A program made the position numbers and the translations under genes. Of a DNA stretch of 64,000 nucleotides, positions 1 through 64,000 are shown in pieces (position 1 is the first letter of the stretch; every line of letters begins with the position of its first letter). Under the pieces are notes generated by a model. That model had not been told where the DNA came from and searched no databases. It worked only from the letters and a program-made list of their open reading frames with translations. Source of the DNA: Pedobacter sp. BS3 (GTDB lineage: Bacteria > Bacteroidota > Bacteroidia > Sphingobacteriales > Sphingobacteriaceae); contig NZ_VTRT01000001.1 of assembly GCF_008274585.1 (NCBI RefSeq), forward strand, positions 1,240,001 through 1,304,000, read 5' to 3'.

Positions 1-470
1 CGGATAACATTACCGTAGAAGATCTGCTGACCAATAACTATAAATCAACGCCAAGAAATAAATTAATTGCCGATTTTTGTAAAAGTCTGGGCATTATTGA
101 AAAATACGGTTCGGGAATAAAAAGAATTATTGATTATTTTGCAGGCGCCCGGTTGCCTATGCCCGAATTTAGAAATATTTCGGATGGGTTTATGGTAACG
201 GTATCGGATGGATATCCGGAAACTGTGGAAGAAACTGTGGAAAAAACTGTGGAAGAAACTGTGGAAGAAACTGTGCCCCGTGATAAAGCGGTAGCGGTTA
301 TACTGGATAGCATGGTTAATGATCCGCGTATAACCCAGGCACAGTTAATGGAAAAGACCGGGCTTTCCCGCCGGGGGATAGAGTGGCATATCGCCCGATT
401 GAAACAAAAGGGCATGATAAAACGTATAGGCGCCACAAAGAACGGGTATTGGGAAGTGAAGGGAGGTTGA
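1..470 (+). CDS. ATP-binding transcriptional regulator, C-terminal fragment (RecG-like C domain plus winged helix)
   Basis: The reading frame is open from base 3 at the window edge, so the gene starts upstream. The visible part has the segment RNKLIADFCKSLGIIEKYGS followed by GIKRI, which matches the end of the HATPase_c_4/RecG C-terminal-like domain of AlbA_2-type ATP-binding proteins. A charged linker of ETVEE repeats (bases 219-275) follows, then a roughly 60-residue winged-helix domain (ITQAQLMEKTGLSRRGIEWH, with a basic wing near the end). Members of this family are putative DNA-binding regulators or accessory proteins that are common in Bacteroidota; their ligand is generally unknown. 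The ATG at 153 is internal and should not be taken as the start. Family placement is fairly sure, specific role unknown. Confidence 0.7.
   Translation, partial: DNITVEDLLTNNYKSTPRNKLIADFCKSLGIIEKYGSGIKRIIDYFAGARLPMPEFRNISDGFMVTVSDGYPETVEETVEKTVEETVEETVPRDKAVAVILDSMVNDPRITQAQLMEKTGLSRRGIEWHIARLKQKGMIKRIGATKNGYWEVKGG
219..275 (+). repeat. 12-bp in-frame tandem repeat (gaaactgtggaa)
   Basis: Almost five head-to-tail copies of a 12-base unit lie in frame in the regulator fragment and encode repeated E-T-V-E. Units start at 219, 231, 243, 255 and 267; the third has one base change. A multiple-of-three unit means copy-number changes would lengthen or shorten the linker without breaking the frame. 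Confidence 0.9.
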
Positions 471-807
471 GGTTGAAAATGAGGCTAAGGCTAAGGTTGA
501 GGTTGAGAAGGTTATAGGGTTATGAGGTTATAGGTTTATAACCAACGGGAAACGACAAAGATAAGGTTGAGGTTGAGAAGGTTATGAGGTTGAGGGGTTA
601 CGGGCTAACAGCCAACGGCTAACGACCAACAGCCAACATAAGGTTGAGAAGGTTATAGGGTGATAAGGTTATGAGTTGATGAGGTTATAGGTTTATGACA
701 GACGACCAACGACAGACAAGCAACAACAAACGGATAACGAAAAGGTAACATTTATCAGAGCCTGGTGATATATAAATGAGGAAAGGCTTTAAATAAGAAC
801 GTGAAAC

Positions 808-841
808 GGCTCCCTCTCCTTTGGAGAGGGCTGGGGTGAGG
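808..841. repeat. Dispersed hairpin repeat (ccctctcc-ttt-ggagaggg core)
   Basis: A perfect 8-bp stem (812-819 with 823-830, loop ttt) is followed by ctggggtgagg. This is a widespread bacterial dispersed repeat whose translation gives the familiar LTPALSKGEG artefact. Diverged relatives lie at about 1111-1141 and 21792-21826. Confidence 0.8.
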
Positions 842-945
842 CTGACAAACGAACAACGAAAACGCAATAGGCTGAGGATAAGGATAAGGAGGTTATAGGG
901 TTATAAGTTTAGAAGGTTATATGATCTAACGAAAGACAAGCTTTT

Positions 946-990
946 TGTCATGCTGATCCCGAGATATTCGGGAGAAGCATCTCCGGGTTA
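946..990. repeat. Dispersed gtcatgctga...agaagcatct element
   Basis: The segment has the layout of a common Bacteroidota intergenic repeat: gtcatgctga, a variable hairpin, then gaagcatct. Its hairpin is tcccga (957-962), loop gatat, tcggga (968-973). No function is evident. Confidence 0.65.
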
Positions 991-1081
991 GGCCAAGGCC
1001 GCCCCGCGAATAACGAAAGACGAGTGACGAAAACGAAATAGGTTGAGTATAAGGTTAAGAAGTTGATAAGGTTATAAGTTT

Positions 1082-2209
1082 ATGAACGAACGACAAGACA
1101 AACCGCAAACAACTCCCTCCCTTAGGGAGAGTTGGGGTGGGCCGAACAACGAACAACGAACATATCCCGATGATGAGATCTCCCTAAAGGAGCTCATTCT
1201 GAAGCTCAGAGAATGGTACCGTTATCTCCTGAGTAAATGGAAACCCATTGTACTGGCCGGTATCCTGGGCGGAGTATTAGGATTAACGTATGCATGGTTA
1301 AAAAAGCCTGTCTATACCGCTACCACCACCTTTGTATTAGAAGATGAAAAAGGAGGCGGAGGATTAAGCCAGTACATGGGCCTTGCGGCTATGGTAGGTA
1401 TTGATCTGGGTGGGAGCGGCGGTGGTATTTTCCAGGGGGATAATATCATGGAATTGTACAAATCACGTACCATGCTGCAGAAGACGTTGCTTACCGAAGC
1501 TGATTTTAATGGCAGGAAGCAATTGCTGATCGACCGTTTTGTAGAATTTAATGAATTACGTAAGGGTTGGGATAAAAAGAAAGAATTAAAAAATATTCAG
1601 TTTACCGGTGATCCGGCCAGGTTTTCTATCAAGCAGGATAGCCTGGTTGGTGAGATCGTTAAATCAATTAATAAAAATTATCTCACAGTAAGTAAGCCGG
1701 ATAAAAAATTAAGCATTATCAAAGTAGAGGTAAAGGCAAAAGACGAATTATTTGCTAAACAATTTACCGATCAACTGGTTGCTAACGTGAATAATTTTTA
1801 CGTGCAAACCAAAACTAAAAAGGCGATGGAAAACCTGGCAATTTTACAGCATCAAACCGATTCGGTACGGCGGGAATTAAACTCAGCAATCGGTGGAGTT
1901 GCCATTTCGATAGACGCTAACCCCAACGCCAACCCGGCCCGCCAGGTATTACGGGTGCCTTCGCAACGCCGTACGGTAGATATACAGGCCAATACGGCTA
2001 TTTTGGAGGAACTGGTGAAAAACCTGGAACTTGCTAAAGTTACGTTAAGGAGAGAAACACCGTTGATACAGGTAGTGGATCGTCCGATGCTTCCATTGGA
2101 GAAAAATACTGTAAATGCTTTTTTGGCAATCATGGCGTTCTTTTCAGGCTTCTCTTTTTTGACAATCATTTTTTTGTCCCTAAGGAGAGTCATTTATAGC
2201 GCTTTTTAA
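1082..2209 (+). CDS. Wzz-type polysaccharide chain-length determinant
   Basis: A 375-residue inner-membrane protein with the Wzz layout: a cytoplasmic N-terminus, a first membrane segment at about 55-73 (KPIVLAGILGGVLGLTYAWL), a long periplasmic region with coiled-coil character, a proline motif (DRPMLPLEK) and a second membrane segment at about 345-367. Wzz proteins set the modal length of Wzy-polymerised chains. It heads the polysaccharide block, 11 bases before the flippase gene. Oddly, its first ~27 residues are encoded by a diverged copy of the dispersed ctccct...agggag repeat; conserved-looking sequence begins near DEISLKELILKLREWYRY. No other in-frame ATG lies near, so the ATG at 1082 is kept. 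Confidence 0.8.
   Translation: MNERQDKPQTTPSLRESWGGPNNEQRTYPDDEISLKELILKLREWYRYLLSKWKPIVLAGILGGVLGLTYAWLKKPVYTATTTFVLEDEKGGGGLSQYMGLAAMVGIDLGGSGGGIFQGDNIMELYKSRTMLQKTLLTEADFNGRKQLLIDRFVEFNELRKGWDKKKELKNIQFTGDPARFSIKQDSLVGEIVKSINKNYLTVSKPDKKLSIIKVEVKAKDELFAKQFTDQLVANVNNFYVQTKTKKAMENLAILQHQTDSVRRELNSAIGGVAISIDANPNANPARQVLRVPSQRRTVDIQANTAILEELVKNLELAKVTLRRETPLIQVVDRPMLPLEKNTVNAFLAIMAFFSGFSFLTIIFLSLRRVIYSAF
1111..1141 (+). repeat. Diverged dispersed hairpin repeat inside the wzz-like gene
   Basis: The bases ctccct (1113-1118), ccctt, agggag (1124-1129) and then ttggggtggg resemble the element at 808-841. Here the repeat is read through as codons 11-20 of the chain-length protein. Confidence 0.65.
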
Positions 2210-2220
2210 CTCTCCTATCC

Positions 2221-3714
2221 TTGAAGAATAAACTGAAAGAAATATATATAAGGAAAAGATTATTTGTTAATGCGATATTCTCTGGGATTCAGGTTTGCTG
2301 TACGGCAGGTATATATTTATTAATTTATACTCTATTATTGCACAAGGTCGGCGCTGAGAAGTTAGGTGTATGGTCAATAATCTTAGCAACATCCTCAATC
2401 GCAAATGTTGCAACAATGGGCTTAACAGCAAGTTTGGTCAAATATTTAGCAGTCCTAGATTCTAAAAAAGATTCCGTGGAGGCAAATGATTTAGTTCAGA
2501 CCAGTTTTTTAATAGTCTCACTATTAAATGGAGGAGTTGTAATTATAATATACTTTTTAGCACAGTTTTTTTTACCGAAAGCTATAGTACGTTCAGAACT
2601 AGATTTGGCGTTCAATTTACTTCCATTCTCATTAATTACTTTATGGTTGAATGGATTATCAGGTGTTTTTTTATCTACTTTAGATGGGTTTCATCATAGC
2701 AGTCTTCGCAGTTTTATTTCGATTATATCGATAATTTTTTTCTTTTTCCTTTCTTATTTCTTAATAGATAAATATCAGCTTTTTGGAATAGCTATTGCTC
2801 AAATTGCACAAGCGATACTAAGCGTCTTTTTAGGAATAATTGCTACTAAGTATATTTTTAAATCTTTCCAATTCTCAATTAAGTTTAGTAAAAGTGTCTT
2901 TAGAAAGACATTAAATTATAACTTAAGTTTTCAAATAATTGGTGTTTGTTCAATTTTAATTGAGCCAGTCTTGAAATTATTCCTTTCGAGATTTGGGGGA
3001 TTGGCTTATGTAGGATATTTTGAAATGGCTAATAGACTTGCACAGCAATTTAAAGTACTAATAACATCTGCGAATCAAGTGATGGTTCCATATGTCTCTA
3101 AAACAACATCCAGTATGGGGGCAAAGGATTACACTTATCCAATCTTATTACGAATTGTTTTTTCTATATCATTGTTATTTCTTCTATTTATTATTGTTTT
3201 TTCTCCTGTTATTTCAATAATCTGGTTAAAATTGCGAGTACCAGAATTTGAGTTTTCGCTATTAATGATGGGACTTGGCGTTTTTTTTAGTTTGATTGTT
3301 GCTCCTGCATATTTTTCAAGTATAGGAATAGGAAATTTGAAAGGTATATTAGGGAATCATATTAGTTTATTATTTCTTAGTAATATCTTATGTTACTTTT
3401 TAGGTAAGTATTTTCATGGTGATGGAGTTATAATTGGATATTCCGTTGCGACAATTATTTCAACTTCAATCACATTTATTTATTATCATATAACGTTTAA
3501 GCCGCCTTTTTTTGAAGTATTTTCTAGAAATTTGATTATAGCTTTTAGTTTATTGTTGTTGATTTTATTAGCTATATGGTTAAGGATGAGCTATCAAAAA
3601 CTTTCATTTCTTTTTTATATGATTGCGGCAAGTTTATGGTTGATTGCTTTATTAATAAGATTATACTTGAATAATAAGGCTTTAATATTATCTTGGATAA
3701 ATAGAAATCATTAG
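2221..3714 (+). CDS. wzx: Wzx-like polysaccharide flippase
   Basis: A 497-residue, very hydrophobic protein with about twelve predicted membrane segments and the MATE/Wzx-type beginning seen in Bacteroidota O-antigen flippases (RKRLFVNAIFSGIQ, then a helix and KVGAEKLGVWSIILA). It would move undecaprenyl-pyrophosphate-linked repeat units to the periplasmic face. The start is TTG at 2221, chosen because the conserved N-terminus begins there and the next in-frame Met lies about 65 residues later, inside the domain. From this gene to about 10.74 kb base composition falls to roughly 30-33% GC against about 43% elsewhere, as is usual for horizontally exchanged O-antigen genes. Confidence 0.85.
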   Translation: MKNKLKEIYIRKRLFVNAIFSGIQVCCTAGIYLLIYTLLLHKVGAEKLGVWSIILATSSIANVATMGLTASLVKYLAVLDSKKDSVEANDLVQTSFLIVSLLNGGVVIIIYFLAQFFLPKAIVRSELDLAFNLLPFSLITLWLNGLSGVFLSTLDGFHHSSLRSFISIISIIFFFFLSYFLIDKYQLFGIAIAQIAQAILSVFLGIIATKYIFKSFQFSIKFSKSVFRKTLNYNLSFQIIGVCSILIEPVLKLFLSRFGGLAYVGYFEMANRLAQQFKVLITSANQVMVPYVSKTTSSMGAKDYTYPILLRIVFSISLLFLLFIIVFSPVISIIWLKLRVPEFEFSLLMMGLGVFFSLIVAPAYFSSIGIGNLKGILGNHISLLFLSNILCYFLGKYFHGDGVIIGYSVATIISTSITFIYYHITFKPPFFEVFSRNLIIAFSLLLLILLAIWLRMSYQKLSFLFYMIAASLWLIALLIRLYLNNKALILSWINRNH

Positions 3715-3742
3715 TAGAGACTGTGTATTGGTTTAGTTTTTT

Positions 3743-4912
3743 ATGAAGAATTCAAAAGATATTAAGATTGGTTTTGTAACGATTGATTCTCCACGAGATA
3801 GAAGGTCTTGGTCTGGTATTAATTATATGGTATTAACACATCTAGAGACGCATTTTGAAAATATAGATGTATTTGGTCCTTTGAAGGATTTTTATCTAAA
3901 GAAATTATTGTCCGTTTTCAATAAGATTAGTTTGCTTCTGTTTAGAAAAAGATACAACTATGGGCATTCGGTATTATTAGCCTATTTATACTCATATCAG
4001 CTTAATAGGATAATTAAGAGAAGAAAAAATGATTATGAAGTCATAATTTCAGTGATATCCTCTCCGGCATTAGCTTTTTTAAAAACATCAGCAAAAATTA
4101 TATATTTAACAGATGCAACATTTTTAAGTCTTGTTGATTATTATGTGTTTGATCTATGGAAATTTTCAATAAGAGAGTCCAATCATGTAGAAAAATGTGC
4201 GATAAAGAAATGTAATCATATTATATTTTCTTCGGAATGGGCTTTAAATGAGTCGGTTATAAATTATGATATTGACCGTAAGAGAACTAGTATTGCAAAA
4301 TTTGGGTCGAATGTTAATATAGTCTTTGATCGTCCTATCGAAAGAGAAGTTGGTCGTGATAAGGTATTCAATTTGTTATTTGTTGGCGTTGATTGGAATA
4401 GGAAGGGGGGAGATATTTTACTCAGAAGTTACCTTTCGTTAAAGGAAAAAGGTTATGATAATTTATGTTTAACAATTTGTGGAACAATTCCTCCTTGTGA
4501 GCTAGACAGTAATATAAAGATATATCCTTTTCTGGATAAGAATAAAGAAGTGGATTTAAAAACTATTCAAAGTTTGTATCAAAATAGTCACTTATTTATA
4601 CTCCCAACTAGAGCAGAATGTTCAGCAATCGTATATGCTGAGGCTGCAGCCTTCAGTTTACCTGTTATTACTACTGAAACAGGTGGCGTGTGTTCTTACG
4701 TTGAGAATCTATATAATGGTTATACTTTACCCCTAGAAGCCGATTATATAGCTTATGAGAGTGCAATTGTCAAACTTATGACAGATCAGGTTTTATATGA
4801 TACTTTTTCTAGGAACGCATATAAAAAGTTTAGAGCAGAGTTAAATTGGGGGAGATATTTTACTGCAATTGACGATGTTATTGAGCAAGTTAGAACCGGG
4901 AGCGTAAGATAA
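3743..4912 (+). CDS. Glycosyltransferase, GT4-like
   Basis: A 389-residue GT-B fold glycosyltransferase. The C-terminal half has the Glycos_transf_1 pattern: LLFVGVDWNRKGGDILL for the nucleotide-sugar domain start and the E-x7-E motif in ECSAIVYAE followed by LPVITTETGGV. It probably adds one sugar to the lipid-linked repeat unit on the cytoplasmic face. It sits between the flippase and the polymerase candidate, 28 bases after the former. Donor and acceptor cannot be read from sequence. Confidence 0.8.
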   Translation: MKNSKDIKIGFVTIDSPRDRRSWSGINYMVLTHLETHFENIDVFGPLKDFYLKKLLSVFNKISLLLFRKRYNYGHSVLLAYLYSYQLNRIIKRRKNDYEVIISVISSPALAFLKTSAKIIYLTDATFLSLVDYYVFDLWKFSIRESNHVEKCAIKKCNHIIFSSEWALNESVINYDIDRKRTSIAKFGSNVNIVFDRPIEREVGRDKVFNLLFVGVDWNRKGGDILLRSYLSLKEKGYDNLCLTICGTIPPCELDSNIKIYPFLDKNKEVDLKTIQSLYQNSHLFILPTRAECSAIVYAEAAAFSLPVITTETGGVCSYVENLYNGYTLPLEADYIAYESAIVKLMTDQVLYDTFSRNAYKKFRAELNWGRYFTAIDDVIEQVRTGSVR

Positions 4913-4953
4913 TAGAATCGGCGAATCGGAGTGTAAAGAATGCTGAAAACTAA

Positions 4954-6165
4954 ATGAAAAATATTCTTCCCTATTTGTTGCTCTTTTTTCCTTTTCAAAA
5001 CTTAGCTATAGGTGTGGCTACTACGAAATTTGATGTCTTTCCAGTAGTTTTGGTACTTTTGTTAATGGCCGAAGTTCTGATTTTTGAAAGAATTAAATAT
5101 ATTTCAAAAAACCAGTTTTATAAATTATCCTGTTTTATTATTATTAGTGTTCTAATATGGATTTTGCTGCATTATGCACCAATTTCAAGATTTTTATCAG
5201 CTTTGTTTTGGCTTTCAAGTCTTTTATTCGTTTATTTTTCGGCCACTAAATTATATAGCGATAATATTTATAAATCAGTAATTATAACTTGTCTAATTAG
5301 TTGTTTAGTTGTGCTGTTTCAATTTACTATTCTTCGTTCGGATCGACCCAAAGCTTTTTTTCAAGAGCCATCAACAGCAGGACTCATATTTTTTAGTCTT
5401 GCTATTGTAATGATGTATAGAATTGTTTATCGTAATCATTTAAAAAAAAGTATCTGTGATGTTACCTTTTTATTATTGTTTCTAGTATGTGGTTTTCTTA
5501 CTAAATCTTCACACGTTGTCTTGGTTTTTTTGCTCCCCTTTTTATTTGTTTTATACGGTTTGACAATGAAAAATTTCATTAAAGTCTCCTTGGGATTAGG
5601 AACGTTCTTTATTCTAATGATGTATATTGTCCTTAATAATGAATATTTTGTTGAGAAATTTGATTTTAGAATAATAGAAAATTTTAATCTTTCACAGTTG
5701 GCATGGCTAAGGGGAGGGGAACAAGCAGTCTATGTAGCAAAGCATTCTCCAGTTTTTGGATTTGGGCTGGGTTCTACAGGATGTTTTAATTTTAATAGTC
5801 AGTCCGCTTTTTATTTAGATAAATTGGATAGTGGAAATTTGAATCTATTGGATGCGTATAGTTTGATGTTTAGGTTAATAATAGAGGTTGGGCTTCTAAC
5901 ACTTCTATTTATATTGTATATATTGCATAATAAAATAAAAAGATTTATGAAGAACTTTAGAGATAGAACAGAGCCGATTTCACTTGATAAGCAATCTCTA
6001 TTCGTCTTCGGATTGAGTATATTTATTGGATCCTTGATTAAGGAACCCAATTATGGAGTAGGGCCACTTTTTGTGAGTGTGTTATGTTTAGGTTATGATA
6101 TAAAAGGTTTAGGGGGGATTAAAAATAATGGAGAAAGAAGTCTTAATATCTCAAGGTCAAGGTAG
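4954..6165 (+). CDS. Wzy-like O-antigen polymerase / O-antigen ligase-family membrane protein
   Basis: A 403-residue polytopic membrane protein with about ten hydrophobic segments and a long loop before the last helices (roughly residues 230-300). That loop holds the GFGLGSTG-type glycine motif seen in Wzy_C/O-antigen ligase proteins. It is the only polymerase candidate among wzz, wzx and glycosyltransferase genes, so it most likely joins repeat units in the periplasm. It overlaps the next gene by 38 bases. Wzy proteins diverge strongly, so context carries much of the weight; a ligase role is the alternative. Confidence 0.7.
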   Translation: MKNILPYLLLFFPFQNLAIGVATTKFDVFPVVLVLLLMAEVLIFERIKYISKNQFYKLSCFIIISVLIWILLHYAPISRFLSALFWLSSLLFVYFSATKLYSDNIYKSVIITCLISCLVVLFQFTILRSDRPKAFFQEPSTAGLIFFSLAIVMMYRIVYRNHLKKSICDVTFLLLFLVCGFLTKSSHVVLVFLLPFLFVLYGLTMKNFIKVSLGLGTFFILMMYIVLNNEYFVEKFDFRIIENFNLSQLAWLRGGEQAVYVAKHSPVFGFGLGSTGCFNFNSQSAFYLDKLDSGNLNLLDAYSLMFRLIIEVGLLTLLFILYILHNKIKRFMKNFRDRTEPISLDKQSLFVFGLSIFIGSLIKEPNYGVGPLFVSVLCLGYDIKGLGGIKNNGERSLNISRSR

Positions 6166-7381
6166 ATTACATTTTAGTGAAGCTTGCGAAGCTTTAGAAA
6201 GAGTAAATGTTCGTTTTGTAACTCTAATAGGTTGGGTACCAAAGTATATACCGGAGAAACTTGTCGACTTAATTGGAAGAATATTTGATAAAAGCTCGTT
6301 GTCTCAACGGTTAAAACTTAGAGTGCCAGTAAATGTGCCATCAGATAAGATTATCTTTTGCTTATGGCCTGAGTTTTATTACTATTTATTGGTTTTGCTT
6401 TCTAAATGTGGTTTGTTACCACTAGAGACGGCTACATCAATGGGATGGAAATATTGGGGAGCTTATTCAAAGAAATATCTATATGGTAAAAACATTTTTC
6501 ATGTAAGAAGCGGGGCAGGGCAAGGCGGAGCTATCAATGCTGCTAAAAAACAAGGTATAAAAATAATTGTGGATCATAGTATTGCTCATCCGTTAGAGAT
6601 TGACGAAATTTTGAGCAAAGAGTATGAAAAGTTTAATATGTCTTTTGATCTAAATCCAAGGAGTGAGTTTTGGCAAATGGTTATAAATGATTGTACCCAG
6701 GCTGACTATTTATTGGTTAATTCAAAATTTGTGGCAGAAACTTTTCAAAAATGGGGTTATAATAAAGAAAAAATAAGAATAGTTTATTTGGGTGTTCGCG
6801 AAGATTTTATTGGATTAAAACAAAATTGGGACATTAATGGAACAATTAATCTTCTTTTTACGGGTAGTTTTAGTATACGTAAAGGAGCTCATATTCTCAT
6901 AGATGCGATGGAGATTTTGAACCAATTGAGCTATCCGATTGTGTTGCATGTGATAGGTTATTACGATGAGTTGGCTTTTATCAAAAAACATTACAAGATC
7001 CCCAATAACATTCGTTTTTATGGTAATATTTTGCAAGATGATTTAAAAAACTTTTTTTTTAGTAGTGATATTTATGTTTTTCCCTCTCTAGCTGAAGGTT
7101 CTGCTAGATCTGTAATGGAGGCGATGGCCGCTGGACTTCCTGTTATAACTACGGAGAATTGTGGATCCCCTATTCAAAATGAGAAAACAGGACTTATTGT
7201 TCCTGTGAAAAATTCTTTAGCATTGGCCAATTCAATAGAAAGATTGATTAAAGATCATGAGCTAAGAAAGAGAATAGGACAAGGGGCTGTAGAGCAAATT
7301 TCAAGACATTATAAATGGAGTAATTACGCTTGTAATATAAATGCTGTGTATAATGATATTTTGAAGAATGTTAAAATTTAA
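6128..7381 (+). CDS. Glycosyltransferase, GT4-like
   Basis: A 417-residue GT-B glycosyltransferase. The donor-binding half begins with NLLFTGSFSIRKGAHILIDA and has the E-x7-E motif in EGSARSVMEAMAAGLPVITT, then ENCGSPIQNEKTGLIVPV. The start ATG at 6128 lies inside the end of the preceding polymerase gene (38-base overlap) and is preceded by a purine-rich ggggggatt. The stop codon shares one base with the next start (taATG at 7379-7383), suggesting translational coupling. Sugar specificity is unknown. Confidence 0.82.
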   Translation: MEKEVLISQGQGRLHFSEACEALERVNVRFVTLIGWVPKYIPEKLVDLIGRIFDKSSLSQRLKLRVPVNVPSDKIIFCLWPEFYYYLLVLLSKCGLLPLETATSMGWKYWGAYSKKYLYGKNIFHVRSGAGQGGAINAAKKQGIKIIVDHSIAHPLEIDEILSKEYEKFNMSFDLNPRSEFWQMVINDCTQADYLLVNSKFVAETFQKWGYNKEKIRIVYLGVREDFIGLKQNWDINGTINLLFTGSFSIRKGAHILIDAMEILNQLSYPIVLHVIGYYDELAFIKKHYKIPNNIRFYGNILQDDLKNFFFSSDIYVFPSLAEGSARSVMEAMAAGLPVITTENCGSPIQNEKTGLIVPVKNSLALANSIERLIKDHELRKRIGQGAVEQISRHYKWSNYACNINAVYNDILKNVKI

Positions 7382-8139
7382 TGAAGCAAGAACCATTAGT
7401 TACAATTATAACAGCAGTCTATAATGCTGAAGATACATTAGAAAAAAGTATTGTAAGTGTATTGACTCAAACTTATAAAAAGATTCAATACATTATTATA
7501 GATGGAGGCTCAACAGATGGCACTGTTGATATTATAAAAAAATATGAAAGTAGTATTTTCTATTGGGAGTCTGAAAAGGATTTAGGTATTTATGACGCAT
7601 GGAACAAGGGATTAAAAAGGGCTGAGGGAAATTGGATCGCATTTTTAGGAGCAGATGATAGATATCTCCCTAAAGCTATAGATAGTTATATTCAACGTAT
7701 TGCTGATATTGATAATTCTTTACTTGAATATATCAGCTCTAGGGTGTGTTTGATAGATAATAATGGAAAGCCATTGGGGCTAATTGGAGAGCGTTACGAT
7801 TGGAAACGTTTTCAAATTTATATGAATGTTGCTCATGTAGGATCCCTGCATAGTAAGAATTTCTTTTTGAAATATGGGGACTTTAATACAAGTTTTAAGA
7901 TTGTTGGTGATTACGAGATGTTGCTTAGGGCAAATAGTAGTTTAAATGCAGGTTTTTTAGATGAGATAACAGCTGAGATGCGAGTTGGAGGGGTTAGCAG
8001 CCAAGGTACTCGAGCATTTAAGGAAGTTTTAAGAGCTAAACAATTAACAAATGCTCGTACAGTTGTTCAATTGAGAAGAGATGCTCTAATTTTTTATGTG
8101 AAATATTATTTTAGAAAAATATTGGGATTTAAATATTAA
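7381..8139 (+). CDS. Glycosyltransferase family 2
   Basis: A 252-residue GT-A enzyme. It begins with the family-2 signature VTIITAVYNAEDTLEKSI, followed by IIIDGGSTDGT and, at about residues 95-98, the metal-binding DxD-like GADDRY. It resembles WcaA/WfgS-type transferases that build O-antigen side chains. It overlaps the upstream gene by one base. The product adds a sugar to the lipid-linked repeat; the sugar is not predictable. Confidence 0.82.
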   Translation: MKQEPLVTIITAVYNAEDTLEKSIVSVLTQTYKKIQYIIIDGGSTDGTVDIIKKYESSIFYWESEKDLGIYDAWNKGLKRAEGNWIAFLGADDRYLPKAIDSYIQRIADIDNSLLEYISSRVCLIDNNGKPLGLIGERYDWKRFQIYMNVAHVGSLHSKNFFLKYGDFNTSFKIVGDYEMLLRANSSLNAGFLDEITAEMRVGGVSSQGTRAFKEVLRAKQLTNARTVVQLRRDALIFYVKYYFRKILGFKY

Positions 8140-8200
8140 GCAGATTCCTGACAAATTATATGTATATGGTTATTTATATCCCACATCTTCATGATCTATA

Positions 8201-9310
8201 ATGTATACAATTGTAATCTCTGCTATCAATTTTTTTGAAGGAGGTCCGCTTTCTGTTTTAAAAGATTGTTTAGCTTATCTAAATACTCAGCAAATTATTG
8301 CCAACACGAGAATTATGGCACTAGTGCATAGTAAAAAACTTTTTAATGAAGCTGATTACTCAAATATTGAATTCATTGAATTTCCTAAATCAAGAAAATC
8401 ATACTTATATAGGTTATATTATGAATATTATTACTTTAATAAATTCTCCTCTATAAATAATGTTAAGTTTTGGTTCTCATTGCATGATATTACTCCTAAT
8501 ATAAGAGGAATTCCCCAAGCAGTTTATTGTCATAATCCCTCCCCATTTAATACACTAAATTTAAAAGATATTGTGGTTCAGCCAACTCAGTTCTTTTTTC
8601 GCTTATTTTATAAATATTTATATGCAATTAATATAAAAAAAAATAAGTATATAGTGGTTCAACAGCAATGGATAAAAAAAGAATTCGAACGAATGTTCGC
8701 TATAAATAATAGTCAGATAATAGTTTCTCCTCCTCAAATACCCATTGTTCCTGAAACGTATTTGCAAAGAGATGAAGTCAGTGCAATTACTACGTTCTTT
8801 TTTCCTACGTTTCCTCGCCCATTTAAAAATATAGAGATTATATGTGAAGCTGTCAAGCTTTTAAATCAAGGAAACGTTGTTGATTATAAAGTAATTATTA
8901 CAATTGATGGCTCAGAAAATAATTATTCCAAAAGTATAATCAAAAAGTATGGTACAGAGCATTCTCTGAGATTTATTGGGCTGGTTTCCAGAGACGAAGT
9001 TTATAATTTATATTCTGAAATAGATTGTTTGATTTTTCCGTCCAAACTAGAGACTTGGGGGTTGCCCATAAGCGAATTTAAACAGTTTAATAAACCCATT
9101 TTTACAGTCAACTTACCATATGCAAAAGAAACTGTTGGAAGTTATGATTTAGTTAAGTTTTTTGACGCGGATAATACAAGCCAACTGGCTTGTATTATGG
9201 AGGAATTTATCAAAAAAAGGACATTAAAGTATGATCAAACAGGAAGTCTCAAAAAGACAGAACCTTTTGCAGAAAACTGGGATAAGTTATTTTCAATACT
9301 TTTGTCTTAA
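8201..9310 (+). CDS. Glycosyltransferase, GT4-like
   Basis: A 369-residue glycosyltransferase of the GT-B fold. The N-terminus has MYTIVISAINFFEGGPLSVL, where the glycine loop follows the first strand. The C-terminal half has LRFIGLVSRDEVYNLYSE and the E-x7-E motif ETWGLPISE before a short sequence of family type. A 61-base gap separates it from the preceding gene, with no terminator-like structure. Donor and linkage are unknown. Confidence 0.78.
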   Translation: MYTIVISAINFFEGGPLSVLKDCLAYLNTQQIIANTRIMALVHSKKLFNEADYSNIEFIEFPKSRKSYLYRLYYEYYYFNKFSSINNVKFWFSLHDITPNIRGIPQAVYCHNPSPFNTLNLKDIVVQPTQFFFRLFYKYLYAINIKKNKYIVVQQQWIKKEFERMFAINNSQIIVSPPQIPIVPETYLQRDEVSAITTFFFPTFPRPFKNIEIICEAVKLLNQGNVVDYKVIITIDGSENNYSKSIIKKYGTEHSLRFIGLVSRDEVYNLYSEIDCLIFPSKLETWGLPISEFKQFNKPIFTVNLPYAKETVGSYDLVKFFDADNTSQLACIMEEFIKKRTLKYDQTGSLKKTEPFAENWDKLFSILLS

Positions 9311-9335
9311 GTTTTAAGTGTTAAAATGCTTATTT

Positions 9336-9926
9336 ATGTATAAAAGATACGGACTCTTAGGATCAATTAGGCTCGTTATTTCTTTAATATATACCAAAAC
9401 TGTATGCTCCAGAGCAAGATTAGTCAGATTGCCATTTGATATTAGAAATAAGCAGTATATTTCGATTGGGAAAGGGTTTACCTCTGGTTTTGGATGTAGA
9501 ATAGAAGCACATCCAATTAAAGAATTAACTCAAAAGTGTGTCATTTTTGGTAAAAATGTTGAAATAAATGATTACGTACATATCGCAGCGGGGTATAGAG
9601 TTGAAATTGGAAATAACGTTCTTATTGCCAGCAAAGTTTTTATTACAGATTTAAATCATGGAATATACTCAGGAAAGAATGTAGATACCCCGACCTCATT
9701 GCCAAAGGATAGAAAAATTTATACAGATCCTGTTTATATTGGAGACAGAGTTTGGCTTGGAGAAAACGTATGTGTTTTGCCTGGAGTTACTATTGGAGAA
9801 GGGACGATAATTGGTGCGGGTTCAGTTGTAACAAAAGATGTTCCTCCAAATTCAATTGCGGTAGGAAATCCATGTAAAGTAATAAAGGTTTTTGATTTTC
9901 AACAGAATTCTTGGATTAAGATATGA
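9336..9926 (+). CDS. Hexapeptide-repeat O-acetyltransferase (WbbJ/CapG-like)
   Basis: About 196 residues from the ATG at 9336; an upstream GTG at 9318 would add six residues. The body is a left-handed beta-helix acyltransferase: isoleucine-rich hexapeptides (IGNNVLIASKVFITD, IGDRVWLGENVCVLPG, IGEGTIIGAGSVVTKDVPPN) ending in SIAVGNPCKVIK. The catalytic histidine of this family is probably in DLNHG. It likely transfers acetyl from acetyl-CoA to a sugar of the surface polysaccharide. The stop overlaps the next start by four bases (ATGA at 9923-9926). Confidence 0.85.
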   Translation: MYKRYGLLGSIRLVISLIYTKTVCSRARLVRLPFDIRNKQYISIGKGFTSGFGCRIEAHPIKELTQKCVIFGKNVEINDYVHIAAGYRVEIGNNVLIASKVFITDLNHGIYSGKNVDTPTSLPKDRKIYTDPVYIGDRVWLGENVCVLPGVTIGEGTIIGAGSVVTKDVPPNSIAVGNPCKVIKVFDFQQNSWIKI

Positions 9927-10741
9927 GTAATATAGGAGGCTCTGCTAGTATTGTATTATTTAAAAATGAAACTAAAGTCGTCCAAAATACTATATTGAGG
10001 GTAATCGAATCACAGTTTTTGCAAGTTTATCTTATCGACAACTCTCCAACAGATGTACTTAAAAATATTTCAAAAGATAGCGGAGTAATATATATCCACA
10101 ACTCTTCCAATCTAGGTTTTGGAGCGGCTCATAATATTGCCATTAGAAAAGCAATGGAAGACGGATTAAAATACCATTTCATCATCAATCCAGATATCGA
10201 AATTAAAGAAGATGTATTTACGCCGATGATTGAATATATGGAAGCGAATCCAGATGTTGGAATGATGATGCCTAAAGTGCTCAATGGAGACGGTTCTGTT
10301 CAAAACTTACCGAAGTTGCTACCCCACCCTGCTTGGATATTTAGGAGAAAACTGAAAAAAATGGATCCATTTAGCGAAACATTTATAAATAAATATGAGC
10401 TAAGGAAAGTGCCCTATAGCTTAATATATAATGTTCCCATTCTTTCGGGATGTTTTACTTTGTTAAGATTGGATGCGATAAAAGAAGTGGGCAAGTTTGA
10501 TGAAAAATTCTTCATGTATTTCGAGGATTTTGATTTATCCCGGCGAATGCACAAAAAATATAAAACCATTTATTTCCCAAAAGTATCAGTTTATCATGGT
10601 TATGAAGGTGGTGCTAATAAGAGCTGGAAACTGTTTAAGATTTATATTAAATCGATGATAACCTATTTTAATAAATGGGGTTGGTTTTTCGATAAGGAAC
10701 GTAAAAAGTTTAATAAAGAAACATTAGCCCAGTTTAAATGA
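9923..10741 (+). CDS. Glycosyltransferase family 2, rhamnosyltransferase-like (WbbL type)
   Basis: A 272-residue GT-A protein with the WbbL/RfbF family layout: an early strand ASIVLFKNETKVV, VYLIDNSPTD, the NLGFGAAHNIAI motif and the metal site region FIINPDIEIKED. Later it has GCFTLLRLDAIKEVGKFDE and FFMYFEDFDLSRR. Proteins of this type often transfer deoxyhexoses such as rhamnose or fucosamine derivatives. It overlaps both neighbours by four bases, so it is translationally coupled to the acetyltransferase and the epimerase. Specificity is an inference from family only. Confidence 0.8.
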   Translation: MSNIGGSASIVLFKNETKVVQNTILRVIESQFLQVYLIDNSPTDVLKNISKDSGVIYIHNSSNLGFGAAHNIAIRKAMEDGLKYHFIINPDIEIKEDVFTPMIEYMEANPDVGMMMPKVLNGDGSVQNLPKLLPHPAWIFRRKLKKMDPFSETFINKYELRKVPYSLIYNVPILSGCFTLLRLDAIKEVGKFDEKFFMYFEDFDLSRRMHKKYKTIYFPKVSVYHGYEGGANKSWKLFKIYIKSMITYFNKWGWFFDKERKKFNKETLAQFK

Positions 10742-11634
10742 GAATTACTGTCACTGGCGCAACTGGCTTTGTTGGTCAGAACCTGTTACACTATCTGGAG
10801 GATTCAGGTGTAAATACCCCCAACCGTCAGCAATTAAATAACTTAACAATTAAACAATTAAACAATACAGACGCTGTTATCCATCTCGCAGGTAAAGCCC
10901 ATGATTTAAAAAAGACATCCAATCCTGAAGAATATTATCAAGTTAATTACAAGCTTGCCAAAAAGCTCTATGATTCTTTCCTAGAGTCCAACGCAAAGAA
11001 GTTCATTTTTATTAGTTCTGTAAAAGCCGCCGCTGATGTAGTAAAAGAAACACTAACCGAGGAATGCCTTGCGGCCCCTCAAACCGATTACGGGAAATCT
11101 AAGTTAATGGCAGAGCAATATATTCAATCACAAACTCTTCGGGAAGGTAAATCATATTATATTCTTCGTCCCTGTATGATACATGGACCGGGAAATAAAG
11201 GGAACTTAAACCTGCTATACCAGTTTGTAAGAAAAGGTATTCCTTACCCGCTGGCAGCTTTCGAAAATAAGCGGTCGTTTTTAAGTGTAGAGAATTTGTG
11301 TTTTGTGATAAAAGAATTGCTCAAAAACGATATTCCGTCAGGAATATACCATATTGCCGATGACGAAGCCTTATCTACCAACGAAGTAGTACAGCTATTG
11401 GCTGAAGCGATAGGACATAAGCCCAGGTTGTGGCATATACCTAAAGCCTTCATAAAAGCAGTAGCTAAAGCGGGTGATATACTACGGCTTCCCCTAAATA
11501 CAGAACGTCTTACTAAGCTGACAGAGAATTATGTGGTTTCTAATGCCAAAATTAAAGCAGCCATAGGAAAAGACTTTCCTGTTTCGGCACGTGAAGGTAT
11601 TTTAAGAACCGCTGCATCATTTCAATACAGATAA
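10738..11634 (+). CDS. WbpV-like NAD-dependent epimerase/reductase
   Basis: A 298-residue short-chain dehydrogenase of the extended type. It has the NAD-binding GATGFVG at residues 7-13, SSVKAAA near 93-99 and the catalytic Y118-x3-K122 (YGKSK). In Pseudomonas WbpV reduces the 4-keto group of UDP-4-keto-6-deoxy-GlcNAc, and the downstream WbpL- and WbpM-like genes support the same pathway here. The start overlaps the preceding stop by four bases. Residues 31-43 (QQLNNLTIKQLNN) come from a short direct repeat and look like an expansion. GC content rises back towards the genome level in this gene. Confidence 0.78.
   Translation: MRITVTGATGFVGQNLLHYLEDSGVNTPNRQQLNNLTIKQLNNTDAVIHLAGKAHDLKKTSNPEEYYQVNYKLAKKLYDSFLESNAKKFIFISSVKAAADVVKETLTEECLAAPQTDYGKSKLMAEQYIQSQTLREGKSYYILRPCMIHGPGNKGNLNLLYQFVRKGIPYPLAAFENKRSFLSVENLCFVIKELLKNDIPSGIYHIADDEALSTNEVVQLLAEAIGHKPRLWHIPKAFIKAVAKAGDILRLPLNTERLTKLTENYVVSNAKIKAAIGKDFPVSAREGILRTAASFQYR
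10831..10866 (+). repeat. caattaaa-type direct repeats inside the epimerase gene
   Basis: Reiterated caattaaaya units, close to the caattta-aca repeats common between Bacteroidota genes, lie in frame and encode an N/L/Q/K-rich loop between the first helix and the following strand of the Rossmann fold. Confidence 0.6.
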
Positions 11635-12307
11635 TATAATCTTCGTATCTTTAGATAACATTAGCAATAATTCATAGTGCAGTGGCAAAAGTAACAGGTA
11701 ACATCTTGCTGGAAGTACTCGGGGCCGGTTCCTCGCAATGAACGTGAAAAATGAACGGCAGTGCTTAAAATACCTGCGTTGCTCTTTATACGCTATACTA
11801 AACTTTGGCCCGTCAAAGAACTTCGCCTCATAAATACATAAGCCTATATCCTTCTAAACCTTATCCTTGCCCTCAACCGGAAATGCGGAAAGTACATTCG
11901 TAGCTCAACGGTCGCTATACTAAACGATGAACCCAGGCCTTGCCCGGTGCGCCGTGCTTTCCGGCAGTGCCTGTAAAGTTTGGTATCACGGACAGCCTGT
12001 GGGAAGGCAAGGGGCCTTGGCTTGCATTCTGGGGCAAGGGAAAGTAACGGCGAATGCAAGACGCAGCCCGAGCTGATGCCAAACGAGCGTAGCCTGTGCC
12101 TGGCACCCAAAATACACCATCCTGCAATGTCTGTCTTATAACCTTATGCTCCCCTCAACCTCAACCAGCCCTCCGCCCATGAACTATGAACCCCCAACTC
12201 ATAACTTCCGGTCTCTCGGACACTTTCCCCTCATAAACTCATAACCCCTATAACCTTCTAAACTTATCCTTGAACTAAGTCCCCACGGCAATGAGCGGAC
12301 AAAAGCC
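11635..12307. repeat. Gene-free repeat mosaic with a GC-rich block
   Basis: No credible gene lies in these 673 bases. Direct repeats of cgctatactaaac occur at 11791-11803 and 11913-11925. A GC-rich stretch at about 11930-12115 differs sharply from its surroundings and yields only artefact ORFs. The word cggcagtgcctgtaa (11962-11976) recurs at 15621-15635. From 12120 on, the ctcaacctcaaccagccctccg and ataacc words dominate. The mosaic lies just before the 3' end of the convergent AAA ATPase gene. Confidence 0.7.
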
Positions 12308-13492
12308 TTACATACTGCTCACAAGCTCCAGAAACGGTGTGAGCCCGATAACTTCAACCCCGTTGGCGATAGGATATTGTTCCGGACCATGGTACACGAT
12401 AAACTTTTTCACCGCCTGCACGTCCGCACAGGCCTCATGAAAGCTTCGTTTAATAGTGGGAGCAGAAGAACGTTTGATCTCAATGGCCCACACCTCATTG
12501 TCCGGGGTTTCCAGTACCAGGTCTATTTCGGCCTGGTTACTGCTCCGGTAATAACTGTAACGCCATTTATCAGAAAGTTGTAGCAGGATGTTCTCAACAA
12601 CAAAACCTTCCCAACTGGCTCCCAGTACAGGATGTCCTAACAGGTTTTCGAAGGAAGATATGTTAAGTAACCGGTGAAGTATTCCCGAATCCCGTAAATA
12701 GATCTTTGGGGATTTAACTAACCGCTTTTTGGTATTACCAGACCACGGTTGCAGTTGGCGGACCATATAAAAATCAGTCAGTATATCCAGGTAAGAGCGA
12801 ATGGTGGTGTGACTTAATTCCAGGCTTCTTCCCAATTCAGAAAAAACTACCTGCTGCCCGTGATAATGCGCCAGCATAGACCAGAATGTTTTTATCCGGT
12901 TAGCTTGCACCTGCGGGCCCATCAGCGGGATATCGCGTTCCACGTACGAAGCGATAAAATCTCCCCGCCATTCCCAGCTTTCGTGGTCTGTTGCCGCCAG
13001 GTAACTATCCGGGAATCCCCCTCTGAACCAGAGTTTATCGTATGCCGTACCCAGGGCATCTTCCTGTAGGATTTCAAAGATGTTAAACGGGCTCAATTCC
13101 AGGTATCGGATACGGCCGGCCAATGTTTCTGCAGTATGTTGTAACAGGTCTTTGGAAGCGGAGCCTAACAGCAGGAACTGTCCTGTTTTTTCTCCCGCTC
13201 TCCGGCGGATATCTACTAAGGCTCTTAATGTCCTGAACAGGTCAGGTTTGCGTTGCACTTCATCAATAATGAGCAATTGACCTTCCATGCGCTTTAAATA
13301 GGCTTCAGGATCGCTCAGTTTGTTGAAATCCGAATCCAGTTCCAGGTCTATATACGTGGTTGGTTTGCCGGTTTCTTTGACAATAGACAAGGCTAATGTG
13401 GTTTTTCCAACCTGTCTGGGGCCCAGTAAGGCCACAACGGGCATGTTGTTCACGGCATAAAGTAATTGCTGATGAATACTCCTTCTGATCAT
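12308..13492 (-). CDS. AAA ATPase with DUF4143 domain
   Basis: A 394-residue protein of the ATP-binding DUF4143 family. The N-terminal AAA_14 domain has Walker A GPRQVGKTT (24-32) and Walker B LLIIDEVQ (73-80). The C-terminal DUF4143 domain has a D-x10-ExK arrangement (EIDLVLE, then AIEIK), which links it to the PD-(D/E)XK nuclease fold. The cellular role is not established; these genes are numerous in Bacteroidota and often lie alone. Here it is antisense to, and interrupts, the polysaccharide genes and is flanked by repeat mosaics, suggesting insertion. A large palindrome and a TATCTTTA box lie immediately upstream. Confidence 0.85.
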   Translation of the reverse strand: MIRRSIHQQLLYAVNNMPVVALLGPRQVGKTTLALSIVKETGKPTTYIDLELDSDFNKLSDPEAYLKRMEGQLLIIDEVQRKPDLFRTLRALVDIRRRAGEKTGQFLLLGSASKDLLQHTAETLAGRIRYLELSPFNIFEILQEDALGTAYDKLWFRGGFPDSYLAATDHESWEWRGDFIASYVERDIPLMGPQVQANRIKTFWSMLAHYHGQQVVFSELGRSLELSHTTIRSYLDILTDFYMVRQLQPWSGNTKKRLVKSPKIYLRDSGILHRLLNISSFENLLGHPVLGASWEGFVVENILLQLSDKWRYSYYRSSNQAEIDLVLETPDNEVWAIEIKRSSAPTIKRSFHEACADVQAVKKFIVYHGPEQYPIANGVEVIGLTPFLELVSSM

Positions 13493-13515
13493 GTGTTAGC
13501 ACCTTTAAGAATAGT

Positions 13516-13523
13516 TAAAGATA
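13516..13523 (-). promoter_or_regulatory. Candidate -7 box (tatcttta) for the DUF4143 ATPase gene
   Basis: On the minus strand tatcttta lies 23 bases before the ATG and fits the Bacteroidota TAnnTTTG box except for the last base. Its far edge abuts the 23-bp palindrome, so a protein bound there would cover the -33 region. Confidence 0.45.
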
Positions 13524-13599
13524 CTAATTTCCATGTAAATTGAAAGTTTTATTTTCAATTTACATGGAAATTAGTGCATTTTTTATGTAAATTGAAAGT
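13523..13599. promoter_or_regulatory. Perfect 23-bp palindrome plus third half-site, probable operator
   Basis: Arms 13523-13545 and 13553-13575 are exactly complementary over 23 bases with a 7-base loop. The inner half atgtaaattgaaagt occurs again at 13585-13599 in direct orientation. Three copies of one 15-base word upstream of a single gene look like an operator for a dimeric regulator, possibly self-regulation by the ATPase; a transcribed hairpin is the alternative. Confidence 0.6.
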
Positions 13600-13763
13600 C
13601 GTATTTTCGTTCGACAGGATATACATTTTAACTTCCGGTCTCTTAAACTCCGGCTTCCTTACCATGAACCATCCGCTCTGAACGATGAACACGCTCATTC
13701 GTAACTTCCGGACTTTCCGACTCTCAAACTTTCCGACAACATTGCCATCTCCTGAAAAATCAA

Positions 13764-13771
13764 CATCTTTG
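13764..13771 (+). promoter_or_regulatory. Candidate -7 box (catctttg) close to the WbpL-like start
   Basis: The box differs from TAnnTTTG at the first base and ends only four bases before the ATG at 13776. If used, the transcript would have almost no leader. Confidence 0.35.
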
Positions 13772-13775
13772 CGGC

Positions 13776-14756
13776 ATGAATCTACTGTTGATCATCGGAA
13801 CTATCCTTTTCTTCTTTATTGTTGAAACCGTATATTTCAGAATAGCCGACCGGTATAACATTATTGATAAACCCAATCACCGCAGTTCACACAGTTCGGT
13901 TACTATTCGTGGAGGTGGGATTTTATTCCCCATAGCCGTATTGGTATTTTCCGGGTATTCCGGTTGGACATATCCTTATTTTACTATCGGGTTACTGGCT
14001 ATTGCAGCAATCAGTTTCCTGGATGATATTTATACACTGGATAATAAAATTCGTCTGGTAGTGCACCTGGCAGCCGTAGCCTTACTGTTTTACCAGTTGG
14101 ATATATATCAATTATCGTTATTCTGGTTATTGCCCACATTGATATTCGTGATCGGCACGATCAATGCCTATAACTTTATGGATGGTATTAATGGCATCAC
14201 CGGTGGCTACAGTCTGGTAACCCTGTTAACATTATGGTATATCAATGAAAAAGTGCAGCCATTCGGTTCTTCAACTTTGATGATAGTAATTATTCTTTCA
14301 CTTCTGGTGTTCAACTATTTTAATTTCCGGAAAACAGCCCGTTGTTTTGCCGGGGACGTAGGCAGTGTAAGCATGGCATTTATTATCCTGTTTTTCCTGG
14401 GGCAGTTACTGGTAATTTCTCAGAATCCGGTATATATCTTTTTATTATTGTTGTACGGCCTGGATGCGGTGACAACCATCTGTTTTCGTTTGATCCGTAA
14501 AGAAAATATCTTTAAAGCCCATCGTAGCCATGTATACCAGTTTCTGGCTAATACAAAAAAATGGCCGCACGTATGGGTTAGCATCAGTTATATGATAGTT
14601 CAATTAATCATTAACCTGTTTATAATAAGTTATTCAGAATACTTTCGTGATTCCCTTTTGGGTTGCGTAGTATTTTTACTGATTACAACAATACTATTTA
14701 TAGGGTGCAGGTTAATCTTTGAAGGGAAAAAATACCTGTTTGGAGAGGTTGATTGA
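13776..14756 (+). CDS. WbpL/WecA-like undecaprenyl-phosphate sugar-1-phosphate transferase
   Basis: A 326-residue MraY/WecA-family membrane protein with about ten helices. The cytoplasmic motifs of the family are present: PNHRSSHSSVTIRGGG, FLDDIYTLDN with the aspartate pair, NAYNFMDGINGITGG, CFAGDVGSV and KAHRSHVYQ. It would load the first sugar phosphate of the repeat unit onto undecaprenyl phosphate. With WbpV- and WbpM-like genes on either side, the sugar is likely a UDP-linked 2-acetamido-2,6-dideoxyhexose. The basic HRSHVYQ tail motif fits the WbpL/WbcO group rather than classical WecA. Confidence 0.85.
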   Translation: MNLLLIIGTILFFFIVETVYFRIADRYNIIDKPNHRSSHSSVTIRGGGILFPIAVLVFSGYSGWTYPYFTIGLLAIAAISFLDDIYTLDNKIRLVVHLAAVALLFYQLDIYQLSLFWLLPTLIFVIGTINAYNFMDGINGITGGYSLVTLLTLWYINEKVQPFGSSTLMIVIILSLLVFNYFNFRKTARCFAGDVGSVSMAFIILFFLGQLLVISQNPVYIFLLLLYGLDAVTTICFRLIRKENIFKAHRSHVYQFLANTKKWPHVWVSISYMIVQLIINLFIISYSEYFRDSLLGCVVFLLITTILFIGCRLIFEGKKYLFGEVD

Positions 14757-15015
14757 TTTGTCTTGTTGATTAGTATGCTATCTTTACGACCCCATCCACT
14801 CCTCAACCTTATCCTCAACCAGCCCTCCGGCGGCGGCGGGCCGGACTGCAGAAAATGATAGCACGATCCACTGTTCAAAACACGCAAGGATATTATAGCC
14901 GCTTCCTATAACCTCATACACTCATAACCTCCTCAACCAGTCCTCCGGTTGCCATGAGCAGTGAACAATCTCATAACTTTTGATCTCATACGTTGACAGT
15001 TTAACTGATAAAGTA
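14757..15015. repeat. Gene-free repeat mosaic
   Basis: The stretch carries the caaccagccctccgg word at 14816-14830 and a one-change copy at 14934-14948, both matching 12162-12175, plus cataacctc and aacaatctcataac words. No gene is seen. Confidence 0.65.
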
Positions 15016-15023
15016 TAAATTTG
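15016..15023 (+). promoter_or_regulatory. Candidate -7 box (taaatttg) of the antitoxin gene
   Basis: A perfect TAnnTTTG match ends four bases before the ATG at 15028, implying a very short leader for the toxin-antitoxin transcript. Confidence 0.45.
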
Positions 15024-15027
15024 TTAT

Positions 15028-15255
15028 ATGGATTTGCAGGCAGATAAAATAGAGCTCGTTAAAATGTTGCTTGAAACAGAAGATAGGGATTTAATTGAAG
15101 CTGTCAGGGATTTGTTTAAAAGCAGGCAGGAGGATTTTTGGCCGGGGCTGCCGGTTCATGTAAAAAAAGGAATCAAAAAGAGTAAAAAGCAGGCTACGTG
15201 TGGTTTGCTGACAGCCCATGATGAAGTAATTAAGAAGTACTCAAAGTATCTATGA
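15028..15255 (+). CDS. Antitoxin-like protein, partner of a decayed RelE/ParE toxin
   Basis: A 75-residue acidic-to-basic protein: a helical N-terminal half (LVKMLLETEDRDLIEAVRDL) and a C-terminal tail with W-x-x-L, a K/I-rich helix and TAHDEVIKKYSKYL. This resembles the small antitoxins that precede RelE/ParE toxins in Bacteroidota, where the tail binds the toxin. The stop overlaps the ATG of the downstream toxin remnant by four bases (ATGA at 15252-15255), the usual spacing for such pairs. The gene is intact while the toxin is not. No DNA-binding domain is obvious. The antitoxin role rests on context plus this layout. Confidence 0.7.
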   Translation: MDLQADKIELVKMLLETEDRDLIEAVRDLFKSRQEDFWPGLPVHVKKGIKKSKKQATCGLLTAHDEVIKKYSKYL

Positions 15256-15534
15256 GTCTCCCGGTTTATTAGACTGATGAGGCGACAGAAACATTCGATG
15301 CTATAGTAAAGTTTATCGAAGAAACATGGAGTGAAAAGGATGCTAAGAAATTTGTTAAAAGAACCCTGGAGGTAATAGCAACCATATCAGTTCAACCTTA
15401 CATATTCAAAAGATCTGTTTCAGAAATGTACGTAAGGGTTTGATCAGTAAGCAATGTTCTGTATTTTATCAGGTGATTCAGAAAAAGTCACAGTTTTATG
15501 GTTTTGGGATAACAGGCAAGATCCTGTTCTCTAA
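15252..15534 (+). pseudogene. RelE/ParE-family toxin, inactivated
   Basis: Read across three frames the stretch gives a complete ParE-like protein. Frame one has MSLPVY, an in-frame TAG at 15270-15272 where the family has Trp, and TDEATETFDAIVKFIEETWS onwards. A second frame from about 15425 gives NVRKGLISKQCSVFYQV. A third frame from about 15475 gives DSEKVTVLWFWDNRQDPVL and a TAA at 15532-15534. One nonsense change and two single-base losses therefore inactivate it. The NVRKGLISKQ and FWDNRQDP segments are hallmarks of ParE toxins in this phylum. The upstream antitoxin remains open. Confidence 0.85.
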
Positions 15535-15840
15535 AAGGTAGTATCGGTAAATTATAAGCTACTAACATACACGTACAAACTCACTGTTAGTACCACCTCA
15601 GCCTTATCCTTGCCCTCAACCGGCAGTGCCTGTAATGTTTGATAGGACTGTGGTCTTACACTATCTTATAACCTCATAAACTTATAACCCTATACACCCC
15701 TCAACCTTATCTTCGGCCTCAACCTAAAAGGTAATTAACATGGACGATAGCTGGTTGGCCAATAGGCGAAATTGCCTCTCTATACAAGAGATAAATTCAG
15801 ATAAACATTAATATTTTGCAAAAGTAAAACAAGATTAAAC
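15535..15840. repeat. Gene-free repeat mosaic before the WbpM-like gene
   Basis: Contains the word ccttatccttgccctcaaccgg (shared with 11863-11884), cggcagtgcctgtaa (15621-15635) and ataacctcataaacttataac words. No coding potential is seen. Confidence 0.6.
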
Positions 15841-15848
15841 TATCTTTG
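15841..15848 (+). promoter_or_regulatory. Candidate -7 promoter box (tatctttg)
   Basis: A perfect TAnnTTTG match lies 30 bases before the proposed TTG start of the WbpM-like gene. A ttttg at 15813-15817 could serve as the -33 element at slightly long spacing. This supports transcription restarting after the repeat mosaic. Confidence 0.5.
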
Positions 15849-15878
15849 TTGCTGACTTAAAATTAGCAATATTGTACC

Positions 15879-17843
15879 TTGTTTACACGCATTAATATTG
15901 TACCCCGCTGGATCATCTTTACCATAGACTTGTGTTGTTGCCTGGTATCTATGGTGTTTGCCTATTTTATCAGGTTCAATTTTGATGTTACCGATATCAA
16001 TACCACCGAATTAAGCCGTAACCTGTTGGTTACCTTGGTTATTAGCAGTATTGTATTTTACAGTGTGCGTACTTATGCCGGTATTATCCGTTATACCAGC
16101 GCCCAGGATTCGTTCCGGATATTAACGGCGGTGCTGATCAATAATGCCTTGTTTTTTTTCACCAATTTGCTTTTGGTTGCCTTTGCCCGGCCGGTTATCA
16201 TCAGTAATGTGGTATTGGTCATTAATCTGCTGTGCAGCTTCTTACTGCTGATCACCTACCGGGTGTTGATCAAATATTTCTTTTTGTATATCAAAAATCT
16301 GCGTATCGATCGGAGACGGGTAGTATTATATGGTGCAGGCGAAAACGGTGTTGCTGTAAAACGTACCTTGGATCATGATGCCACGTTGAATATGCATGTG
16401 GTTGCCTTTATTGACGATGATGAGCGCAAAGCTGGTAAAGTAATCGATGGTGTTAAAATATTCCTAACTAAAGAATTTAAATTATTGGTACAGCAGGAGT
16501 TGGTTAATGATATATTGATTGTTGCAGATTTGCCGTTGGAGCGTAAAACCACCATTGTGGATTTCTGCCTGGAAAATAACATTAAGGTATTAACCTTACC
16601 GCCTGTTCCTAACTGGATCAACGGACATATCAATACCCGGCAGATACAGAATATCAAAATTGAGGATCTGCTGGAGCGGGATTCCATCGTGATCAATACC
16701 GATGCCATCCGTGAGCAATTGCGGAATAAGCGGATATTGGTTACTGGTGCGGCGGGTTCTATCGGAAGTGAGATTGTGCGGCAACTGGCAAAGTTTTCCC
16801 CGCAGATGATCATCCTGAATGATCAGGCGGAAACACCGTTGCATGAACTGGAACTGGAATTACAGGATAAAGACCTGAACAACGATTTTAAAGCCTTTAT
16901 CGGTGATGTTCGTGATGCCGCCCGGATGGAAATGCTGTTCCGGACGTTTAAACCACACTATGTATATCATGCGGCAGCATACAAGCATGTGCCGATGATG
17001 GAGCATAATCCATCCGAGGCCATACGTACCAATGTGATGGGAACACGCACCATAGCCAACTTAGCGCTAAAATACCAGGTGAAGAAGTTTGTAATGGTAT
17101 CTACCGATAAAGCGGTAAACCCAACCAATGTGATGGGAGCATCCAAGCGTATCGCCGAGATATATGTCCAATCGCTTTACCAGGCCATTGAGCGGAAAGA
17201 TAAACTATTCAGCAATGGATTAAGCTATCTGAATGCCACGTTAAGACAGGTAAATACCAAATTTATTACCACCCGCTTTGGTAATGTGCTGGGTTCTAAC
17301 GGTTCGGTGATTCCCCGCTTTAAGGCACAGATACAAAAGGGAGGCCCTATCACGGTGACTCACCCGGATATTACCCGTTATTTCATGACCATTCCCGAGG
17401 CCTGCCGTCTGGTGCTTGAAGCCGGCTCAATGGGTAATGGCGGCGAGATCTATATATTTGATATGGGGCAATCGGTCAAAATTGCAGAGCTGGCCAAAAA
17501 GATGATTCGCTTATCCGGGTTAATCCCTAACCAGGACATTGCGATAGAATATACTGGTCTCAGACCTGGCGAAAAGTTATATGAAGAACTATTGAATGAT
17601 AAGGAAAATACGGTGCCGACACATCATGAAAAAATTATGATCGCTAAAACCCGCTGCTATGACTTTGAGCAGGTGAACAAGGAGGTGGAAGAGCTGATCC
17701 GATTAAGTAATGAATGTAATGACAGGCAGGTTGTGCTGAAAATGAAAACGATAGTTCCGGAATTCATCAGCAATAATTCAATTTACGAGGAATTGGATCA
17801 CCCGGAAGTAATTGTTCCGGATAATATTGCTTCCTTGTTATAA
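15879..17843 (+). CDS. WbpM-like UDP-sugar 4,6-dehydratase, membrane-bound long form
   Basis: A 654-residue CapD/WbpM-type protein. Four N-terminal membrane helices (about 12-130) precede a first Rossmann domain (VVLYGAGENGVAVKRTL at 148-164). The catalytic SDR domain follows, with TGAAGSIGSE (289-298) and the altered triad region TDKAVNPTNVMGASKR (409-424). WbpM converts UDP-GlcNAc to UDP-4-keto-6-deoxy-GlcNAc, the substrate of WbpV. The start is TTG at 15879, kept because the first helix begins at once and a good promoter box lies just upstream. It completes the WbpV-WbpL-WbpM set of this locus. Confidence 0.88.
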   Translation: MFTRINIVPRWIIFTIDLCCCLVSMVFAYFIRFNFDVTDINTTELSRNLLVTLVISSIVFYSVRTYAGIIRYTSAQDSFRILTAVLINNALFFFTNLLLVAFARPVIISNVVLVINLLCSFLLLITYRVLIKYFFLYIKNLRIDRRRVVLYGAGENGVAVKRTLDHDATLNMHVVAFIDDDERKAGKVIDGVKIFLTKEFKLLVQQELVNDILIVADLPLERKTTIVDFCLENNIKVLTLPPVPNWINGHINTRQIQNIKIEDLLERDSIVINTDAIREQLRNKRILVTGAAGSIGSEIVRQLAKFSPQMIILNDQAETPLHELELELQDKDLNNDFKAFIGDVRDAARMEMLFRTFKPHYVYHAAAYKHVPMMEHNPSEAIRTNVMGTRTIANLALKYQVKKFVMVSTDKAVNPTNVMGASKRIAEIYVQSLYQAIERKDKLFSNGLSYLNATLRQVNTKFITTRFGNVLGSNGSVIPRFKAQIQKGGPITVTHPDITRYFMTIPEACRLVLEAGSMGNGGEIYIFDMGQSVKIAELAKKMIRLSGLIPNQDIAIEYTGLRPGEKLYEELLNDKENTVPTHHEKIMIAKTRCYDFEQVNKEVEELIRLSNECNDRQVVLKMKTIVPEFISNNSIYEELDHPEVIVPDNIASLL

Positions 17844-17859
17844 CATCCCTGTTAATTTA

Positions 17860-19467
17860 ATGAAGAGATTAGCTAAGATAGTGGCGCTATGGGCTTTTGC
17901 TGCAAATGCCTGGGCACAAACGCCTAACCAGGTAATACCATACACCTACCAGTTTTACCAGAAACTAAATAATGTAGTCTATTCTAAGGAAACACGGTTT
18001 CACAGTGCCATAAGGCCTTCTTTTGCAGACGACTCTGTTTTAGCCGGACGCTATAATGAGCTGATGAGTTTAGGGGTAGATACACTTCAGAAACACTCCT
18101 GGGGACATCGTAAGCTATTTAATGAACACCTGCTGCAATTCAGAGATAGTGATTACCAGGTATATGCTGATTTCCTCCCGGACTTCCAGGTGGGGAAAGA
18201 GTTCGCAGATCAGAAAACCACCTGGCTGTATACCCGTGGTTATCAGGTAGGCGGAAATGTTGGTAAAAAGTTCTCATTCTATACCAGCGGTTATGAAAAC
18301 CAGGGTGTGTTCCCTAACTATCTGGAGAGCTTTATCGATTCTAACAAGATCATTCCGGGACAGGTAAATGGTAAGATCAATAAGGCAACGAAAGATTGGG
18401 CCTATGTTACTGCTTTATTATCGTACACGCCCAATAAATATCTGAATCTGGCTTTAGGATATGATAAGAACTTTATTGGTGACGGCTACAGGTCGATGCT
18501 GTTGTCGGATCTGGCGGCTAATTATTCTTTCTTCCGGTTAAGGGCCTCGTTAGGAAATGTAACTTACCAGGCTATATACGCTTATATGGCTGATCCCGGG
18601 GCCGAACGATTCACTACAGACCGGCGCCTGGGCGACCGGCATAAATGGGGTGTATTTCATTATGTGGACTGGAATGTGAATAAGCGCCTGTCGTTGGGAT
18701 TTTTCCAGGCCATAACCTGGGCCGAGGCGGAGAAAGAAGGCTATCGGGGGTTTGACTTTAATTACATTCATCCTTTTGTGTTCTTGAGGCCTATTGAAGG
18801 AGCGAACAGCACCTCGCCGGATAAATTACGTTTAGGGCTGAATACCAAATATGAACTGTTTGAAGGTATGGCTTTATACGGGCAGTTTATGATTGATGAA
18901 TTTACAGCAAAAGAATTTTTTGCCGGCAATGGTTATTGGGCTAATAAATGGGCTGCTCAATTTGGGATAAGGGGAGCTGATATATTTCATGTTAAAAACC
19001 TCAATTATTTGTTTGAGTTTAATACAGCCCGGCCGTATACCTATTCGCATTTTGACCGGGTTTCCAATTATGCGCATTACAATCAGCCCTTAGCCCATCC
19101 ATTTGGGGCAAACTTCAGGGAGTTTTTAAGCATATTGAATTATAGCGTAAAGCGTTTTGACTTCCAGGGACAGCTAAATTATGCCCGCTACGGGTTAGAT
19201 CCTGCAGGTGAGAATTATGGAAAGAATATCTTCCTGTCGTATGATACCCGTAGTGTGAATTATGGAAGTCATGTAGGACAAGGTATCGGTACCGATTTTT
19301 ATTATGGTGAAGGAAAAGTAGCTTACCTGCTCAATCCAAAATATAACCTTCGCCTGGAGCTGGGCGCTGTTGCCCGGATAGAAAAGAATAGTCTGGCAAC
19401 CAATAAAACCGGCTGGCTGACGTTTGGTCTGAGAAGTTCATTCAGAAATTTATACCAGGATTTCTGA
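17860..19467 (+). CDS. Wzi/RemB-like outer-membrane protein
   Basis: About 535 residues from the ATG at 17860, which begins a signal peptide (MKRLAKIVALWAFAANAWAQ). The sequence has the layout of the Bacteroidota capsule-assembly Wzi/gliding RemB family: an early RFHSAIRPSF motif, a long aromatic-rich beta-barrel, and the conserved LALGYDKNFIGDGYRSMLL. Wzi proteins anchor surface polysaccharide; RemB aids gliding adhesins. It follows the WbpM-like gene by 16 bases, so a polysaccharide-attachment role is favoured. An upstream in-frame ATG at 17812 lies inside the previous gene and gives no signal peptide. Confidence 0.75.
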   Translation: MKRLAKIVALWAFAANAWAQTPNQVIPYTYQFYQKLNNVVYSKETRFHSAIRPSFADDSVLAGRYNELMSLGVDTLQKHSWGHRKLFNEHLLQFRDSDYQVYADFLPDFQVGKEFADQKTTWLYTRGYQVGGNVGKKFSFYTSGYENQGVFPNYLESFIDSNKIIPGQVNGKINKATKDWAYVTALLSYTPNKYLNLALGYDKNFIGDGYRSMLLSDLAANYSFFRLRASLGNVTYQAIYAYMADPGAERFTTDRRLGDRHKWGVFHYVDWNVNKRLSLGFFQAITWAEAEKEGYRGFDFNYIHPFVFLRPIEGANSTSPDKLRLGLNTKYELFEGMALYGQFMIDEFTAKEFFAGNGYWANKWAAQFGIRGADIFHVKNLNYLFEFNTARPYTYSHFDRVSNYAHYNQPLAHPFGANFREFLSILNYSVKRFDFQGQLNYARYGLDPAGENYGKNIFLSYDTRSVNYGSHVGQGIGTDFYYGEGKVAYLLNPKYNLRLELGAVARIEKNSLATNKTGWLTFGLRSSFRNLYQDF

Positions 19468-19491
19468 TTCAATGTGTGTATATTAGGCAGG

Positions 19492-20787
19492 ATGATTTAT
19501 ACTCTCTCTGTTTTTCCGTTCTCTAGAAACGTAACGTTCAATAGTAGGATTCAATCATTCTATAGATGTCTAAAAGATAATGGCTATCCTGTTAAATTAA
19601 TAGTATTGTCAGCAAACCCAATAGCTATTAATGCCCAAACCCCTAGCGAAGAAAGAGAAGATATTATAATTTTAGACCTTAACAAAGGGAACTTTATTCA
19701 GCGATTGGCTTTTTCTAACTCCAAGCGAAATGGGTCATTAAGGTTATTCTGGTTGCTATATATACTTCATTATATCATTTATTTTAAAGATATTTATTCT
19801 ACAGACCAATTGTTTAAACATTATTTTAATGTAAATGCTCAATTGACAAGTAATGATATTATCATATGCTCTATTCCGCCTACTGGTTTTCTCATAAAAA
19901 CATATAAGTTGATAAAGAAAAATACTATTCCATTAATAGTAGATTATAGAGATCCCTGGACGTATGGTTATCGTATATTAAATGTAAATCATATATTTTA
20001 TTTGTTTAGAGTGCTTTTAGAAAGAAGGGCAGAGAAAAATATATTATCCTATGCTTTGAATGTTTTTACTGTTTCAGAAAGCCTCAAACGTTTTTTTCCC
20101 CGTAAAATCCGCGGTAAAATTTCTGTTCTGAAAAACGGTGCTAACGTTTCAGCGATTAATAAAGAGCGGATTACTGACCAATTCGATGTATTCAGGATAA
20201 TATATTCGGGTACGCTATACCGGTCCCAGCTAAAAGACGAATCCTTCTTTTTTAACCTCATTTGCTTTATTGAAACCAATCATATTAAACCGGGGCAGTT
20301 GGAGTTGTGTTTTTTGGGAGCGGGGCAGGAACTTCTTTTAAAAAAGATAATTAATAAATATCGACTGAATGATTTTACCACAATATCTGATCGATTACCA
20401 TTAGAAGAAAGCATGGAAGTTATGTGCTCGGCCTCTGTATTCCTTCATCTAAAATATGGTTCAAGGTCAAAAATCATCACCTCCAAGCAAGCCGATTATT
20501 TGGCACTACAAAAGCCAATACTTTTGCCCCTGACGGATCATGGCGATATTGCTCAAAGCATAGTTGAGAATAATGCTGGTTATGTATGTAATAGTAAGGA
20601 AGAATGCCTGGCTGCGCTAAACGAGTTATGGCGTAAATTTCAGAATAAAGAAAGCTTTGTTATCGAGCGCCCAGCCGATTTCCACTATAAGCTCAGTCGT
20701 GAATATGAAGCCCAGAAATTAGTGGCTATTGTTAAAGAGCTGATGGATGAGCGATCTTCTGAAGCTTCTCCAGCGCATAAAAAATAG
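19492..20787 (+). CDS. Glycosyltransferase, GT4-like
   Basis: About 431 residues from the ATG at 19492, preceded by ggcagg; an upstream ATG at 19474 adds six unlikely residues. The fold is GT-B: an N-terminal acceptor domain (SRNVTFNSRIQSFYRCLKDN), VDYRDPW and VFTVSESLKRFFP in the middle, and a donor domain from FRIIYSGTLYRSQ. AT content is again high, like the O-antigen genes. The 3' end overlaps the convergent Nudix gene by 56 bases. It probably belongs to the same surface-polysaccharide pathway. Confidence 0.7.
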   Translation: MIYTLSVFPFSRNVTFNSRIQSFYRCLKDNGYPVKLIVLSANPIAINAQTPSEEREDIIILDLNKGNFIQRLAFSNSKRNGSLRLFWLLYILHYIIYFKDIYSTDQLFKHYFNVNAQLTSNDIIICSIPPTGFLIKTYKLIKKNTIPLIVDYRDPWTYGYRILNVNHIFYLFRVLLERRAEKNILSYALNVFTVSESLKRFFPRKIRGKISVLKNGANVSAINKERITDQFDVFRIIYSGTLYRSQLKDESFFFNLICFIETNHIKPGQLELCFLGAGQELLLKKIINKYRLNDFTTISDRLPLEESMEVMCSASVFLHLKYGSRSKIITSKQADYLALQKPILLPLTDHGDIAQSIVENNAGYVCNSKEECLAALNELWRKFQNKESFVIERPADFHYKLSREYEAQKLVAIVKELMDERSSEASPAHKK

Positions 20788-21298
20788 CGCTGGCATGTAA
20801 AGCCTGCTCAAACTGGTTATTGAATAACATTTCTTTCAGTTTATTGATGCTGACCAGCTCCACCTCAATTTCTTCCCGTCCGTCCAGGTGCTGCTCCCGG
20901 ACTTTTCTGCCGCCGGTAAGTAAAAAGCTGTAGGTTTTATTTCCGGCTGTAGATGGATTGGCATATAGCGTGGCGATAGGTTCGATGGTTTGAAACTCAT
21001 AGCCGGTTTCTTCAGATAACTCACGTTTAACCGCTTCCTCCGGTGTTTCGCCGGGATCAATACATCCGCCCGGAATTTCAGTGATCACCTTACCGGCAGC
21101 ATGGCGGTATTGCCGGATAATAATGACCTCGTTATCTTTTGTAAGAGCAACGGCATTTACCCAATCCGGATATTCCAGTACATAATAATCATCAATGATA
21201 GTTCCGTTGGGCATGCGGCAGGTATCTACCCGGAGGGTTGCCCAGTTTTCTTTAACAAGGTATTCAGACGAAAGACGCTCCCAGTTCAGCTTACTCAT
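20732..21298 (-). CDS. Nudix hydrolase, ADP-sugar pyrophosphatase-like
   Basis: A 188-residue Nudix protein with a complete Nudix box: G78-x5-E84-x7-R92-E-L-S-E-E-T-G99-Y. All catalytic glutamates are present, unlike the AraR-type Nudix regulator later in the window. The surrounding IIIRQYRHAAGKVITEIPGG is typical of ADP-ribose/ADP-sugar pyrophosphatases, which hydrolyse nucleoside diphosphate sugars in the cytoplasm. Its start overlaps the end of the upstream gene by eight bases, so the two are one operon. Confidence 0.88.
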   Translation of the reverse strand: MSKLNWERLSSEYLVKENWATLRVDTCRMPNGTIIDDYYVLEYPDWVNAVALTKDNEVIIIRQYRHAAGKVITEIPGGCIDPGETPEEAVKRELSEETGYEFQTIEPIATLYANPSTAGNKTYSFLLTGGRKVREQHLDGREEIEVELVSINKLKEMLFNNQFEQALHASAIFYALEKLQKIAHPSAL

Positions 21299-21704
21299 AT
21301 TGATCGGTGTTCAGGAATTTATCAATCATCTCCCGTTTGCTCAGGTTATCCAGCGATTGCTGGTGATACACCTGCTCCAGACGGTTAAAAATAGCCAATA
21401 CAGCATGAAGCTTATGATATGTTTCGTCGGTATCTTCAAAGGGATGAGCGCTCTCAAAAATAAGTGTTGAAAGAATGTTAAGCTTTTCTGCATCCAGGTT
21501 GCTGTTTTGGAGTGTTTGCTCAAAATCAGCAGTGCTGAAGCTGTCTGAAAAATAATCCTCGGGGATATCGAAACTTTCGTTCAGTACTTTACGGGTTTGG
21601 GTATGGGCATCATCAATATTACCTTCTTTCTTAAGATTAAGGATACGTGCAAGCGCCTCACGTAATTTTTGAATTTCGGTACTGATTAAATCTTTACGTA
21701 ACAT
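21291..21704 (-). CDS. Conserved small hypothetical protein (DUF6483-like)
   Basis: A 137-residue, acidic, mostly helical protein with no signal peptide. It begins MLRKDLISTEIQKLREALARIL, which resembles the DUF6483 pattern of a helical N-terminus followed by an alpha-helical repeat part. It lies directly upstream of, and overlaps, the Nudix gene by eight bases, so it is co-translated with it. No catalytic motif is visible and no function can be assigned. Confidence 0.6.
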   Translation of the reverse strand: MLRKDLISTEIQKLREALARILNLKKEGNIDDAHTQTRKVLNESFDIPEDYFSDSFSTADFEQTLQNSNLDAEKLNILSTLIFESAHPFEDTDETYHKLHAVLAIFNRLEQVYHQQSLDNLSKREMIDKFLNTDQYE

Positions 21705-21791
21705 GTTTTCTTAGTTGTTAGTGATTAGTTGTTCGTAGTTAGCAGCCTTTAACTTTCTACTTTTAACACCTTGTCTCTTGGTTCTTGCTTG

Positions 21792-21826
21792 GCCTCATCC
21801 CTAACTCTTCTCCCAAGGAGAAGGGA
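21792..21826. repeat. Dispersed hairpin repeat, reversed copy
   Basis: The bases cctcatccctaactcttctcc and then caa-ggagaaggg resemble the reverse orientation of the element at 808-841. The stem is cttctcc (21807-21813) with ggagaag (21817-21823). Confidence 0.6.
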
Positions 21827-21921
21827 ACCGGCCTATGCTATTTATATTTGTTCCTACTTCTAATATTGTTTTCCGCTTTTAGCTCACCTTATGCCTCACA
21901 CCTTTCTGCCTTCTACCTCAC

Positions 21922-22734
21922 TTACCAGCTTCCGCTGGCGCCACCGCCGCCAAAGCTTCCGCCACCAAAACCGCCGAATCCACCGCTACCACCTCCCCAG
22001 CTGCCGCCACGACCTCCGCCCCAGTTTCCGCTGCTGCCGCGACCCATGGCATTACCCATCAGGAACCACCAGAACGGACTGGCACCGCCGCGGCTGCCGA
22101 TAACCTGGTTACCGCCACCACCCCTGCGGGAAATAATGATCAATATGATAATAATGATGAGGATAATTAATCCTACGGAACCACCCTGATCCTTCTGTTT
22201 GGGCTTATCGTTTTTATATTCCCCTTTGGTATAAGCAATAATGGCATCTGTACCCTTGTCCAGTCCGGCATAGTAATTGCCTTGCCGGAATTCAGGAGTT
22301 ATCTGGTTTTCAATAATTCGCTTGGCAATAGCATCCGGAAGAGCGCCTTCAACGCCATAGCCGGTTTGAATGGTGATCTTCCGGTCGCCGGTAGAAACCA
22401 GTATCAATACACCGTTGTTTTTTCCCTGCTGACCAATTCCCCATTTCTGGGCAAGCTGAGCACCGTAATCAGCAACTTCATAGCCGTTCAGCGATGGAAT
22501 AAGAACCACGGCAATCTGGGTTGAGGTTGAATCGTCAAACCGGACCAGCTTTTGCTCTAACTGGTTAATCTCATTAGCGGACAGGGTATGAGTGTAATCG
22601 TTGACCAGGGTATTGGGTTTTGCAGGAAAATCCTGTGCCTGTAACAGTAAGCCTGCCCCGCAAATGAAAAAAACGAATAGAAAAAATCTCTTAATAAAAT
22701 AATACACGTTTATCAGTTTAGCGGGACGGGTCAA
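21922..22734 (-). CDS. TPM-domain membrane protein (YgcG-like) with Gly/Ser-rich tail
   Basis: A 270-residue protein with an N-terminal signal sequence, a TPM domain (LVNDYTHTLSANEINQLEQK, then QIAVVLIPSLNGYEVADYG, GVLILVSTGDRKITIQTGYG), a hydrophobic segment (VGLIILIIIIILIIIS) and a glycine-rich tail. Such TLP18.3/Psb32/MOLO-1 proteins are membrane-bound and travel with LemA; their role is linked to envelope or membrane protein quality but is poorly known. It is third in a lemA-TPM-TPM operon and overlaps the second gene by four bases. The glycine tail gives false proline-rich ORFs on the other strand. Confidence 0.85.
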   Translation of the reverse strand: MTRPAKLINVYYFIKRFFLFVFFICGAGLLLQAQDFPAKPNTLVNDYTHTLSANEINQLEQKLVRFDDSTSTQIAVVLIPSLNGYEVADYGAQLAQKWGIGQQGKNNGVLILVSTGDRKITIQTGYGVEGALPDAIAKRIIENQITPEFRQGNYYAGLDKGTDAIIAYTKGEYKNDKPKQKDQGGSVGLIILIIIIILIIISRRGGGGNQVIGSRGGASPFWWFLMGNAMGRGSSGNWGGGRGGSWGGGSGGFGGFGGGSFGGGGASGSW

Positions 22735-23156
22735 AAGAACGCAATATCATCAGATAGCTCATTTTTATCACCATCCCGGTAAGGGAAATAGGCTTTTAAC
22801 TTCTCACCGGCAAGCCTGATACCGGTAATAATACCTTCGGCCATATCGCCCTGCTTAAAGTATTGCAGCATTTGCTCTTTGGTATCGTTCCAGAAGTTTT
22901 CGGGCACAACGCTATTGATGCCGGAATCGCCGATAATGGCAAACTTACGATCCTGAGTTGCCAGGTAGATCAACACGCCATTGTGCAAACTGGTTTGCGA
23001 CATGCCCAGCTTATGAAAATACTCCGCCGCACGGTCGAGTGCATCTCCAGGGCAGCTTTTCTCTATGCAAATGCGTATCTCGCCTGATGTAAGCGCCTCG
23101 GCATCTTCAATAGCCTTGCGTATCTGCTGTTGTTCCTGTTCAGAAAATAGGGCCAT
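22731..23156 (-). CDS. TPM-domain protein, small cytoplasmic form
   Basis: A 141-residue protein consisting of one TPM domain (EIRICIEKSCPGDALDRAAE, GVLIYLATQDRKFAIIGDSG). It lacks a signal peptide and a membrane helix, unlike its downstream neighbour. It lies nine bases after lemA and overlaps the next gene by four. The paired TPM proteins probably work as a complex with LemA; this is inferred from the constant gene order. Confidence 0.82.
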   Translation of the reverse strand: MALFSEQEQQQIRKAIEDAEALTSGEIRICIEKSCPGDALDRAAEYFHKLGMSQTSLHNGVLIYLATQDRKFAIIGDSGINSVVPENFWNDTKEQMLQYFKQGDMAEGIITGIRLAGEKLKAYFPYRDGDKNELSDDIAFF

Positions 23157-23165
23157 TGTTTAGAT

Positions 23166-23747
23166 TTAAAACTCAACTTTGGGAGCTTTGTTGGCGCCGG
23201 CTTCGGCCTGGAAGTAGCCTTTTTTCTCAAACCCGAAGATAGAAGCGGTAAGATTAGTAGGGAAACTGCGGATCTTAGCATTGTATTCCTGCGTAACCTG
23301 GTTAAACTTCTGCCGCTCAACCGTAATACGGTTTTCCGTTCCCTCGATCTGGGCCTGCAATTCCTGGAAGTTGGCATTGGCTTTTAGTTCCGGATAGTTT
23401 TCTGTAACCATCAGCAGACGCCCCAGGGCAGAGCTTAATTCACCTTGTGCCGCCTGGAATTTCTGGATAGATTCCGGGGTAAGCTTGGTAGGATCTACCG
23501 TAACCTGGGTTGCCTTAGCCCGGGCCTCTACTACCTGGGTGAGTGTTTGCTGCTCAAAATTAGCGGCTCCTTTTACTGTATTGACCAGGTTGGGAATAAG
23601 GTCGGCCCGGCGTTGATAAACATTTTCTACCTGGGCCCATTGTGCCTGTACCTGCTCATCAAGTTTTACCATGCTGTTATAACCGCATGAGCTTAAAGAA
23701 AATAAGGCTATAGCGCCAACAAATAAGATATAAAGGTTTTTTCTCAT
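23166..23747 (-). CDS. lemA: LemA family lipoprotein
   Basis: About 193 residues from the ATG at 23747, which begins MRKNLYILFVGAIALFSLSS followed by Cys, a good lipobox. An upstream ATG at 23765 adds six residues and is less likely. The mature part is the LemA four-helix bundle: DEQVQAQWAQVENVYQRRAD, LIPNLVNTVKG and the final FEKKGYFQAEAGA. LemA proteins sit in the envelope; function is uncertain. It heads the lemA-TPM-TPM operon. Confidence 0.9.
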   Translation of the reverse strand: MRKNLYILFVGAIALFSLSSCGYNSMVKLDEQVQAQWAQVENVYQRRADLIPNLVNTVKGAANFEQQTLTQVVEARAKATQVTVDPTKLTPESIQKFQAAQGELSSALGRLLMVTENYPELKANANFQELQAQIEGTENRITVERQKFNQVTQEYNAKIRSFPTNLTASIFGFEKKGYFQAEAGANKAPKVEF

Positions 23748-24104
23748 GATGAATGTATTTTTCAATGTTTTGAATATACGATTTTGATTGCAATTAACAA
23801 TTGTTGTTACAATAATGTGTTAAATTTCTTTGGGTTATCAGCCCTGTATGTAAATGTTATTGAAAAAAAGCACAAAGCATAGCGAAGACCATCTTCCAAA
23901 GGAAACGGAAAGAGATCCTGAAGTATGGATACGTTATCTATAGCAATTCTATGCCATTACCGTTCTTTATGATTATTAACCCCAGCTTGGTTATTAGCAT
24001 ATTGGTTTACAATATAAACCACACAATTTGTTCCGCCACATGTATATGGTTTTAATCGAACTCAGGTATTATAAATAACCAAACCAATAAATCACCGGAT
24101 CAAT
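23748..24104. other. Intergenic region, no gene
   Basis: AT-rich spacer between the lemA promoter side and the end of the peptidase gene. The only structure noted is a 7-bp inverted repeat, tggttta-caata-taaacca, near 24002-24020. No repeat mosaic and no ORF. Confidence 0.6.
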
Positions 24105-26162
24105 TTAATTCATCACCGGCAGGAACGCGTATTTTTTGCCATAATCAAGCATCTGCTTAAAAAACGAGGTGGGATACACTACTTTAACATCGGTGATCTC
24201 ATCGCTGTTCATTACAGGCTGCAATTCCGGCTGGATAAATCCTTTATAGGGTTTAATGTTTAATTTAGCGTAACGTGCCAGCACCTCGTTCAATAAATCC
24301 TGGTCAACTTTTACGCCATAAGTTTCAATGAGATTTTTACCGGCATTAAAATCGCCTTCAGATTTTACGCGTTGTATTTCGCGGAGCAATTGCCCGAAAA
24401 GCTGGCGAAGTTTCTTATAATCATTGATCCTGGTATAGGTCTTGCCGTTTTCCTTAACAAATTCGATAACGTGATCTTTTTTACCCTGTTCATAGGCCCA
24501 GCGGGCAATAAGCTGCCGGTTACGCATGTGCGCTTCCTCGATGTTATCGCCCGGTTTAATACGGGTAAGCTGGGTAATCAGCCCGTTCATGATATAGCTA
24601 TCGTATTCGGCTTTGCCCACTTCCAGCGAAGGCATGACACCGATATCCACCAGTTTCTGATCCAGGATATAGTACAGTCCAACCAGGTCGGCACGGGCCT
24701 CCTCTAAAGCCGAAGCATAATTTTTGAGTGTTTTTTCCGGTGTTTCTACACCGGGATTGATCTGTCCCGAAGCGTGGCCGATACACTCGTGCATATCGGT
24801 ATGCAGGTCAGAAGCCAGGTCGCCATATTTTTTCAGCCGTGCTTTCACGCTATCGCTGTAAGCAAATTCGTCCAGCAGTCCGCTGCTACGGCCGGCAACA
24901 TTGTACGAATGGATAATGTTGCTGAGCGAAACCGACTTAGAGCCATATTCCTTGCGGATCCAGTCGGAATTGGGCAAATTGATGCCAATAGGTGTTGAAG
25001 GAGTTGCGTCGCCCGACTCGGTTACTACGGTAATCGCTTTGGCGGTAATACCTTTCACCTGTTTCTTTTTATGCTGTGGCATCAGCGGCGAGTTATCTTC
25101 AAACCATTGTGCCTGACCGGCTATAGCCTGTATGCGTTTGGTTTCTTCAAGGTCTTTAATGGAAACCACGCTTTCAAAGCTGCCCTTTTTGCCGATGGCA
25201 TCGTTATAAACTTCAATAAATCCGTTTACTACGTCTACGCGTGATGTGGTATCGGCCACCCAGGCAATGTTATAATCGTCGAAATCTTTCAGATTACCGG
25301 TTTTATAATAGTTTATCAGCTTCTGTAGGGTCAGTTTTTGCTGCTCATTTTCGGCCACTTCAGTGGCTTTGTTCAGCCAGTAGACGATCTTTTCAATGGC
25401 AGAACTATACATGCCGCCTATTTTCCATACCTTTTCCTTTATGGTGCCGTTTTCCTTTACCAGTTTAGAGTTTAATCCCCATAAAGGCTGATCGCCTTTT
25501 GCATCAAAGCGGTTGTAAAAGGCCTCAACCTCTTTTTGAGTGACATTTTCATAGAAATTATTCGAGGAAGCGGTAATGTTGTCGATGTTCGGCGAGAGAT
25601 CAACCATTTTAGGCTGAAAATCCAGGTCGTAAACAATGGGTTTGAGGCGGATCAGGAAAGCATCAACACTCTCGCCCTTGTTCAGGGGAAAGCCCCTGGC
25701 ATCTGAACCCTTTACCAGCGTACTGAAATATTCAAACGAACATTCGGGAATGAACTTTTCATTGCCATAATGGTGATGATTGCCGTTGCTGAACCAGAAA
25801 CGTCCGCTGTAGGTTTTAAATTTTTGCCAGTCGGCAGAACTGGTATCGCCTTTATAGGTATTAAAAATATTCTCTAACGTTTTGCGGATGAGCAGGTTGT
25901 ATTTGCCCCGCTGGTCGTAGATAATATCGCGGCCTGACAGAGCGGCTTGCGACAGATAGTAACATAATTTCTTTTGTTGCAGGCTCAGTTCATCAAAGCC
26001 TGGTACCTGGTAACGCAGTACCTGCAGATCGGCAAACGATTCTGCTTTTACTTCAAAAGTATCGGCCGTGGCAGAAGCCGATTGGTTTGACGATTGATTT
26101 TGCGAGCATGCGCCTAACAGGGACAGGCCTGCAATAGCGTAAAAAAAGAAATATGGTTTCAT
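24105..26162 (-). CDS. Dipeptidyl-peptidase III family (M49) lipoprotein
   Basis: About 685 residues from the ATG at 26162, whose product starts MKPYFFFYAIAGLSLLGA then Cys, a lipobox. The zinc site is complete: HECIGH, and about 25 residues on, EEARADL, as in M49 peptidases. Family members remove dipeptides from peptide N-termini; some Bacteroidota homologues are annotated as dihydrofolate reductase by error. The lipidated form would act in the periplasm or on the outer membrane. It appears to be a single-gene unit. An upstream in-frame ATG at 26180 is possible but masks the signal sequence. Confidence 0.88.
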   Translation of the reverse strand: MKPYFFFYAIAGLSLLGACSQNQSSNQSASATADTFEVKAESFADLQVLRYQVPGFDELSLQQKKLCYYLSQAALSGRDIIYDQRGKYNLLIRKTLENIFNTYKGDTSSADWQKFKTYSGRFWFSNGNHHHYGNEKFIPECSFEYFSTLVKGSDARGFPLNKGESVDAFLIRLKPIVYDLDFQPKMVDLSPNIDNITASSNNFYENVTQKEVEAFYNRFDAKGDQPLWGLNSKLVKENGTIKEKVWKIGGMYSSAIEKIVYWLNKATEVAENEQQKLTLQKLINYYKTGNLKDFDDYNIAWVADTTSRVDVVNGFIEVYNDAIGKKGSFESVVSIKDLEETKRIQAIAGQAQWFEDNSPLMPQHKKKQVKGITAKAITVVTESGDATPSTPIGINLPNSDWIRKEYGSKSVSLSNIIHSYNVAGRSSGLLDEFAYSDSVKARLKKYGDLASDLHTDMHECIGHASGQINPGVETPEKTLKNYASALEEARADLVGLYYILDQKLVDIGVMPSLEVGKAEYDSYIMNGLITQLTRIKPGDNIEEAHMRNRQLIARWAYEQGKKDHVIEFVKENGKTYTRINDYKKLRQLFGQLLREIQRVKSEGDFNAGKNLIETYGVKVDQDLLNEVLARYAKLNIKPYKGFIQPELQPVMNSDEITDVKVVYPTSFFKQMLDYGKKYAFLPVMN

Positions 26163-26372
26163 AACTTTATTAAGTGTCAAATCAAAATTAAATTAATTAT
26201 CTTAAAGTCAGCAGGTATATGCTTTCTTTTAGTTTTGCTGTAAAAAATATTCAAAGAAAATCCTGGGCAAAGCACTATGCATCTCAAATATGACAAATTT
26301 GTTGCAGTTGTTGTTTTTTTTTGCGAAGATTGTAATCATAAGTCTCTCATTACTTGAAATTGAAAAGTGCGT

Positions 26373-27458
26373 ATGCCCGAACCTTTATTTTACATCTCCG
26401 TAGTACTGTTCTCCTTTTTGCTCGTCCTTTTAGCTATTCCGTCTATTATTCACGTAGCTAAAGAGCGCTCGCTTTTTGATGATATGGATACAGACCGGAA
26501 GGATCATAGCTGCCATATTTCGCGTTTAGGCGGTGTCGCTATTTTCTGTAGTTTTATGATCACCTGCCTGGTTATGGCGGGCATTAATGGTTTTGGTACG
26601 CCTAACTACCTGCTGGCTTCGGCCATGATACTGTTTGTGGTAGGTCTTAAGGATGACCTTTGGGGCGTCAATCCAAGCACTAAATTCGGGATGCAGTTTA
26701 TTGTAGCCTTGATCATGGTATTGCTGGCCAATGTGCGCCTGACAAGCCTGTATGGGGTATTTAATATTCACGATCTGCCGTACATTCCCAGCGTTATTAT
26801 TTCGGTGCTGGTTATTATGTTCATCACCAATGCATTTAACCTGATTGATGGCATAGACGGCCTGGCTGGTATAACCGGTATTGTTGTAAGCATAGCCTTC
26901 GGGGTATTATTTGCCCGGATGAAGGAAGTTACACTATCGTGCATGGCTTTTTCACTGGCGGGCGCTTGTATGGGTTTTCTGAAATACAATTTTACGCCGG
27001 CAAAGATCTTTATGGGCGATACCGGATCGCTGCTGATCGGTTTTATAGCAGCTGTATTGAGCATCCATTTTATCGAGCTGAATAAAGTAGGTGTATCGCC
27101 TAAGCTGTTTTACAGTTCGGCGCCATCTATTGCCGTTGCCATACTGATAGGCCCTATATTTGATGCCATACGCGTTTTTGTTATCCGTATAGTAAAGAAG
27201 ACCTCGCCATTTGCCGGCGATAGAAATCATATCCATCACCGGATGCTATTGTTAGGCTTGAACCATCTGCAAACAGCATTTATCCTGCTGCTGTTCAATG
27301 TACTGATGATATACGTTACCCTGCTGATGCGGGATTTTGGCAATTTCCTGCTGATCGGTATCCAGTTTTCCATTTGTGTGCTGTTTAATATGATCTTGTC
27401 GTATCTAATCCGTTCAAGACAGCGGAAATCTTACCGCTTTATCAATTTCCTGTGGTAA
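26373..27458 (+). CDS. WecA/MraY-family UDP-GlcNAc:undecaprenyl-phosphate transferase
   Basis: About 361 residues from the ATG at 26373; a GTG at 26367 would add two. A polytopic membrane enzyme with all family motifs: [53 protein letters not shown] and [11 protein letters not shown]. The HIHHR motif favours a WecA/TagO-type GlcNAc-1-phosphate transferase. It is the second initiating transferase in the window and lies apart from the O-antigen genes, so it probably serves another lipid-linked glycan. Confidence 0.87.
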
Positions 27459-27489
27459 ACAATTTGTATGCATTTCGGTTAAACCGGAT

Positions 27490-28299
27490 ATGAATATATC
27501 TGTAAAAGATCTGGGAGATGTAAAGGTCTCTTACCGGCTGATCCCTTCCGAAACATCATATACACTTGTTTTTATTCACGGATTTCCATTCAACCAGTCG
27601 ATATGGGACCCTCAGATGCAGGCTTTGCAGCGTTATGCCGATCTGCTGAGTTATGATGTGCGTGGGCACGGCAATACGGTATCATCGCACCGTTTTTTCA
27701 GTATAGACTTGTTTGCCCGCGATCTGCTTCAATTAATAGACAGCCTGCAACTGAAGCAGGTTGTTTTATGCGGTATATCCATGGGCGGTTATATTGCCCT
27801 GCGGGCAATGGAAATTGATGCCGGGAAAATTACCGGCTTGATCTTGTGCGACACCAATGCTGTTGCCGATAGTAACGAGGCGAAGCTTAACCGGTTTGCC
27901 GGTATTGACACCCTGCTAAAAAATGGCAATGTACCGTATGCGGACAATTTTGTGGGTAAGGTACTGGCGCAATCTACATTACAGCATAAGCCGCATGTTG
28001 TGCGGCATGTAAAACAAACCATTACAGAGAACTCACCGGAAGATATTTGTGCAACATTATTAGCACTGGCTTCACGTACGGATACGTCGGCCGGTCTTTC
28101 AAAAATAGCCGTTCCGGTATTGGTTATTCGCGGAGAGCATGATGCATTAATGAGCAATGAGCAGACCCGGCAATTAACTGCCGGTATCAGTAATGCTAAG
28201 CTGGAAATCATTCCCGGTAGCGGGCATCTGCCCAACCTGGAAAACCCGGTTGAATTTAATAAGGCTGTGAGTGATTTTATGGCCGGCCTTTCCGGATAA
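27490..28299 (+). CDS. Alpha/beta hydrolase
   Basis: A 269-residue alpha/beta hydrolase. The oxyanion region is FIHGFPFNQSIWD, the nucleophile elbow is G-I-S97-M-G-G, the acid is probably in RGEHDALM and the histidine in GSGHLPNLENP. The sequence resembles 3-oxoadipate enol-lactonase-like esterases but substrate cannot be told. It starts 31 bases after the WecA-like gene on the same strand, so it may be co-transcribed. It has no signal peptide and is likely cytoplasmic. Confidence 0.82.
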   Translation: MNISVKDLGDVKVSYRLIPSETSYTLVFIHGFPFNQSIWDPQMQALQRYADLLSYDVRGHGNTVSSHRFFSIDLFARDLLQLIDSLQLKQVVLCGISMGGYIALRAMEIDAGKITGLILCDTNAVADSNEAKLNRFAGIDTLLKNGNVPYADNFVGKVLAQSTLQHKPHVVRHVKQTITENSPEDICATLLALASRTDTSAGLSKIAVPVLVIRGEHDALMSNEQTRQLTAGISNAKLEIIPGSGHLPNLENPVEFNKAVSDFMAGLSG

Positions 28300-28394
28300 T
28301 TTCAGGTCAAAAGAGTTAAGGAAGCTGTTTCATACCAGGCATATTAGCCCTGATATCGCATGACGGGTAAACTGCATAAGTTTTAAATAATATT

Positions 28395-28416
28395 CCGGTC
28401 TGCCGGGGCAGGCCGG
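28395..28416. terminator. GC-rich hairpin between convergent genes
   Basis: ccggtctgcc (28395-28404) pairs with ggcaggccgg (28407-28416) with one G-T pair and a two-base loop. It sits between the ends of the alpha/beta hydrolase and the GH43-like gene. There is no clear T-run, so termination is only a possibility; it may also be a dispersed repeat. Confidence 0.4.
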
Positions 28417-28440
28417 CGTAAAAATGCGTCAAAATTCGCC

Positions 28441-29631
28441 TTACTTTAAGCTTTTGTAAAATTGTTCTGTGCGTTTAATATCAGGCATCAGCTTGTTGTT
28501 TTCCCATTTTACAGCTAATACGGCGGGTCTGCACGTAACAGGATATATTTTGCCCATCTCGCCCCTGGGATTGAAAAATGTGGTAGACCACCAGTTGCCA
28601 TCTTTATCCGTAAATAGATTGTTGTGTCCGCCTTCCAGAATTGCCGGATACCGGGGGCCATACGGGCCATAAATATTATCTGCTTCGGCTACTACCACAT
28701 CATAGCTGTGCACTAATGCTTTGTTACCGTTTTCTATATATGAGAATTTGTTTTTCCCCGGCTCATCACGTACGCACCATACAGTTTGCAGTAGCTGGTA
28801 TTTTCCATGATGCTTAACCATATAAACCCCCTCAATATATTGTTCGGGATTGTAAGGGGTTTCTTTAAAACGCCTGAAAGGTTCTGCCAGACCGCTCAGA
28901 TCATCTTTCATTTTAGCGATATAATGATCTTTGCCGATGAAATATACCTCACCATTGTCATCTTCGAATAAAGTTCCATCAATACCGGAATAAGGTAGTT
29001 TTTCTGTATTGCCGGGAATTGCAATAACCTCTTTAGCCGAAAAAATGGGGCCGTTGCTGTTACCGGGTATATTAACATAAGGGCCGGTGGGTTTTCCCGA
29101 TACACTTTTTAGCACAAAGGAGCCTACTTTCCCGCTCAGGCAGGCTACCAGTAGCCATTGTTTTTTACTTTTTATATAATGAAGTTCCGGCGCCCATGCG
29201 GCCCGGTACATAGAATCGAGCGGCTCACCGTTAACTCCTCTTGCCTTTGGTTTTAGCGGCACTCCCTTTTTCTGCCAGGTAGCATCTTTATCAAATGACC
29301 AGATTCGGCCTAAAGGCTTCCACACTTTCATATCGGCAGATTGCCACAGGTATATCCCGTCATTATAGTCCCAGGGATGTATGATGTTGTTTTGAAACTT
29401 ACGATCTGGCGGAGCAGTAGTACCGGTCATATAATACATACTATCGGGGCCGTAGGTGATATACGTATCACGCATCCAATAGTCAAAAAGCGGCCTTACA
29501 ATATCTGGTACGGTATATCTCTTATCACCAACGGGGGCGTAGGGATCACTATATTGTTGAGCATAACCTGATTGAGCTATAATGAGCAGATAAAGCATGA
29601 AAGCTCTTTGGAGCCAATGATTATTCATCAT
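28441..29631 (-). CDS. Secreted GH43-like beta-propeller glycosidase
   Basis: A 396-residue protein with a signal peptide (ending ...QSGYAQ) and a five-bladed beta-propeller pattern. The blades carry RDTYITYGPDSMYYMTGT, WAPELHYIKSKKQWLL, GIDGTLFEDDNGEVYFIG and EGVYMVKHHGKYQLL. By family analogy the catalytic base is Asp near 55, the pKa modulator Asp in IDGTLF and the acid Glu in EGVYM. Arabinofuranosidase, arabinanase or galactosidase activity is possible; the nearby araBDA genes favour an arabinose-releasing role. It is the last gene of the minus operon AraC - clan-A-like hydrolase - GH27 - GH43. Confidence 0.8.
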   Translation of the reverse strand: MMNNHWLQRAFMLYLLIIAQSGYAQQYSDPYAPVGDKRYTVPDIVRPLFDYWMRDTYITYGPDSMYYMTGTTAPPDRKFQNNIIHPWDYNDGIYLWQSADMKVWKPLGRIWSFDKDATWQKKGVPLKPKARGVNGEPLDSMYRAAWAPELHYIKSKKQWLLVACLSGKVGSFVLKSVSGKPTGPYVNIPGNSNGPIFSAKEVIAIPGNTEKLPYSGIDGTLFEDDNGEVYFIGKDHYIAKMKDDLSGLAEPFRRFKETPYNPEQYIEGVYMVKHHGKYQLLQTVWCVRDEPGKNKFSYIENGNKALVHSYDVVVAEADNIYGPYGPRYPAILEGGHNNLFTDKDGNWWSTTFFNPRGEMGKIYPVTCRPAVLAVKWENNKLMPDIKRTEQFYKSLK

Positions 29632-29682
29632 AATAATTTGATTAACGATTTAAAAAAATGGATTTATAACCTTCGCTGAATA

Positions 29683-31050
29683 TTATTTTATCTCATATTT
29701 ACAGAATAAAACACCACCTGCATTGATCTTTACCTCTTTGGGTGCAGATGAGCTGACCGTACCTAAGTTTTTATCGTTCCAGACATCCTGTAAACTTACG
29801 GCTGTGCCTTCAAATCCTAATAACGTGCTTGTAAGTTTAACGGTTACGGCTTCACCGTTGCGGTTAAAGATCCCGATCCAGCCTTTCTGAGGCATGTTTT
29901 TATTGGGAGTTTTCCATATTTCAATGTTGTTATGGTCTGAAACAAGTTTACCAACCACGCCATTTTCATTACAAGCCAGCATTTCTTTGTTGGTGAGCAG
30001 TTCAAATGTAAAATCGTCGCTGGTAGGCAGATCGCCGCCCATAAATAAAGGCGATGCGCTTAATGCCCGCATAGCCATGAACGTGTATTTTTGGTCGGCA
30101 TTAAAAAAGCTTATATGCTCACTTTGTTTAACTCCGTGTTTATTTGGATCTGGTTTAGCGGTCAGGTAGTTTTTATCGGGATTGTGCAGGCATAAATGCC
30201 CGAACGGGATCATATCCATATCTAACCAAAACCCATCATGATCGATATTGCTCCATTGCTTCCATGCTGTAAATACCCTGTCTATTCCAATCTGGTCATC
30301 CCACACATCGCGGGTTACGCGTAGCATATTGGCCTGCTTATAGGTTTGGAAATATTCGGGCCTGGAATCGCCGCCGGGCGATAAGCTCAATACAACCGGT
30401 TTCCCGGTTTTTCTTATTGCCGAAATAACCGCGTCAATTTCATCCGGATGCCCGGCAATATCATCAGCCTTTATAAAATCTATTCCCCAGCTAACCAGTA
30501 AGGCAATGTAAGAGTCGTAATATTGCTGTGCACCCGGTTTCTTCATGTTAATGCCATAATTATCATGGTTCCATTTGCATAACGAAGTGGTATCTGCAAT
30601 ATCTCTGGCCGTATATTTAGTACCCAGTACCGGCATGTTTTTTCTATACGCTATACGCGATATGCCACGCATGATATGAATGCCAAATTTTAAACCTAAG
30701 GCATGCGCCCGGTCTGCTACTGCTTTAATGCCTCCGGGAAATGTTTCTTTGTTCGGTATATACCTGCCGTAGTTATCCAGGCTCATGGTAATGATCTTTC
30801 CCTGGGCATCTTTTACTTTATTCCAGCCTGCGTCAATTACAAAGTATTCATAGCCAAACGGCTTAAGTCGTTTGGCCATTACTTCCATATTGGCAAGCAT
30901 GGCTTCCTGTGTTGGGTACATGCCGTAGCTGTCCCAGCTATTCCATCCTTTAGGCGGAACTTTGGTTTGAACGGACTGTGCCATCACGGTGTGGGAAATA
31001 AGTATTGCTACTATAGCGGTAGCTGTTAATTGGCTTATGAAATATCTCAT
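29683..31050 (-). CDS. GH27 family alpha-galactosidase / beta-L-arabinopyranosidase
   Basis: About 455 residues from the ATG at 31050, which starts a signal peptide (MRYFISQLTATAIVAILISH). An upstream ATG at 31155 only adds a tail before it. The GH27 barrel has PPKGWNSWDSYG, the strand YFVIDAGWN, nucleophile Asp in FIKADD (D196) and acid/base Asp in RVTRDVWDD (about D248). A beta-sandwich domain closes the protein. GH27 enzymes remove alpha-D-galactose or beta-L-arabinopyranose, both retaining. The arabinose pathway nearby makes the second worth testing. Periplasmic or surface location. Confidence 0.87.
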   Translation of the reverse strand: MRYFISQLTATAIVAILISHTVMAQSVQTKVPPKGWNSWDSYGMYPTQEAMLANMEVMAKRLKPFGYEYFVIDAGWNKVKDAQGKIITMSLDNYGRYIPNKETFPGGIKAVADRAHALGLKFGIHIMRGISRIAYRKNMPVLGTKYTARDIADTTSLCKWNHDNYGINMKKPGAQQYYDSYIALLVSWGIDFIKADDIAGHPDEIDAVISAIRKTGKPVVLSLSPGGDSRPEYFQTYKQANMLRVTRDVWDDQIGIDRVFTAWKQWSNIDHDGFWLDMDMIPFGHLCLHNPDKNYLTAKPDPNKHGVKQSEHISFFNADQKYTFMAMRALSASPLFMGGDLPTSDDFTFELLTNKEMLACNENGVVGKLVSDHNNIEIWKTPNKNMPQKGWIGIFNRNGEAVTVKLTSTLLGFEGTAVSLQDVWNDKNLGTVSSSAPKEVKINAGGVLFCKYEIK

Positions 31051-31096
31051 GGTTATCAGATTTACATTATTAATATAAAGCAGTATCGGTTGTGAT

Positions 31097-32146
31097 TTAA
31101 TGTTTTTGAGAATTGCTAATTGTATAATGTATAAAATTTTTAAAGGCTTTACCATTTTCCCTTAAGCTGCCATCGGCATTTTGCAGTGCAATGGCTTTTC
31201 CGTCGCCGCCATCGCCACTATACCATATTACAAAATCCATGTTCAGTTCCGAAGTTTTCTGGAGCAGGTTTGTAACAATAACCGGCGAGGGAGCTAATTG
31301 CCCTATTTCTGTAGTTATAACAGGCTTCCCGGTGCTTTTTTTCAAAAAGGCTGTGATGTCATCTAATACGTTAACGTCAGTTTTAGTTGAAATATCTGCT
31401 CCTTTCAGGCCTCTGCCGGGGGTGTACCAATGGAAATTTATATAATCCACGTCTGAGCTTTTAATGGCTTCCAGCACGCTGGTGGCAAACCGTATTTTCT
31501 CATTGTTAGAAATGATCTTTGCCAGGTTGCGTACCTTATAGTCGGGAAAGATCTTGCGGGCAAAGATATCCGCCTCATTCGTCCGGCCATGTTGTATCAT
31601 ATCCTGGTAAGTTAGCATGGCAACAAGTGCGCTGGTAATACCACCGTTGCTTACTTTTATTCCCATCTGGTGGGCAATCTCAGTGCCCGCCTTTAGCTCG
31701 TTGATATAATCCTCTGCCGTTCCGGTATGATATAACGGATTATCTTCCTCATTTTCGATAGAGACCAAAGCGGGTTTATACTTTGTTAATATTTCCCTGA
31801 CAGTTTTTTTATAGGCCGTTATATCGGTTGGAAAGGGTACAGGGCCGTTAACCGGCGCACCGGCGTTTATATTCAGTATGATTTTCAGGCCGGCTGCGGT
31901 GATAGCTTCACAGGGGATGCATTTACCGTTCCATTTATTTAACCATATCCGGGTTCGTACATAAGGTACGCCTAAGTCTTTGGCAACCCGTATGGTGGTT
32001 GCTATCCCAATGGCCTTATTTTCGGTTTTATCGGCCAGTATGCCGAAAGGATTTTTGACAGACCTGTTTTCTACGGGTTGTGGGAAACGTAATGCTGATA
32101 GCAGCATAAAGCCCGTAAGCAGGGATAATAGCATAAATTTCATCAT
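31097..32146 (-). CDS. Putative clan GH-A-like glycoside hydrolase, paralogue 1
   Basis: A 349-residue protein with an N-terminal signal anchor (MMKFMLLSLLTGFMLLSALR). No standard family is recognised, but the pattern is of a TIM barrel of clan GH-A. There is ALVSIENEEDNPLYHTG with Asn-Glu for the acid/base, and after NFHWYTPG comes PVITTEIGQL with a candidate nucleophile Glu. IWYSGDGGDGKAIALQ follows near the last strand. A close paralogue is at 56346-57470. It lies 20 bases after the AraC gene and 46 before the GH27 gene. The hydrolase role is inference from the barrel-like motif spacing; activity unknown. Confidence 0.65.
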   Translation of the reverse strand: MMKFMLLSLLTGFMLLSALRFPQPVENRSVKNPFGILADKTENKAIGIATTIRVAKDLGVPYVRTRIWLNKWNGKCIPCEAITAAGLKIILNINAGAPVNGPVPFPTDITAYKKTVREILTKYKPALVSIENEEDNPLYHTGTAEDYINELKAGTEIAHQMGIKVSNGGITSALVAMLTYQDMIQHGRTNEADIFARKIFPDYKVRNLAKIISNNEKIRFATSVLEAIKSSDVDYINFHWYTPGRGLKGADISTKTDVNVLDDITAFLKKSTGKPVITTEIGQLAPSPVIVTNLLQKTSELNMDFVIWYSGDGGDGKAIALQNADGSLRENGKAFKNFIHYTISNSQKH

Positions 32147-32166
32147 GAGTTAAACTAAATTATGGC

Positions 32167-33048
32167 TTATGCCTGTTTGGTTCTGGATGACAGAACATGG
32201 TTATAATATTGCCGGTACTCGTATGGTGTTAGCTGCATCATGGTTTTAAACTGACGGTTAAAGCTTGCAATAGATTTAAATCCCGATTCAAAGCATATTT
32301 GTGAAACAGAATAATTGGTTTCAATGAGCAGCTTGCAAACATGGCTGATTTTAATCTCGTTCAGAAAAGCCGAAAAGGTTTTTTGAGCGTGCTTTTTAAA
32401 GTATTTGCAAAATGCCGGTATGCTCAGATTGGCTACTTCGGCTATTTCTTCAAGTGTAATGTCATGGCAGAAATGGTTCATAATAAACTTATACACTTTA
32501 TCAATGCGATGCGTATCGGGCGAAATAAGCTGGTGATTGTATCCTCCTTTTAGTAATGGAGATACTTCATTGGAGCAGGCCAGCTCATTCAGAATATCTA
32601 ATAAGGCCGTTACTTTTAAAAACTCGTCTGTTAATTCTGATAATTGCTTTATACGGTCGGCCAAAAGCTTGTTGACGCTTCCTGTGATATTTAACCCGCT
32701 TACCGACCTGCTTAACAGCTTTTTGATAGGCTTCATCTCCGGACGTTCAAAGAAGCCTTCACCTAAAAAATCTGCCTTGAAATGGACCTCGATAAATTCC
32801 GCGTCGGGCCCCTTAAGCTCATCGTTACGCCATAAATGAGGAGTATCCGGGCTGATTAAAGCACAATCGCCTGCCTTAAAGGTATTAATGCTGTGGCCGA
32901 TAAATTTTGATCCCTGTCCCTTAAATACATATATCAGCTCAAATGCGGGATGAAAGTGAAGCGTTTCTTCATAACAGGGAGATACGTGCCTGTTTACCGA
33001 GACTGTTACATCATCAGGCAGCAGCAGCTTTTTTAATAATAGTTTCAT
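32167..33048 (-). CDS. AraC-family transcriptional regulator, paralogue 1
   Basis: A 293-residue regulator with an N-terminal cupin sensor (CYEETLHFHPAFELIYVFKG, then SPDTPHLWRND) and a C-terminal AraC DNA-binding domain of two helix-turn-helix units (DITLEEIAEVANLSIPAFCK and NYSVSQICFESGFKS). It heads the minus operon of three hydrolase genes and faces the SusCD operon, with 469 bases of control region between. It probably senses a released oligosaccharide or sugar and activates one or both directions. The DNA-binding half is very close to that of the second AraC protein at 55218-56066. Confidence 0.9.
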   Translation of the reverse strand: MKLLLKKLLLPDDVTVSVNRHVSPCYEETLHFHPAFELIYVFKGQGSKFIGHSINTFKAGDCALISPDTPHLWRNDELKGPDAEFIEVHFKADFLGEGFFERPEMKPIKKLLSRSVSGLNITGSVNKLLADRIKQLSELTDEFLKVTALLDILNELACSNEVSPLLKGGYNHQLISPDTHRIDKVYKFIMNHFCHDITLEEIAEVANLSIPAFCKYFKKHAQKTFSAFLNEIKISHVCKLLIETNYSVSQICFESGFKSIASFNRQFKTMMQLTPYEYRQYYNHVLSSRTKQA

Positions 33049-33517
33049 AATTGGGATGGTTGGTTAGTAAATAATAAAGGCAATTTTATGCCATCAATTA
33101 ATAATTGTTAAACTGACAATTATTAGTAAAGTTAGAAAAAAAATCACTAAAACAAATTTTAAGCACATTTTAGCGTAGTGAATCTTTGTAATTAGCTGAT
33201 TGTCAGGTAAAAGAAAATGTATCTGACAAGGGAGGAAACCATCCCGGTATATGGATTTATAACGGGTTACGGTGGCATATAATTGAGAACATTCCACAAA
33301 TACAGCCATCAGAAATGTATTCAGCTATACCCATAACAGGGGATATAAAAAAGCTATAAATAGATAATTTTTAAGAAGTTTTGTGTGCGAGACAACCCTA
33401 ATATTGTCATACCAATTATTCATAACGCTGCACTTAAATAATAATAAGGCTAAGTAAAGCCTGATAATAACTTATAACAGGATAAACGGCTAAATATTAA
33501 TTAAACACATTTTTAAT
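33049..33517. promoter_or_regulatory. Divergent control region of the utilisation locus
   Basis: This 469-base gap separates the AraC operon from the SusCD operon. It holds a perfect inverted repeat, taataattgt (33099-33108), 7-base spacer, acaattatta (33116-33125), about 50 bases before the AraC start. It is a plausible regulator site. A smaller stem aggct-aagtaa-agcct lies near 33449. No gene is seen and no clear TAnnTTTG box was found before the ATG at 33518. Confidence 0.5.
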
Positions 33518-34813
33518 ATGAAAAGATCTTTACTACTGTTAGCCTTTGTGAGTGGATCTCTTACCAATGCAAAAGCGCAATACACCACTTTGTTTACGCA
33601 GGATTTTGAAAGCAGCACAGCCTATACGGATTATATTGGGGGCGCTAATAAGTTCGCGTACATCAACACTGATAATTCAGCTACGAACACGATAAGCATT
33701 ACCGATGGTAAGCTGACCTTTGCTAAAACAGATGCATCATCCAAAGCCTCGGCAGGAAAGAGCAGTCTGGCCGCAACCTTTATTAAAGCATCGTTTGATT
33801 TTTCTGTTTCAGGTAACACAAGTGAATCGGGTAATGCCGTTATAATTTCTTATGGTAATGGTTTTACAAGCACTACCGGTAACCCTGGCATAGGTATTAC
33901 TCATTCGCGGATTTTTATCGCATTTCAGTCTGTTAGTGGTAAATTTTCAGTATTACCCTATGAAAGTCCTGCACTACCTGTACCAACAGATCCATCCTTA
34001 ATATTTAGCGGCGAACAAACCATAAGCTGGTTTATAAATAATACAGGCTCTGCCGTAACATATCCGGCCCCCGATGGCACAAACCATAACCTGGCAGATG
34101 ATTCTTATGATGTTTGGGTAGGTGCCGGAAACACCACAGCTACTCAAAAGCTTATTGTAAACGGGCATACCGCGGCAACCGGCACTGTAGACCTTAACAG
34201 CTTTAAGATCGGATACGTTAACAGCACGGGGACGATACAGCTTGACAATATCACGGTGCAATCATTTACACCGCTACCGGTAGACTTAGTTTCTTTTACC
34301 GGCGAAAATGCGAATGATAATATACGTTTACACTGGACAACCGCGTCGGAGCTGAACAATTCACACTTTGAGATCGAGCGCTCGGCAGACGGTAAAATAT
34401 TTACAACGATAGGCTCGCTGCCTGGCAAAGGCACTACGTCTACTCCAGGCGATTATACATTTACAGACAGAGAGCCGGTTCAGGGAATAAACTATTACCG
34501 TTTACGCCAGGTTGATTTTAACGGGATGGCTACCGAATCATCGATCATTGCCGTTCGATACACCTTTCAAACAGATAACCTCAATGTGTATGTAAATAAT
34601 AACCAGTTAACTGTCAGGGTACAATCACCAGATGCGATGCCGGCCAGTCTGAAAGTATGCGATATAACCGGGAAGCGTCTGCTTTCGGCTGAATTAAACC
34701 TGCAAAAAGGGGCTAACGCGATTAGTTTACCCGCAGATAAGCTGACAAACGGGATACTGATAGGGAGCCTGAATATAGGTGGTAAAGTTAACGTTGTGAA
34801 ATTTAGAAAGTAG
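33518..34813 (+). CDS. T9SS-sorted surface protein, first gene of the SusCD operon
   Basis: A 431-residue secreted protein. The signal peptide is MKRSLLLLAFVSGSLTNAKA. The first ~240 residues look like a beta-sandwich carbohydrate-binding or lectin-like domain (TLFTQDFESSTAYTDYI). Then follows the typical T9SS stalk (LPVDLVSFTGENANDNIRLH, later INYYRLRQVDFNG), and the last ~80 residues form a type A sorting domain ending NGILIGSLNIGGKVNVVKF. It should be secreted and surface-anchored. It lies 63 bases before susC. A glycan-capture role is an inference. Confidence 0.7.
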   Translation: MKRSLLLLAFVSGSLTNAKAQYTTLFTQDFESSTAYTDYIGGANKFAYINTDNSATNTISITDGKLTFAKTDASSKASAGKSSLAATFIKASFDFSVSGNTSESGNAVIISYGNGFTSTTGNPGIGITHSRIFIAFQSVSGKFSVLPYESPALPVPTDPSLIFSGEQTISWFINNTGSAVTYPAPDGTNHNLADDSYDVWVGAGNTTATQKLIVNGHTAATGTVDLNSFKIGYVNSTGTIQLDNITVQSFTPLPVDLVSFTGENANDNIRLHWTTASELNNSHFEIERSADGKIFTTIGSLPGKGTTSTPGDYTFTDREPVQGINYYRLRQVDFNGMATESSIIAVRYTFQTDNLNVYVNNNQLTVRVQSPDAMPASLKVCDITGKRLLSAELNLQKGANAISLPADKLTNGILIGSLNIGGKVNVVKFRK

Positions 34814-34876
34814 TGTTGCATGCCCATTATGGCATGGAATCCTGGTACATAAAAGATAATATAAAATATAGCTGAG

Positions 34877-37800
34877 ATGAAGTTATTTGACCTGTATCGA
34901 AAATTGCATATTAAACAAATGCTCATTATGATGTTGTTCCCGGCAATGGTATATGCGCAGCAAAATAGTATTTCGGGCACTGTTATTGATGCCAGCAGTG
35001 GGGATCGGCTCCCTGGTGTAACCGTTAAGGTAAAAGGTGCGGCAACGGGCGTTTCAACTGATAAAAATGGCAGGTTCAGCATAAATTTACCAGCCGGGCA
35101 GGCCGCCTTAGTATTTTCATTTATTGGTTATCAAACAAAAACGGTCAATGTTACGGCAGGCGGGGCAGAGCTTACCGTAAAGTTAAACACAAGCACCACC
35201 TCGTTAGATGAAGTAGTAGTTATTGGTTATGGTACGCAGAAAAAATCAGACTTAACCGGAGCCATTTCCAGTGTGAGTACTGAGGATTTGAACCGGAACC
35301 GGAGCACAGATATTCTGGGTGCGCTGAATGGAAAAGCTGCCGGGGTGCAAATATTTTCGCAATCCGGAGAGTTGGGTTCAGGATACGATATACGCATAAG
35401 AGGAGCCAGCTCGATTAATAGTTTAACAACACCCTTATATGTAATAGATGGTATTCCCTTCGATAGTTACAGCGATGAGGTTGCCGGGTCAACACAGGTG
35501 GGCTCTACTGCCCCCAACCCTCTTGCCAATATTAATCCTCAGGATATTGAATCTATAGAAATTTTAAAAGATGCTTCCGCTACGGCTATTTATGGTTCGC
35601 GGGGAGCAAATGGCGTTGTGCTGATCACTACAAAATCGGGAAAACCGGGAAAACTTACAGTAACCTATGATGGTAACCTCAGGGTTAATTCTATTACCAA
35701 ACGCTTAAGTGTACTGAGCGCCCAGGAATTTTTAGATTACCGTATTATCAGGGGCGGGGCAGATGATGAAGTAGCCCTGAAAATGGACCCCAATCAGGAT
35801 GGCATATTGGATATACCCGGTCACAACTGGCAGCAGGAAGTATATCATACATCCATTTCAAACAGTCATACCGCTACGGTAAACGGCGGCTCAAAAGACA
35901 CGCGTTTTTCGGGCAGCTTAGGATATCTTGACGACCAGGGGATTATTATCACCAACGAGAATAAACGATATAATGCCCGGTTAAGGCTGGATCAAAATCT
36001 TGGGAACAAAGTAAAAGCAGGTATCAATATTAACTTCTCCAATAATGTAATCAGAGGCGCCACAAACAGCGGCGGGGCCTGGCAGGGTGTAACCCGTACA
36101 GCGCTTTTTTCAAGACCGGTTGAAGTGAGCGGCCCCGGCGACGCATCAGACGGATTTGATACGTACATATCGCCAGTTAATAATATTACCTCGGCCCAGT
36201 TAACTTCCAATACAAGCCGTACTATCGGAAACGCCTATCTGGATTTTAAAATCACCAAAGAACTATCGTTTAATATAACCGCGGGTGGAAACCTTTCTAA
36301 TTCAAAGGGTAAGGAATTCTACCCGGTAAATACAACCGGCGGGGCTAAAACCAACGGTTCAGCAACCATACAAAATATTAACAGCCTGAACTGGACAAAC
36401 ACCAATCAGCTTACCTACAAAAAACAATGGGGTAAAAACACGCTGAATGTAACCGGGGTTTTTGAAGTCTCCTCTTACCGGTTTGATAAAAGCCTGGTTT
36501 CAGCGCAAAATTTTCCGTTTCCGGCTAACGGGGTAGATAATATTGGTTCTGCCGTTACCATTTCAGAAAACTCCAGTTATAAATTTATTAACAACAGGTA
36601 TTCTTTTTTAGCACGGGCTTTTTATAACTTACAGGATAAGTACTTATTTACAGCAAGCATTCGCGATGATGCCTCAGATAAATTTGGCGCTAACCATAAA
36701 CACGGCTATTTCCCAAGCGGCGCTTTCGCATGGCGGTTAATTAATGAGGGTTTCATGAAAAATCAGCATACTTTCAGCGATATGAAACTGCGGGTAAGCT
36801 ATGGCGTTACCGGTAACGATAAGATAAGTCCGTACAATTACCTGGCTTTGCTGGAAGGTGCTTATTATGGCGGAAGCAATGGCAGTAACAATATTGGCCT
36901 GGCTCCGGCTAATCCGGGAAATCCCGATCTGCAGTGGGAGCAAAATGTTGAGTTTGATGCCGGTATAGACATTGGCATGTTTAAGGGCCGCGTTAATATC
37001 ACGGCAGATTATTATAGCAAAAAGGTAAATAAACAGCTTATCAATACGCCGCTTGCAACCCAGGGAGGTTACTATTCGCAATTTAAAAACCTAGGCCGTA
37101 TTGATAACCGGGGTTTTGAATTAGCGGTAAGTACAAAAAATATTAAAAAAAAGAATTTCACCTGGAATACCAGCCTGAACCTGAGTTTTGACAGAAGCGA
37201 AGTTAAAAATCTGGGCGGCGCCAACATGATACCGGTAACGTTTGGCGGAGACATTTCTTTACTGGGAGCCGTAATTGTAGGGCAACCATTTGGAACAGGG
37301 TATGGCTATATTAAAGATGGCGTATATCAATTAAGTGATTTTGATTACGATGGAACCACCTATACCCTTAAAGCAGGAGTACCGGAATATAGCGGAGGTA
37401 CGGTGCAACCGGGCAGTTATAAATTCAGGGATATCAGCGGCCCTGACGGAATACCGGACGGTATTGTAGATTCTTACGACCAAACGGTGATATCCAACAG
37501 TTCACCCAAATTAACAGGTGGAATAAACAACGTGTTTAGCTATAAGAACTTTGATTTTTCTTTCTTCTTACAGGGAGTTCAGGGCAGAGATGTGCTCAAT
37601 ATCATCAAACTGGATTTAACTGGATATAAGCCCAACCGGAACCTGGGAACTGATTTTTTCTATAACCGGTGGACACCGGATAATCCAACCGATACATACG
37701 GAACATGGAGCGATGCCAACGCTACGGCAAATACCAATAATACGTTTTATGTTGAAGACGCTTCCTATCTGCGCCTAAAAAACATCACCCTGGCGTATAA

Positions 37801-38002
37801 TCTTCCGAAACGGTTATTACAGCATACAAAAACATTTTCGGGGTTACGGATATATATCGCAGGCAATGACCTAGTAACCTGGACAAAATATTCAGGATAT
37901 GATCCGGAGGTTTCTCACAGGAACCAGCTCTTATCAGGGGTAGATCAACTGGTATATCCCCGGACAAAAAATATCATGTTAGGAATTACTGCAAACTTTT
38001 AA
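34877..38002 (+). CDS. SusC-like TonB-dependent outer-membrane transporter
   Basis: A 1041-residue SusC/RagA-family protein. After the signal sequence comes a carboxypeptidase D regulatory-like domain (ISGTVIDASSGDRLPGVTVK) and the TonB box region VVVIGYGTQKKSDLTGA, then a plug (IRGASSINSLTTPLYVIDGI and ILKDASATAIYGSRGANGVV), then a 22-strand barrel ending NIMLGITANF. It imports oligosaccharides across the outer membrane with TonB energy. It is followed after 12 bases by susD. It is the only SusC gene in the window. Confidence 0.96.
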   Translation: MKLFDLYRKLHIKQMLIMMLFPAMVYAQQNSISGTVIDASSGDRLPGVTVKVKGAATGVSTDKNGRFSINLPAGQAALVFSFIGYQTKTVNVTAGGAELTVKLNTSTTSLDEVVVIGYGTQKKSDLTGAISSVSTEDLNRNRSTDILGALNGKAAGVQIFSQSGELGSGYDIRIRGASSINSLTTPLYVIDGIPFDSYSDEVAGSTQVGSTAPNPLANINPQDIESIEILKDASATAIYGSRGANGVVLITTKSGKPGKLTVTYDGNLRVNSITKRLSVLSAQEFLDYRIIRGGADDEVALKMDPNQDGILDIPGHNWQQEVYHTSISNSHTATVNGGSKDTRFSGSLGYLDDQGIIITNENKRYNARLRLDQNLGNKVKAGININFSNNVIRGATNSGGAWQGVTRTALFSRPVEVSGPGDASDGFDTYISPVNNITSAQLTSNTSRTIGNAYLDFKITKELSFNITAGGNLSNSKGKEFYPVNTTGGAKTNGSATIQNINSLNWTNTNQLTYKKQWGKNTLNVTGVFEVSSYRFDKSLVSAQNFPFPANGVDNIGSAVTISENSSYKFINNRYSFLARAFYNLQDKYLFTASIRDDASDKFGANHKHGYFPSGAFAWRLINEGFMKNQHTFSDMKLRVSYGVTGNDKISPYNYLALLEGAYYGGSNGSNNIGLAPANPGNPDLQWEQNVEFDAGIDIGMFKGRVNITADYYSKKVNKQLINTPLATQGGYYSQFKNLGRIDNRGFELAVSTKNIKKKNFTWNTSLNLSFDRSEVKNLGGANMIPVTFGGDISLLGAVIVGQPFGTGYGYIKDGVYQLSDFDYDGTTYTLKAGVPEYSGGTVQPGSYKFRDISGPDGIPDGIVDSYDQTVISNSSPKLTGGINNVFSYKNFDFSFFLQGVQGRDVLNIIKLDLTGYKPNRNLGTDFFYNRWTPDNPTDTYGTWSDANATANTNNTFYVEDASYLRLKNITLAYNLPKRLLQHTKTFSGLRIYIAGNDLVTWTKYSGYDPEVSHRNQLLSGVDQLVYPRTKNIMLGITANF

Positions 38003-38014
38003 AACCATCAAGTC

Positions 38015-39670
38015 ATGATTAAGCCTATTCATATATACTCAGCGATATTTATCTTCATACTGGCAAACAGCGGTTGTAAAAAATTTATCGATACGGCACC
38101 CTATTCAACCGTATCTACAGAGCAGTTTTATAAAACGGCGGCTGACGCCGAGCTGGCACTTGCAGGATGTTATAACGTACTAAATGCCAAACAGATACAA
38201 GGCACTAACTTAGGTACGCAGGGCGGTTTATACTTTATGCAGTTGCAAAACATGCTTACAGCCGGTACAGACGAGGCTTTTGCCCGGGTTACCAGCGCAA
38301 CTAACGAAACACAGTTAGGACAACTTTCGTGGGATGCGAATACAACTTACTTCAGACAGGTTTGGTTCTATTTTTATGCCGGTATCCAGCGGTGCAACCT
38401 GTTGTTGGATCATCTCGAAAATATACCCGATATCAGCGAAGCCCGCAAAACAGAAATCAAGGGAGAAGCCAGGTTTTTACGCGGGTTCTACTTATTATAT
38501 CTTGGAATGATGTTTGGCGGGGTACCCATAAACACCACCTCTACCCCCGATTTACAAGCGCCGCGGGCTTCTGTACAGCAGGTATTCTCCCAGGTAATTG
38601 AAGACCTTCAATACGCGTATGATGTGTTACCACCCAAAGCTTCAATATATGACAGGGCAAACAAATGGTCGGCAGCCGGTTTTTTGGCAAAAGCCTACGC
38701 GTTTATGGGCAGTTGTAAACAAAATAATGTAAATAAGAACCTGGATTTTCCGTTAAATGATTTTGACTGGGTTGATATTAACGACAGCTATACCAAAGTT
38801 AAGGAGCTAACCGATAGTATTGTTACTTATAGCGGGTATAAACTAACTGAGAATTACAGTTATTTATTCAGGGAAACTACCCAAAGTTCGCAAGATGAAG
38901 AATGTTTATTTATGGCAGTAGGTAGTACAGACCCGGTTAATGGTAACGGTGTTAATATGCAAAACGGTTTTGTACCGCAGGGGGCAAACGCTACGCTGGG
39001 AGGCGGCCTGGCCCGACTTGTGCCTTTGGGCGAATTGTTTTATAAATACCATAATAAAGACCCTCGCCGAGGCAATAATCTTACCCAGAAACTGAACGCC
39101 AGTAACCCAATGGAGGTTGCAGGGGGTGCCCAGTATTATGTTCCTACCGCGGTTACAGCCAACAGTATTAAAAACAATTTCTTTTACTACGGTGGTAAAT
39201 TCAGGATGATAGATCCCGCAACCAAAACCGTTACCTTATATTTATGGACAGGTAACTATCCGATTTTACGACTGGCAGAAATTTATTTGTTGCGTGCAGA
39301 AGCCACTTACATGTTAACCAACGATGCTGCCACGGCAAGAGCCGATTTATATACTGTACGTCAGCGATCTATTGCACCAGCAGATATGAACACGGTAAAT
39401 ACTGCCTATGCAAAGTCTGATTTTATTGAAGAATTACTGGATGAACGAAGCCGGGAGCTTTGTTTTGAGGCTGTCAGGCGTTTTGATTTGGTACGTTTTG
39501 GCAGATACCAAAGTACAATAAATGCGCTAAGCACAGATAACAGCTTATCAAAGAATAACACGGAAGCATCGATTCTAAAGCAGAATTTTGCTCCCAAACA
39601 TATCTGGTTTCCCATTCCGGAACCCGAAAGAATATTAAATCCATCATTGATTCAAAATCCTAAATACTAA
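38015..39670 (+). CDS. SusD-like nutrient-binding outer-membrane lipoprotein
   Basis: A 551-residue RagB/SusD protein. The lipobox gives Cys at residue 21 (IFILANSGC). The SusD helical TPR core shows FLRGFYLLYLGMMFGGVPIN, later YPILRLAEIYLLRAEATYML, and the C-terminal FIEELLDERSRELCFE plus IWFPIPEPERILNP. It caps the SusC barrel and binds the glycan at the surface. It is 12 bases after susC and 10 before the esterase gene, forming one operon. Confidence 0.96.
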   Translation: MIKPIHIYSAIFIFILANSGCKKFIDTAPYSTVSTEQFYKTAADAELALAGCYNVLNAKQIQGTNLGTQGGLYFMQLQNMLTAGTDEAFARVTSATNETQLGQLSWDANTTYFRQVWFYFYAGIQRCNLLLDHLENIPDISEARKTEIKGEARFLRGFYLLYLGMMFGGVPINTTSTPDLQAPRASVQQVFSQVIEDLQYAYDVLPPKASIYDRANKWSAAGFLAKAYAFMGSCKQNNVNKNLDFPLNDFDWVDINDSYTKVKELTDSIVTYSGYKLTENYSYLFRETTQSSQDEECLFMAVGSTDPVNGNGVNMQNGFVPQGANATLGGGLARLVPLGELFYKYHNKDPRRGNNLTQKLNASNPMEVAGGAQYYVPTAVTANSIKNNFFYYGGKFRMIDPATKTVTLYLWTGNYPILRLAEIYLLRAEATYMLTNDAATARADLYTVRQRSIAPADMNTVNTAYAKSDFIEELLDERSRELCFEAVRRFDLVRFGRYQSTINALSTDNSLSKNNTEASILKQNFAPKHIWFPIPEPERILNPSLIQNPKY

Positions 39671-39680
39671 TACCCTGATC

Positions 39681-40673
39681 ATGAAGTATACCATGAAAAA
39701 TATAGCCTGTTATACCGGATGTTTGTTGTTCTTCCTGCTCTCCTCATTCAATACAATCACAAGCCAAGACAGCAGACAAACAGGCAATAATTATGCTTTC
39801 GATGTTGAATACGGTAAGAACGTAAATTATCAGGGTGATAACGAAAAATTGCTGATGGATATATACTGGCCCAAAACCGGTAAAAAGCAATATCCGCTGG
39901 TAGTACTGATACATGGAGGTAGTTTTGTCGGCGGAGACAAAAAGGGCTTTAGACCATCGTTAGCACAATTGGCAGATTCGGGTTTTGTAGCGGTTTCTAT
40001 AAACTATCGCTTAGGCTGGAACAGGCCCAAAGTTACAGACGGTTGTAACGCCGATCTTTCTGACTTGCCTAACGCGGTTTACAGAGCTTTTCAGGATGGA
40101 CACGCCGCTTTACGCTTTCTGGTACATCATGCGGCTCAATATCATATCGATCCAGACTGGATATTTGTTGGCGGAGCTAGTGCCGGTGGTATAATTGCCT
40201 TAAATTTAACCTATATGGATCAAAAACATGCCGATACTGAATTCGCTCCTCAGATTAAGAAGTTTGGAAAGCTTAATAATGCATCCAATGATTTAAAGGA
40301 TGTTTATAAAATTAAAGGTGTTTGTAACATGTGGGGTGGACTATCTGATTCAACCATGATTACAGCATCTAACGCGGTGCCTTCTATTTTGTTCCATGGT
40401 ACAAAAGATATGGTTGTTCCCTATGATCATGGTACCTGGCGAAGCATGTGTCCTGATACATTTCCTGTATTATATGGGTCCGCATGCATATACAGGCAGT
40501 TGAGAACATATCATCAGCCTGCCATTTTAGATCTCATTATTAACGGCAAGCATGGCCCTGTAGAGTTGTCTAAAGAAAATATCATGAGCAATACTGCCTG
40601 TTTCTTTCATCGTGTAATACGGGGTAATGCTCATAGCGGCAGTTACACCGGAGTACATACCGGGTGTATGTAA
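39681..40673 (+). CDS. Secreted alpha/beta-hydrolase esterase
   Basis: A 330-residue secreted hydrolase with a signal peptide (a second ATG at 39693 is an equally good start). The HSL/carboxylesterase-like core has the oxyanion motif VVLIHGGSFVGGDK and nucleophile elbow GGASAGG. The histidine is probably in NGKHGPVELSKE. As the last gene of the SusCD operon it probably removes acyl decorations, such as acetyl or feruloyl, from the imported glycan. That is an inference, as is its periplasmic location. Confidence 0.8.
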   Translation: MKYTMKNIACYTGCLLFFLLSSFNTITSQDSRQTGNNYAFDVEYGKNVNYQGDNEKLLMDIYWPKTGKKQYPLVVLIHGGSFVGGDKKGFRPSLAQLADSGFVAVSINYRLGWNRPKVTDGCNADLSDLPNAVYRAFQDGHAALRFLVHHAAQYHIDPDWIFVGGASAGGIIALNLTYMDQKHADTEFAPQIKKFGKLNNASNDLKDVYKIKGVCNMWGGLSDSTMITASNAVPSILFHGTKDMVVPYDHGTWRSMCPDTFPVLYGSACIYRQLRTYHQPAILDLIINGKHGPVELSKENIMSNTACFFHRVIRGNAHSGSYTGVHTGCM

Positions 40674-40723
40674 TGATATTTATAACCGTTTCCGGCTTTA
40701 TTACCCTGCAATAAGCCGGAAAC

Positions 40724-42214
40724 TTATTTATATGCCATATCACTCCAGCGTAGTTCCCTTTTAAGCTGATTTAAATTGGTATTTCGGTCAATCAATACAC
40801 ATTCAATATCTGCGATATCTGCAAAATCGTTTAGATGTTCAGATGTGAGGTTTTGGCTGAAACAGGTATGATGCGCACCACCGGCCAGGATCCAGGCGGC
40901 ACAGCCGGTCTTCATATCAGGATAAGGCTTCCACAGTACACGGGCCACAGGGAGTTTCGGCAGTTCATCTACAGGTTCTACCGCTTCTACCTCATTAACC
41001 AGCAGCCGGAAGCGATTGCCCATATCTACCAGCGAAGCATTTAAGGCAGGCCCTGCCGCAACATTGAATACCAATCTTACGGGATCGGCTTTGCCACCAA
41101 TATCCAGGGGATGTACTTCCAACGAAGGCTTACCCTTAGCAATAGAGGCATCTACTTCCAGCATGTGCGACCCAAGCACCATGGCGTTTGCCGGATCAAA
41201 ATGATAGGTATAATCCTCCATAAAGGCATTTCCGCCGGGTAAGCCACTGCCCATTACCTTCATAGCCCTTACCAGGGCAGCCGTTTTCCAGTCGCCTTCT
41301 CCGGCAAAACCATATCCCCGGGCCATTAAACGTTGTACGGCGATACCGGGGAGCTGCACCATACCGTGCAGATCCTCAAATGTATCGCTAAAGCCCTTAT
41401 AATTACCTTCACGGAGGAAGTTTCGTAAGCCTATCTCTATTCTGGCCGCTTCCCGTAATGAGTTACGCAATTTTCCATCTTTATATAATGATGGGGCAAG
41501 CGTATAGCTATCTTCATACTCAGCGATCAGCTCATTGATCTCCCGGTCATTTACCCGGTTGATTACGGCTGCCAGATCGCCAATACCATGAGTGTTTACA
41601 GAAAATCCGAATGTTATTTCGGCCTCAACCTTATCACCATCCGTTACGGCAACATAGCGCATGTTATCGCCAAAACGCACAAACCTGGCGCCCTGCCAGT
41701 CGTGCCAGCCTGCCGCTGCACGGCTCCATGCGTTGATCTGTTCCAAAACTGCAATATCCTGCCAATGCCCCACAACTATCTTACGGTTCATGCGTAACCG
41801 CGAAACCATAAACCCAAATTCACGGTCGCCATGAGCGCTCTGGTTGAGATTCATGAAATCCATATCAATAGATTGCCAGGGAATGTCGCGGTTAAACTGG
41901 GTGTGCAGGTGAAGCAAGGGTTTTTGCAGGGCAAGCAGGCCGCGTATCCACATTTTGGCCGGTGAGAAGGTGTGCATCCAGGTAATAATGCCAATGCAGC
42001 TTGCTTCGGTATTGGCCTGCTGAATGATTCCGTAAATTTCTTCGGATGTTTTTACAACCGGCTTAAAAACAATGCTTACCGGGATTTGCTTTGCATGGTG
42101 CAAAGCCTGGGCAATCTGCTGCGAGTGTGCTGCTACCTGCTTAAGGCTTTCTTCACCATAAAGATGCTGGCTTCCGGTGATAAACCAAACTTCTAATTGT
42201 TTAAGATCAATCAT
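40724..42214 (-). CDS. araA: L-arabinose isomerase
   Basis: A 496-residue AraA with the full family length. It starts [20 protein letters not shown], has [35 protein letters not shown] and the metal-binding region ending in [12 protein letters not shown]. It converts L-arabinose to L-ribulose in the cytoplasm. It lies 27 bases after araD, as the third gene of araB-araD-araA. Confidence 0.97.
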
Positions 42215-42241
42215 TTACTAATATTCTACTGGTTATCCTGG

Positions 42242-42940
42242 TTACTGGCCATAGTATGAGCCCGGCCCATGTTTACGTTCATAATGTTTTTTAACCAGGG
42301 TATGTTTCAACCGGGTAACCGAGGGATTTATTTGCTCGGTTAGCCAGGCCATTTTTGCAATGTTTTCGAGCACTGCGCTGTTGTACAATGCCTGCTCAAC
42401 AGTTTTCCCCCAGGTAAATGGTGCATGATTGCCAACTAATATCATTTCTGTTTCTTCATAGCTAAGCCCCCTGTCTTTCAGGCAATCCATGATCTGGAAG
42501 CCCGTCTGATATTCGTAATCCCCTTTTATCCGCTCATCAGACATGGGTGCGGCACAAGGGATATCGTTTGTATTATGGTCGGCATGGGTGGTTCCGAAAA
42601 TAGGGATATCCCGCTGTGATTGCGCCCAGGCCGTGGCATACGTAGAATGGGTATGCACTATACCGGTAATGTTCGCCCAATGTTTATACAGTACAGCGTG
42701 GGTCTTTGTGTCTGAGGAAGGCCGGAGCGTCCCTTCCACAACATTCCCCTCAAAATCAACAATGACCATGTTACCGGGCGATAGCTTATCATAAGGAATA
42801 CCACTCGGCTTAATGGCGAATACGCCCAGGTTATGGTCGGCTGCACTCACATTACCAAATGTAAAGATCACCAAACCGAGTTCCGGCAACTGCATGTTAG
42901 CCTTGTATGCCTGTTCCCTGATGTGTTTATATCGGCTCAT
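42242..42940 (-). CDS. araD: L-ribulose-5-phosphate 4-epimerase
   Basis: A 232-residue class II aldolase-fold epimerase. It shows FTFGNVSAADH, VHTHSTYATAWAQ with zinc-binding histidines, and TTHADHNTNDIPCA. It converts L-ribulose 5-phosphate to D-xylulose 5-phosphate, feeding the pentose phosphate pathway. The start overlaps the araB stop by four bases. Length and motifs are standard. Confidence 0.96.
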   Translation of the reverse strand: MSRYKHIREQAYKANMQLPELGLVIFTFGNVSAADHNLGVFAIKPSGIPYDKLSPGNMVIVDFEGNVVEGTLRPSSDTKTHAVLYKHWANITGIVHTHSTYATAWAQSQRDIPIFGTTHADHNTNDIPCAAPMSDERIKGDYEYQTGFQIMDCLKDRGLSYEETEMILVGNHAPFTWGKTVEQALYNSAVLENIAKMAWLTEQINPSVTRLKHTLVKKHYERKHGPGSYYGQ

Positions 42941-44613
42941 GACACTGTTGTTTGTGATTCAATAAAATTTCCCAATAGGTTATATTGCTGATACCGCCTG
43001 GCATAAACAGGTGCTTTACTGCTATCGGGGTAATAGGTTATTTCAAAACCGTTGCCCATTGCCTGCATGGCGTCTTCTACTTTAGGATAAATACCTGCAA
43101 CGGTAGCAGCAAACATGGCGGCTCCCAGGGCACAGGTATGCTCTGACCGATGGATACGGATGGGCATATTGATCACATCAGCCAGCATTTGCATGATAAA
43201 AGGCGATTTACGGGCCACTCCGCCCAAACCGATCAGCCCTTTTACCGGGATGCCTTGATCATGGAACCGGTCGACTATTTTTTTTGCACCAAAGCAGGTT
43301 GCTTCTACCAGGGCCCTGAATATCGCGGGAGCCTGGCTGCCTAAGTTTAATCCGCAGATAGCTCCTTTTAAAAGCTGGTTGGCATCCGGCGTACGCCGCC
43401 CGTTAAACCAGTCCAGGGCTAACTCTGCATGCTCCGTTACCGGTATCTTTTCGGCCTCTTTACTTAGCTCGGTAAGAATACGTGCACTTATTTCTTCGCT
43501 TAGCTGCCGTGACGTATCTGCAGTATACAGGTTATTTTGCAGCAGCTTTTCTACCGGCCATGCCAGTATTTTCTTAAACCAGGCATACGTATCGCCAAAG
43601 GCCGATTGCCCGGCCTCCATACCCATCATACCGGGAATAATGGAGCCATTAACCTGTCCGCAAATGCCTTTAACCAGTTTATTTTCAACTTCGTTGAGCG
43701 GAGCTACCAGCATATCACATGTCGATGTGCCCATCACCTTACTTAAATGATACGGCTCTATCTGACCGCCAACAGCTCCCATGTGCGCATCAAAGGCGCC
43801 AATGCCAACCTGTACATCCGTATGCAGTCCCAGCCTTGCCGCCCATTCGGAGCTTAATTTGCCTGCTGCCTGGTTTGCAGTATATACGTGGCTAAAAAGC
43901 CGTGACCTGAATCCTTTTAGCAAAGGATCCAGTGAGCTAAAGAATTCCTCAGGCGGTAATCCGCCAAATTGCTCTGCCCATAAAGCCTTGTGCCCGGCTG
44001 CACAAACGCTGCGTTTTATCCGGGAAGCATGGTTGCCGCCGGTCAATAAAAATGGGATCCAGTCGCAATGCTCTACCCACGAGTAGCAGACTTTTCTTAC
44101 CTGCTCATCTGTCCGTAAAATGTGCAGTAGTTTTGCCCAAAACCATTCGGAAGAGTAAATGCCGCCTGCAAACCGGAGGTAATGGGTATTGAACCGGCCT
44201 GCATGTTCGTTTATTTCTGCCGCTTCTTTTACCGAGGTGTGATCTTTCCACAGCACAAACATCGCATTGGGATTTTCCTTAAATGCATCAAGTAATGCCA
44301 GTGGCATTCCTGATTCATTAACTGCAACCGGAGTCGACCCCGTAGTAGCTACGGACAAAGCCCGAACGTTGTTAGCAATATCTTCTCCGGCCCGGGCAAT
44401 ACATTGCCTGACCGTATGTTCAAGGCTTTCAATATAATCCAGGGGATGCTGCCGGAACCGGTTTGCAGAAGGATCGCAATACAAACCTTGTTTCCAGCGG
44501 GGATAGTAACATACCGAAGCTGTTATTTCGTGCCCGTTGCCTGCATCAACGAGTATGGAACGGACAGAATCTGTACCATAATCTACACCAATAACATAAT
44601 TTTTTATCTTCAT
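42937..44613 (-). CDS. araB: Ribulokinase
   Basis: A 558-residue FGGY-family kinase. It has the ATP-binding first motif IGVDYGTDSVRSILVDA, LWKDHTSVKEA, and the FGGY-type GLIGLGGVARKSPFIMQML. It phosphorylates L-ribulose with ATP. It is the first gene of araBDA, 80 bases after the araR gene. A candidate AraR operator at 44620-44636 lies seven bases before its start. Confidence 0.96.
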   Translation of the reverse strand: MKIKNYVIGVDYGTDSVRSILVDAGNGHEITASVCYYPRWKQGLYCDPSANRFRQHPLDYIESLEHTVRQCIARAGEDIANNVRALSVATTGSTPVAVNESGMPLALLDAFKENPNAMFVLWKDHTSVKEAAEINEHAGRFNTHYLRFAGGIYSSEWFWAKLLHILRTDEQVRKVCYSWVEHCDWIPFLLTGGNHASRIKRSVCAAGHKALWAEQFGGLPPEEFFSSLDPLLKGFRSRLFSHVYTANQAAGKLSSEWAARLGLHTDVQVGIGAFDAHMGAVGGQIEPYHLSKVMGTSTCDMLVAPLNEVENKLVKGICGQVNGSIIPGMMGMEAGQSAFGDTYAWFKKILAWPVEKLLQNNLYTADTSRQLSEEISARILTELSKEAEKIPVTEHAELALDWFNGRRTPDANQLLKGAICGLNLGSQAPAIFRALVEATCFGAKKIVDRFHDQGIPVKGLIGLGGVARKSPFIMQMLADVINMPIRIHRSEHTCALGAAMFAATVAGIYPKVEDAMQAMGNGFEITYYPDSSKAPVYARRYQQYNLLGNFIESQTTVS

Positions 44614-44619
44614 TTTTTT

Positions 44620-44666
44620 AGTGTTAAATAAACACTTATTTTTTATAAAACAAAAATTCCAACACT
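44620..44666 (-). promoter_or_regulatory. Candidate AraR operator upstream of araB
   Basis: Inverted repeat agtgtt (44620-44625), aaata, aacact (44631-44636), then a third half-site aacact at 44661-44666. It lies just before the araB start and the araR gene is adjacent, so it is the best operator candidate in this gap. No similar pair was noticed before the SusCD operon. Confidence 0.5.
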
Positions 44667-44693
44667 AATAATTTGTTGAATGGTAACCGGTTG

Positions 44694-45401
44694 TTAATTC
44701 AACAGATTATCAGGATTGGGTATAAAATTCAAAAATGCCTGGAATTTCTTTTTGTATTGTTTCTTATCTAATTTAAAGTAAAAGGCGCCCTTTTTTGAGC
44801 CTGCCTTATCTTTTTCCTGTTGTTTTACCAGCAAGCCGGTCGACATGAGTTTACGGCTGAAATTGCGCTTGTCTAATACGGTATCATAAATTCCCTGATA
44901 CAAATTCTGTAGCTGGGGAACCGTAAATTTTCCGGGCAGCAGCTCAAACAGAATAGGGTGTATCGCCGCTTTATAACGTAATTTCTTTCGGGCCATTTTA
45001 ATCATATCGGTATGGTCAAAAATGAGCGGAGGTATATTATTTAGCGTAAACCATTCCGCATGATACTGATCGCTGATCTGCTTTTCATATTTATGAATAT
45101 CTATCAATGCAAAATAAGCTATACTGATCGTTCTTTCCTGCGGGTCTCTACCGGGATGACCAAATGCCTGTATCTGCTCCATATAAACTCCTTCAAGGCC
45201 GGTTAGCTCTTTAAGTACGCGGGTTGCTGCTTCGTCGGGACTTTCATCGGGCTGAACGAATCCTCCCATTAAGCTCCATTTATTTTTTTCCGGTTCAAAT
45301 CCCCGTTGTATAAGCAGAATCTTTAAATCCTGTCCATCAAATCCAAAAATAATACAGTCTACTGCTACCAGTAACCGGGTTTGCCCTGAATATCGTGTCA
45401 T
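44694..45401 (-). CDS. araR: AraR, Nudix-type transcriptional repressor of arabinose genes
   Basis: A 235-residue NrtR-like protein: an N-terminal Nudix fold (residues ~8-150) and a C-terminal winged helix. The Nudix box is degenerate: G47-x5-E53 is kept but the REUXEE core reads R61-V-L-K-E-L, losing two catalytic glutamates, so it should not hydrolyse. This matches the Bacteroidetes AraR group of Nudix-related regulators, in which L-arabinose relieves repression. It sits directly upstream of araB. Effector and operator are inferred from that family. Confidence 0.88.
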   Translation of the reverse strand: MTRYSGQTRLLVAVDCIIFGFDGQDLKILLIQRGFEPEKNKWSLMGGFVQPDESPDEAATRVLKELTGLEGVYMEQIQAFGHPGRDPQERTISIAYFALIDIHKYEKQISDQYHAEWFTLNNIPPLIFDHTDMIKMARKKLRYKAAIHPILFELLPGKFTVPQLQNLYQGIYDTVLDKRNFSRKLMSTGLLVKQQEKDKAGSKKGAFYFKLDKKQYKKKFQAFLNFIPNPDNLLN

Positions 45402-45653
45402 TAGCGGTTTATTCTGAAAACAGCTAAATTAGAAATTAACTTGCTTTTTTTATTATTTCTCAGGGATAAAACATAATCGGTTACTAAAAAATCTAAGAGC
45501 CTGTTTAAATTTCATATAAAGATCTCACAGGCTTTAATTAATGGACGGTGAAGACACCGTTCATGGCTTCCTGCTGGTGTCCCCACCGGCAGCTTCATAA
45601 CTTAAATTTTCATTTTTAAACAGTACTCTAAATAACTTTCCTTTCTAAAAAGG
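45402..45653. other. Gap with two palindromic hairpins between sulfatase and araR
   Basis: The gap holds two hairpins with ggtg....cacc cores (see next entry) and AT-rich sequence that must include the araR promoter on the minus strand. No gene seen. Confidence 0.5.
45541..45592. repeat. Paired ggtg/cacc hairpin repeats
   Basis: Two adjacent hairpins: atggacggtg-aaga-caccgttcat (45541-45564) and ctgctggtg-tccc-caccggcag (45571-45592). The second is the reversed relative of a perfect hairpin at 57730-57753. They resemble intergenic hairpin repeats of this phylum. Confidence 0.65.
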
Positions 45654-47204
45654 TTACTTTTTATATCCAGGCCGGCTTCCTCCTTTTTTAATGGTTTCTA
45701 ATTCTGATTTGAGCTTGTTCATGATATCCGCATGGGTTTTACTCAGATTTTTGTCTTCGTGAATATCTGTCTTCAGATCGTATAACTGCTGCTCATGGGT
45801 AAGCCCGGTGGGGATATCTTTATTTTTCAGCCAATCGGGAGCAGGCTTGCTTACCGGATCGATGTATTTCCAGCTATTATCTCTTAAAGCCAATGTGAAC
45901 GCTTCTTCAAGCATAACCTGCCGTCCTTTTTCTGAAGTTCCTAACCATGCCGGCAAACAGTCAAAGCTATCCGGAGCTTCGTTAGGGTTTAGATCCTGGT
46001 TTACCAGCGCCGCAAGCGAAGCATACAGATCAACCTGGCTTACCAGCGCATTGCTTATCCCCGGCTTAACCTTACCCGGCCAGTACACAATGGTGGGCAT
46101 ACGCGTACCGCCTTCGTATGCACTGTACTTGCCGCCCTTATATGGGCCGGAAGGACTATGATCGCCAACCAGCTGCGCTGCATGGTCGTCATACCCATCG
46201 TCTAATACGGGGCCGTTATCGCTGGTAAAGATTACAAGCGTATTATCCTGTAAACCTAATTTTTTAAGCGTGTTCAGGGTCTCACCGGTCAGCCAATCCA
46301 TCTGGGCTATCACATCGCCGCGGGAGCCCATTGTGCTTTTACCAACAAATTTTGCGTTGGGGGCACGGGGCACGTGTATGTCTGTAAACGAGAAATATAA
46401 AAAGAACGGCTTGTCTTTATTTTCATTGAGAAAGTCTTTCACTTTTCCCAGTAATACATTCGGGATCTCTTCGTCTTTCCACAATGCTGATTTCCCTCCC
46501 GACATGTAGCCTATCCGGCTGATACCGTTGATGATGGTATTGCTATGCTGTAGGTCTCCTTTGAATTTTAATTCTTCGGGATGTTCCAGACCAGTGGGCA
46601 TATTGCCTATTTTATGATCATAGTTAACCTTGATAGGATCTTTGGGATCTAAATTCACCACTTTATGATTTTCTACAAATACGGTTGGCACCCGGTCTAA
46701 TGTGGCCGGAACCAGGAAAGAATAATCGAATCCTACCTCTAACGGGCCGGGCTTAAGCTCTCCGTTCCAATCGGGATTGCCATTGCCTAAGCCCAGATGC
46801 CATTTACCGATAACTGCTGTTGTATAGCCGGCTTTTTGCAGCATGGCGGGCAGGGTTGGCGTACCGGGCCTGATCAGCAGCGGAGCATCGCCGGGTAAAA
46901 TGGCAGCATCGTTTCTAAATGCATAGCTGCCGGTAAGCAGGGCAAACCGCGATGGAGTGCAGGTAGATGCAGAAGCGTGCGCATCTGTAAATCTGAGACC
47001 CTGCTTAGCCATTGAGTCTACATTGGGCGTTTTTACACCTTTTGCTCCATAGCAGCCTACATCGCCATAACCCAGATCATCCACATAGATGATGACGATA
47101 TTGGGCTTTGAGCTTTTAGCTGTTGATGATGATTGCTGCTGGCAAGAATAAAGTAACAGGCTGCAGCCAAAGGTTAAAATAATGATTTTGAGTTTGTCCA
47201 TCAT
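45654..47204 (-). CDS. S1 sulfatase (arylsulfatase type), lipoprotein
   Basis: A 516-residue sulfatase with a lipobox (LLYSC, Cys21). It has the metal-binding DDLGYGDVG (42-50), the maturation signature C82-T-P-S-R, whose cysteine is oxidised to formylglycine, and SDNGPVLDDG. The fold resembles GalNAc/galactose-6-sulfatase-type S1 enzymes, but subfamily was not assigned. It would remove sulfate esters from the glycan in the periplasm. Its start lies 170 bases after the end of the next upstream sulfatase gene, on the same strand. Confidence 0.92.
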   Translation of the reverse strand: MMDKLKIIILTFGCSLLLYSCQQQSSSTAKSSKPNIVIIYVDDLGYGDVGCYGAKGVKTPNVDSMAKQGLRFTDAHASASTCTPSRFALLTGSYAFRNDAAILPGDAPLLIRPGTPTLPAMLQKAGYTTAVIGKWHLGLGNGNPDWNGELKPGPLEVGFDYSFLVPATLDRVPTVFVENHKVVNLDPKDPIKVNYDHKIGNMPTGLEHPEELKFKGDLQHSNTIINGISRIGYMSGGKSALWKDEEIPNVLLGKVKDFLNENKDKPFFLYFSFTDIHVPRAPNAKFVGKSTMGSRGDVIAQMDWLTGETLNTLKKLGLQDNTLVIFTSDNGPVLDDGYDDHAAQLVGDHSPSGPYKGGKYSAYEGGTRMPTIVYWPGKVKPGISNALVSQVDLYASLAALVNQDLNPNEAPDSFDCLPAWLGTSEKGRQVMLEEAFTLALRDNSWKYIDPVSKPAPDWLKNKDIPTGLTHEQQLYDLKTDIHEDKNLSKTHADIMNKLKSELETIKKGGSRPGYKK

Positions 47205-47242
47205 AATTTGGTGTGAAGTTTTAAGATAATCAGGCGTACTTC

Positions 47243-47280
47243 GATTTACGATTTACGATTTATGATTTATGATTTACGAT
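47243..47280. repeat. 7-bp tandem repeat (gatttay)
   Basis: Five complete gatttac/gatttat heptamers plus gat lie between two sulfatase genes. Such gatttacgattta strings are a known kind of Bacteroidota intergenic repeat. Confidence 0.8.
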
Positions 47281-47374
47281 ATTGTTCATACTACACCTGT
47301 TACTTGTTTATAATTATTAATAACCGGGCTGGCGTGTTCCGACCCTTTTTACTTTTCACTTTTCACTTTTTACT

Positions 47375-49477
47375 CTACTTAGCCTGCCTGTAAAATGCCG
47401 TAACGGGAATAACTTCTTTCGTTCCTGACGGAGTTTTCCATTCTAATTTTAGCTGGGACGGGTTAGCTGATGTGCCATAGTAATACAACCTGAACGGATG
47501 CAGGCCTGCCTGTAATTTTAAGGTGCTTTCCTTAATTTCTCCCGGTTTATAGCCATAATCGGCATCTATTACTGTTGCTTCGTGCAAACGTAAATATGCT
47601 TTGCCCGGAGCGCTTAAATAAAAGGTATAATCGCCATTTTCAGGTACTTTTATAAAGCCCTGAAACATGCCTATATTTCCACCCGACGGCTTTAAGACTG
47701 CCAGATCAGGCTTGGTGCTTTTACCGCTGCCTACGGTTTTTAGCATAGTTACATCGGGCAGCCAGGGATAATTGCCATTATACACCTGCCAGGTAATACC
47801 TTTCTCTGCCCTGGCAGCCTGAACAGCCGGAATGAATGCATTATCATACGGTCTTGTGGCAGACGTATCTATGCGCCTTACCTGCAACACTTTTTCTTTC
47901 ATGGCTTTTTGCAAACCGGCCATATTGCCGTTTGCAGCCAGGTTATGTAGCTGGTGCGTATCTTTTTGAATATCAAATATCTGGAAGTCGTCGTCTGCGG
48001 ATTGTATGTTATACCGCAATCCCAGCAGGTTATCCATACGTATCATCTGCATTTGTTTACGCGGCTGGTTACGATGCTGAGGGGCAAATTCAGGATAATC
48101 CGGTGTTTTTCCCGGCTGAAAGTATTCTACATAGATCAGGCCCTTTCGTTGCTCCCCTTTACCGGTGAGTGCGGGAAGTATCGATACCCCGTCTGTATTT
48201 ACCGGAGCCGGTAAGCCGGCTGCGTCTGTAAATGTTGGCAGCCAGTCGTACGATATACTTGGATTATTGACCACCGTATGATCTGGAATGTGCTGAGGCC
48301 AGCGAACTATTACCGGCATGCGTTCTCCTCCTTCAAGCGCATCGCGTTTTATGCCGTCAAAGGGGCCAAAGCTCTCAAAAAAGTTCGGTTTAAAAGGCAC
48401 ATGAGGCTTAGGCAGATAGGCTTCATTTGAGGGGCCGTTGTCTGAGCTGAACACTACAAGGGTATTATCGTCTATTTTTAAGTCGGCTAACAGTTTAAAC
48501 AGATCACCGATGCAATCATCTATTCTGCGTACACTGGTGGCATAACGTTTATAAGTATCGGGCCAGGGAATTTCGGGTGTATCGTGGTTTTTATCGTTAT
48601 CGTACGTTGCATTTGCATAATCGGGATGTGTCCAGCTATCAATAGTGCCTGTTGCTGTATTGATCATCCGGCCTGATTTTCCTACCCATTGCACTCCGCC
48701 CTGTGCACCGCCTCCTGCCGGATAAGGGCCTGTTGGCAATTCCAATACCGCGTGAGGCGTATCATACGCCAGGTACATAAAAAAGGGCTGCCGGGCTTTA
48801 CTTTTCTCATGCTCAATGATCCATTTCTTAGCTGCCGCTGTCCATAGATCGGCCGTATAACATTTGTCTAAATCTTTACTTACTTCTTTACGGTTTTCCC
48901 AAACTTCTTTTGCGCCATCGTATAGCCCTTCTTTCGGGTAGTGCTCGTGTCCGTCTTTATGGCGCATATAACCGTAGAAGTAGTCAAACCCACGGTTTAA
49001 AGGATGGGCAGGCCATTGGGCGCCATCGGCAGACCATCTGCGATCGCCCTGTAAGCCCCATTTACCAATGGCGGCAGTGGCGTAGCCGGCTTTTTGCAAA
49101 ACGTTTCCTACGGTGTAATTATCGGCTATATCTTTATCAAACTGGTTATCTCTAACGCGGGCATGTCCCTGGCTTAGGCCGGTCAGGATAGATGAGCGGG
49201 AAGGAGCGCAAACAGGGGCGGCAGCATAGGCGTTCATTAGCATGGCTCCCTGGGCAGCCATCTTATCAAGATTGGGAGTAGACATCCAGGGTTTGCTGTG
49301 ATCATTTGCTTTTGATCGTTGATTCTGGAAGAAGACACCTACATCGCCATAGCCCAGATCATCTGTTAGTATAAAAATAATATTAGGTTTACCTGTACTA
49401 ACCTGTTTTGCCGGCTGGCTTTTAACCGTTTGACTTGCCAATAGCAAAATAATAACCAAGCATCTGATAAATTTCAT
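47375..49477 (-). CDS. S1 sulfatase with C-terminal PA14-like domain
   Basis: A 700-residue secreted protein, longer than a plain sulfatase. The signal peptide (LVIILLLASQTVKS) is followed by the sulfatase domain: TDDLGYGDVG, C90-A-P-S-R for formylglycine, and SDNGPSNEAY. The last ~130 residues resemble a PA14 carbohydrate-binding sandwich: IGMFQGFIKVPENGDYTFYL and later LKLQAGLHPFRLYYYG. The added domain could hold the enzyme on a polymer. It faces a divergent sulfatase gene with 263 bases between. Confidence 0.9.
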   Translation of the reverse strand: MKFIRCLVIILLLASQTVKSQPAKQVSTGKPNIIFILTDDLGYGDVGVFFQNQRSKANDHSKPWMSTPNLDKMAAQGAMLMNAYAAAPVCAPSRSSILTGLSQGHARVRDNQFDKDIADNYTVGNVLQKAGYATAAIGKWGLQGDRRWSADGAQWPAHPLNRGFDYFYGYMRHKDGHEHYPKEGLYDGAKEVWENRKEVSKDLDKCYTADLWTAAAKKWIIEHEKSKARQPFFMYLAYDTPHAVLELPTGPYPAGGGAQGGVQWVGKSGRMINTATGTIDSWTHPDYANATYDNDKNHDTPEIPWPDTYKRYATSVRRIDDCIGDLFKLLADLKIDDNTLVVFSSDNGPSNEAYLPKPHVPFKPNFFESFGPFDGIKRDALEGGERMPVIVRWPQHIPDHTVVNNPSISYDWLPTFTDAAGLPAPVNTDGVSILPALTGKGEQRKGLIYVEYFQPGKTPDYPEFAPQHRNQPRKQMQMIRMDNLLGLRYNIQSADDDFQIFDIQKDTHQLHNLAANGNMAGLQKAMKEKVLQVRRIDTSATRPYDNAFIPAVQAARAEKGITWQVYNGNYPWLPDVTMLKTVGSGKSTKPDLAVLKPSGGNIGMFQGFIKVPENGDYTFYLSAPGKAYLRLHEATVIDADYGYKPGEIKESTLKLQAGLHPFRLYYYGTSANPSQLKLEWKTPSGTKEVIPVTAFYRQAK

Positions 49478-49740
49478 GTCTGACTATAATTAAGTATACA
49501 ATTGATTTCGGAATCTAAGATAGAGAGTAATAACAGGTATTGTATATCAATAATTATCTTTTTTCTATAAAAATCGGCTTTTTTTAAATGTAATAAGATT
49601 AACAGTAGCTTACAGGCAGGTATAACTGAACTAAATATTGCTGCTTTAGGATAAAATTTGCAAAGATTGTATAAGGTAAACTTTACAATTTGCACGTGTT
49701 ATGTCATAATGTTTCTTAATGAAGTATAGCTTATTATAAA

Positions 49741-51339
49741 ATGATACATACCAACCGAAAACTTTTAGCAGGACGCTGGCTGCTTATATTACTACTGACA
49801 GTAAGTATATCCGCATCTGCTTCTGCGCCCCCCAAATACAACGTATTGTTTATCGCGGTAGACGATATGAATGACTGGATATCGCCGTTAAAAGGCTTAA
49901 CCGGGGTTAAAACACCAAATTTCGACCGGTTAGCTAACATGTCAATGCTGTTTACTAATGCGCATTGTGCTTCACCGGCTTGCGCCCCTTCAAGGCTTTC
50001 GGTCATGACGGGAGTGCATCCTGCCCGTTCGGGCGTAATGAATAATATTGGCTACGATGGCCCTCAATGGCGTAAAAATCCTGTTTTAGCGAATGTGTTA
50101 ACGATTGAGCAATTCTTTAAAAAGGCGGGTTATCATACCCTGGCCGGAGGCAAAATTTATCACTCTTTAGCTCCGCCCTGGACGCTGCTTAACCAGGCAG
50201 ACCCTGACGGATGGGATTTCTGGTTCCCCAACATTCATGTACCTATACCCTACCAGGTCAGGGCGCCGGACAGGCTTGCTTTTCCGCCGGGAATGAAGGG
50301 AGCACGCCCCAATAAATATTTTACGTGGGCGCCGCTGCCACAGGAAGATGTAAAAATGGCCGATTACCAGACGGTTGACTGGGCCCGGTATGAGCTGATG
50401 CAAAAGCAGGAAAAACCGCTATTCCTGGCAGTTGGTCTTTTCAAGCCGCACATGCCCTGGGAAGTGCCTCAAAAGTATTTTGACATGTATCCTTTATCAT
50501 CCATCCCCGATCTGAAAATAAAAGAGAATGACCTGGATGATGCCTTTGATCACGGTCGCAGGCTTTGGCATAAGTTTGTGCTTGAAAACAACCAGTGGAA
50601 AAACGTTATGCAGGCTTATATGGCGGCGTTAAGCTTTGCAGATGCACAGTTAGGTCGCTTGCTGGACGGTCTTCAAAAATCTCCTTTAAAGGATAATACC
50701 ATTGTGGTGCTATGGTCTGATCATGGAATGCACATGGGCGAAAAAGAGAACTGGGAGAAATTTACCCTATGGGAGCGCTCAACGCATGTGCCTTTATTCT
50801 TTATGGCGCCGGGCCTGACCAAACCCGGCACAACCTGTAATGTTCCTGTTAGCCTGCTGGATATTTATCCCACATTGTGCGAGCTTATTGGAGAAACACC
50901 ACCGCCCAACTGCGACGGACAAAGCCTTCTTCCGCTTTTAAAGGGAGAGCATGCGGCGCACAAATATCCGGTTACCGCTTATAAGTTTTCTATAGGTTCT
51001 AATGTGGCTTATTATCCGATAGATACGGGGGCGGCTTTCGCGATACGGACAGAACGGTACCGGTATATTTATTATCCGGTTATTGGTTTGGAAGAATTGT
51101 ATGACCACCAGACAGATGATGCTGAGTGGGACAATATCGCTTATAAAGCGTCCTCAAAAAAGATAATTGCAAAACTTCGTGCATACATGCTTGAACAGGT
51201 TCCGTCGTTAAAATGGACAGGTAAGATACCTGAAGGGTATCACGTTTTAACCGATGGTAGTATTAAAAAAACGGATTTTATAACACTGGATAAGCTGCAA
51301 TATCCCGGAAAACCCCGGGCAAAGGAGTCTGGTGATTAA
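49741..51339 (+). CDS. S1 sulfatase, iduronate-2-sulfatase-like
   Basis: A 532-residue sulfatase with a signal peptide (LLILLLTVSISASASA). Motifs are DDMNDWISPL, C81-A-P-S-R, and WSDHGMHMGEKENWEKFTLW, the last typical of the iduronate-2-sulfatase-like group. The reaction is hydrolysis of a sulfate ester; the target sugar is unknown, as similar enzymes act on hexoses, pentoses or uronates. Its stop overlaps the next gene's possible first start by eight bases, so it opens an operon with the GH42-like and GH36-like genes. Confidence 0.92.
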   Translation: MIHTNRKLLAGRWLLILLLTVSISASASAPPKYNVLFIAVDDMNDWISPLKGLTGVKTPNFDRLANMSMLFTNAHCASPACAPSRLSVMTGVHPARSGVMNNIGYDGPQWRKNPVLANVLTIEQFFKKAGYHTLAGGKIYHSLAPPWTLLNQADPDGWDFWFPNIHVPIPYQVRAPDRLAFPPGMKGARPNKYFTWAPLPQEDVKMADYQTVDWARYELMQKQEKPLFLAVGLFKPHMPWEVPQKYFDMYPLSSIPDLKIKENDLDDAFDHGRRLWHKFVLENNQWKNVMQAYMAALSFADAQLGRLLDGLQKSPLKDNTIVVLWSDHGMHMGEKENWEKFTLWERSTHVPLFFMAPGLTKPGTTCNVPVSLLDIYPTLCELIGETPPPNCDGQSLLPLLKGEHAAHKYPVTAYKFSIGSNVAYYPIDTGAAFAIRTERYRYIYYPVIGLEELYDHQTDDAEWDNIAYKASSKKIIAKLRAYMLEQVPSLKWTGKIPEGYHVLTDGSIKKTDFITLDKLQYPGKPRAKESGD

Positions 51340-51349
51340 ACACAATACA

Positions 51350-53128
51350 ATGAAACAATTTATAAAAGCACTTGCTATAAAGCTATTACTTCTGGTAGTA
51401 TTAAGCTGTTCGGCTCAGGATAATAAGTTTCCGGAAGGCGTGTTTGGAGTGTGGGGTCACGGCCCCGGGATCTCAAAACCCATTCTGGGGGAGCTTCCCT
51501 TTATCAGGGGATGGAATTTCACTTTTGCCTGGAAAGATCTGGAACCAGAAAAGGGTAAATTTAACTGGAGCCTGTTTGATAAGCAGGTGAATTTTGCCGC
51601 CGAAAATAACCTTTACATCGGGTTTATGATATGGGTGGGGCAGAATAGTCCGGAATGGATCTATACTACCGATGGCGTTCCTAAAGTAGAAGTAAATGAT
51701 AAAGTTCATAACTTTCCATATTTCCCGTATTATTTCTCTGATGCTTACAAAGCCGGTTACCATCATTTATTAGCCAGCGTATTTGAGCATATTAAAACAC
51801 TTCCTGCCCGTACCCGTAATAAAATGCTTTTCTGGATGAGCGCCGAAGGTTCAACCGGCGATGAAGGCCCCTATAAGGGCACATTAAAGAATAGCAGCTA
51901 CAACATCAGCATGAAAGACTGGTTTGAGTTTAAAAAAGGCGTTTGGAGCTATATGTATGAGGAAGGAAAAAAGCTAACGCCTCAGTTAAATATACTGATC
52001 AATCAGGCTAATAACGGCATGTACCTGGACTGGCTGCTTGAAAACACGCCAACCTGCTGGTTCAAAGCCGGATCGTTAGCCCATACGTATTCATTTAATC
52101 GTGAAAACGATTATTATAACCGGTTAAAGCGTGTGGTCAGGCCAGATAATAACGGCTATGCTAACCGGTTCAGAAGTGAATCGGAAGAAGTGCAGCTGAT
52201 GGGCTGGTTCAAACAATCGCCGCAGCAAAACACCTTCAATATTATGGCTTCTTCGCTGGCTATTGGTTTAGATATGATCAATGTGCGCAAAAATGCCGTC
52301 CGGTCTGCTGAGGGCGATTACCCGTTTTTGTTTTTTAACCGTTACGCCGGCCAGCGTAATCCTGCGGAGGCTACCGGGGCTTTCTGTGTGTTACGGGATG
52401 TGTTGGATGTTACTGATGTGAAACGGTTTCCCGAAAGTGAATATGGCCCTATCATTGCGGCGCAATCTGCTGCTCCCGAAAAAGGCGTGCGGCTATTAAA
52501 AGATGTAAACCCTGTTCGTATACAGAATATCCTGAAAAAATTCCAGGCAAGCGGTGCGCAGAGCGGCCCTTCGCCGGAGCTTGAGGCCAGGCTGTACAGC
52601 AACGATTCCATTCTACCCGCTAAATTGCGTAAAGATAATGTGCGGCCCGATCTGCAGGATAAGTACAATAATGATATGGGCATTGGTTTGCTGCCTGATA
52701 ACTATAATCGTTTTTTAGTGCAATATAACCCTAACGGTACCAGCAAAGGAAGATGGCGTGTAGGGCCTAAGGATCAGCCCTATGGCAGATATGCACGTAG
52801 TTTTGACCACAAGGCCGGTATGAATGAAATGTGGTTTAAGCTGGATGATAATTTTTATGCGGATAATTCCGCCGCACATAAGATCAAATTTACCGTTGCC
52901 TATTTTGATAAAGGCAACGGTAGCTGGTCATTGAATTACGCAACGGCAAAAGGAAAAACAGAAAAGTATAAAATAACCTGTAAAAATTCCGGCCGTTGGG
53001 TGGTAAAAGACATCGTATTAGACGACGCGGTGACCAGTAAAAAGCTGGAGCATGGAACAGACTTTTCGCTGAAATACCTGTCGGGAGACGATACCATATT
53101 CAGCCTGGTAGAATTAACAAGACTTTAA
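51350..53128 (+). CDS. GH42-like lipoprotein glycosidase, family unclear
   Basis: About 592 residues from the ATG at 51350, giving a lipobox at Cys20 (LLVVLSC); an earlier ATG at 51332 is possible. The N-terminal half looks like a clan-A barrel: FTFAWKDLEPEKGKFNW, GFMIWVGQNSPEW and FWMSAEGSTGDEGPY, where a Glu near 166 or 172 may be the acid/base. The remainder includes a beta-sandwich tail. It may be a GH42-like galactosidase or arabinosidase, but the match is to fold, not subfamily. It lies between a sulfatase and a GH36-like gene. Confidence 0.6.
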   Translation: MKQFIKALAIKLLLLVVLSCSAQDNKFPEGVFGVWGHGPGISKPILGELPFIRGWNFTFAWKDLEPEKGKFNWSLFDKQVNFAAENNLYIGFMIWVGQNSPEWIYTTDGVPKVEVNDKVHNFPYFPYYFSDAYKAGYHHLLASVFEHIKTLPARTRNKMLFWMSAEGSTGDEGPYKGTLKNSSYNISMKDWFEFKKGVWSYMYEEGKKLTPQLNILINQANNGMYLDWLLENTPTCWFKAGSLAHTYSFNRENDYYNRLKRVVRPDNNGYANRFRSESEEVQLMGWFKQSPQQNTFNIMASSLAIGLDMINVRKNAVRSAEGDYPFLFFNRYAGQRNPAEATGAFCVLRDVLDVTDVKRFPESEYGPIIAAQSAAPEKGVRLLKDVNPVRIQNILKKFQASGAQSGPSPELEARLYSNDSILPAKLRKDNVRPDLQDKYNNDMGIGLLPDNYNRFLVQYNPNGTSKGRWRVGPKDQPYGRYARSFDHKAGMNEMWFKLDDNFYADNSAAHKIKFTVAYFDKGNGSWSLNYATAKGKTEKYKITCKNSGRWVVKDIVLDDAVTSKKLEHGTDFSLKYLSGDDTIFSLVELTRL

Positions 53129-53138
53129 TAAATTATCT

Positions 53139-55031
53139 ATGAGCAATCATCCTGATTCAAACAGAAACTCAATCCATAACAGGTGCTTTTTTACATTGCT
53201 TACGGTGGTACTGCTTGCTGCGTCTCATTGTGCTTTGGCCCAGCAAAGCACCCTGCAGGTTAATGTGCAAACAGCTAACGGTGGTAACATCAGCACGCAT
53301 ATCAATAAAACAGGAGATTCCCGGCAGGAGATATACACCATTGAATTAAAAAACCCGGATAAGCAATCGCGGAATTTAACGGGCATCCATGTTACATTGC
53401 GTCCCAACCCTCTTATCCCCGACGGTACAACCTACGTAATTGGCGCCGATGAAATGCTGAGAAACGAGGGTAATGCCGTGCTTACCCAAACCGGCAAGTC
53501 TACCAGGAATAATGATAATAATATGTACCTGATGTTTAAAAACAGCGATACGGATTATATGCTGGTTGGCGTGCTATCGTGGCGTACTTTTTTATGCCAG
53601 ATATTTTCTGATAACGGTATGGTACATATTAATGGCGATGGAGATAATAAGGAGCTAAAGGCAGGGGAGAAGGTAGCTTTTGAAAAGATAGTTTGCATGC
53701 ATGATGCTTCATGGCAGAATTTGCTTGACCGCTATGCGGATCTGATCGTTAAGGAAAATAAAGTACCTGTACCGCCAGATGTACACTGGAAAGGATGGGC
53801 CACCTGGGATTTTTATGTTCAGCATTTTTTGCCTGGCGATGTAACCCGCAATACCCAAATAATACAGGATATGCATGTAGACGTCAATATAATACAGATT
53901 GACGGCGGCTGGTGGAAACAGCGTGGCGATTATTTTGATGTACGGGATAATATACCCGGGGGCATTAAAGCTATGGTTGAGCAGATACATAAGGCTGGAT
54001 ATAAGGCAGGATTGCATTTTGACGGTTATCGCGTATCAAAAGGAGCGCATATTGTTAAAGCGCATCCTGAATATTTTTTGCATACGGCCAATGGCGATTT
54101 GCTCGAAAAAGGCATGGACCCGGTTACTAAAGATCCGTTGGTATATTGGGATTACTCACACCCGGGAGCCCAAAGCTACATCACCCGGGTAATGAAAAAT
54201 GCCAGGGAGAACTGGAAGGTTGATTACTTTAAAATAGACTTTATGCGTAATGGGTTGGTAGCAAAAGGCAAAAGCTATTTGCCGGTTACCAATGTAGAAC
54301 GATACAGAATGGGTATTATGGCCATGAAAAAAGGAATATCCGATGCTTATTTCCTGGCATGCAGTCCGAATTTCGGAGTAAATATCGGGCTGATCCCGGC
54401 CTCAAGGACAGGGCCGGATATTCAACCGGATTATGAATCTGTAAAGGTACGGGCGCAGCATAACTCAGGCAGCTACTATTTCAGTAAGAAAATATACCAG
54501 TGCGATCCGGATTACCTGGTATTGCGTTCAAAAGCTGAAAGTAATGAACGGGATGGCAAAAGGGCATCGTTAACTTATGAGCAGGCAGCTATGTGGGCAA
54601 ACTTTGTAGCTATTTATGGTAATGTACGTCTTGAAAGCGATGAGCTTAGCCTGTTAGCGGATAATAAAAAAGAGCTGATCAAACAGACATTCAATATGCC
54701 ATTTTTTGATAAAACCGTTCCCATGGATTTTTGGGATCATTATACATCGGCCTCAGATGCGCCTAACTTTTATCTTGCAAAAAGCACCGACGGTGAGATC
54801 TGTATCGGCTTATTTAACTGGAGTGCTGATAACGCAGCGTTTAAGATAACAGGCTTTACATCTGATGGAGTATTAACAGCATATAACGGTAATAATGCTA
54901 TTAAAATAACAAACGGTGTATTAAGCTGTCATTTAAAAGGTATAAGCTCTGTTCTGTTAAAATACACCGGCAACGAAACATTCGATCGGCTACGAAAAGA
55001 GCTGGTACTGCAAAAAACGTATGTAAAATAA
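53139..55031 (+). CDS. GH36-like alpha-galactosidase (clan GH-D)
   Basis: A 630-residue secreted protein. After a signal peptide comes a beta-sandwich, then a clan GH-D barrel: HWKGWATWDFYVQHFLPGDV, IIQIDGGWWKQRGDYF, the nucleophile in DYFKIDFMRNG (D367) and the acid/base in SRTGPDIQPD (D427). The reaction is retaining cleavage of alpha-linked galactose or a similar sugar. It follows the GH42-like gene by ten bases. A neighbouring GH27 makes two clan-D enzymes in the locus. Confidence 0.82.
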   Translation: MSNHPDSNRNSIHNRCFFTLLTVVLLAASHCALAQQSTLQVNVQTANGGNISTHINKTGDSRQEIYTIELKNPDKQSRNLTGIHVTLRPNPLIPDGTTYVIGADEMLRNEGNAVLTQTGKSTRNNDNNMYLMFKNSDTDYMLVGVLSWRTFLCQIFSDNGMVHINGDGDNKELKAGEKVAFEKIVCMHDASWQNLLDRYADLIVKENKVPVPPDVHWKGWATWDFYVQHFLPGDVTRNTQIIQDMHVDVNIIQIDGGWWKQRGDYFDVRDNIPGGIKAMVEQIHKAGYKAGLHFDGYRVSKGAHIVKAHPEYFLHTANGDLLEKGMDPVTKDPLVYWDYSHPGAQSYITRVMKNARENWKVDYFKIDFMRNGLVAKGKSYLPVTNVERYRMGIMAMKKGISDAYFLACSPNFGVNIGLIPASRTGPDIQPDYESVKVRAQHNSGSYYFSKKIYQCDPDYLVLRSKAESNERDGKRASLTYEQAAMWANFVAIYGNVRLESDELSLLADNKKELIKQTFNMPFFDKTVPMDFWDHYTSASDAPNFYLAKSTDGEICIGLFNWSADNAAFKITGFTSDGVLTAYNGNNAIKITNGVLSCHLKGISSVLLKYTGNETFDRLRKELVLQKTYVK

Positions 55032-55071
55032 CTTCCCGTTTTGTTTCAGTAAACCTTGATACCAGTGTTTC

Positions 55072-55086
55072 ATCTAATATGAGTTA
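55072..55086. promoter_or_regulatory. 15-base motif shared with 57640-57654
   Basis: atctaatatgagtta occurs here, 131 bases before the AraC start at 55218, and again at 57640-57654 between the divergent clan-A-like hydrolase and sulfatase genes. A shared regulator site is possible. Confidence 0.45.
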
Positions 55087-55217
55087 AATTCAGTTAACCG
55101 CTACTGTTCAATTAAATAAACCAGCATATAATAAAAACAAATATTAAACAGGCGGAGAAATATTTATTTTAACATCAGAGGTTCCATTTAATCATTTAAT
55201 AACATAAAAATAGATAG

Positions 55218-56066
55218 ATGAAATTAGTACTAAAAAAGTTGTCGTTACCTATTAATGCTTCGTTTTCAATATGGAAAGATAAGCAGCCCTGTACAGATGA
55301 AATTCCGCATTTTCACCCTGAATATGAATTTATCCATGTGTTGAAAGGGCACGGTATGCTATTGGTGGCAGATAAAATTTATCCCTTCTCTGAAGGTGAC
55401 CTGGCTTTTTTAGGATCAAACCTGCCTCATTTATGGCGTACCGATCCCTATTATAAACATAACGATGTTGAGGTATTGTTTACGCATTTTTCCGAGGATT
55501 TTTTAGGGAAGGATTTTTTTTACAGGCCGGCAATGGCTCATATCCTGCAATTACTTCGTAAGGCCGAGAAAGGTCTTGCCATTAAGGGGAAAACAAAAAA
55601 GCTGTTATCCGATAAATTCAGCGTTATGATAAAGGCACAGCCATTTTCCAGGATATTGTTTTTACTTGATGTGCTGCATTCCCTGGCCTTATCAACCGAG
55701 CTGGAAGAATTATCTGACAAAAGCCATAGCTCAACACATATAGATACTATTTTGATGGACAAAATTTATACCTACCTGAGCCATCACTTTAAAGATGACA
55801 TTAATTTAGATGAAATTGCAGAGGTAGCACATTTAAGCACTTCCGCGTTTTGTAAATATTTTAAAAAACATACTCAGAAAACATTTTCCGAGTTTTTGAA
55901 TGAAGTGAAGATCCGGCATGCCTGTAAGCTGCTTATTGAAACCGATTATTCCGTATCCCAGGTATGCTATGAATCAGGATTTAAGTCCTTAACCAATTTT
56001 AACCGGCAATTTAAAACCATTACCCAGCTAACTCCTCATGGGTATCGCAGGCAGCATTTAGAATAG
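55218..56066 (+). CDS. AraC-family transcriptional regulator, paralogue 2
   Basis: A 282-residue regulator with the same plan as the one at 32167-33048: a cupin sensor (EIPHFHPEYEFIHVLKGHG, PHLWRTD) and a C-terminal double helix-turn-helix (INLDEIAEVAHLSTSAFCKY, YSVSQVCYESGFKS). The two DNA-binding halves are nearly identical while the sensors differ more. It is the last gene after the sulfatase/GH42-like/GH36-like run and lies 186 bases from it, so it may have its own promoter. Confidence 0.9.
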   Translation: MKLVLKKLSLPINASFSIWKDKQPCTDEIPHFHPEYEFIHVLKGHGMLLVADKIYPFSEGDLAFLGSNLPHLWRTDPYYKHNDVEVLFTHFSEDFLGKDFFYRPAMAHILQLLRKAEKGLAIKGKTKKLLSDKFSVMIKAQPFSRILFLLDVLHSLALSTELEELSDKSHSSTHIDTILMDKIYTYLSHHFKDDINLDEIAEVAHLSTSAFCKYFKKHTQKTFSEFLNEVKIRHACKLLIETDYSVSQVCYESGFKSLTNFNRQFKTITQLTPHGYRRQHLE

Positions 56067-56205
56067 TGCAGATGATCTGCGAATGATGATCTTGAGGTTA
56101 CGAATAATGAAAACTTCCGGAGTTTAATTTTACAGGTGATAGAAAAACTCCGGAAGCAGAATGAACAAAGAAACAATTCGGGAGCAATATAATCCAACAA
56201 TGAGT

Positions 56206-56323
56206 ATACTCCTTAAATCTTCCCCGGGTGCTTTTTGACTTTTTAGTCAGCCCCAACGAATAAATGTTGGTCGGGGAACAGACCAAGGGGGGTAAGAACT
56301 AATGATTATACTCCTTAAATCTT
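56206..56323. repeat. Direct repeat pair atactccttaaatctt
   Basis: The 16-base word occurs at 56206-56221 and 56308-56323, with a ccaac/gttgg stem and ccccgg sequence between. The gap between the AraC gene and the second clan-A-like gene holds nothing else. Confidence 0.55.
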
Positions 56324-56345
56324 AAATCTCAAATCTCAACACCCC

Positions 56346-57470
56346 TTATGGATAATTCGTAATAATAAAGTTTCTAAAGGCTTTGCCGGTGTTTCTTAAC
56401 GTTCCATTACCATTTTGCAGCGGAATAGCATCTCCAATAATACCGTCGCCACCACTGTACCATAGTACATAAGGTACGCTCATGGCTTTTACCTTACTCA
56501 TAATGTCTGTAGTAATGCCGGGCTGAAGATTAAGCTGACCGATCTCGTTGGTTATAACCTCTTTGCCGGTTTTATTCCGCAGGCAGCGTATAGTTGAACC
56601 AAGCGTTGTTGCATCGATATGAGAGATGGTATCTAAGCCTCCCTGCTCGCTGGGCATTGCCCGCATGGCAACCGGCTCATACCAGTGGAAGTTAACATAA
56701 TCCAGCGGAAGCTGCTTATACTTGTTGATCAGCACTAAACCGGTATCTAACATGGCCTGGTATCCGCCTTTGGTAAGATCAGGATTACCGTTAGCATCCA
56801 ATTTATCGGCAGGGAATGCTTTTGCTGCATAATTCTTAGCCTTATTCACCAGTCCGCTATCAATATAACTTTTCCATGTTATTAGCGTAGCCATGCGGCA
56901 TACAATACCACCGTTGGTAACCTTGATCGGCGTAGACTGGGAGTGAGCCACATTAATGGCTGCCTTTAGCTCATTAAAATAATCAGACAAGGGCCCTGAA
57001 TGATAGTTTTGGTTCACTTCCTCATTTTCTATAACAAGCACTTCGGGCTGGTAAACGGCCAAAACACTGGATAACTTTGTTTTAAAGGCTACCGTATCGG
57101 TTGGAAAAGGTTGCTGACTGCCGGTTGGTTTGTTGCTGATGTTCAGCACAACTTTGATGCCTGCATTGGCGTAGGCATCATACAGATTAGCTGTTCCGCT
57201 AAAGGTAGATAAGGCAATGTTCATACGGGCATACTTGCATTTTAACGAGTCTTTTACCAAAACAACTTTCTGTGCAGGTGTAAACTGTACTCCGTCTGTT
57301 TCATTGATCAGCGCCCCGAAAATGTTGGTGGTGATCTGGGAAATACCTGCTTCGGCTGTTTGTTCAGTACGTTGCTCCTTTGTAGCAAGAGCGGGACTTC
57401 TTTTGCACCCCATTGCTGTAATTGCAACTATTGCAATAAAAAAATGGGGAAGAATTTTTTTTACTCTCAT
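56346..57470 (-). CDS. Putative clan GH-A-like glycoside hydrolase lipoprotein, paralogue 2
   Basis: About 374 residues from the ATG at 57470, which begins a lipoprotein signal (MRVKKILPHFFIAIVAITAM, then Gly-Cys). It aligns by eye with the 31097-32146 product: VLVIENEEVNQNYHSGPLSD for the acid/base region, IKVTNGGIVC, VNFHWYEP, EVITNEIGQL for the nucleophile region and VLWYSGGDGIIGDAIPLQNG at the end. The two share the last ~60 residues closely. Family is not recognised. The lipid anchor differs from paralogue 1. Confidence 0.65.
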   Translation of the reverse strand: MRVKKILPHFFIAIVAITAMGCKRSPALATKEQRTEQTAEAGISQITTNIFGALINETDGVQFTPAQKVVLVKDSLKCKYARMNIALSTFSGTANLYDAYANAGIKVVLNISNKPTGSQQPFPTDTVAFKTKLSSVLAVYQPEVLVIENEEVNQNYHSGPLSDYFNELKAAINVAHSQSTPIKVTNGGIVCRMATLITWKSYIDSGLVNKAKNYAAKAFPADKLDANGNPDLTKGGYQAMLDTGLVLINKYKQLPLDYVNFHWYEPVAMRAMPSEQGGLDTISHIDATTLGSTIRCLRNKTGKEVITNEIGQLNLQPGITTDIMSKVKAMSVPYVLWYSGGDGIIGDAIPLQNGNGTLRNTGKAFRNFIITNYP

Positions 57471-57985
57471 AGCTTTTTGATTTAATTGGTTAAAAATTAT
57501 CAGTAACAATCAGCTGAATAATATACCCGATGCCGAACGCCGTAAGAAGTAAAGGAACAGAAGTATAGTAAAACGTTGGCATTATATAATCAGCAACACA
57601 ATATTAGGGTGATATTAAAGGCAAAACTTCTTACTTTTTATCTAATATGAGTTATAATTTGCTGATAGAGAGCAGAAAAGAATTCAGCGTTTTAGCACGT
57701 GTTTAATTTCATAAAACAATGGTTTTATTGCTGCTGGTGGGGACACCAGCAGCGGTAGGATTGCACGTTTCAGAGGGAAAATATTAAACCTGATGCGTAT
57801 ACAAATACCCGGGGCGGAATAACGAACGGCAGTGCAAATTTTTCGCAGGTACATTCATCAATGCATCATCCAAATTGCATTTTTAAACTTTTCAACGACA
57901 ATGTTTTTAGGTTTAGCCACAAATATGATAATGGCTTTAAGCCAATAGCAGTAATATTGTATCCTGAATAACCAATTATTGTAGT
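57471..57985. promoter_or_regulatory. Divergent gap with hairpin and shared motif
   Basis: These 515 bases between the clan-A-like gene and the sulfatase hold a shared 15-base motif (57640-57654) and a perfect hairpin, gctgctggtg-ggga-caccagcagc (57730-57753). The word gaacggcagtgc (57824-57835) recurs at 11753-11764. No gene is seen. Confidence 0.55.
57730..57753. repeat. Perfect ggtg-ggga-cacc hairpin repeat
   Basis: A 10-bp perfect stem with a 4-base loop, related in reverse orientation to 45571-45592. Confidence 0.7.
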
Positions 57986-59704
57986 ATGGTAAACTGTAGG
58001 AAAATTTTATCAGGCACTATCTTATTTGCAATCATCCTTATAACAGGCTATGGGTTTATAAATTATAAACCTGAAACAAAAAAGGATAATCGCCCCAATA
58101 TCATTATCATCCTGGCCGATGATTTAGGCTACTCTGATATTGGCGCCTATGGCGGCGAAATTCATACGCCTAACCTGGATTACCTTGCGGCTAACGGATT
58201 GCGATTTTCCCGTTTTTATAACATATCACGCTGTTGTCCCAGCCGGGCTTCGCTGCTAACCGGATTGTATAATCACGTGGCCGGTATTGGCGAGATGACC
58301 ATGGATAAGCATGAGCCCGGTTACCGGGGGTATCTTACCGAAAATACGGTCACGCTGGCCGAGGTATTGAAAACCGCGGGGTATCATACCGCCATGTCGG
58401 GTAAGTGGCATGTGTCCAATACCGTAGAACAGCCCACAAAAGAAGCGCAGTTAGCCTGGCTTAACCACCAAACAGATCATCCTTTATTTTCACCATTGGA
58501 GCAGTATCCTACCAGCCGCGGATTTGAGAAATTCTTTGGCACCTTATGGGGAGTTGTAGATTATTACGATCCTTTCAGCCTGGTAAGCGGTACTACACCT
58601 ATAAAAAATGTGCCGGCAAATTATTACCATACCGATGCCATTAACGATACTGCTGCGGCCTACATTCGCGAGTTCAGTAAAGACAATAAGCCGTTCTTTT
58701 TGTATGTTGCTCAAAATGCGCCGCACTGGCCTATCCAGGCATTGCCCGAAGACATAGAAAAGTATAAAGATACTTATAAAGCTGGCTGGGACGCCATTCG
58801 TGAAGCACGTTATAAGCGTATGGTACAATCCGGGTTGATCGATCCGGCAAAAGCGCCCTTATCACCACGCTGGCAAAATAACCTGAGCTGGGAAAATAAC
58901 CCCGATAAGGATTGGGATGCCCGGGCAATGGCCGTGCATGCAGCTATGGTAGACCGTATGGATCAGGGAATTGGCCGTATCATTAAAGCCTTGCGTGAAA
59001 CCGGGCAGCTGGATAATACGCTGATCTTCTTTTTAAGCGATAACGGTGCAAGTCCCGAGATCTGTGCCCGTTTCGGCCCCGGCTTTGACCGCCCTGGCGA
59101 AACCAGAACCGGGCAGAAAATAACGTATGATGTGAATAAGAAAGCGCTTACCGGCCCTCAAACAACTTATGCTTCCATTGGGCCGCGTTGGGCAAACGTA
59201 GCCAATACACCGTACCAGTTTGCCAAAGCCGATTCATACGAAGGTGGCGTGCATGCCCCCCTGATAGCTTTTTGGCCGGCGGGTATTACCGCTAAAAAAG
59301 GCAGCATTACCGGTACAATGGGGCATGTTATGGATTTTATGGCTACCTGTGTTGAACTGGCAAAAGCACATTATCCTGCCGAGTACAAAGGGCGCAAGAT
59401 CACTCCGATGCAGGGGATCAGCCTGGTTCCTGCGCTTAAAGGCCAATCTGCCAAAGGTCATGATGCTTTATTTAATGAGCATTACAATGCCCGTTATGCC
59501 CGTGTTGGCGACTGGAAGCTGGTGTCGCATGCTAAAGATACAACCTGGCATCTGTATCACATCAGCGATGATCAGACCGAATTGAAAGACTTGAAAGAAC
59601 AACATCCCGGTAAAGTGAAAGAACTGGAACAACAATGGCGGCAGTGGGCAACCTCGCATCAGGTATTCCCCAAGCCTGCTGCTCCTCCAAAACAAGAACA
59701 TTAA
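57986..59704 (+). CDS. S1 sulfatase (arylsulfatase type)
   Basis: A 572-residue sulfatase with an N-terminal hydrophobic segment (ILSGTILFAIILITGYGFIN) that is a signal anchor or signal peptide. Motifs are ADDLGYSDIGAYGG, C83-C-P-S-R and FLSDNGASPEICARFGPG. An insert near the middle is typical of larger arylsulfatase A-like enzymes. The C-terminal region has TWHLYHISDDQTELKDL. It begins the operon-like run sulfatase - GH2 - sulfatase. Target sulfate position is unknown. Confidence 0.92.
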   Translation: MVNCRKILSGTILFAIILITGYGFINYKPETKKDNRPNIIIILADDLGYSDIGAYGGEIHTPNLDYLAANGLRFSRFYNISRCCPSRASLLTGLYNHVAGIGEMTMDKHEPGYRGYLTENTVTLAEVLKTAGYHTAMSGKWHVSNTVEQPTKEAQLAWLNHQTDHPLFSPLEQYPTSRGFEKFFGTLWGVVDYYDPFSLVSGTTPIKNVPANYYHTDAINDTAAAYIREFSKDNKPFFLYVAQNAPHWPIQALPEDIEKYKDTYKAGWDAIREARYKRMVQSGLIDPAKAPLSPRWQNNLSWENNPDKDWDARAMAVHAAMVDRMDQGIGRIIKALRETGQLDNTLIFFLSDNGASPEICARFGPGFDRPGETRTGQKITYDVNKKALTGPQTTYASIGPRWANVANTPYQFAKADSYEGGVHAPLIAFWPAGITAKKGSITGTMGHVMDFMATCVELAKAHYPAEYKGRKITPMQGISLVPALKGQSAKGHDALFNEHYNARYARVGDWKLVSHAKDTTWHLYHISDDQTELKDLKEQHPGKVKELEQQWRQWATSHQVFPKPAAPPKQEH

Positions 59705-59743
59705 GAAACAAGCATATTCATTATTTTTTGTCAGATTATTGAA

Positions 59744-61972
59744 ATGAAGAGAACCCTCACAGCAGCAGTTATTTGTATACAAGCGTTAACTGCTTTTTCG
59801 CAGAGCACCTGGAAACCTGTTCCGGGAAGAATTACTACTCCCTGGACGGATAAAGTTACGGCCAGTAAACCGCACGATGAGTATCCACGGCCGCAATTGG
59901 TACGCAGCCAATGGAAAAACCTGAATGGCCTGTGGAATTACGCTATTGTAGATAAAAATGCAGCGAAGCCTGAAAAGTACGACGGTAATATCCTGGTTCC
60001 TTTTTGTGCGGAGTCCAGCCTTTCGGGAGTTGGAAAGAGTGTGAAGCCTGATCAGAAATTATGGTATCAAACCACATTTACCGTGCCTTCAACATGGAAA
60101 TCAAAACAATTATTGCTGCATTTTGACGCGGTAGACTGGGAAACCACGGTTTGGCTGAACGGGAAAAAAGTAGGTGAGCATCGCGGTGGAAGCGATCCGT
60201 TTACGTTTGATATTACACCCTATCTTACTGCGCAATCTTCGCAGGAGCTGGTGGTATCCGTTTGGGATCCAACCGATACCGGTACACAGCCACGGGGAAA
60301 ACAGATGTTAAATCCTAAAGGGATCTGGTATACCCCTGTAACCGGCATCTGGCAAACTGTTTGGCTGGAGCCCGTGGCTAAAACGCATATCACGGCGGTA
60401 TTGCCGGTTGCCGATATCGATCGTAATAGGATCACTATCAATAACAAAATTGCAGGATTAACTGGTAATGAGCAGGTGCGGGTTACCGTCACTAAAGATA
60501 AAAAGCGTGTAGCACAGCAGGTTTTTGCCGCGAATAAAGTTGCCGAGGTGGCTATCCCCAATGCCCAATTATGGACTCCGGATAAGCCGGAACTATATCA
60601 CCTGGATATCGAATTGATACGTGGAAGTCAAAGTCTCGATAAGGTATCGTCGTATTTTGCTATGCGGAAGATCTCGGTAGGCAAAGATGACCTGGGTTAT
60701 GAGCGCTTGCTGCTTAATAATAAACCGTTATTTGAATATGGAACCTTAGATCAGGGCTGGTGGCCGGATGGCCTACTTACCCCGCCGACTGATGAAGCCA
60801 TGCGTTACGATATGGATGTGCTGAAAAGCATGGGCTTTAACATGCTGCGTAAACACATCAAGGTAGAGCCATCGCGATATTATTATTATGCCGACTCGGT
60901 TGGATTACTGATATGGCAGGATATGGTAACCGGGTTTGAAAGCGTCAAAAGCGATGTTCAGCATATAAAACCCGAGGCTGCGGAAGACTGGCAGCGCCCG
61001 AAGGAATCTGCAGTGCAATTTGAAAAGGAGTGGAAATCTATTATAGATCATTTACGGTTTTTCCCTTCCATTGTGGTATGGGTAACGTTCAACGAAGGCT
61101 GGGGACAGTACGATACCAAACGGATCGTGGAATGGACGCAGAAGTATGATCCGTCACGGGTAGTTGACGGCGTGAGTGGCTGGACAGACAGAAAAGTTGG
61201 CGCTATGAATGATGCGCATCATTATCCCGGTCCGGGCATGGAGCCGGCGGAGCAAAATCCCGGCAAGGTAATGGTATTGGGCGAGTTTGGCGGATTAGGT
61301 TTACCCATCCAGGGACATTTGTGGAACCCCGGCATGCGTAACTGGGGATACCGTACCTATAAAACTAAGGATGAATTAATTAAACAATATAAAGATCTGA
61401 TACATAACCTGTATCCAATGACTGGACACGGTTTGGCTGCTGCGGTATACACGCAAACCACTGATGTGGAAGGCGAGGTCAATGGCTTGATTACCTATGA
61501 TCGCCGGCAGATAAAAATAGAACCTTCGTTAATGCGCTCCTTGCATGCTCCATTATTTCAGCAGCCTAAACGGACATGGGTTATTGTTCCGGATTCGGAA
61601 GTAAGCGCTCACAGCATGTTGCATACTAACGTTGATCCGGGTGGTAACGGACAGCCTGATCTGTCGAAATTTAAAACAGTGAATGGAACTTTGGATCTGA
61701 AAAAAGGAGAGCAGGGCTGGTTTGCAAAAACCTTCTCATTAACCGATATCCCGAAGGGTATTCAGCTGCGCCTGGTTACCAGCGGCGATGTTAAAATATG
61801 GTTGAACGGCAAACTGGTGGTTGATAAAATGGTCAATGCCAAACGGCATTACGATGAAATTAACCTGAGCGAATACGTTGGGCAGCTTAAAAAAGGGAAT
61901 AATCAGCTTGTGGCCGAAGTTAAAAATGTAATGACCCCTAACGAGTTTGATATGGGTATGTATGCGTTTTAG
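59744..61972 (+). CDS. GH2 family beta-galactosidase-like enzyme
   Basis: A 742-residue secreted protein with a signal peptide. The GH2 order is present: sugar-binding jelly roll (YPRPQLVRSQWKNLNGLWNY), sandwich domain, then barrel (GFNMLRKHIKVEPSRYYYYA) with acid/base Glu451 in FNEGWGQYD and nucleophile Glu514 in VLGEFGG. A further beta-sandwich tail follows. GH2 members cleave beta-linked galactose, arabinose-like, mannose or uronic acid residues; beta-galactosidase is the leading guess here. It follows the sulfatase gene by 39 bases. Confidence 0.88.
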   Translation: MKRTLTAAVICIQALTAFSQSTWKPVPGRITTPWTDKVTASKPHDEYPRPQLVRSQWKNLNGLWNYAIVDKNAAKPEKYDGNILVPFCAESSLSGVGKSVKPDQKLWYQTTFTVPSTWKSKQLLLHFDAVDWETTVWLNGKKVGEHRGGSDPFTFDITPYLTAQSSQELVVSVWDPTDTGTQPRGKQMLNPKGIWYTPVTGIWQTVWLEPVAKTHITAVLPVADIDRNRITINNKIAGLTGNEQVRVTVTKDKKRVAQQVFAANKVAEVAIPNAQLWTPDKPELYHLDIELIRGSQSLDKVSSYFAMRKISVGKDDLGYERLLLNNKPLFEYGTLDQGWWPDGLLTPPTDEAMRYDMDVLKSMGFNMLRKHIKVEPSRYYYYADSVGLLIWQDMVTGFESVKSDVQHIKPEAAEDWQRPKESAVQFEKEWKSIIDHLRFFPSIVVWVTFNEGWGQYDTKRIVEWTQKYDPSRVVDGVSGWTDRKVGAMNDAHHYPGPGMEPAEQNPGKVMVLGEFGGLGLPIQGHLWNPGMRNWGYRTYKTKDELIKQYKDLIHNLYPMTGHGLAAAVYTQTTDVEGEVNGLITYDRRQIKIEPSLMRSLHAPLFQQPKRTWVIVPDSEVSAHSMLHTNVDPGGNGQPDLSKFKTVNGTLDLKKGEQGWFAKTFSLTDIPKGIQLRLVTSGDVKIWLNGKLVVDKMVNAKRHYDEINLSEYVGQLKKGNNQLVAEVKNVMTPNEFDMGMYAF

Positions 61973-62051
61973 AAAAAGTCCTGATCCCGGCCTGTCTCCT
62001 GGCAGGCTGGAAATACACTGTTCTGTCAGAGACCGGCAGGGATGAGAAGTA

Positions 62052-62075
62052 TCGCCTTTTCAATAGAAAAGGCGA
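62052..62075. terminator. Perfect hairpin after the GH2 gene
   Basis: tcgccttttc (62052-62061), loop aata, gaaaaggcga (62066-62075). It lies 80 bases after the GH2 stop and before the last sulfatase gene. No T-run follows, so it may be an attenuating or dispersed hairpin rather than a strong terminator. Confidence 0.45.
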
Positions 62076-62170
62076 GGCTTCACCATCCCAAAACCTCGAA
62101 ATCTGATAAAATTGTTGTGCACAAAACTTGTTTTGATCATGTAATGTTTTTTCACAAATGCAATTGAAAT

Positions 62171-63691
62171 ATGATTAAAAGATACATTATCCTGCCGCTC
62201 GTTCTCTTGGCGAGCTTAGCTAAGGCGCAGCAGAAACCCAATATCGTGGTGATTTTGTCAGATGACCATGCTTACCAGACCATTAGCGCTTATGGCAGCC
62301 GGTATGCCAGCACACCCAATATAGACCGTATTGCTAAAGAAGGCGCTATATTGAACAGGGCGTATGTCACTAACTCACTTTGCGGCCCCAGTCGGGCAGT
62401 TATACTAACCGGTAAGTACAGCCATAAGAACGGCTTTAAGCAGAATGTGGGAGGCGTAGCGTTCGATGCTTCGCAGGATAACTTTGCCAGGGAGCTGCAG
62501 CTTGCAGGCTACCAGACAGCCTGGATAGGAAAATATCACCTGGAGAGCCAGCCTGAAGGATTCAGTTATTGGGAAATATTGCCCGGTCAGGGGAGATACT
62601 ACAACCCTGAGTTTATTGAGATGAATGGTGAGAAAGTGCGGCGCAACGGATACGTGACCAATGTTGTTTCTGATCTGGCTGAAAGCTGGCTGGATAAACG
62701 CGATAAGACAAAACCCTTTTGCCTGGTTATCGGGCATAAGGCCACACATCGTAACTGGATGCCGGATACAGCCGATCTGGGCAGGTATGACAAGGTGAAC
62801 TTTCCATTGCCGGCTAATTTTTACGATGATTATGCCGGCAGAAAAGCGGCACAGGCTCAGAACATGACCATTGCGCAAACCATGCTGGTTGATAAGGATC
62901 TCAAAATGTTCCCCGAGGGAGAAAAAGACCGGAGCCTGGCGCCTATGAATCCGGCGCAGCGCACCCGTTATAAAGCGTATTATGATTCTATCCGGGCAGA
63001 TTTTGAATCACGCCATCTCACAGGAAAATCACTCATAGAATGGAAATACCAGCGTTATATGCGTGATTATTTAAGCACTGCGGCGGCTTTAGACCGCAAC
63101 GTAGGCCGTATCCTCGATTATCTTGACCAGCATCAGCTAAGTAAAAATACGCTGGTTATTTATATGTCAGACCAGGGATTCTTTATGGGCGAGCATGGCT
63201 GGTTTGATAAACGTTTCATGTACGAGGAATCATTCCGCACACCGATGCTCGTCCGTTATCCCGGGGTAATAAAGCCCGGCACAGCATCCAATGATTTTAT
63301 CCTGAACCTGGATATTGCGCCAACCCTGCTGGATGCGGCGCATGCAGCAATCCCTGCCGGCATGCAGGGAAGATCATTTTTGCCCTTGCTTTCGGGCAGG
63401 CAGGCACAGGGCCGGGATGCTATGTATTATCATTATTACGAGGCTGCTGTTCACCTGGTATCGCCGCATTTCGGCATTCGTACACAGCGCTACAAGCTCA
63501 TTCGTTTTTATGAGCGGGTAAACAGCTGGGAACTTTTTGATCTTGAAAAAGATCCGAAGGAGATGAATAACCTGTATGGTAAAAAAGGCTATGAAGAAAT
63601 TACCCGGAATCTCAAATCGCAGCTAAAGAATTTAATAGTCCAATACCAGGATGATGAGGCTTTAAACATTTTTAATACCCCCGTTAAGTAG
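62171..63691 (+). CDS. S1 sulfatase, N-acetylglucosamine-6-sulfatase-like
   Basis: A 506-residue secreted sulfatase (signal peptide IILPLVLLASLAKA). It has SDDHAYQTISAYG, C71-G-P-S-R, and SDQGFFMGEHGWFDKRF, a pattern resembling the GlcNAc-6-sulfatase-like S1 group. Even so the substrate may be another sugar in this locus. It follows GH2 by 198 bases, with a hairpin between, so it may be a separate transcript. It is the fifth sulfatase and the last gene in the window. Confidence 0.9.
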   Translation: MIKRYIILPLVLLASLAKAQQKPNIVVILSDDHAYQTISAYGSRYASTPNIDRIAKEGAILNRAYVTNSLCGPSRAVILTGKYSHKNGFKQNVGGVAFDASQDNFARELQLAGYQTAWIGKYHLESQPEGFSYWEILPGQGRYYNPEFIEMNGEKVRRNGYVTNVVSDLAESWLDKRDKTKPFCLVIGHKATHRNWMPDTADLGRYDKVNFPLPANFYDDYAGRKAAQAQNMTIAQTMLVDKDLKMFPEGEKDRSLAPMNPAQRTRYKAYYDSIRADFESRHLTGKSLIEWKYQRYMRDYLSTAAALDRNVGRILDYLDQHQLSKNTLVIYMSDQGFFMGEHGWFDKRFMYEESFRTPMLVRYPGVIKPGTASNDFILNLDIAPTLLDAAHAAIPAGMQGRSFLPLLSGRQAQGRDAMYYHYYEAAVHLVSPHFGIRTQRYKLIRFYERVNSWELFDLEKDPKEMNNLYGKKGYEEITRNLKSQLKNLIVQYQDDEALNIFNTPVK

Positions 63692-64000
63692 CGTTTTACA
63701 TGCTTACAGTGCGATAACTACAAAATTCATATTATCTGATACAAATTTGTTACACGCAGATAAGCTGTGCGCTTAATATTGTTTAACCAAAAAAGGAGGT
63801 AAATGATGATTTAGAGTTTACTTACTATAAACCAGGATAAACTAAACTAATAACAATTCCCTGAAAGGGCTAACTCAATTTATTAACCGGATTATAACAT
63901 ACAATTTTAAACCTATAAGCTTTTGCTGATGAAAGAATGGTATTAGCCGTTGTTCGGGGCAATAATATTTCTGGGATTATTACAGGATAATAAATCTTAT
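63692..64000. other. AT-rich gene-free end of the window
   Basis: Only short ORFs of under 20 codons are present. The stretch could be the leader or promoter region of a gene beyond the window edge. No motif strong enough to annotate was seen. Confidence 0.6.

Follow-up and report, generated by a model that had tools for sequence, protein, structure and literature searches.

Two related proteins of Pedobacter sp. BS3, P0001 and P0002, are probably secreted retaining glycosidases of clan GH-A, which would form a family of their own and act in a PUL for a sulfated, L-arabinose-containing glycan. Both genes lie in the window, i.e., the whole stretch of 64,000 nucleotides that was analysed (Table 1). 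Their reading frames were recovered where the sequence-only reading had placed them, and the strand, which that reading had left out, is minus for both, the plus-strand frames there being broken by stops. The start of P0002 is the ATG at 57470, with an in-frame TTG upstream at 57509. The IENEE, NFHWY, EIGQL and WYSG motifs are indeed present in both translations and in the same order, and BLASTP found 122 of 323 aligned positions identical (38%) with an E value of 3e-64, which ruled out chance similarity of the two proteins. By eye, the N-terminus of P0002, MRVKKILPHFFIAIVAITAMGC, holds a plausible lipobox (ITAMGC) and that of P0001 is a plain hydrophobic signal segment, in agreement with the earlier description of one lipoprotein and one protein with a plain signal. 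P0001 and P0002 were the only two copies of the family found in searches of their own genome.

Table 1. Features of the P0001/P0002 locus (positions of the window)
Feature	Coordinates	Strand	Remarks
GH43-like enzyme, downstream of P0001	28441..29631	-	
GH27-like enzyme	29683..31155	-	nearest solved structure GH27 beta-L-arabinopyranosidase 4nx0, E 2e-81; real start probably ATG 31050
P0001, clan GH-A-like glycosidase, 349 aa	31097..32146	-	plain signal segment; predicted acid/base E133, nucleophile E280
AraC-type regulator with cupin domain	32167..33048	-	20 bases upstream of P0001, same strand
SusC-like TonB-dependent transporter	34877..38002	+	
SusD-like glycan-binding lipoprotein	38015..39670	+	
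Alpha/beta-hydrolase esterase	39681..40673	+	BD-FAE match
L-arabinose isomerase (araA)	40724..42214	-	
L-ribulose-5-phosphate 4-epimerase (araD)	42242..42940	-	
Ribulokinase (araB)	42937..44613	-	
Sulfatase	45654..47204	-	CTPSR formylglycine motif
Sulfatase with PA14 domain	47375..49477	-	CAPSR motif
Sulfatase	49741..51339	+	CAPSR motif
Secreted protein, 598 aa	51332..53128	+	weak GH42/GH10 similarity
GH36-like (Melibiase) enzyme	53139..55031	+	
Second AraC/cupin regulator	55218..56066	+	adjoins P0002, convergent
P0002, second family member, other lineage, 374 aa	56346..57470	-	likely lipoprotein; predicted acid/base E150, nucleophile E309
Sulfatase	57986..59704	+	CCPSR motif
GH2-like enzyme	59744..61972	+	
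Sulfatase-like protein	62171..63691	+	arylsulfatase models below cut-offs; CGPSR motif

The AlphaFold2 models of both proteins are (beta/alpha)8 barrels with the same strand order, with pLDDT 93.1 and pTM 0.88 for P0001 (32-row alignment) and pLDDT 90.0 and pTM 0.85 for P0002 (35-row alignment). The barrel strands of P0001 were predicted at residues 34-38, 62-68, 88-94, 127-130, 164-167, 235-242, 276-283 and 306-310. In clan GH-A the acid/base glutamate follows an asparagine at the end of strand 4, and Asn-Glu-Pro is the usual motif. N132-E133 of P0001 is located just after strand 4 and E280 within strand 7, and the equivalents in P0002 are N149-E150 after strand 4 and E309 on strand 7. The predicted barrel together with this Glu pair supports the reading of both proteins as clan GH-A-like hydrolases, in which Glu133/Glu150 would serve as the acid/base and Glu280/Glu309 as the nucleophile; a covalent glycosyl-enzyme intermediate would be formed and then hydrolysed with retention of configuration. 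The Asn-Glu and the later Glu, both pointed out in the sequence-only reading, are highly conserved among 49 aligned family sequences (32 of alignment A2 and 17 later ORFs, three of which are incomplete; P0001 and P0002 included): E133 is found in all 48 non-gap rows, N132 in 47 of 48 and E280 in 47 of 48, and D234, N237 and H239 are invariant (49/49). The sole deviation at E280 is an alanine in one of two tandem copies in a Caulobacteraceae MAG (L030, 4685-5866 and 5863-6906), where the first copy carries Ala at the nucleophile position and its neighbour is intact. Residue 134 is Pro in five copies of the genomes G839 and G757, which gives Asn-Glu-Pro, and the copies of the genome G847 are without the HWY motif.

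When the predicted structures were compared with the PDB by Foldseek, a check proposed in the sequence-only reading, PslG ranked first for both models, with E values of 1.4e-10 (P0001) and 2.3e-9 (P0002) and TM scores on the query of 0.57 and 0.54, respectively. For P0001, GH53 chains were nearly level with PslG (2.3e-10) and were followed by GH30, GH5 and GH128; for P0002, ranks 1-6 were occupied by PslG chains, 5z3k and a GH39 enzyme, and GH53 appeared from rank 11. The best chain by VIA-align was 5z3k for both models, with Z 22.4, rmsd 3.1 and 262 aligned residues for P0001 and Z 22.6, rmsd 3.2 and 264 aligned residues for P0002. Z exceeded 20 in the best 50 rows for each model, many GH1 chains were tied within 1 of 5z3k and the lists consisted mostly of GH1 enzymes; these GH1 rows were taken to show a tie on the shared barrel rather than kinship with GH1. 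PslG and CmGH1, which we take 5z3k to be from its title, both belong to GH39 (PMC6933502). CmGH1 carries Gln and Tyr where other GH39 enzymes carry the two Glu (PMC6933502), so the fold rank by itself says nothing of activity.

Searches against curated models agree with the earlier statement that the proteins cannot be placed in a known GH family. Neither P0001 nor P0002 reached the cut-off of any Pfam or NCBIfam model, and nothing close was found in NCBIfam. P0001 scored 13.4 bits against PF11790 Glyco_hydro_cc (cut-off 21) and 13.9 bits against PF05378 (cut-off 25.2), and P0002 matched only PF03978 (12 bits, cut-off 27). Over 32 members of the family, 17 Pfam families were matched at E <= 0.1, with PF11790 in 16 members (best 2.8e-5) and PF00150 (GH5) in four (best 0.0014); L013 and L095, scanned singly, scored 16.7 and 15.4 bits against the PF00150 cut-off of 23.5 bits, and P0001 and P0002 did not match this model. 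The 12 NCBIfam families found over the 32 members were matched by one member each (best E 0.0048). Single-sequence searches of the PDB gave chance-level matches for P0001, including 6uax (GH128) at E 1.1, and no match for P0002. The 32-row profile retrieved 6uax at E 5.6e-4 and the GH53 galactanase 6gpa at E 0.03, and E280 falls on a Glu of either structure in these alignments.

The profile comparisons by hhalign were based on small sets, i.e., GH53 (15 of 18 loci), GH39 (7 of 13), GH5 (20 of 25, one a 135-aa fragment), GH128 (3 of 4), a group of lipoproteins with a GxNGHPL motif (10, chosen by eye) and the family itself (31 of 32, the incomplete L029 being left out). The Bacteroidota half of the family matched the other half with probability 100 and an E value of 1.9e-85. 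The family as a whole matched GH39 at 3.1e-6, GH53 at 1.3e-5, GH128 at 6.6e-4 and GH5 at 3.2e-3, and the six comparisons among these four known families ranged from 0.035 to 3.3e-7. By these profiles the family appears about as distant from each known family as these are from one another. N132-E133 aligned with the Asn-Glu, and E280 with the second Glu, of the GH53, GH39 and GxNGHPL sets. Judged against Pfam, NCBIfam, profiles and models, the family of P0001 and P0002 looks like a separate one near GH39 and GH53, because its profile distances are of the between-family kind, PF01229 is not matched and the models lack a C-terminal beta-sandwich.

It is nevertheless conceivable, if somewhat unlikely, that both proteins belong to GH39 as distant members not labelled as such, or to some other numbered CAZy family that lacks a Pfam model; nothing would then be new at the family level. 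GH39, which includes PslG, CmGH1, beta-xylosidases and the AAfase/GAfase enzymes, has the same barrel, in which Asn-Glu follows strand 4 and a Glu lies on strand 7; GH39-type chains come first by fold for both models, and the strand-4 loop of P0001, NEEDNPLYHTGTAEDY, aligns without gaps to NEPNLNYFWAGSQEEY of the GH39 set. GH39 is also diverse, as PslG and GH39wh2 share only 17% and 13% identity with CmGH1 (PMC6933502). However, no match to PF01229 (GH39) was obtained for P0001 and P0002 at E <= 1 or for the 32 members at E <= 0.1, and the profile E value of 3.1e-6 falls inside the range seen between known families. The models of both proteins end with the last barrel helix, whereas the solved GH39 structures have a C-terminal beta-sandwich in common (PMC6933502). 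GH53 endo-beta-1,4-galactanases likewise have the clan layout, and the family profile also matches a GH53-like ORF of the genome G029 (E 1.3e-6), but PF07745 (GH53) was matched by neither P0001, P0002 nor the 32 members scanned, and the profile E value lies within the between-family range. GH128/PF11790 shares the strand 6-7 region, which carries HWY and the nucleophile Glu and is the part matched in P0001 and in six of ten relatives scanned singly; the match spans only part of the profile, P0002 gave none, and L013 (24.2 bits) was the only one of the ten relatives, and of 12 proteins scanned singly in all, to reach the cut-off. GH39 is slightly ahead of GH53 as the nearest numbered family by fold and profile, but this order is not firm because GH39, GH53 and the GxNGHPL group are all close by profile.

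The GxNGHPL lipoproteins of related Bacteroidota showed the highest profile similarity to the family among the groups compared (1.3e-8). They have the same Glu layout but differ in the N-terminal motif and loops, and the group matches the GH53 set (9.6e-13) and the GH128 set (1.2e-10) better than it matches the family of P0001 and P0002; its four comparisons with the known families ranged from 0.022 to 9.6e-13. The group comprises the central ORFs of L040, L041, L042, L043, L044, L052, L053, L054, L055 and L056, which are secreted proteins or lipoproteins in which a G-x-NGHPL-like or comparable stretch close to the N-terminus is accompanied by GNE or NNE and by HWY...W(F/I)TE. Their PF11790 matches are partial only, and they are possibly another unnamed family.

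P0001 and P0002 are two separate lineages in one locus. The sequence-only reading had called them duplicated; two members do stand in the one locus, but they are not each other's closest relatives. In a tree built from 24 of the 32 A2 rows and 10 later ORFs (34 rows in all), P0001 pairs with a protein of G012, a genome of the same taxonomic family (support 95/92), and P0002 pairs with the incomplete sequence L029 (support 90/92). Forcing P0001 and P0002 as sisters costs 37 log units, and local duplication was rejected by the AU test (p 0.00487). An earlier 35-row tree, which included one protein from outside the family (L005 ORF 1), had left P0001, P0002 and P0003 unresolved. The AraC regulators next to P0001 and P0002 are 50% identical to each other. 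Two copies in one PUL can thus be separately inherited lineages instead of a duplication, which gives reason to expect different specificities, and the two proteins would probably differ in substrate or in site. L029, the record of which is titled Neisseriaceae, groups with P0002 among Bacteroidota sequences and is possibly a misbinned contig.

The family gene is rare and patchy in the Bacteroidota sampled, as low match counts across the genome sets show. Within its own taxonomic family, 4 of 201 genomes had a match at E <= 0.001, of which the own genome and G012 contain members and the other two, being weak, were not counted. Matches were found in three of 395 genomes of a phylum sample, two of the 100 nearest relatives, two of 123 genomes in the order of G362 and 12 of 195 genomes (three weak) in the family of G217, where four genomes had 6 to 8 matches each, some of them pieces of one gene and partly in tandem. 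These sets overlap and contain some of the same genomes as a scan of the genome_contigs collection (L004/G012, L005/G805 and L009/G714). The two weak matches set aside in the own taxonomic family were that of G029, dropped as GH53-like by eye, and that of G039, an 873-aa frame in which 61 profile positions were matched.

The genome_contigs scan, in which each of 84,980 species is represented by one genome and the first three-row alignment was the query, gave 92 pattern matches, of which 29 encode a relative at 28 distinct loci; this is an undercount because one of two short peptides was required. By record title the relatives come from Bacteroidetes, Acidobacteria, Nitrospirae, Thermomicrobiaceae, Chloroflexota, Armatimonadota, Planctomycetota, Lentisphaerae, Omnitrophota and Proteobacteria as well as the candidate phyla Collierbacteria, WWE3 and Gottesmanbacteria. 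MAGs make up nearly all of these records, and misbinned ones may be among them. P0001 had no match in the plasmid collection, and of seven pattern stretches in viral contigs none codes for a relative. If confirmed, the family would be one more in a much-studied glycosidase clan, and a catalytic pair would be proposed for proteins under 13 phylum-level record labels that have no curated Pfam or NCBIfam model of their own. In G847 (L093 and L094), three family ORFs have SprB-type C-terminal repeats, one of them below the Pfam cut-off; in two of the three these are joined by PKD-like repeats and a T9SS sorting domain, and the third runs off the contig.

The gene context points to the glycan. The AraC regulator, P0001 and the GH27-like and GH43-like genes stand in a row on the minus strand, and five sulfatases are found within about 18 kb, all of them with a formylglycine motif of the form CxPSR. 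The SusCD pair, araABD, the kinship of the GH27-like enzyme to a beta-L-arabinopyranosidase and the five sulfatases suggest that the locus serves a sulfated glycan with L-arabinopyranose, and P0001 and P0002 would act as parts of an inducible PUL. Clan GH-A enzymes cleave equatorial linkages with retention, and the linkage cut by P0001 and P0002 would probably be that of beta-D-Gal, beta-D-Xyl, alpha-L-Araf or the stereochemically similar beta-D-Galf. beta-L-Arap has the configuration of alpha-D-Gal (PMC7550628). For these two reasons the backbone would be left to GH27 and GH36, and P0001 and P0002 would target side chains or a galactan part. The sulfatases would strip sulfate, the GH27 and GH36 enzymes would take beta-L-arabinopyranose or alpha-galactose units, and AraA, AraB and AraD would metabolise the released L-arabinose.

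Candidate glycans of this kind are described in green algae. In marine species the backbone is 4-linked beta-L-arabinopyranose with branches of beta-D-xylopyranose or beta-D-galactofuranose, and the freshwater Cladophora surera has a sulfated polysaccharide similar to that of the marine species (PMC5694217), with Galf in traces only (PMC7550628); Codium has a 3-linked sulfated beta-L-arabinopyranan and galactans (PMC7550628). The fullest form of our proposal, that a new GH-A family extends from Bacteroidota to candidate phyla and that two of its lineages, each beside a related AraC regulator, were joined in one locus that dismantles a sulfated pyranosic arabinan (xylogalactoarabinan) of the kind made by green algae, is speculative and rather doubtful as a whole. 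In the open-licence PMC literature we found no report of the P0001/P0002 family, nor of a glycosidase for sulfated arabinan or its branches. The role proposed for P0001 and P0002, if confirmed, would suggest a route, open to testing, by which sulfated arabinose polymers are broken down.

Both copies might instead act on a plant-type arabinogalactan protein (AGP) side chain, like the bifidobacterial GH39 GAfase/AAfase, and not on an algal sulfated arabinan, which we consider possible but not probable. The GH39 AAfase, which frees beta-L-Arap-(1->3)-L-Ara from AGP and sits beside a predicted GH36 beta-L-arabinopyranosidase (PMC10688797), is a parallel to the proposed side-chain role of P0001 and P0002, and the window locus likewise has GH27 and GH36-like enzymes and araA/B/D. 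Bacteroides plebeius uses sulfated AGP with the help of a sulfatase (PMC8406133). However, five sulfatases seem many for a lightly sulfated AGP, the own genome has no GH53 match, and no GH16 was found among the window genes scanned, all of which lie beyond the first 24 kb.

For the context elsewhere, 19 regions that contain a family gene were fetched from 12 other genomes and searched by BLAST with window proteins as baits, which other PUL genes would escape. Sulfatase-like genes were near the family gene in two regions, L097 and L093, the latter in G847 with two such ORFs between two family members. Long SusC-like matches occurred in five (L085, L089, L099, L100 and L103), and that of L088 covered 112 aa only. 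Clustering of 330 ORFs from the window and the loci, six of which were not included, yielded no neighbour family that recurs in more than four loci; relatives from genome_contigs often stand alone among the loci listed, and by record titles the gene is also carried by phyla not known for PULs. As the family gene is seldom in such a locus elsewhere, the substrate is read mainly from the locus of this window. It is quite improbable that the family processes exopolysaccharides like PslG, is not generally catabolic and stands in this PUL by chance gene order, since the best Foldseek match to PslG and the lack of a widely conserved neighbour are set against the position of P0001 20 bases behind AraC and about 46 bases ahead of the GH27-GH43 pair on the same strand (if GH27 starts at 31050), the fact that two members share one locus with sulfatases, and the members elsewhere that lie by sulfatase-like ORFs (L093) or directly behind SusCD (L100).

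Two further observations concern the glycan locus proposed here. The protein encoded at 51332-53128, between a sulfatase and the GH36-like gene, is a further unassigned glycosidase candidate. Just past the right end of the window (L104:25-4973) are a SusC/SusD-like pair and a relative of the 431-aa protein encoded at 33518-34813; the PUL may extend past the window because this pair lies directly beyond its end.
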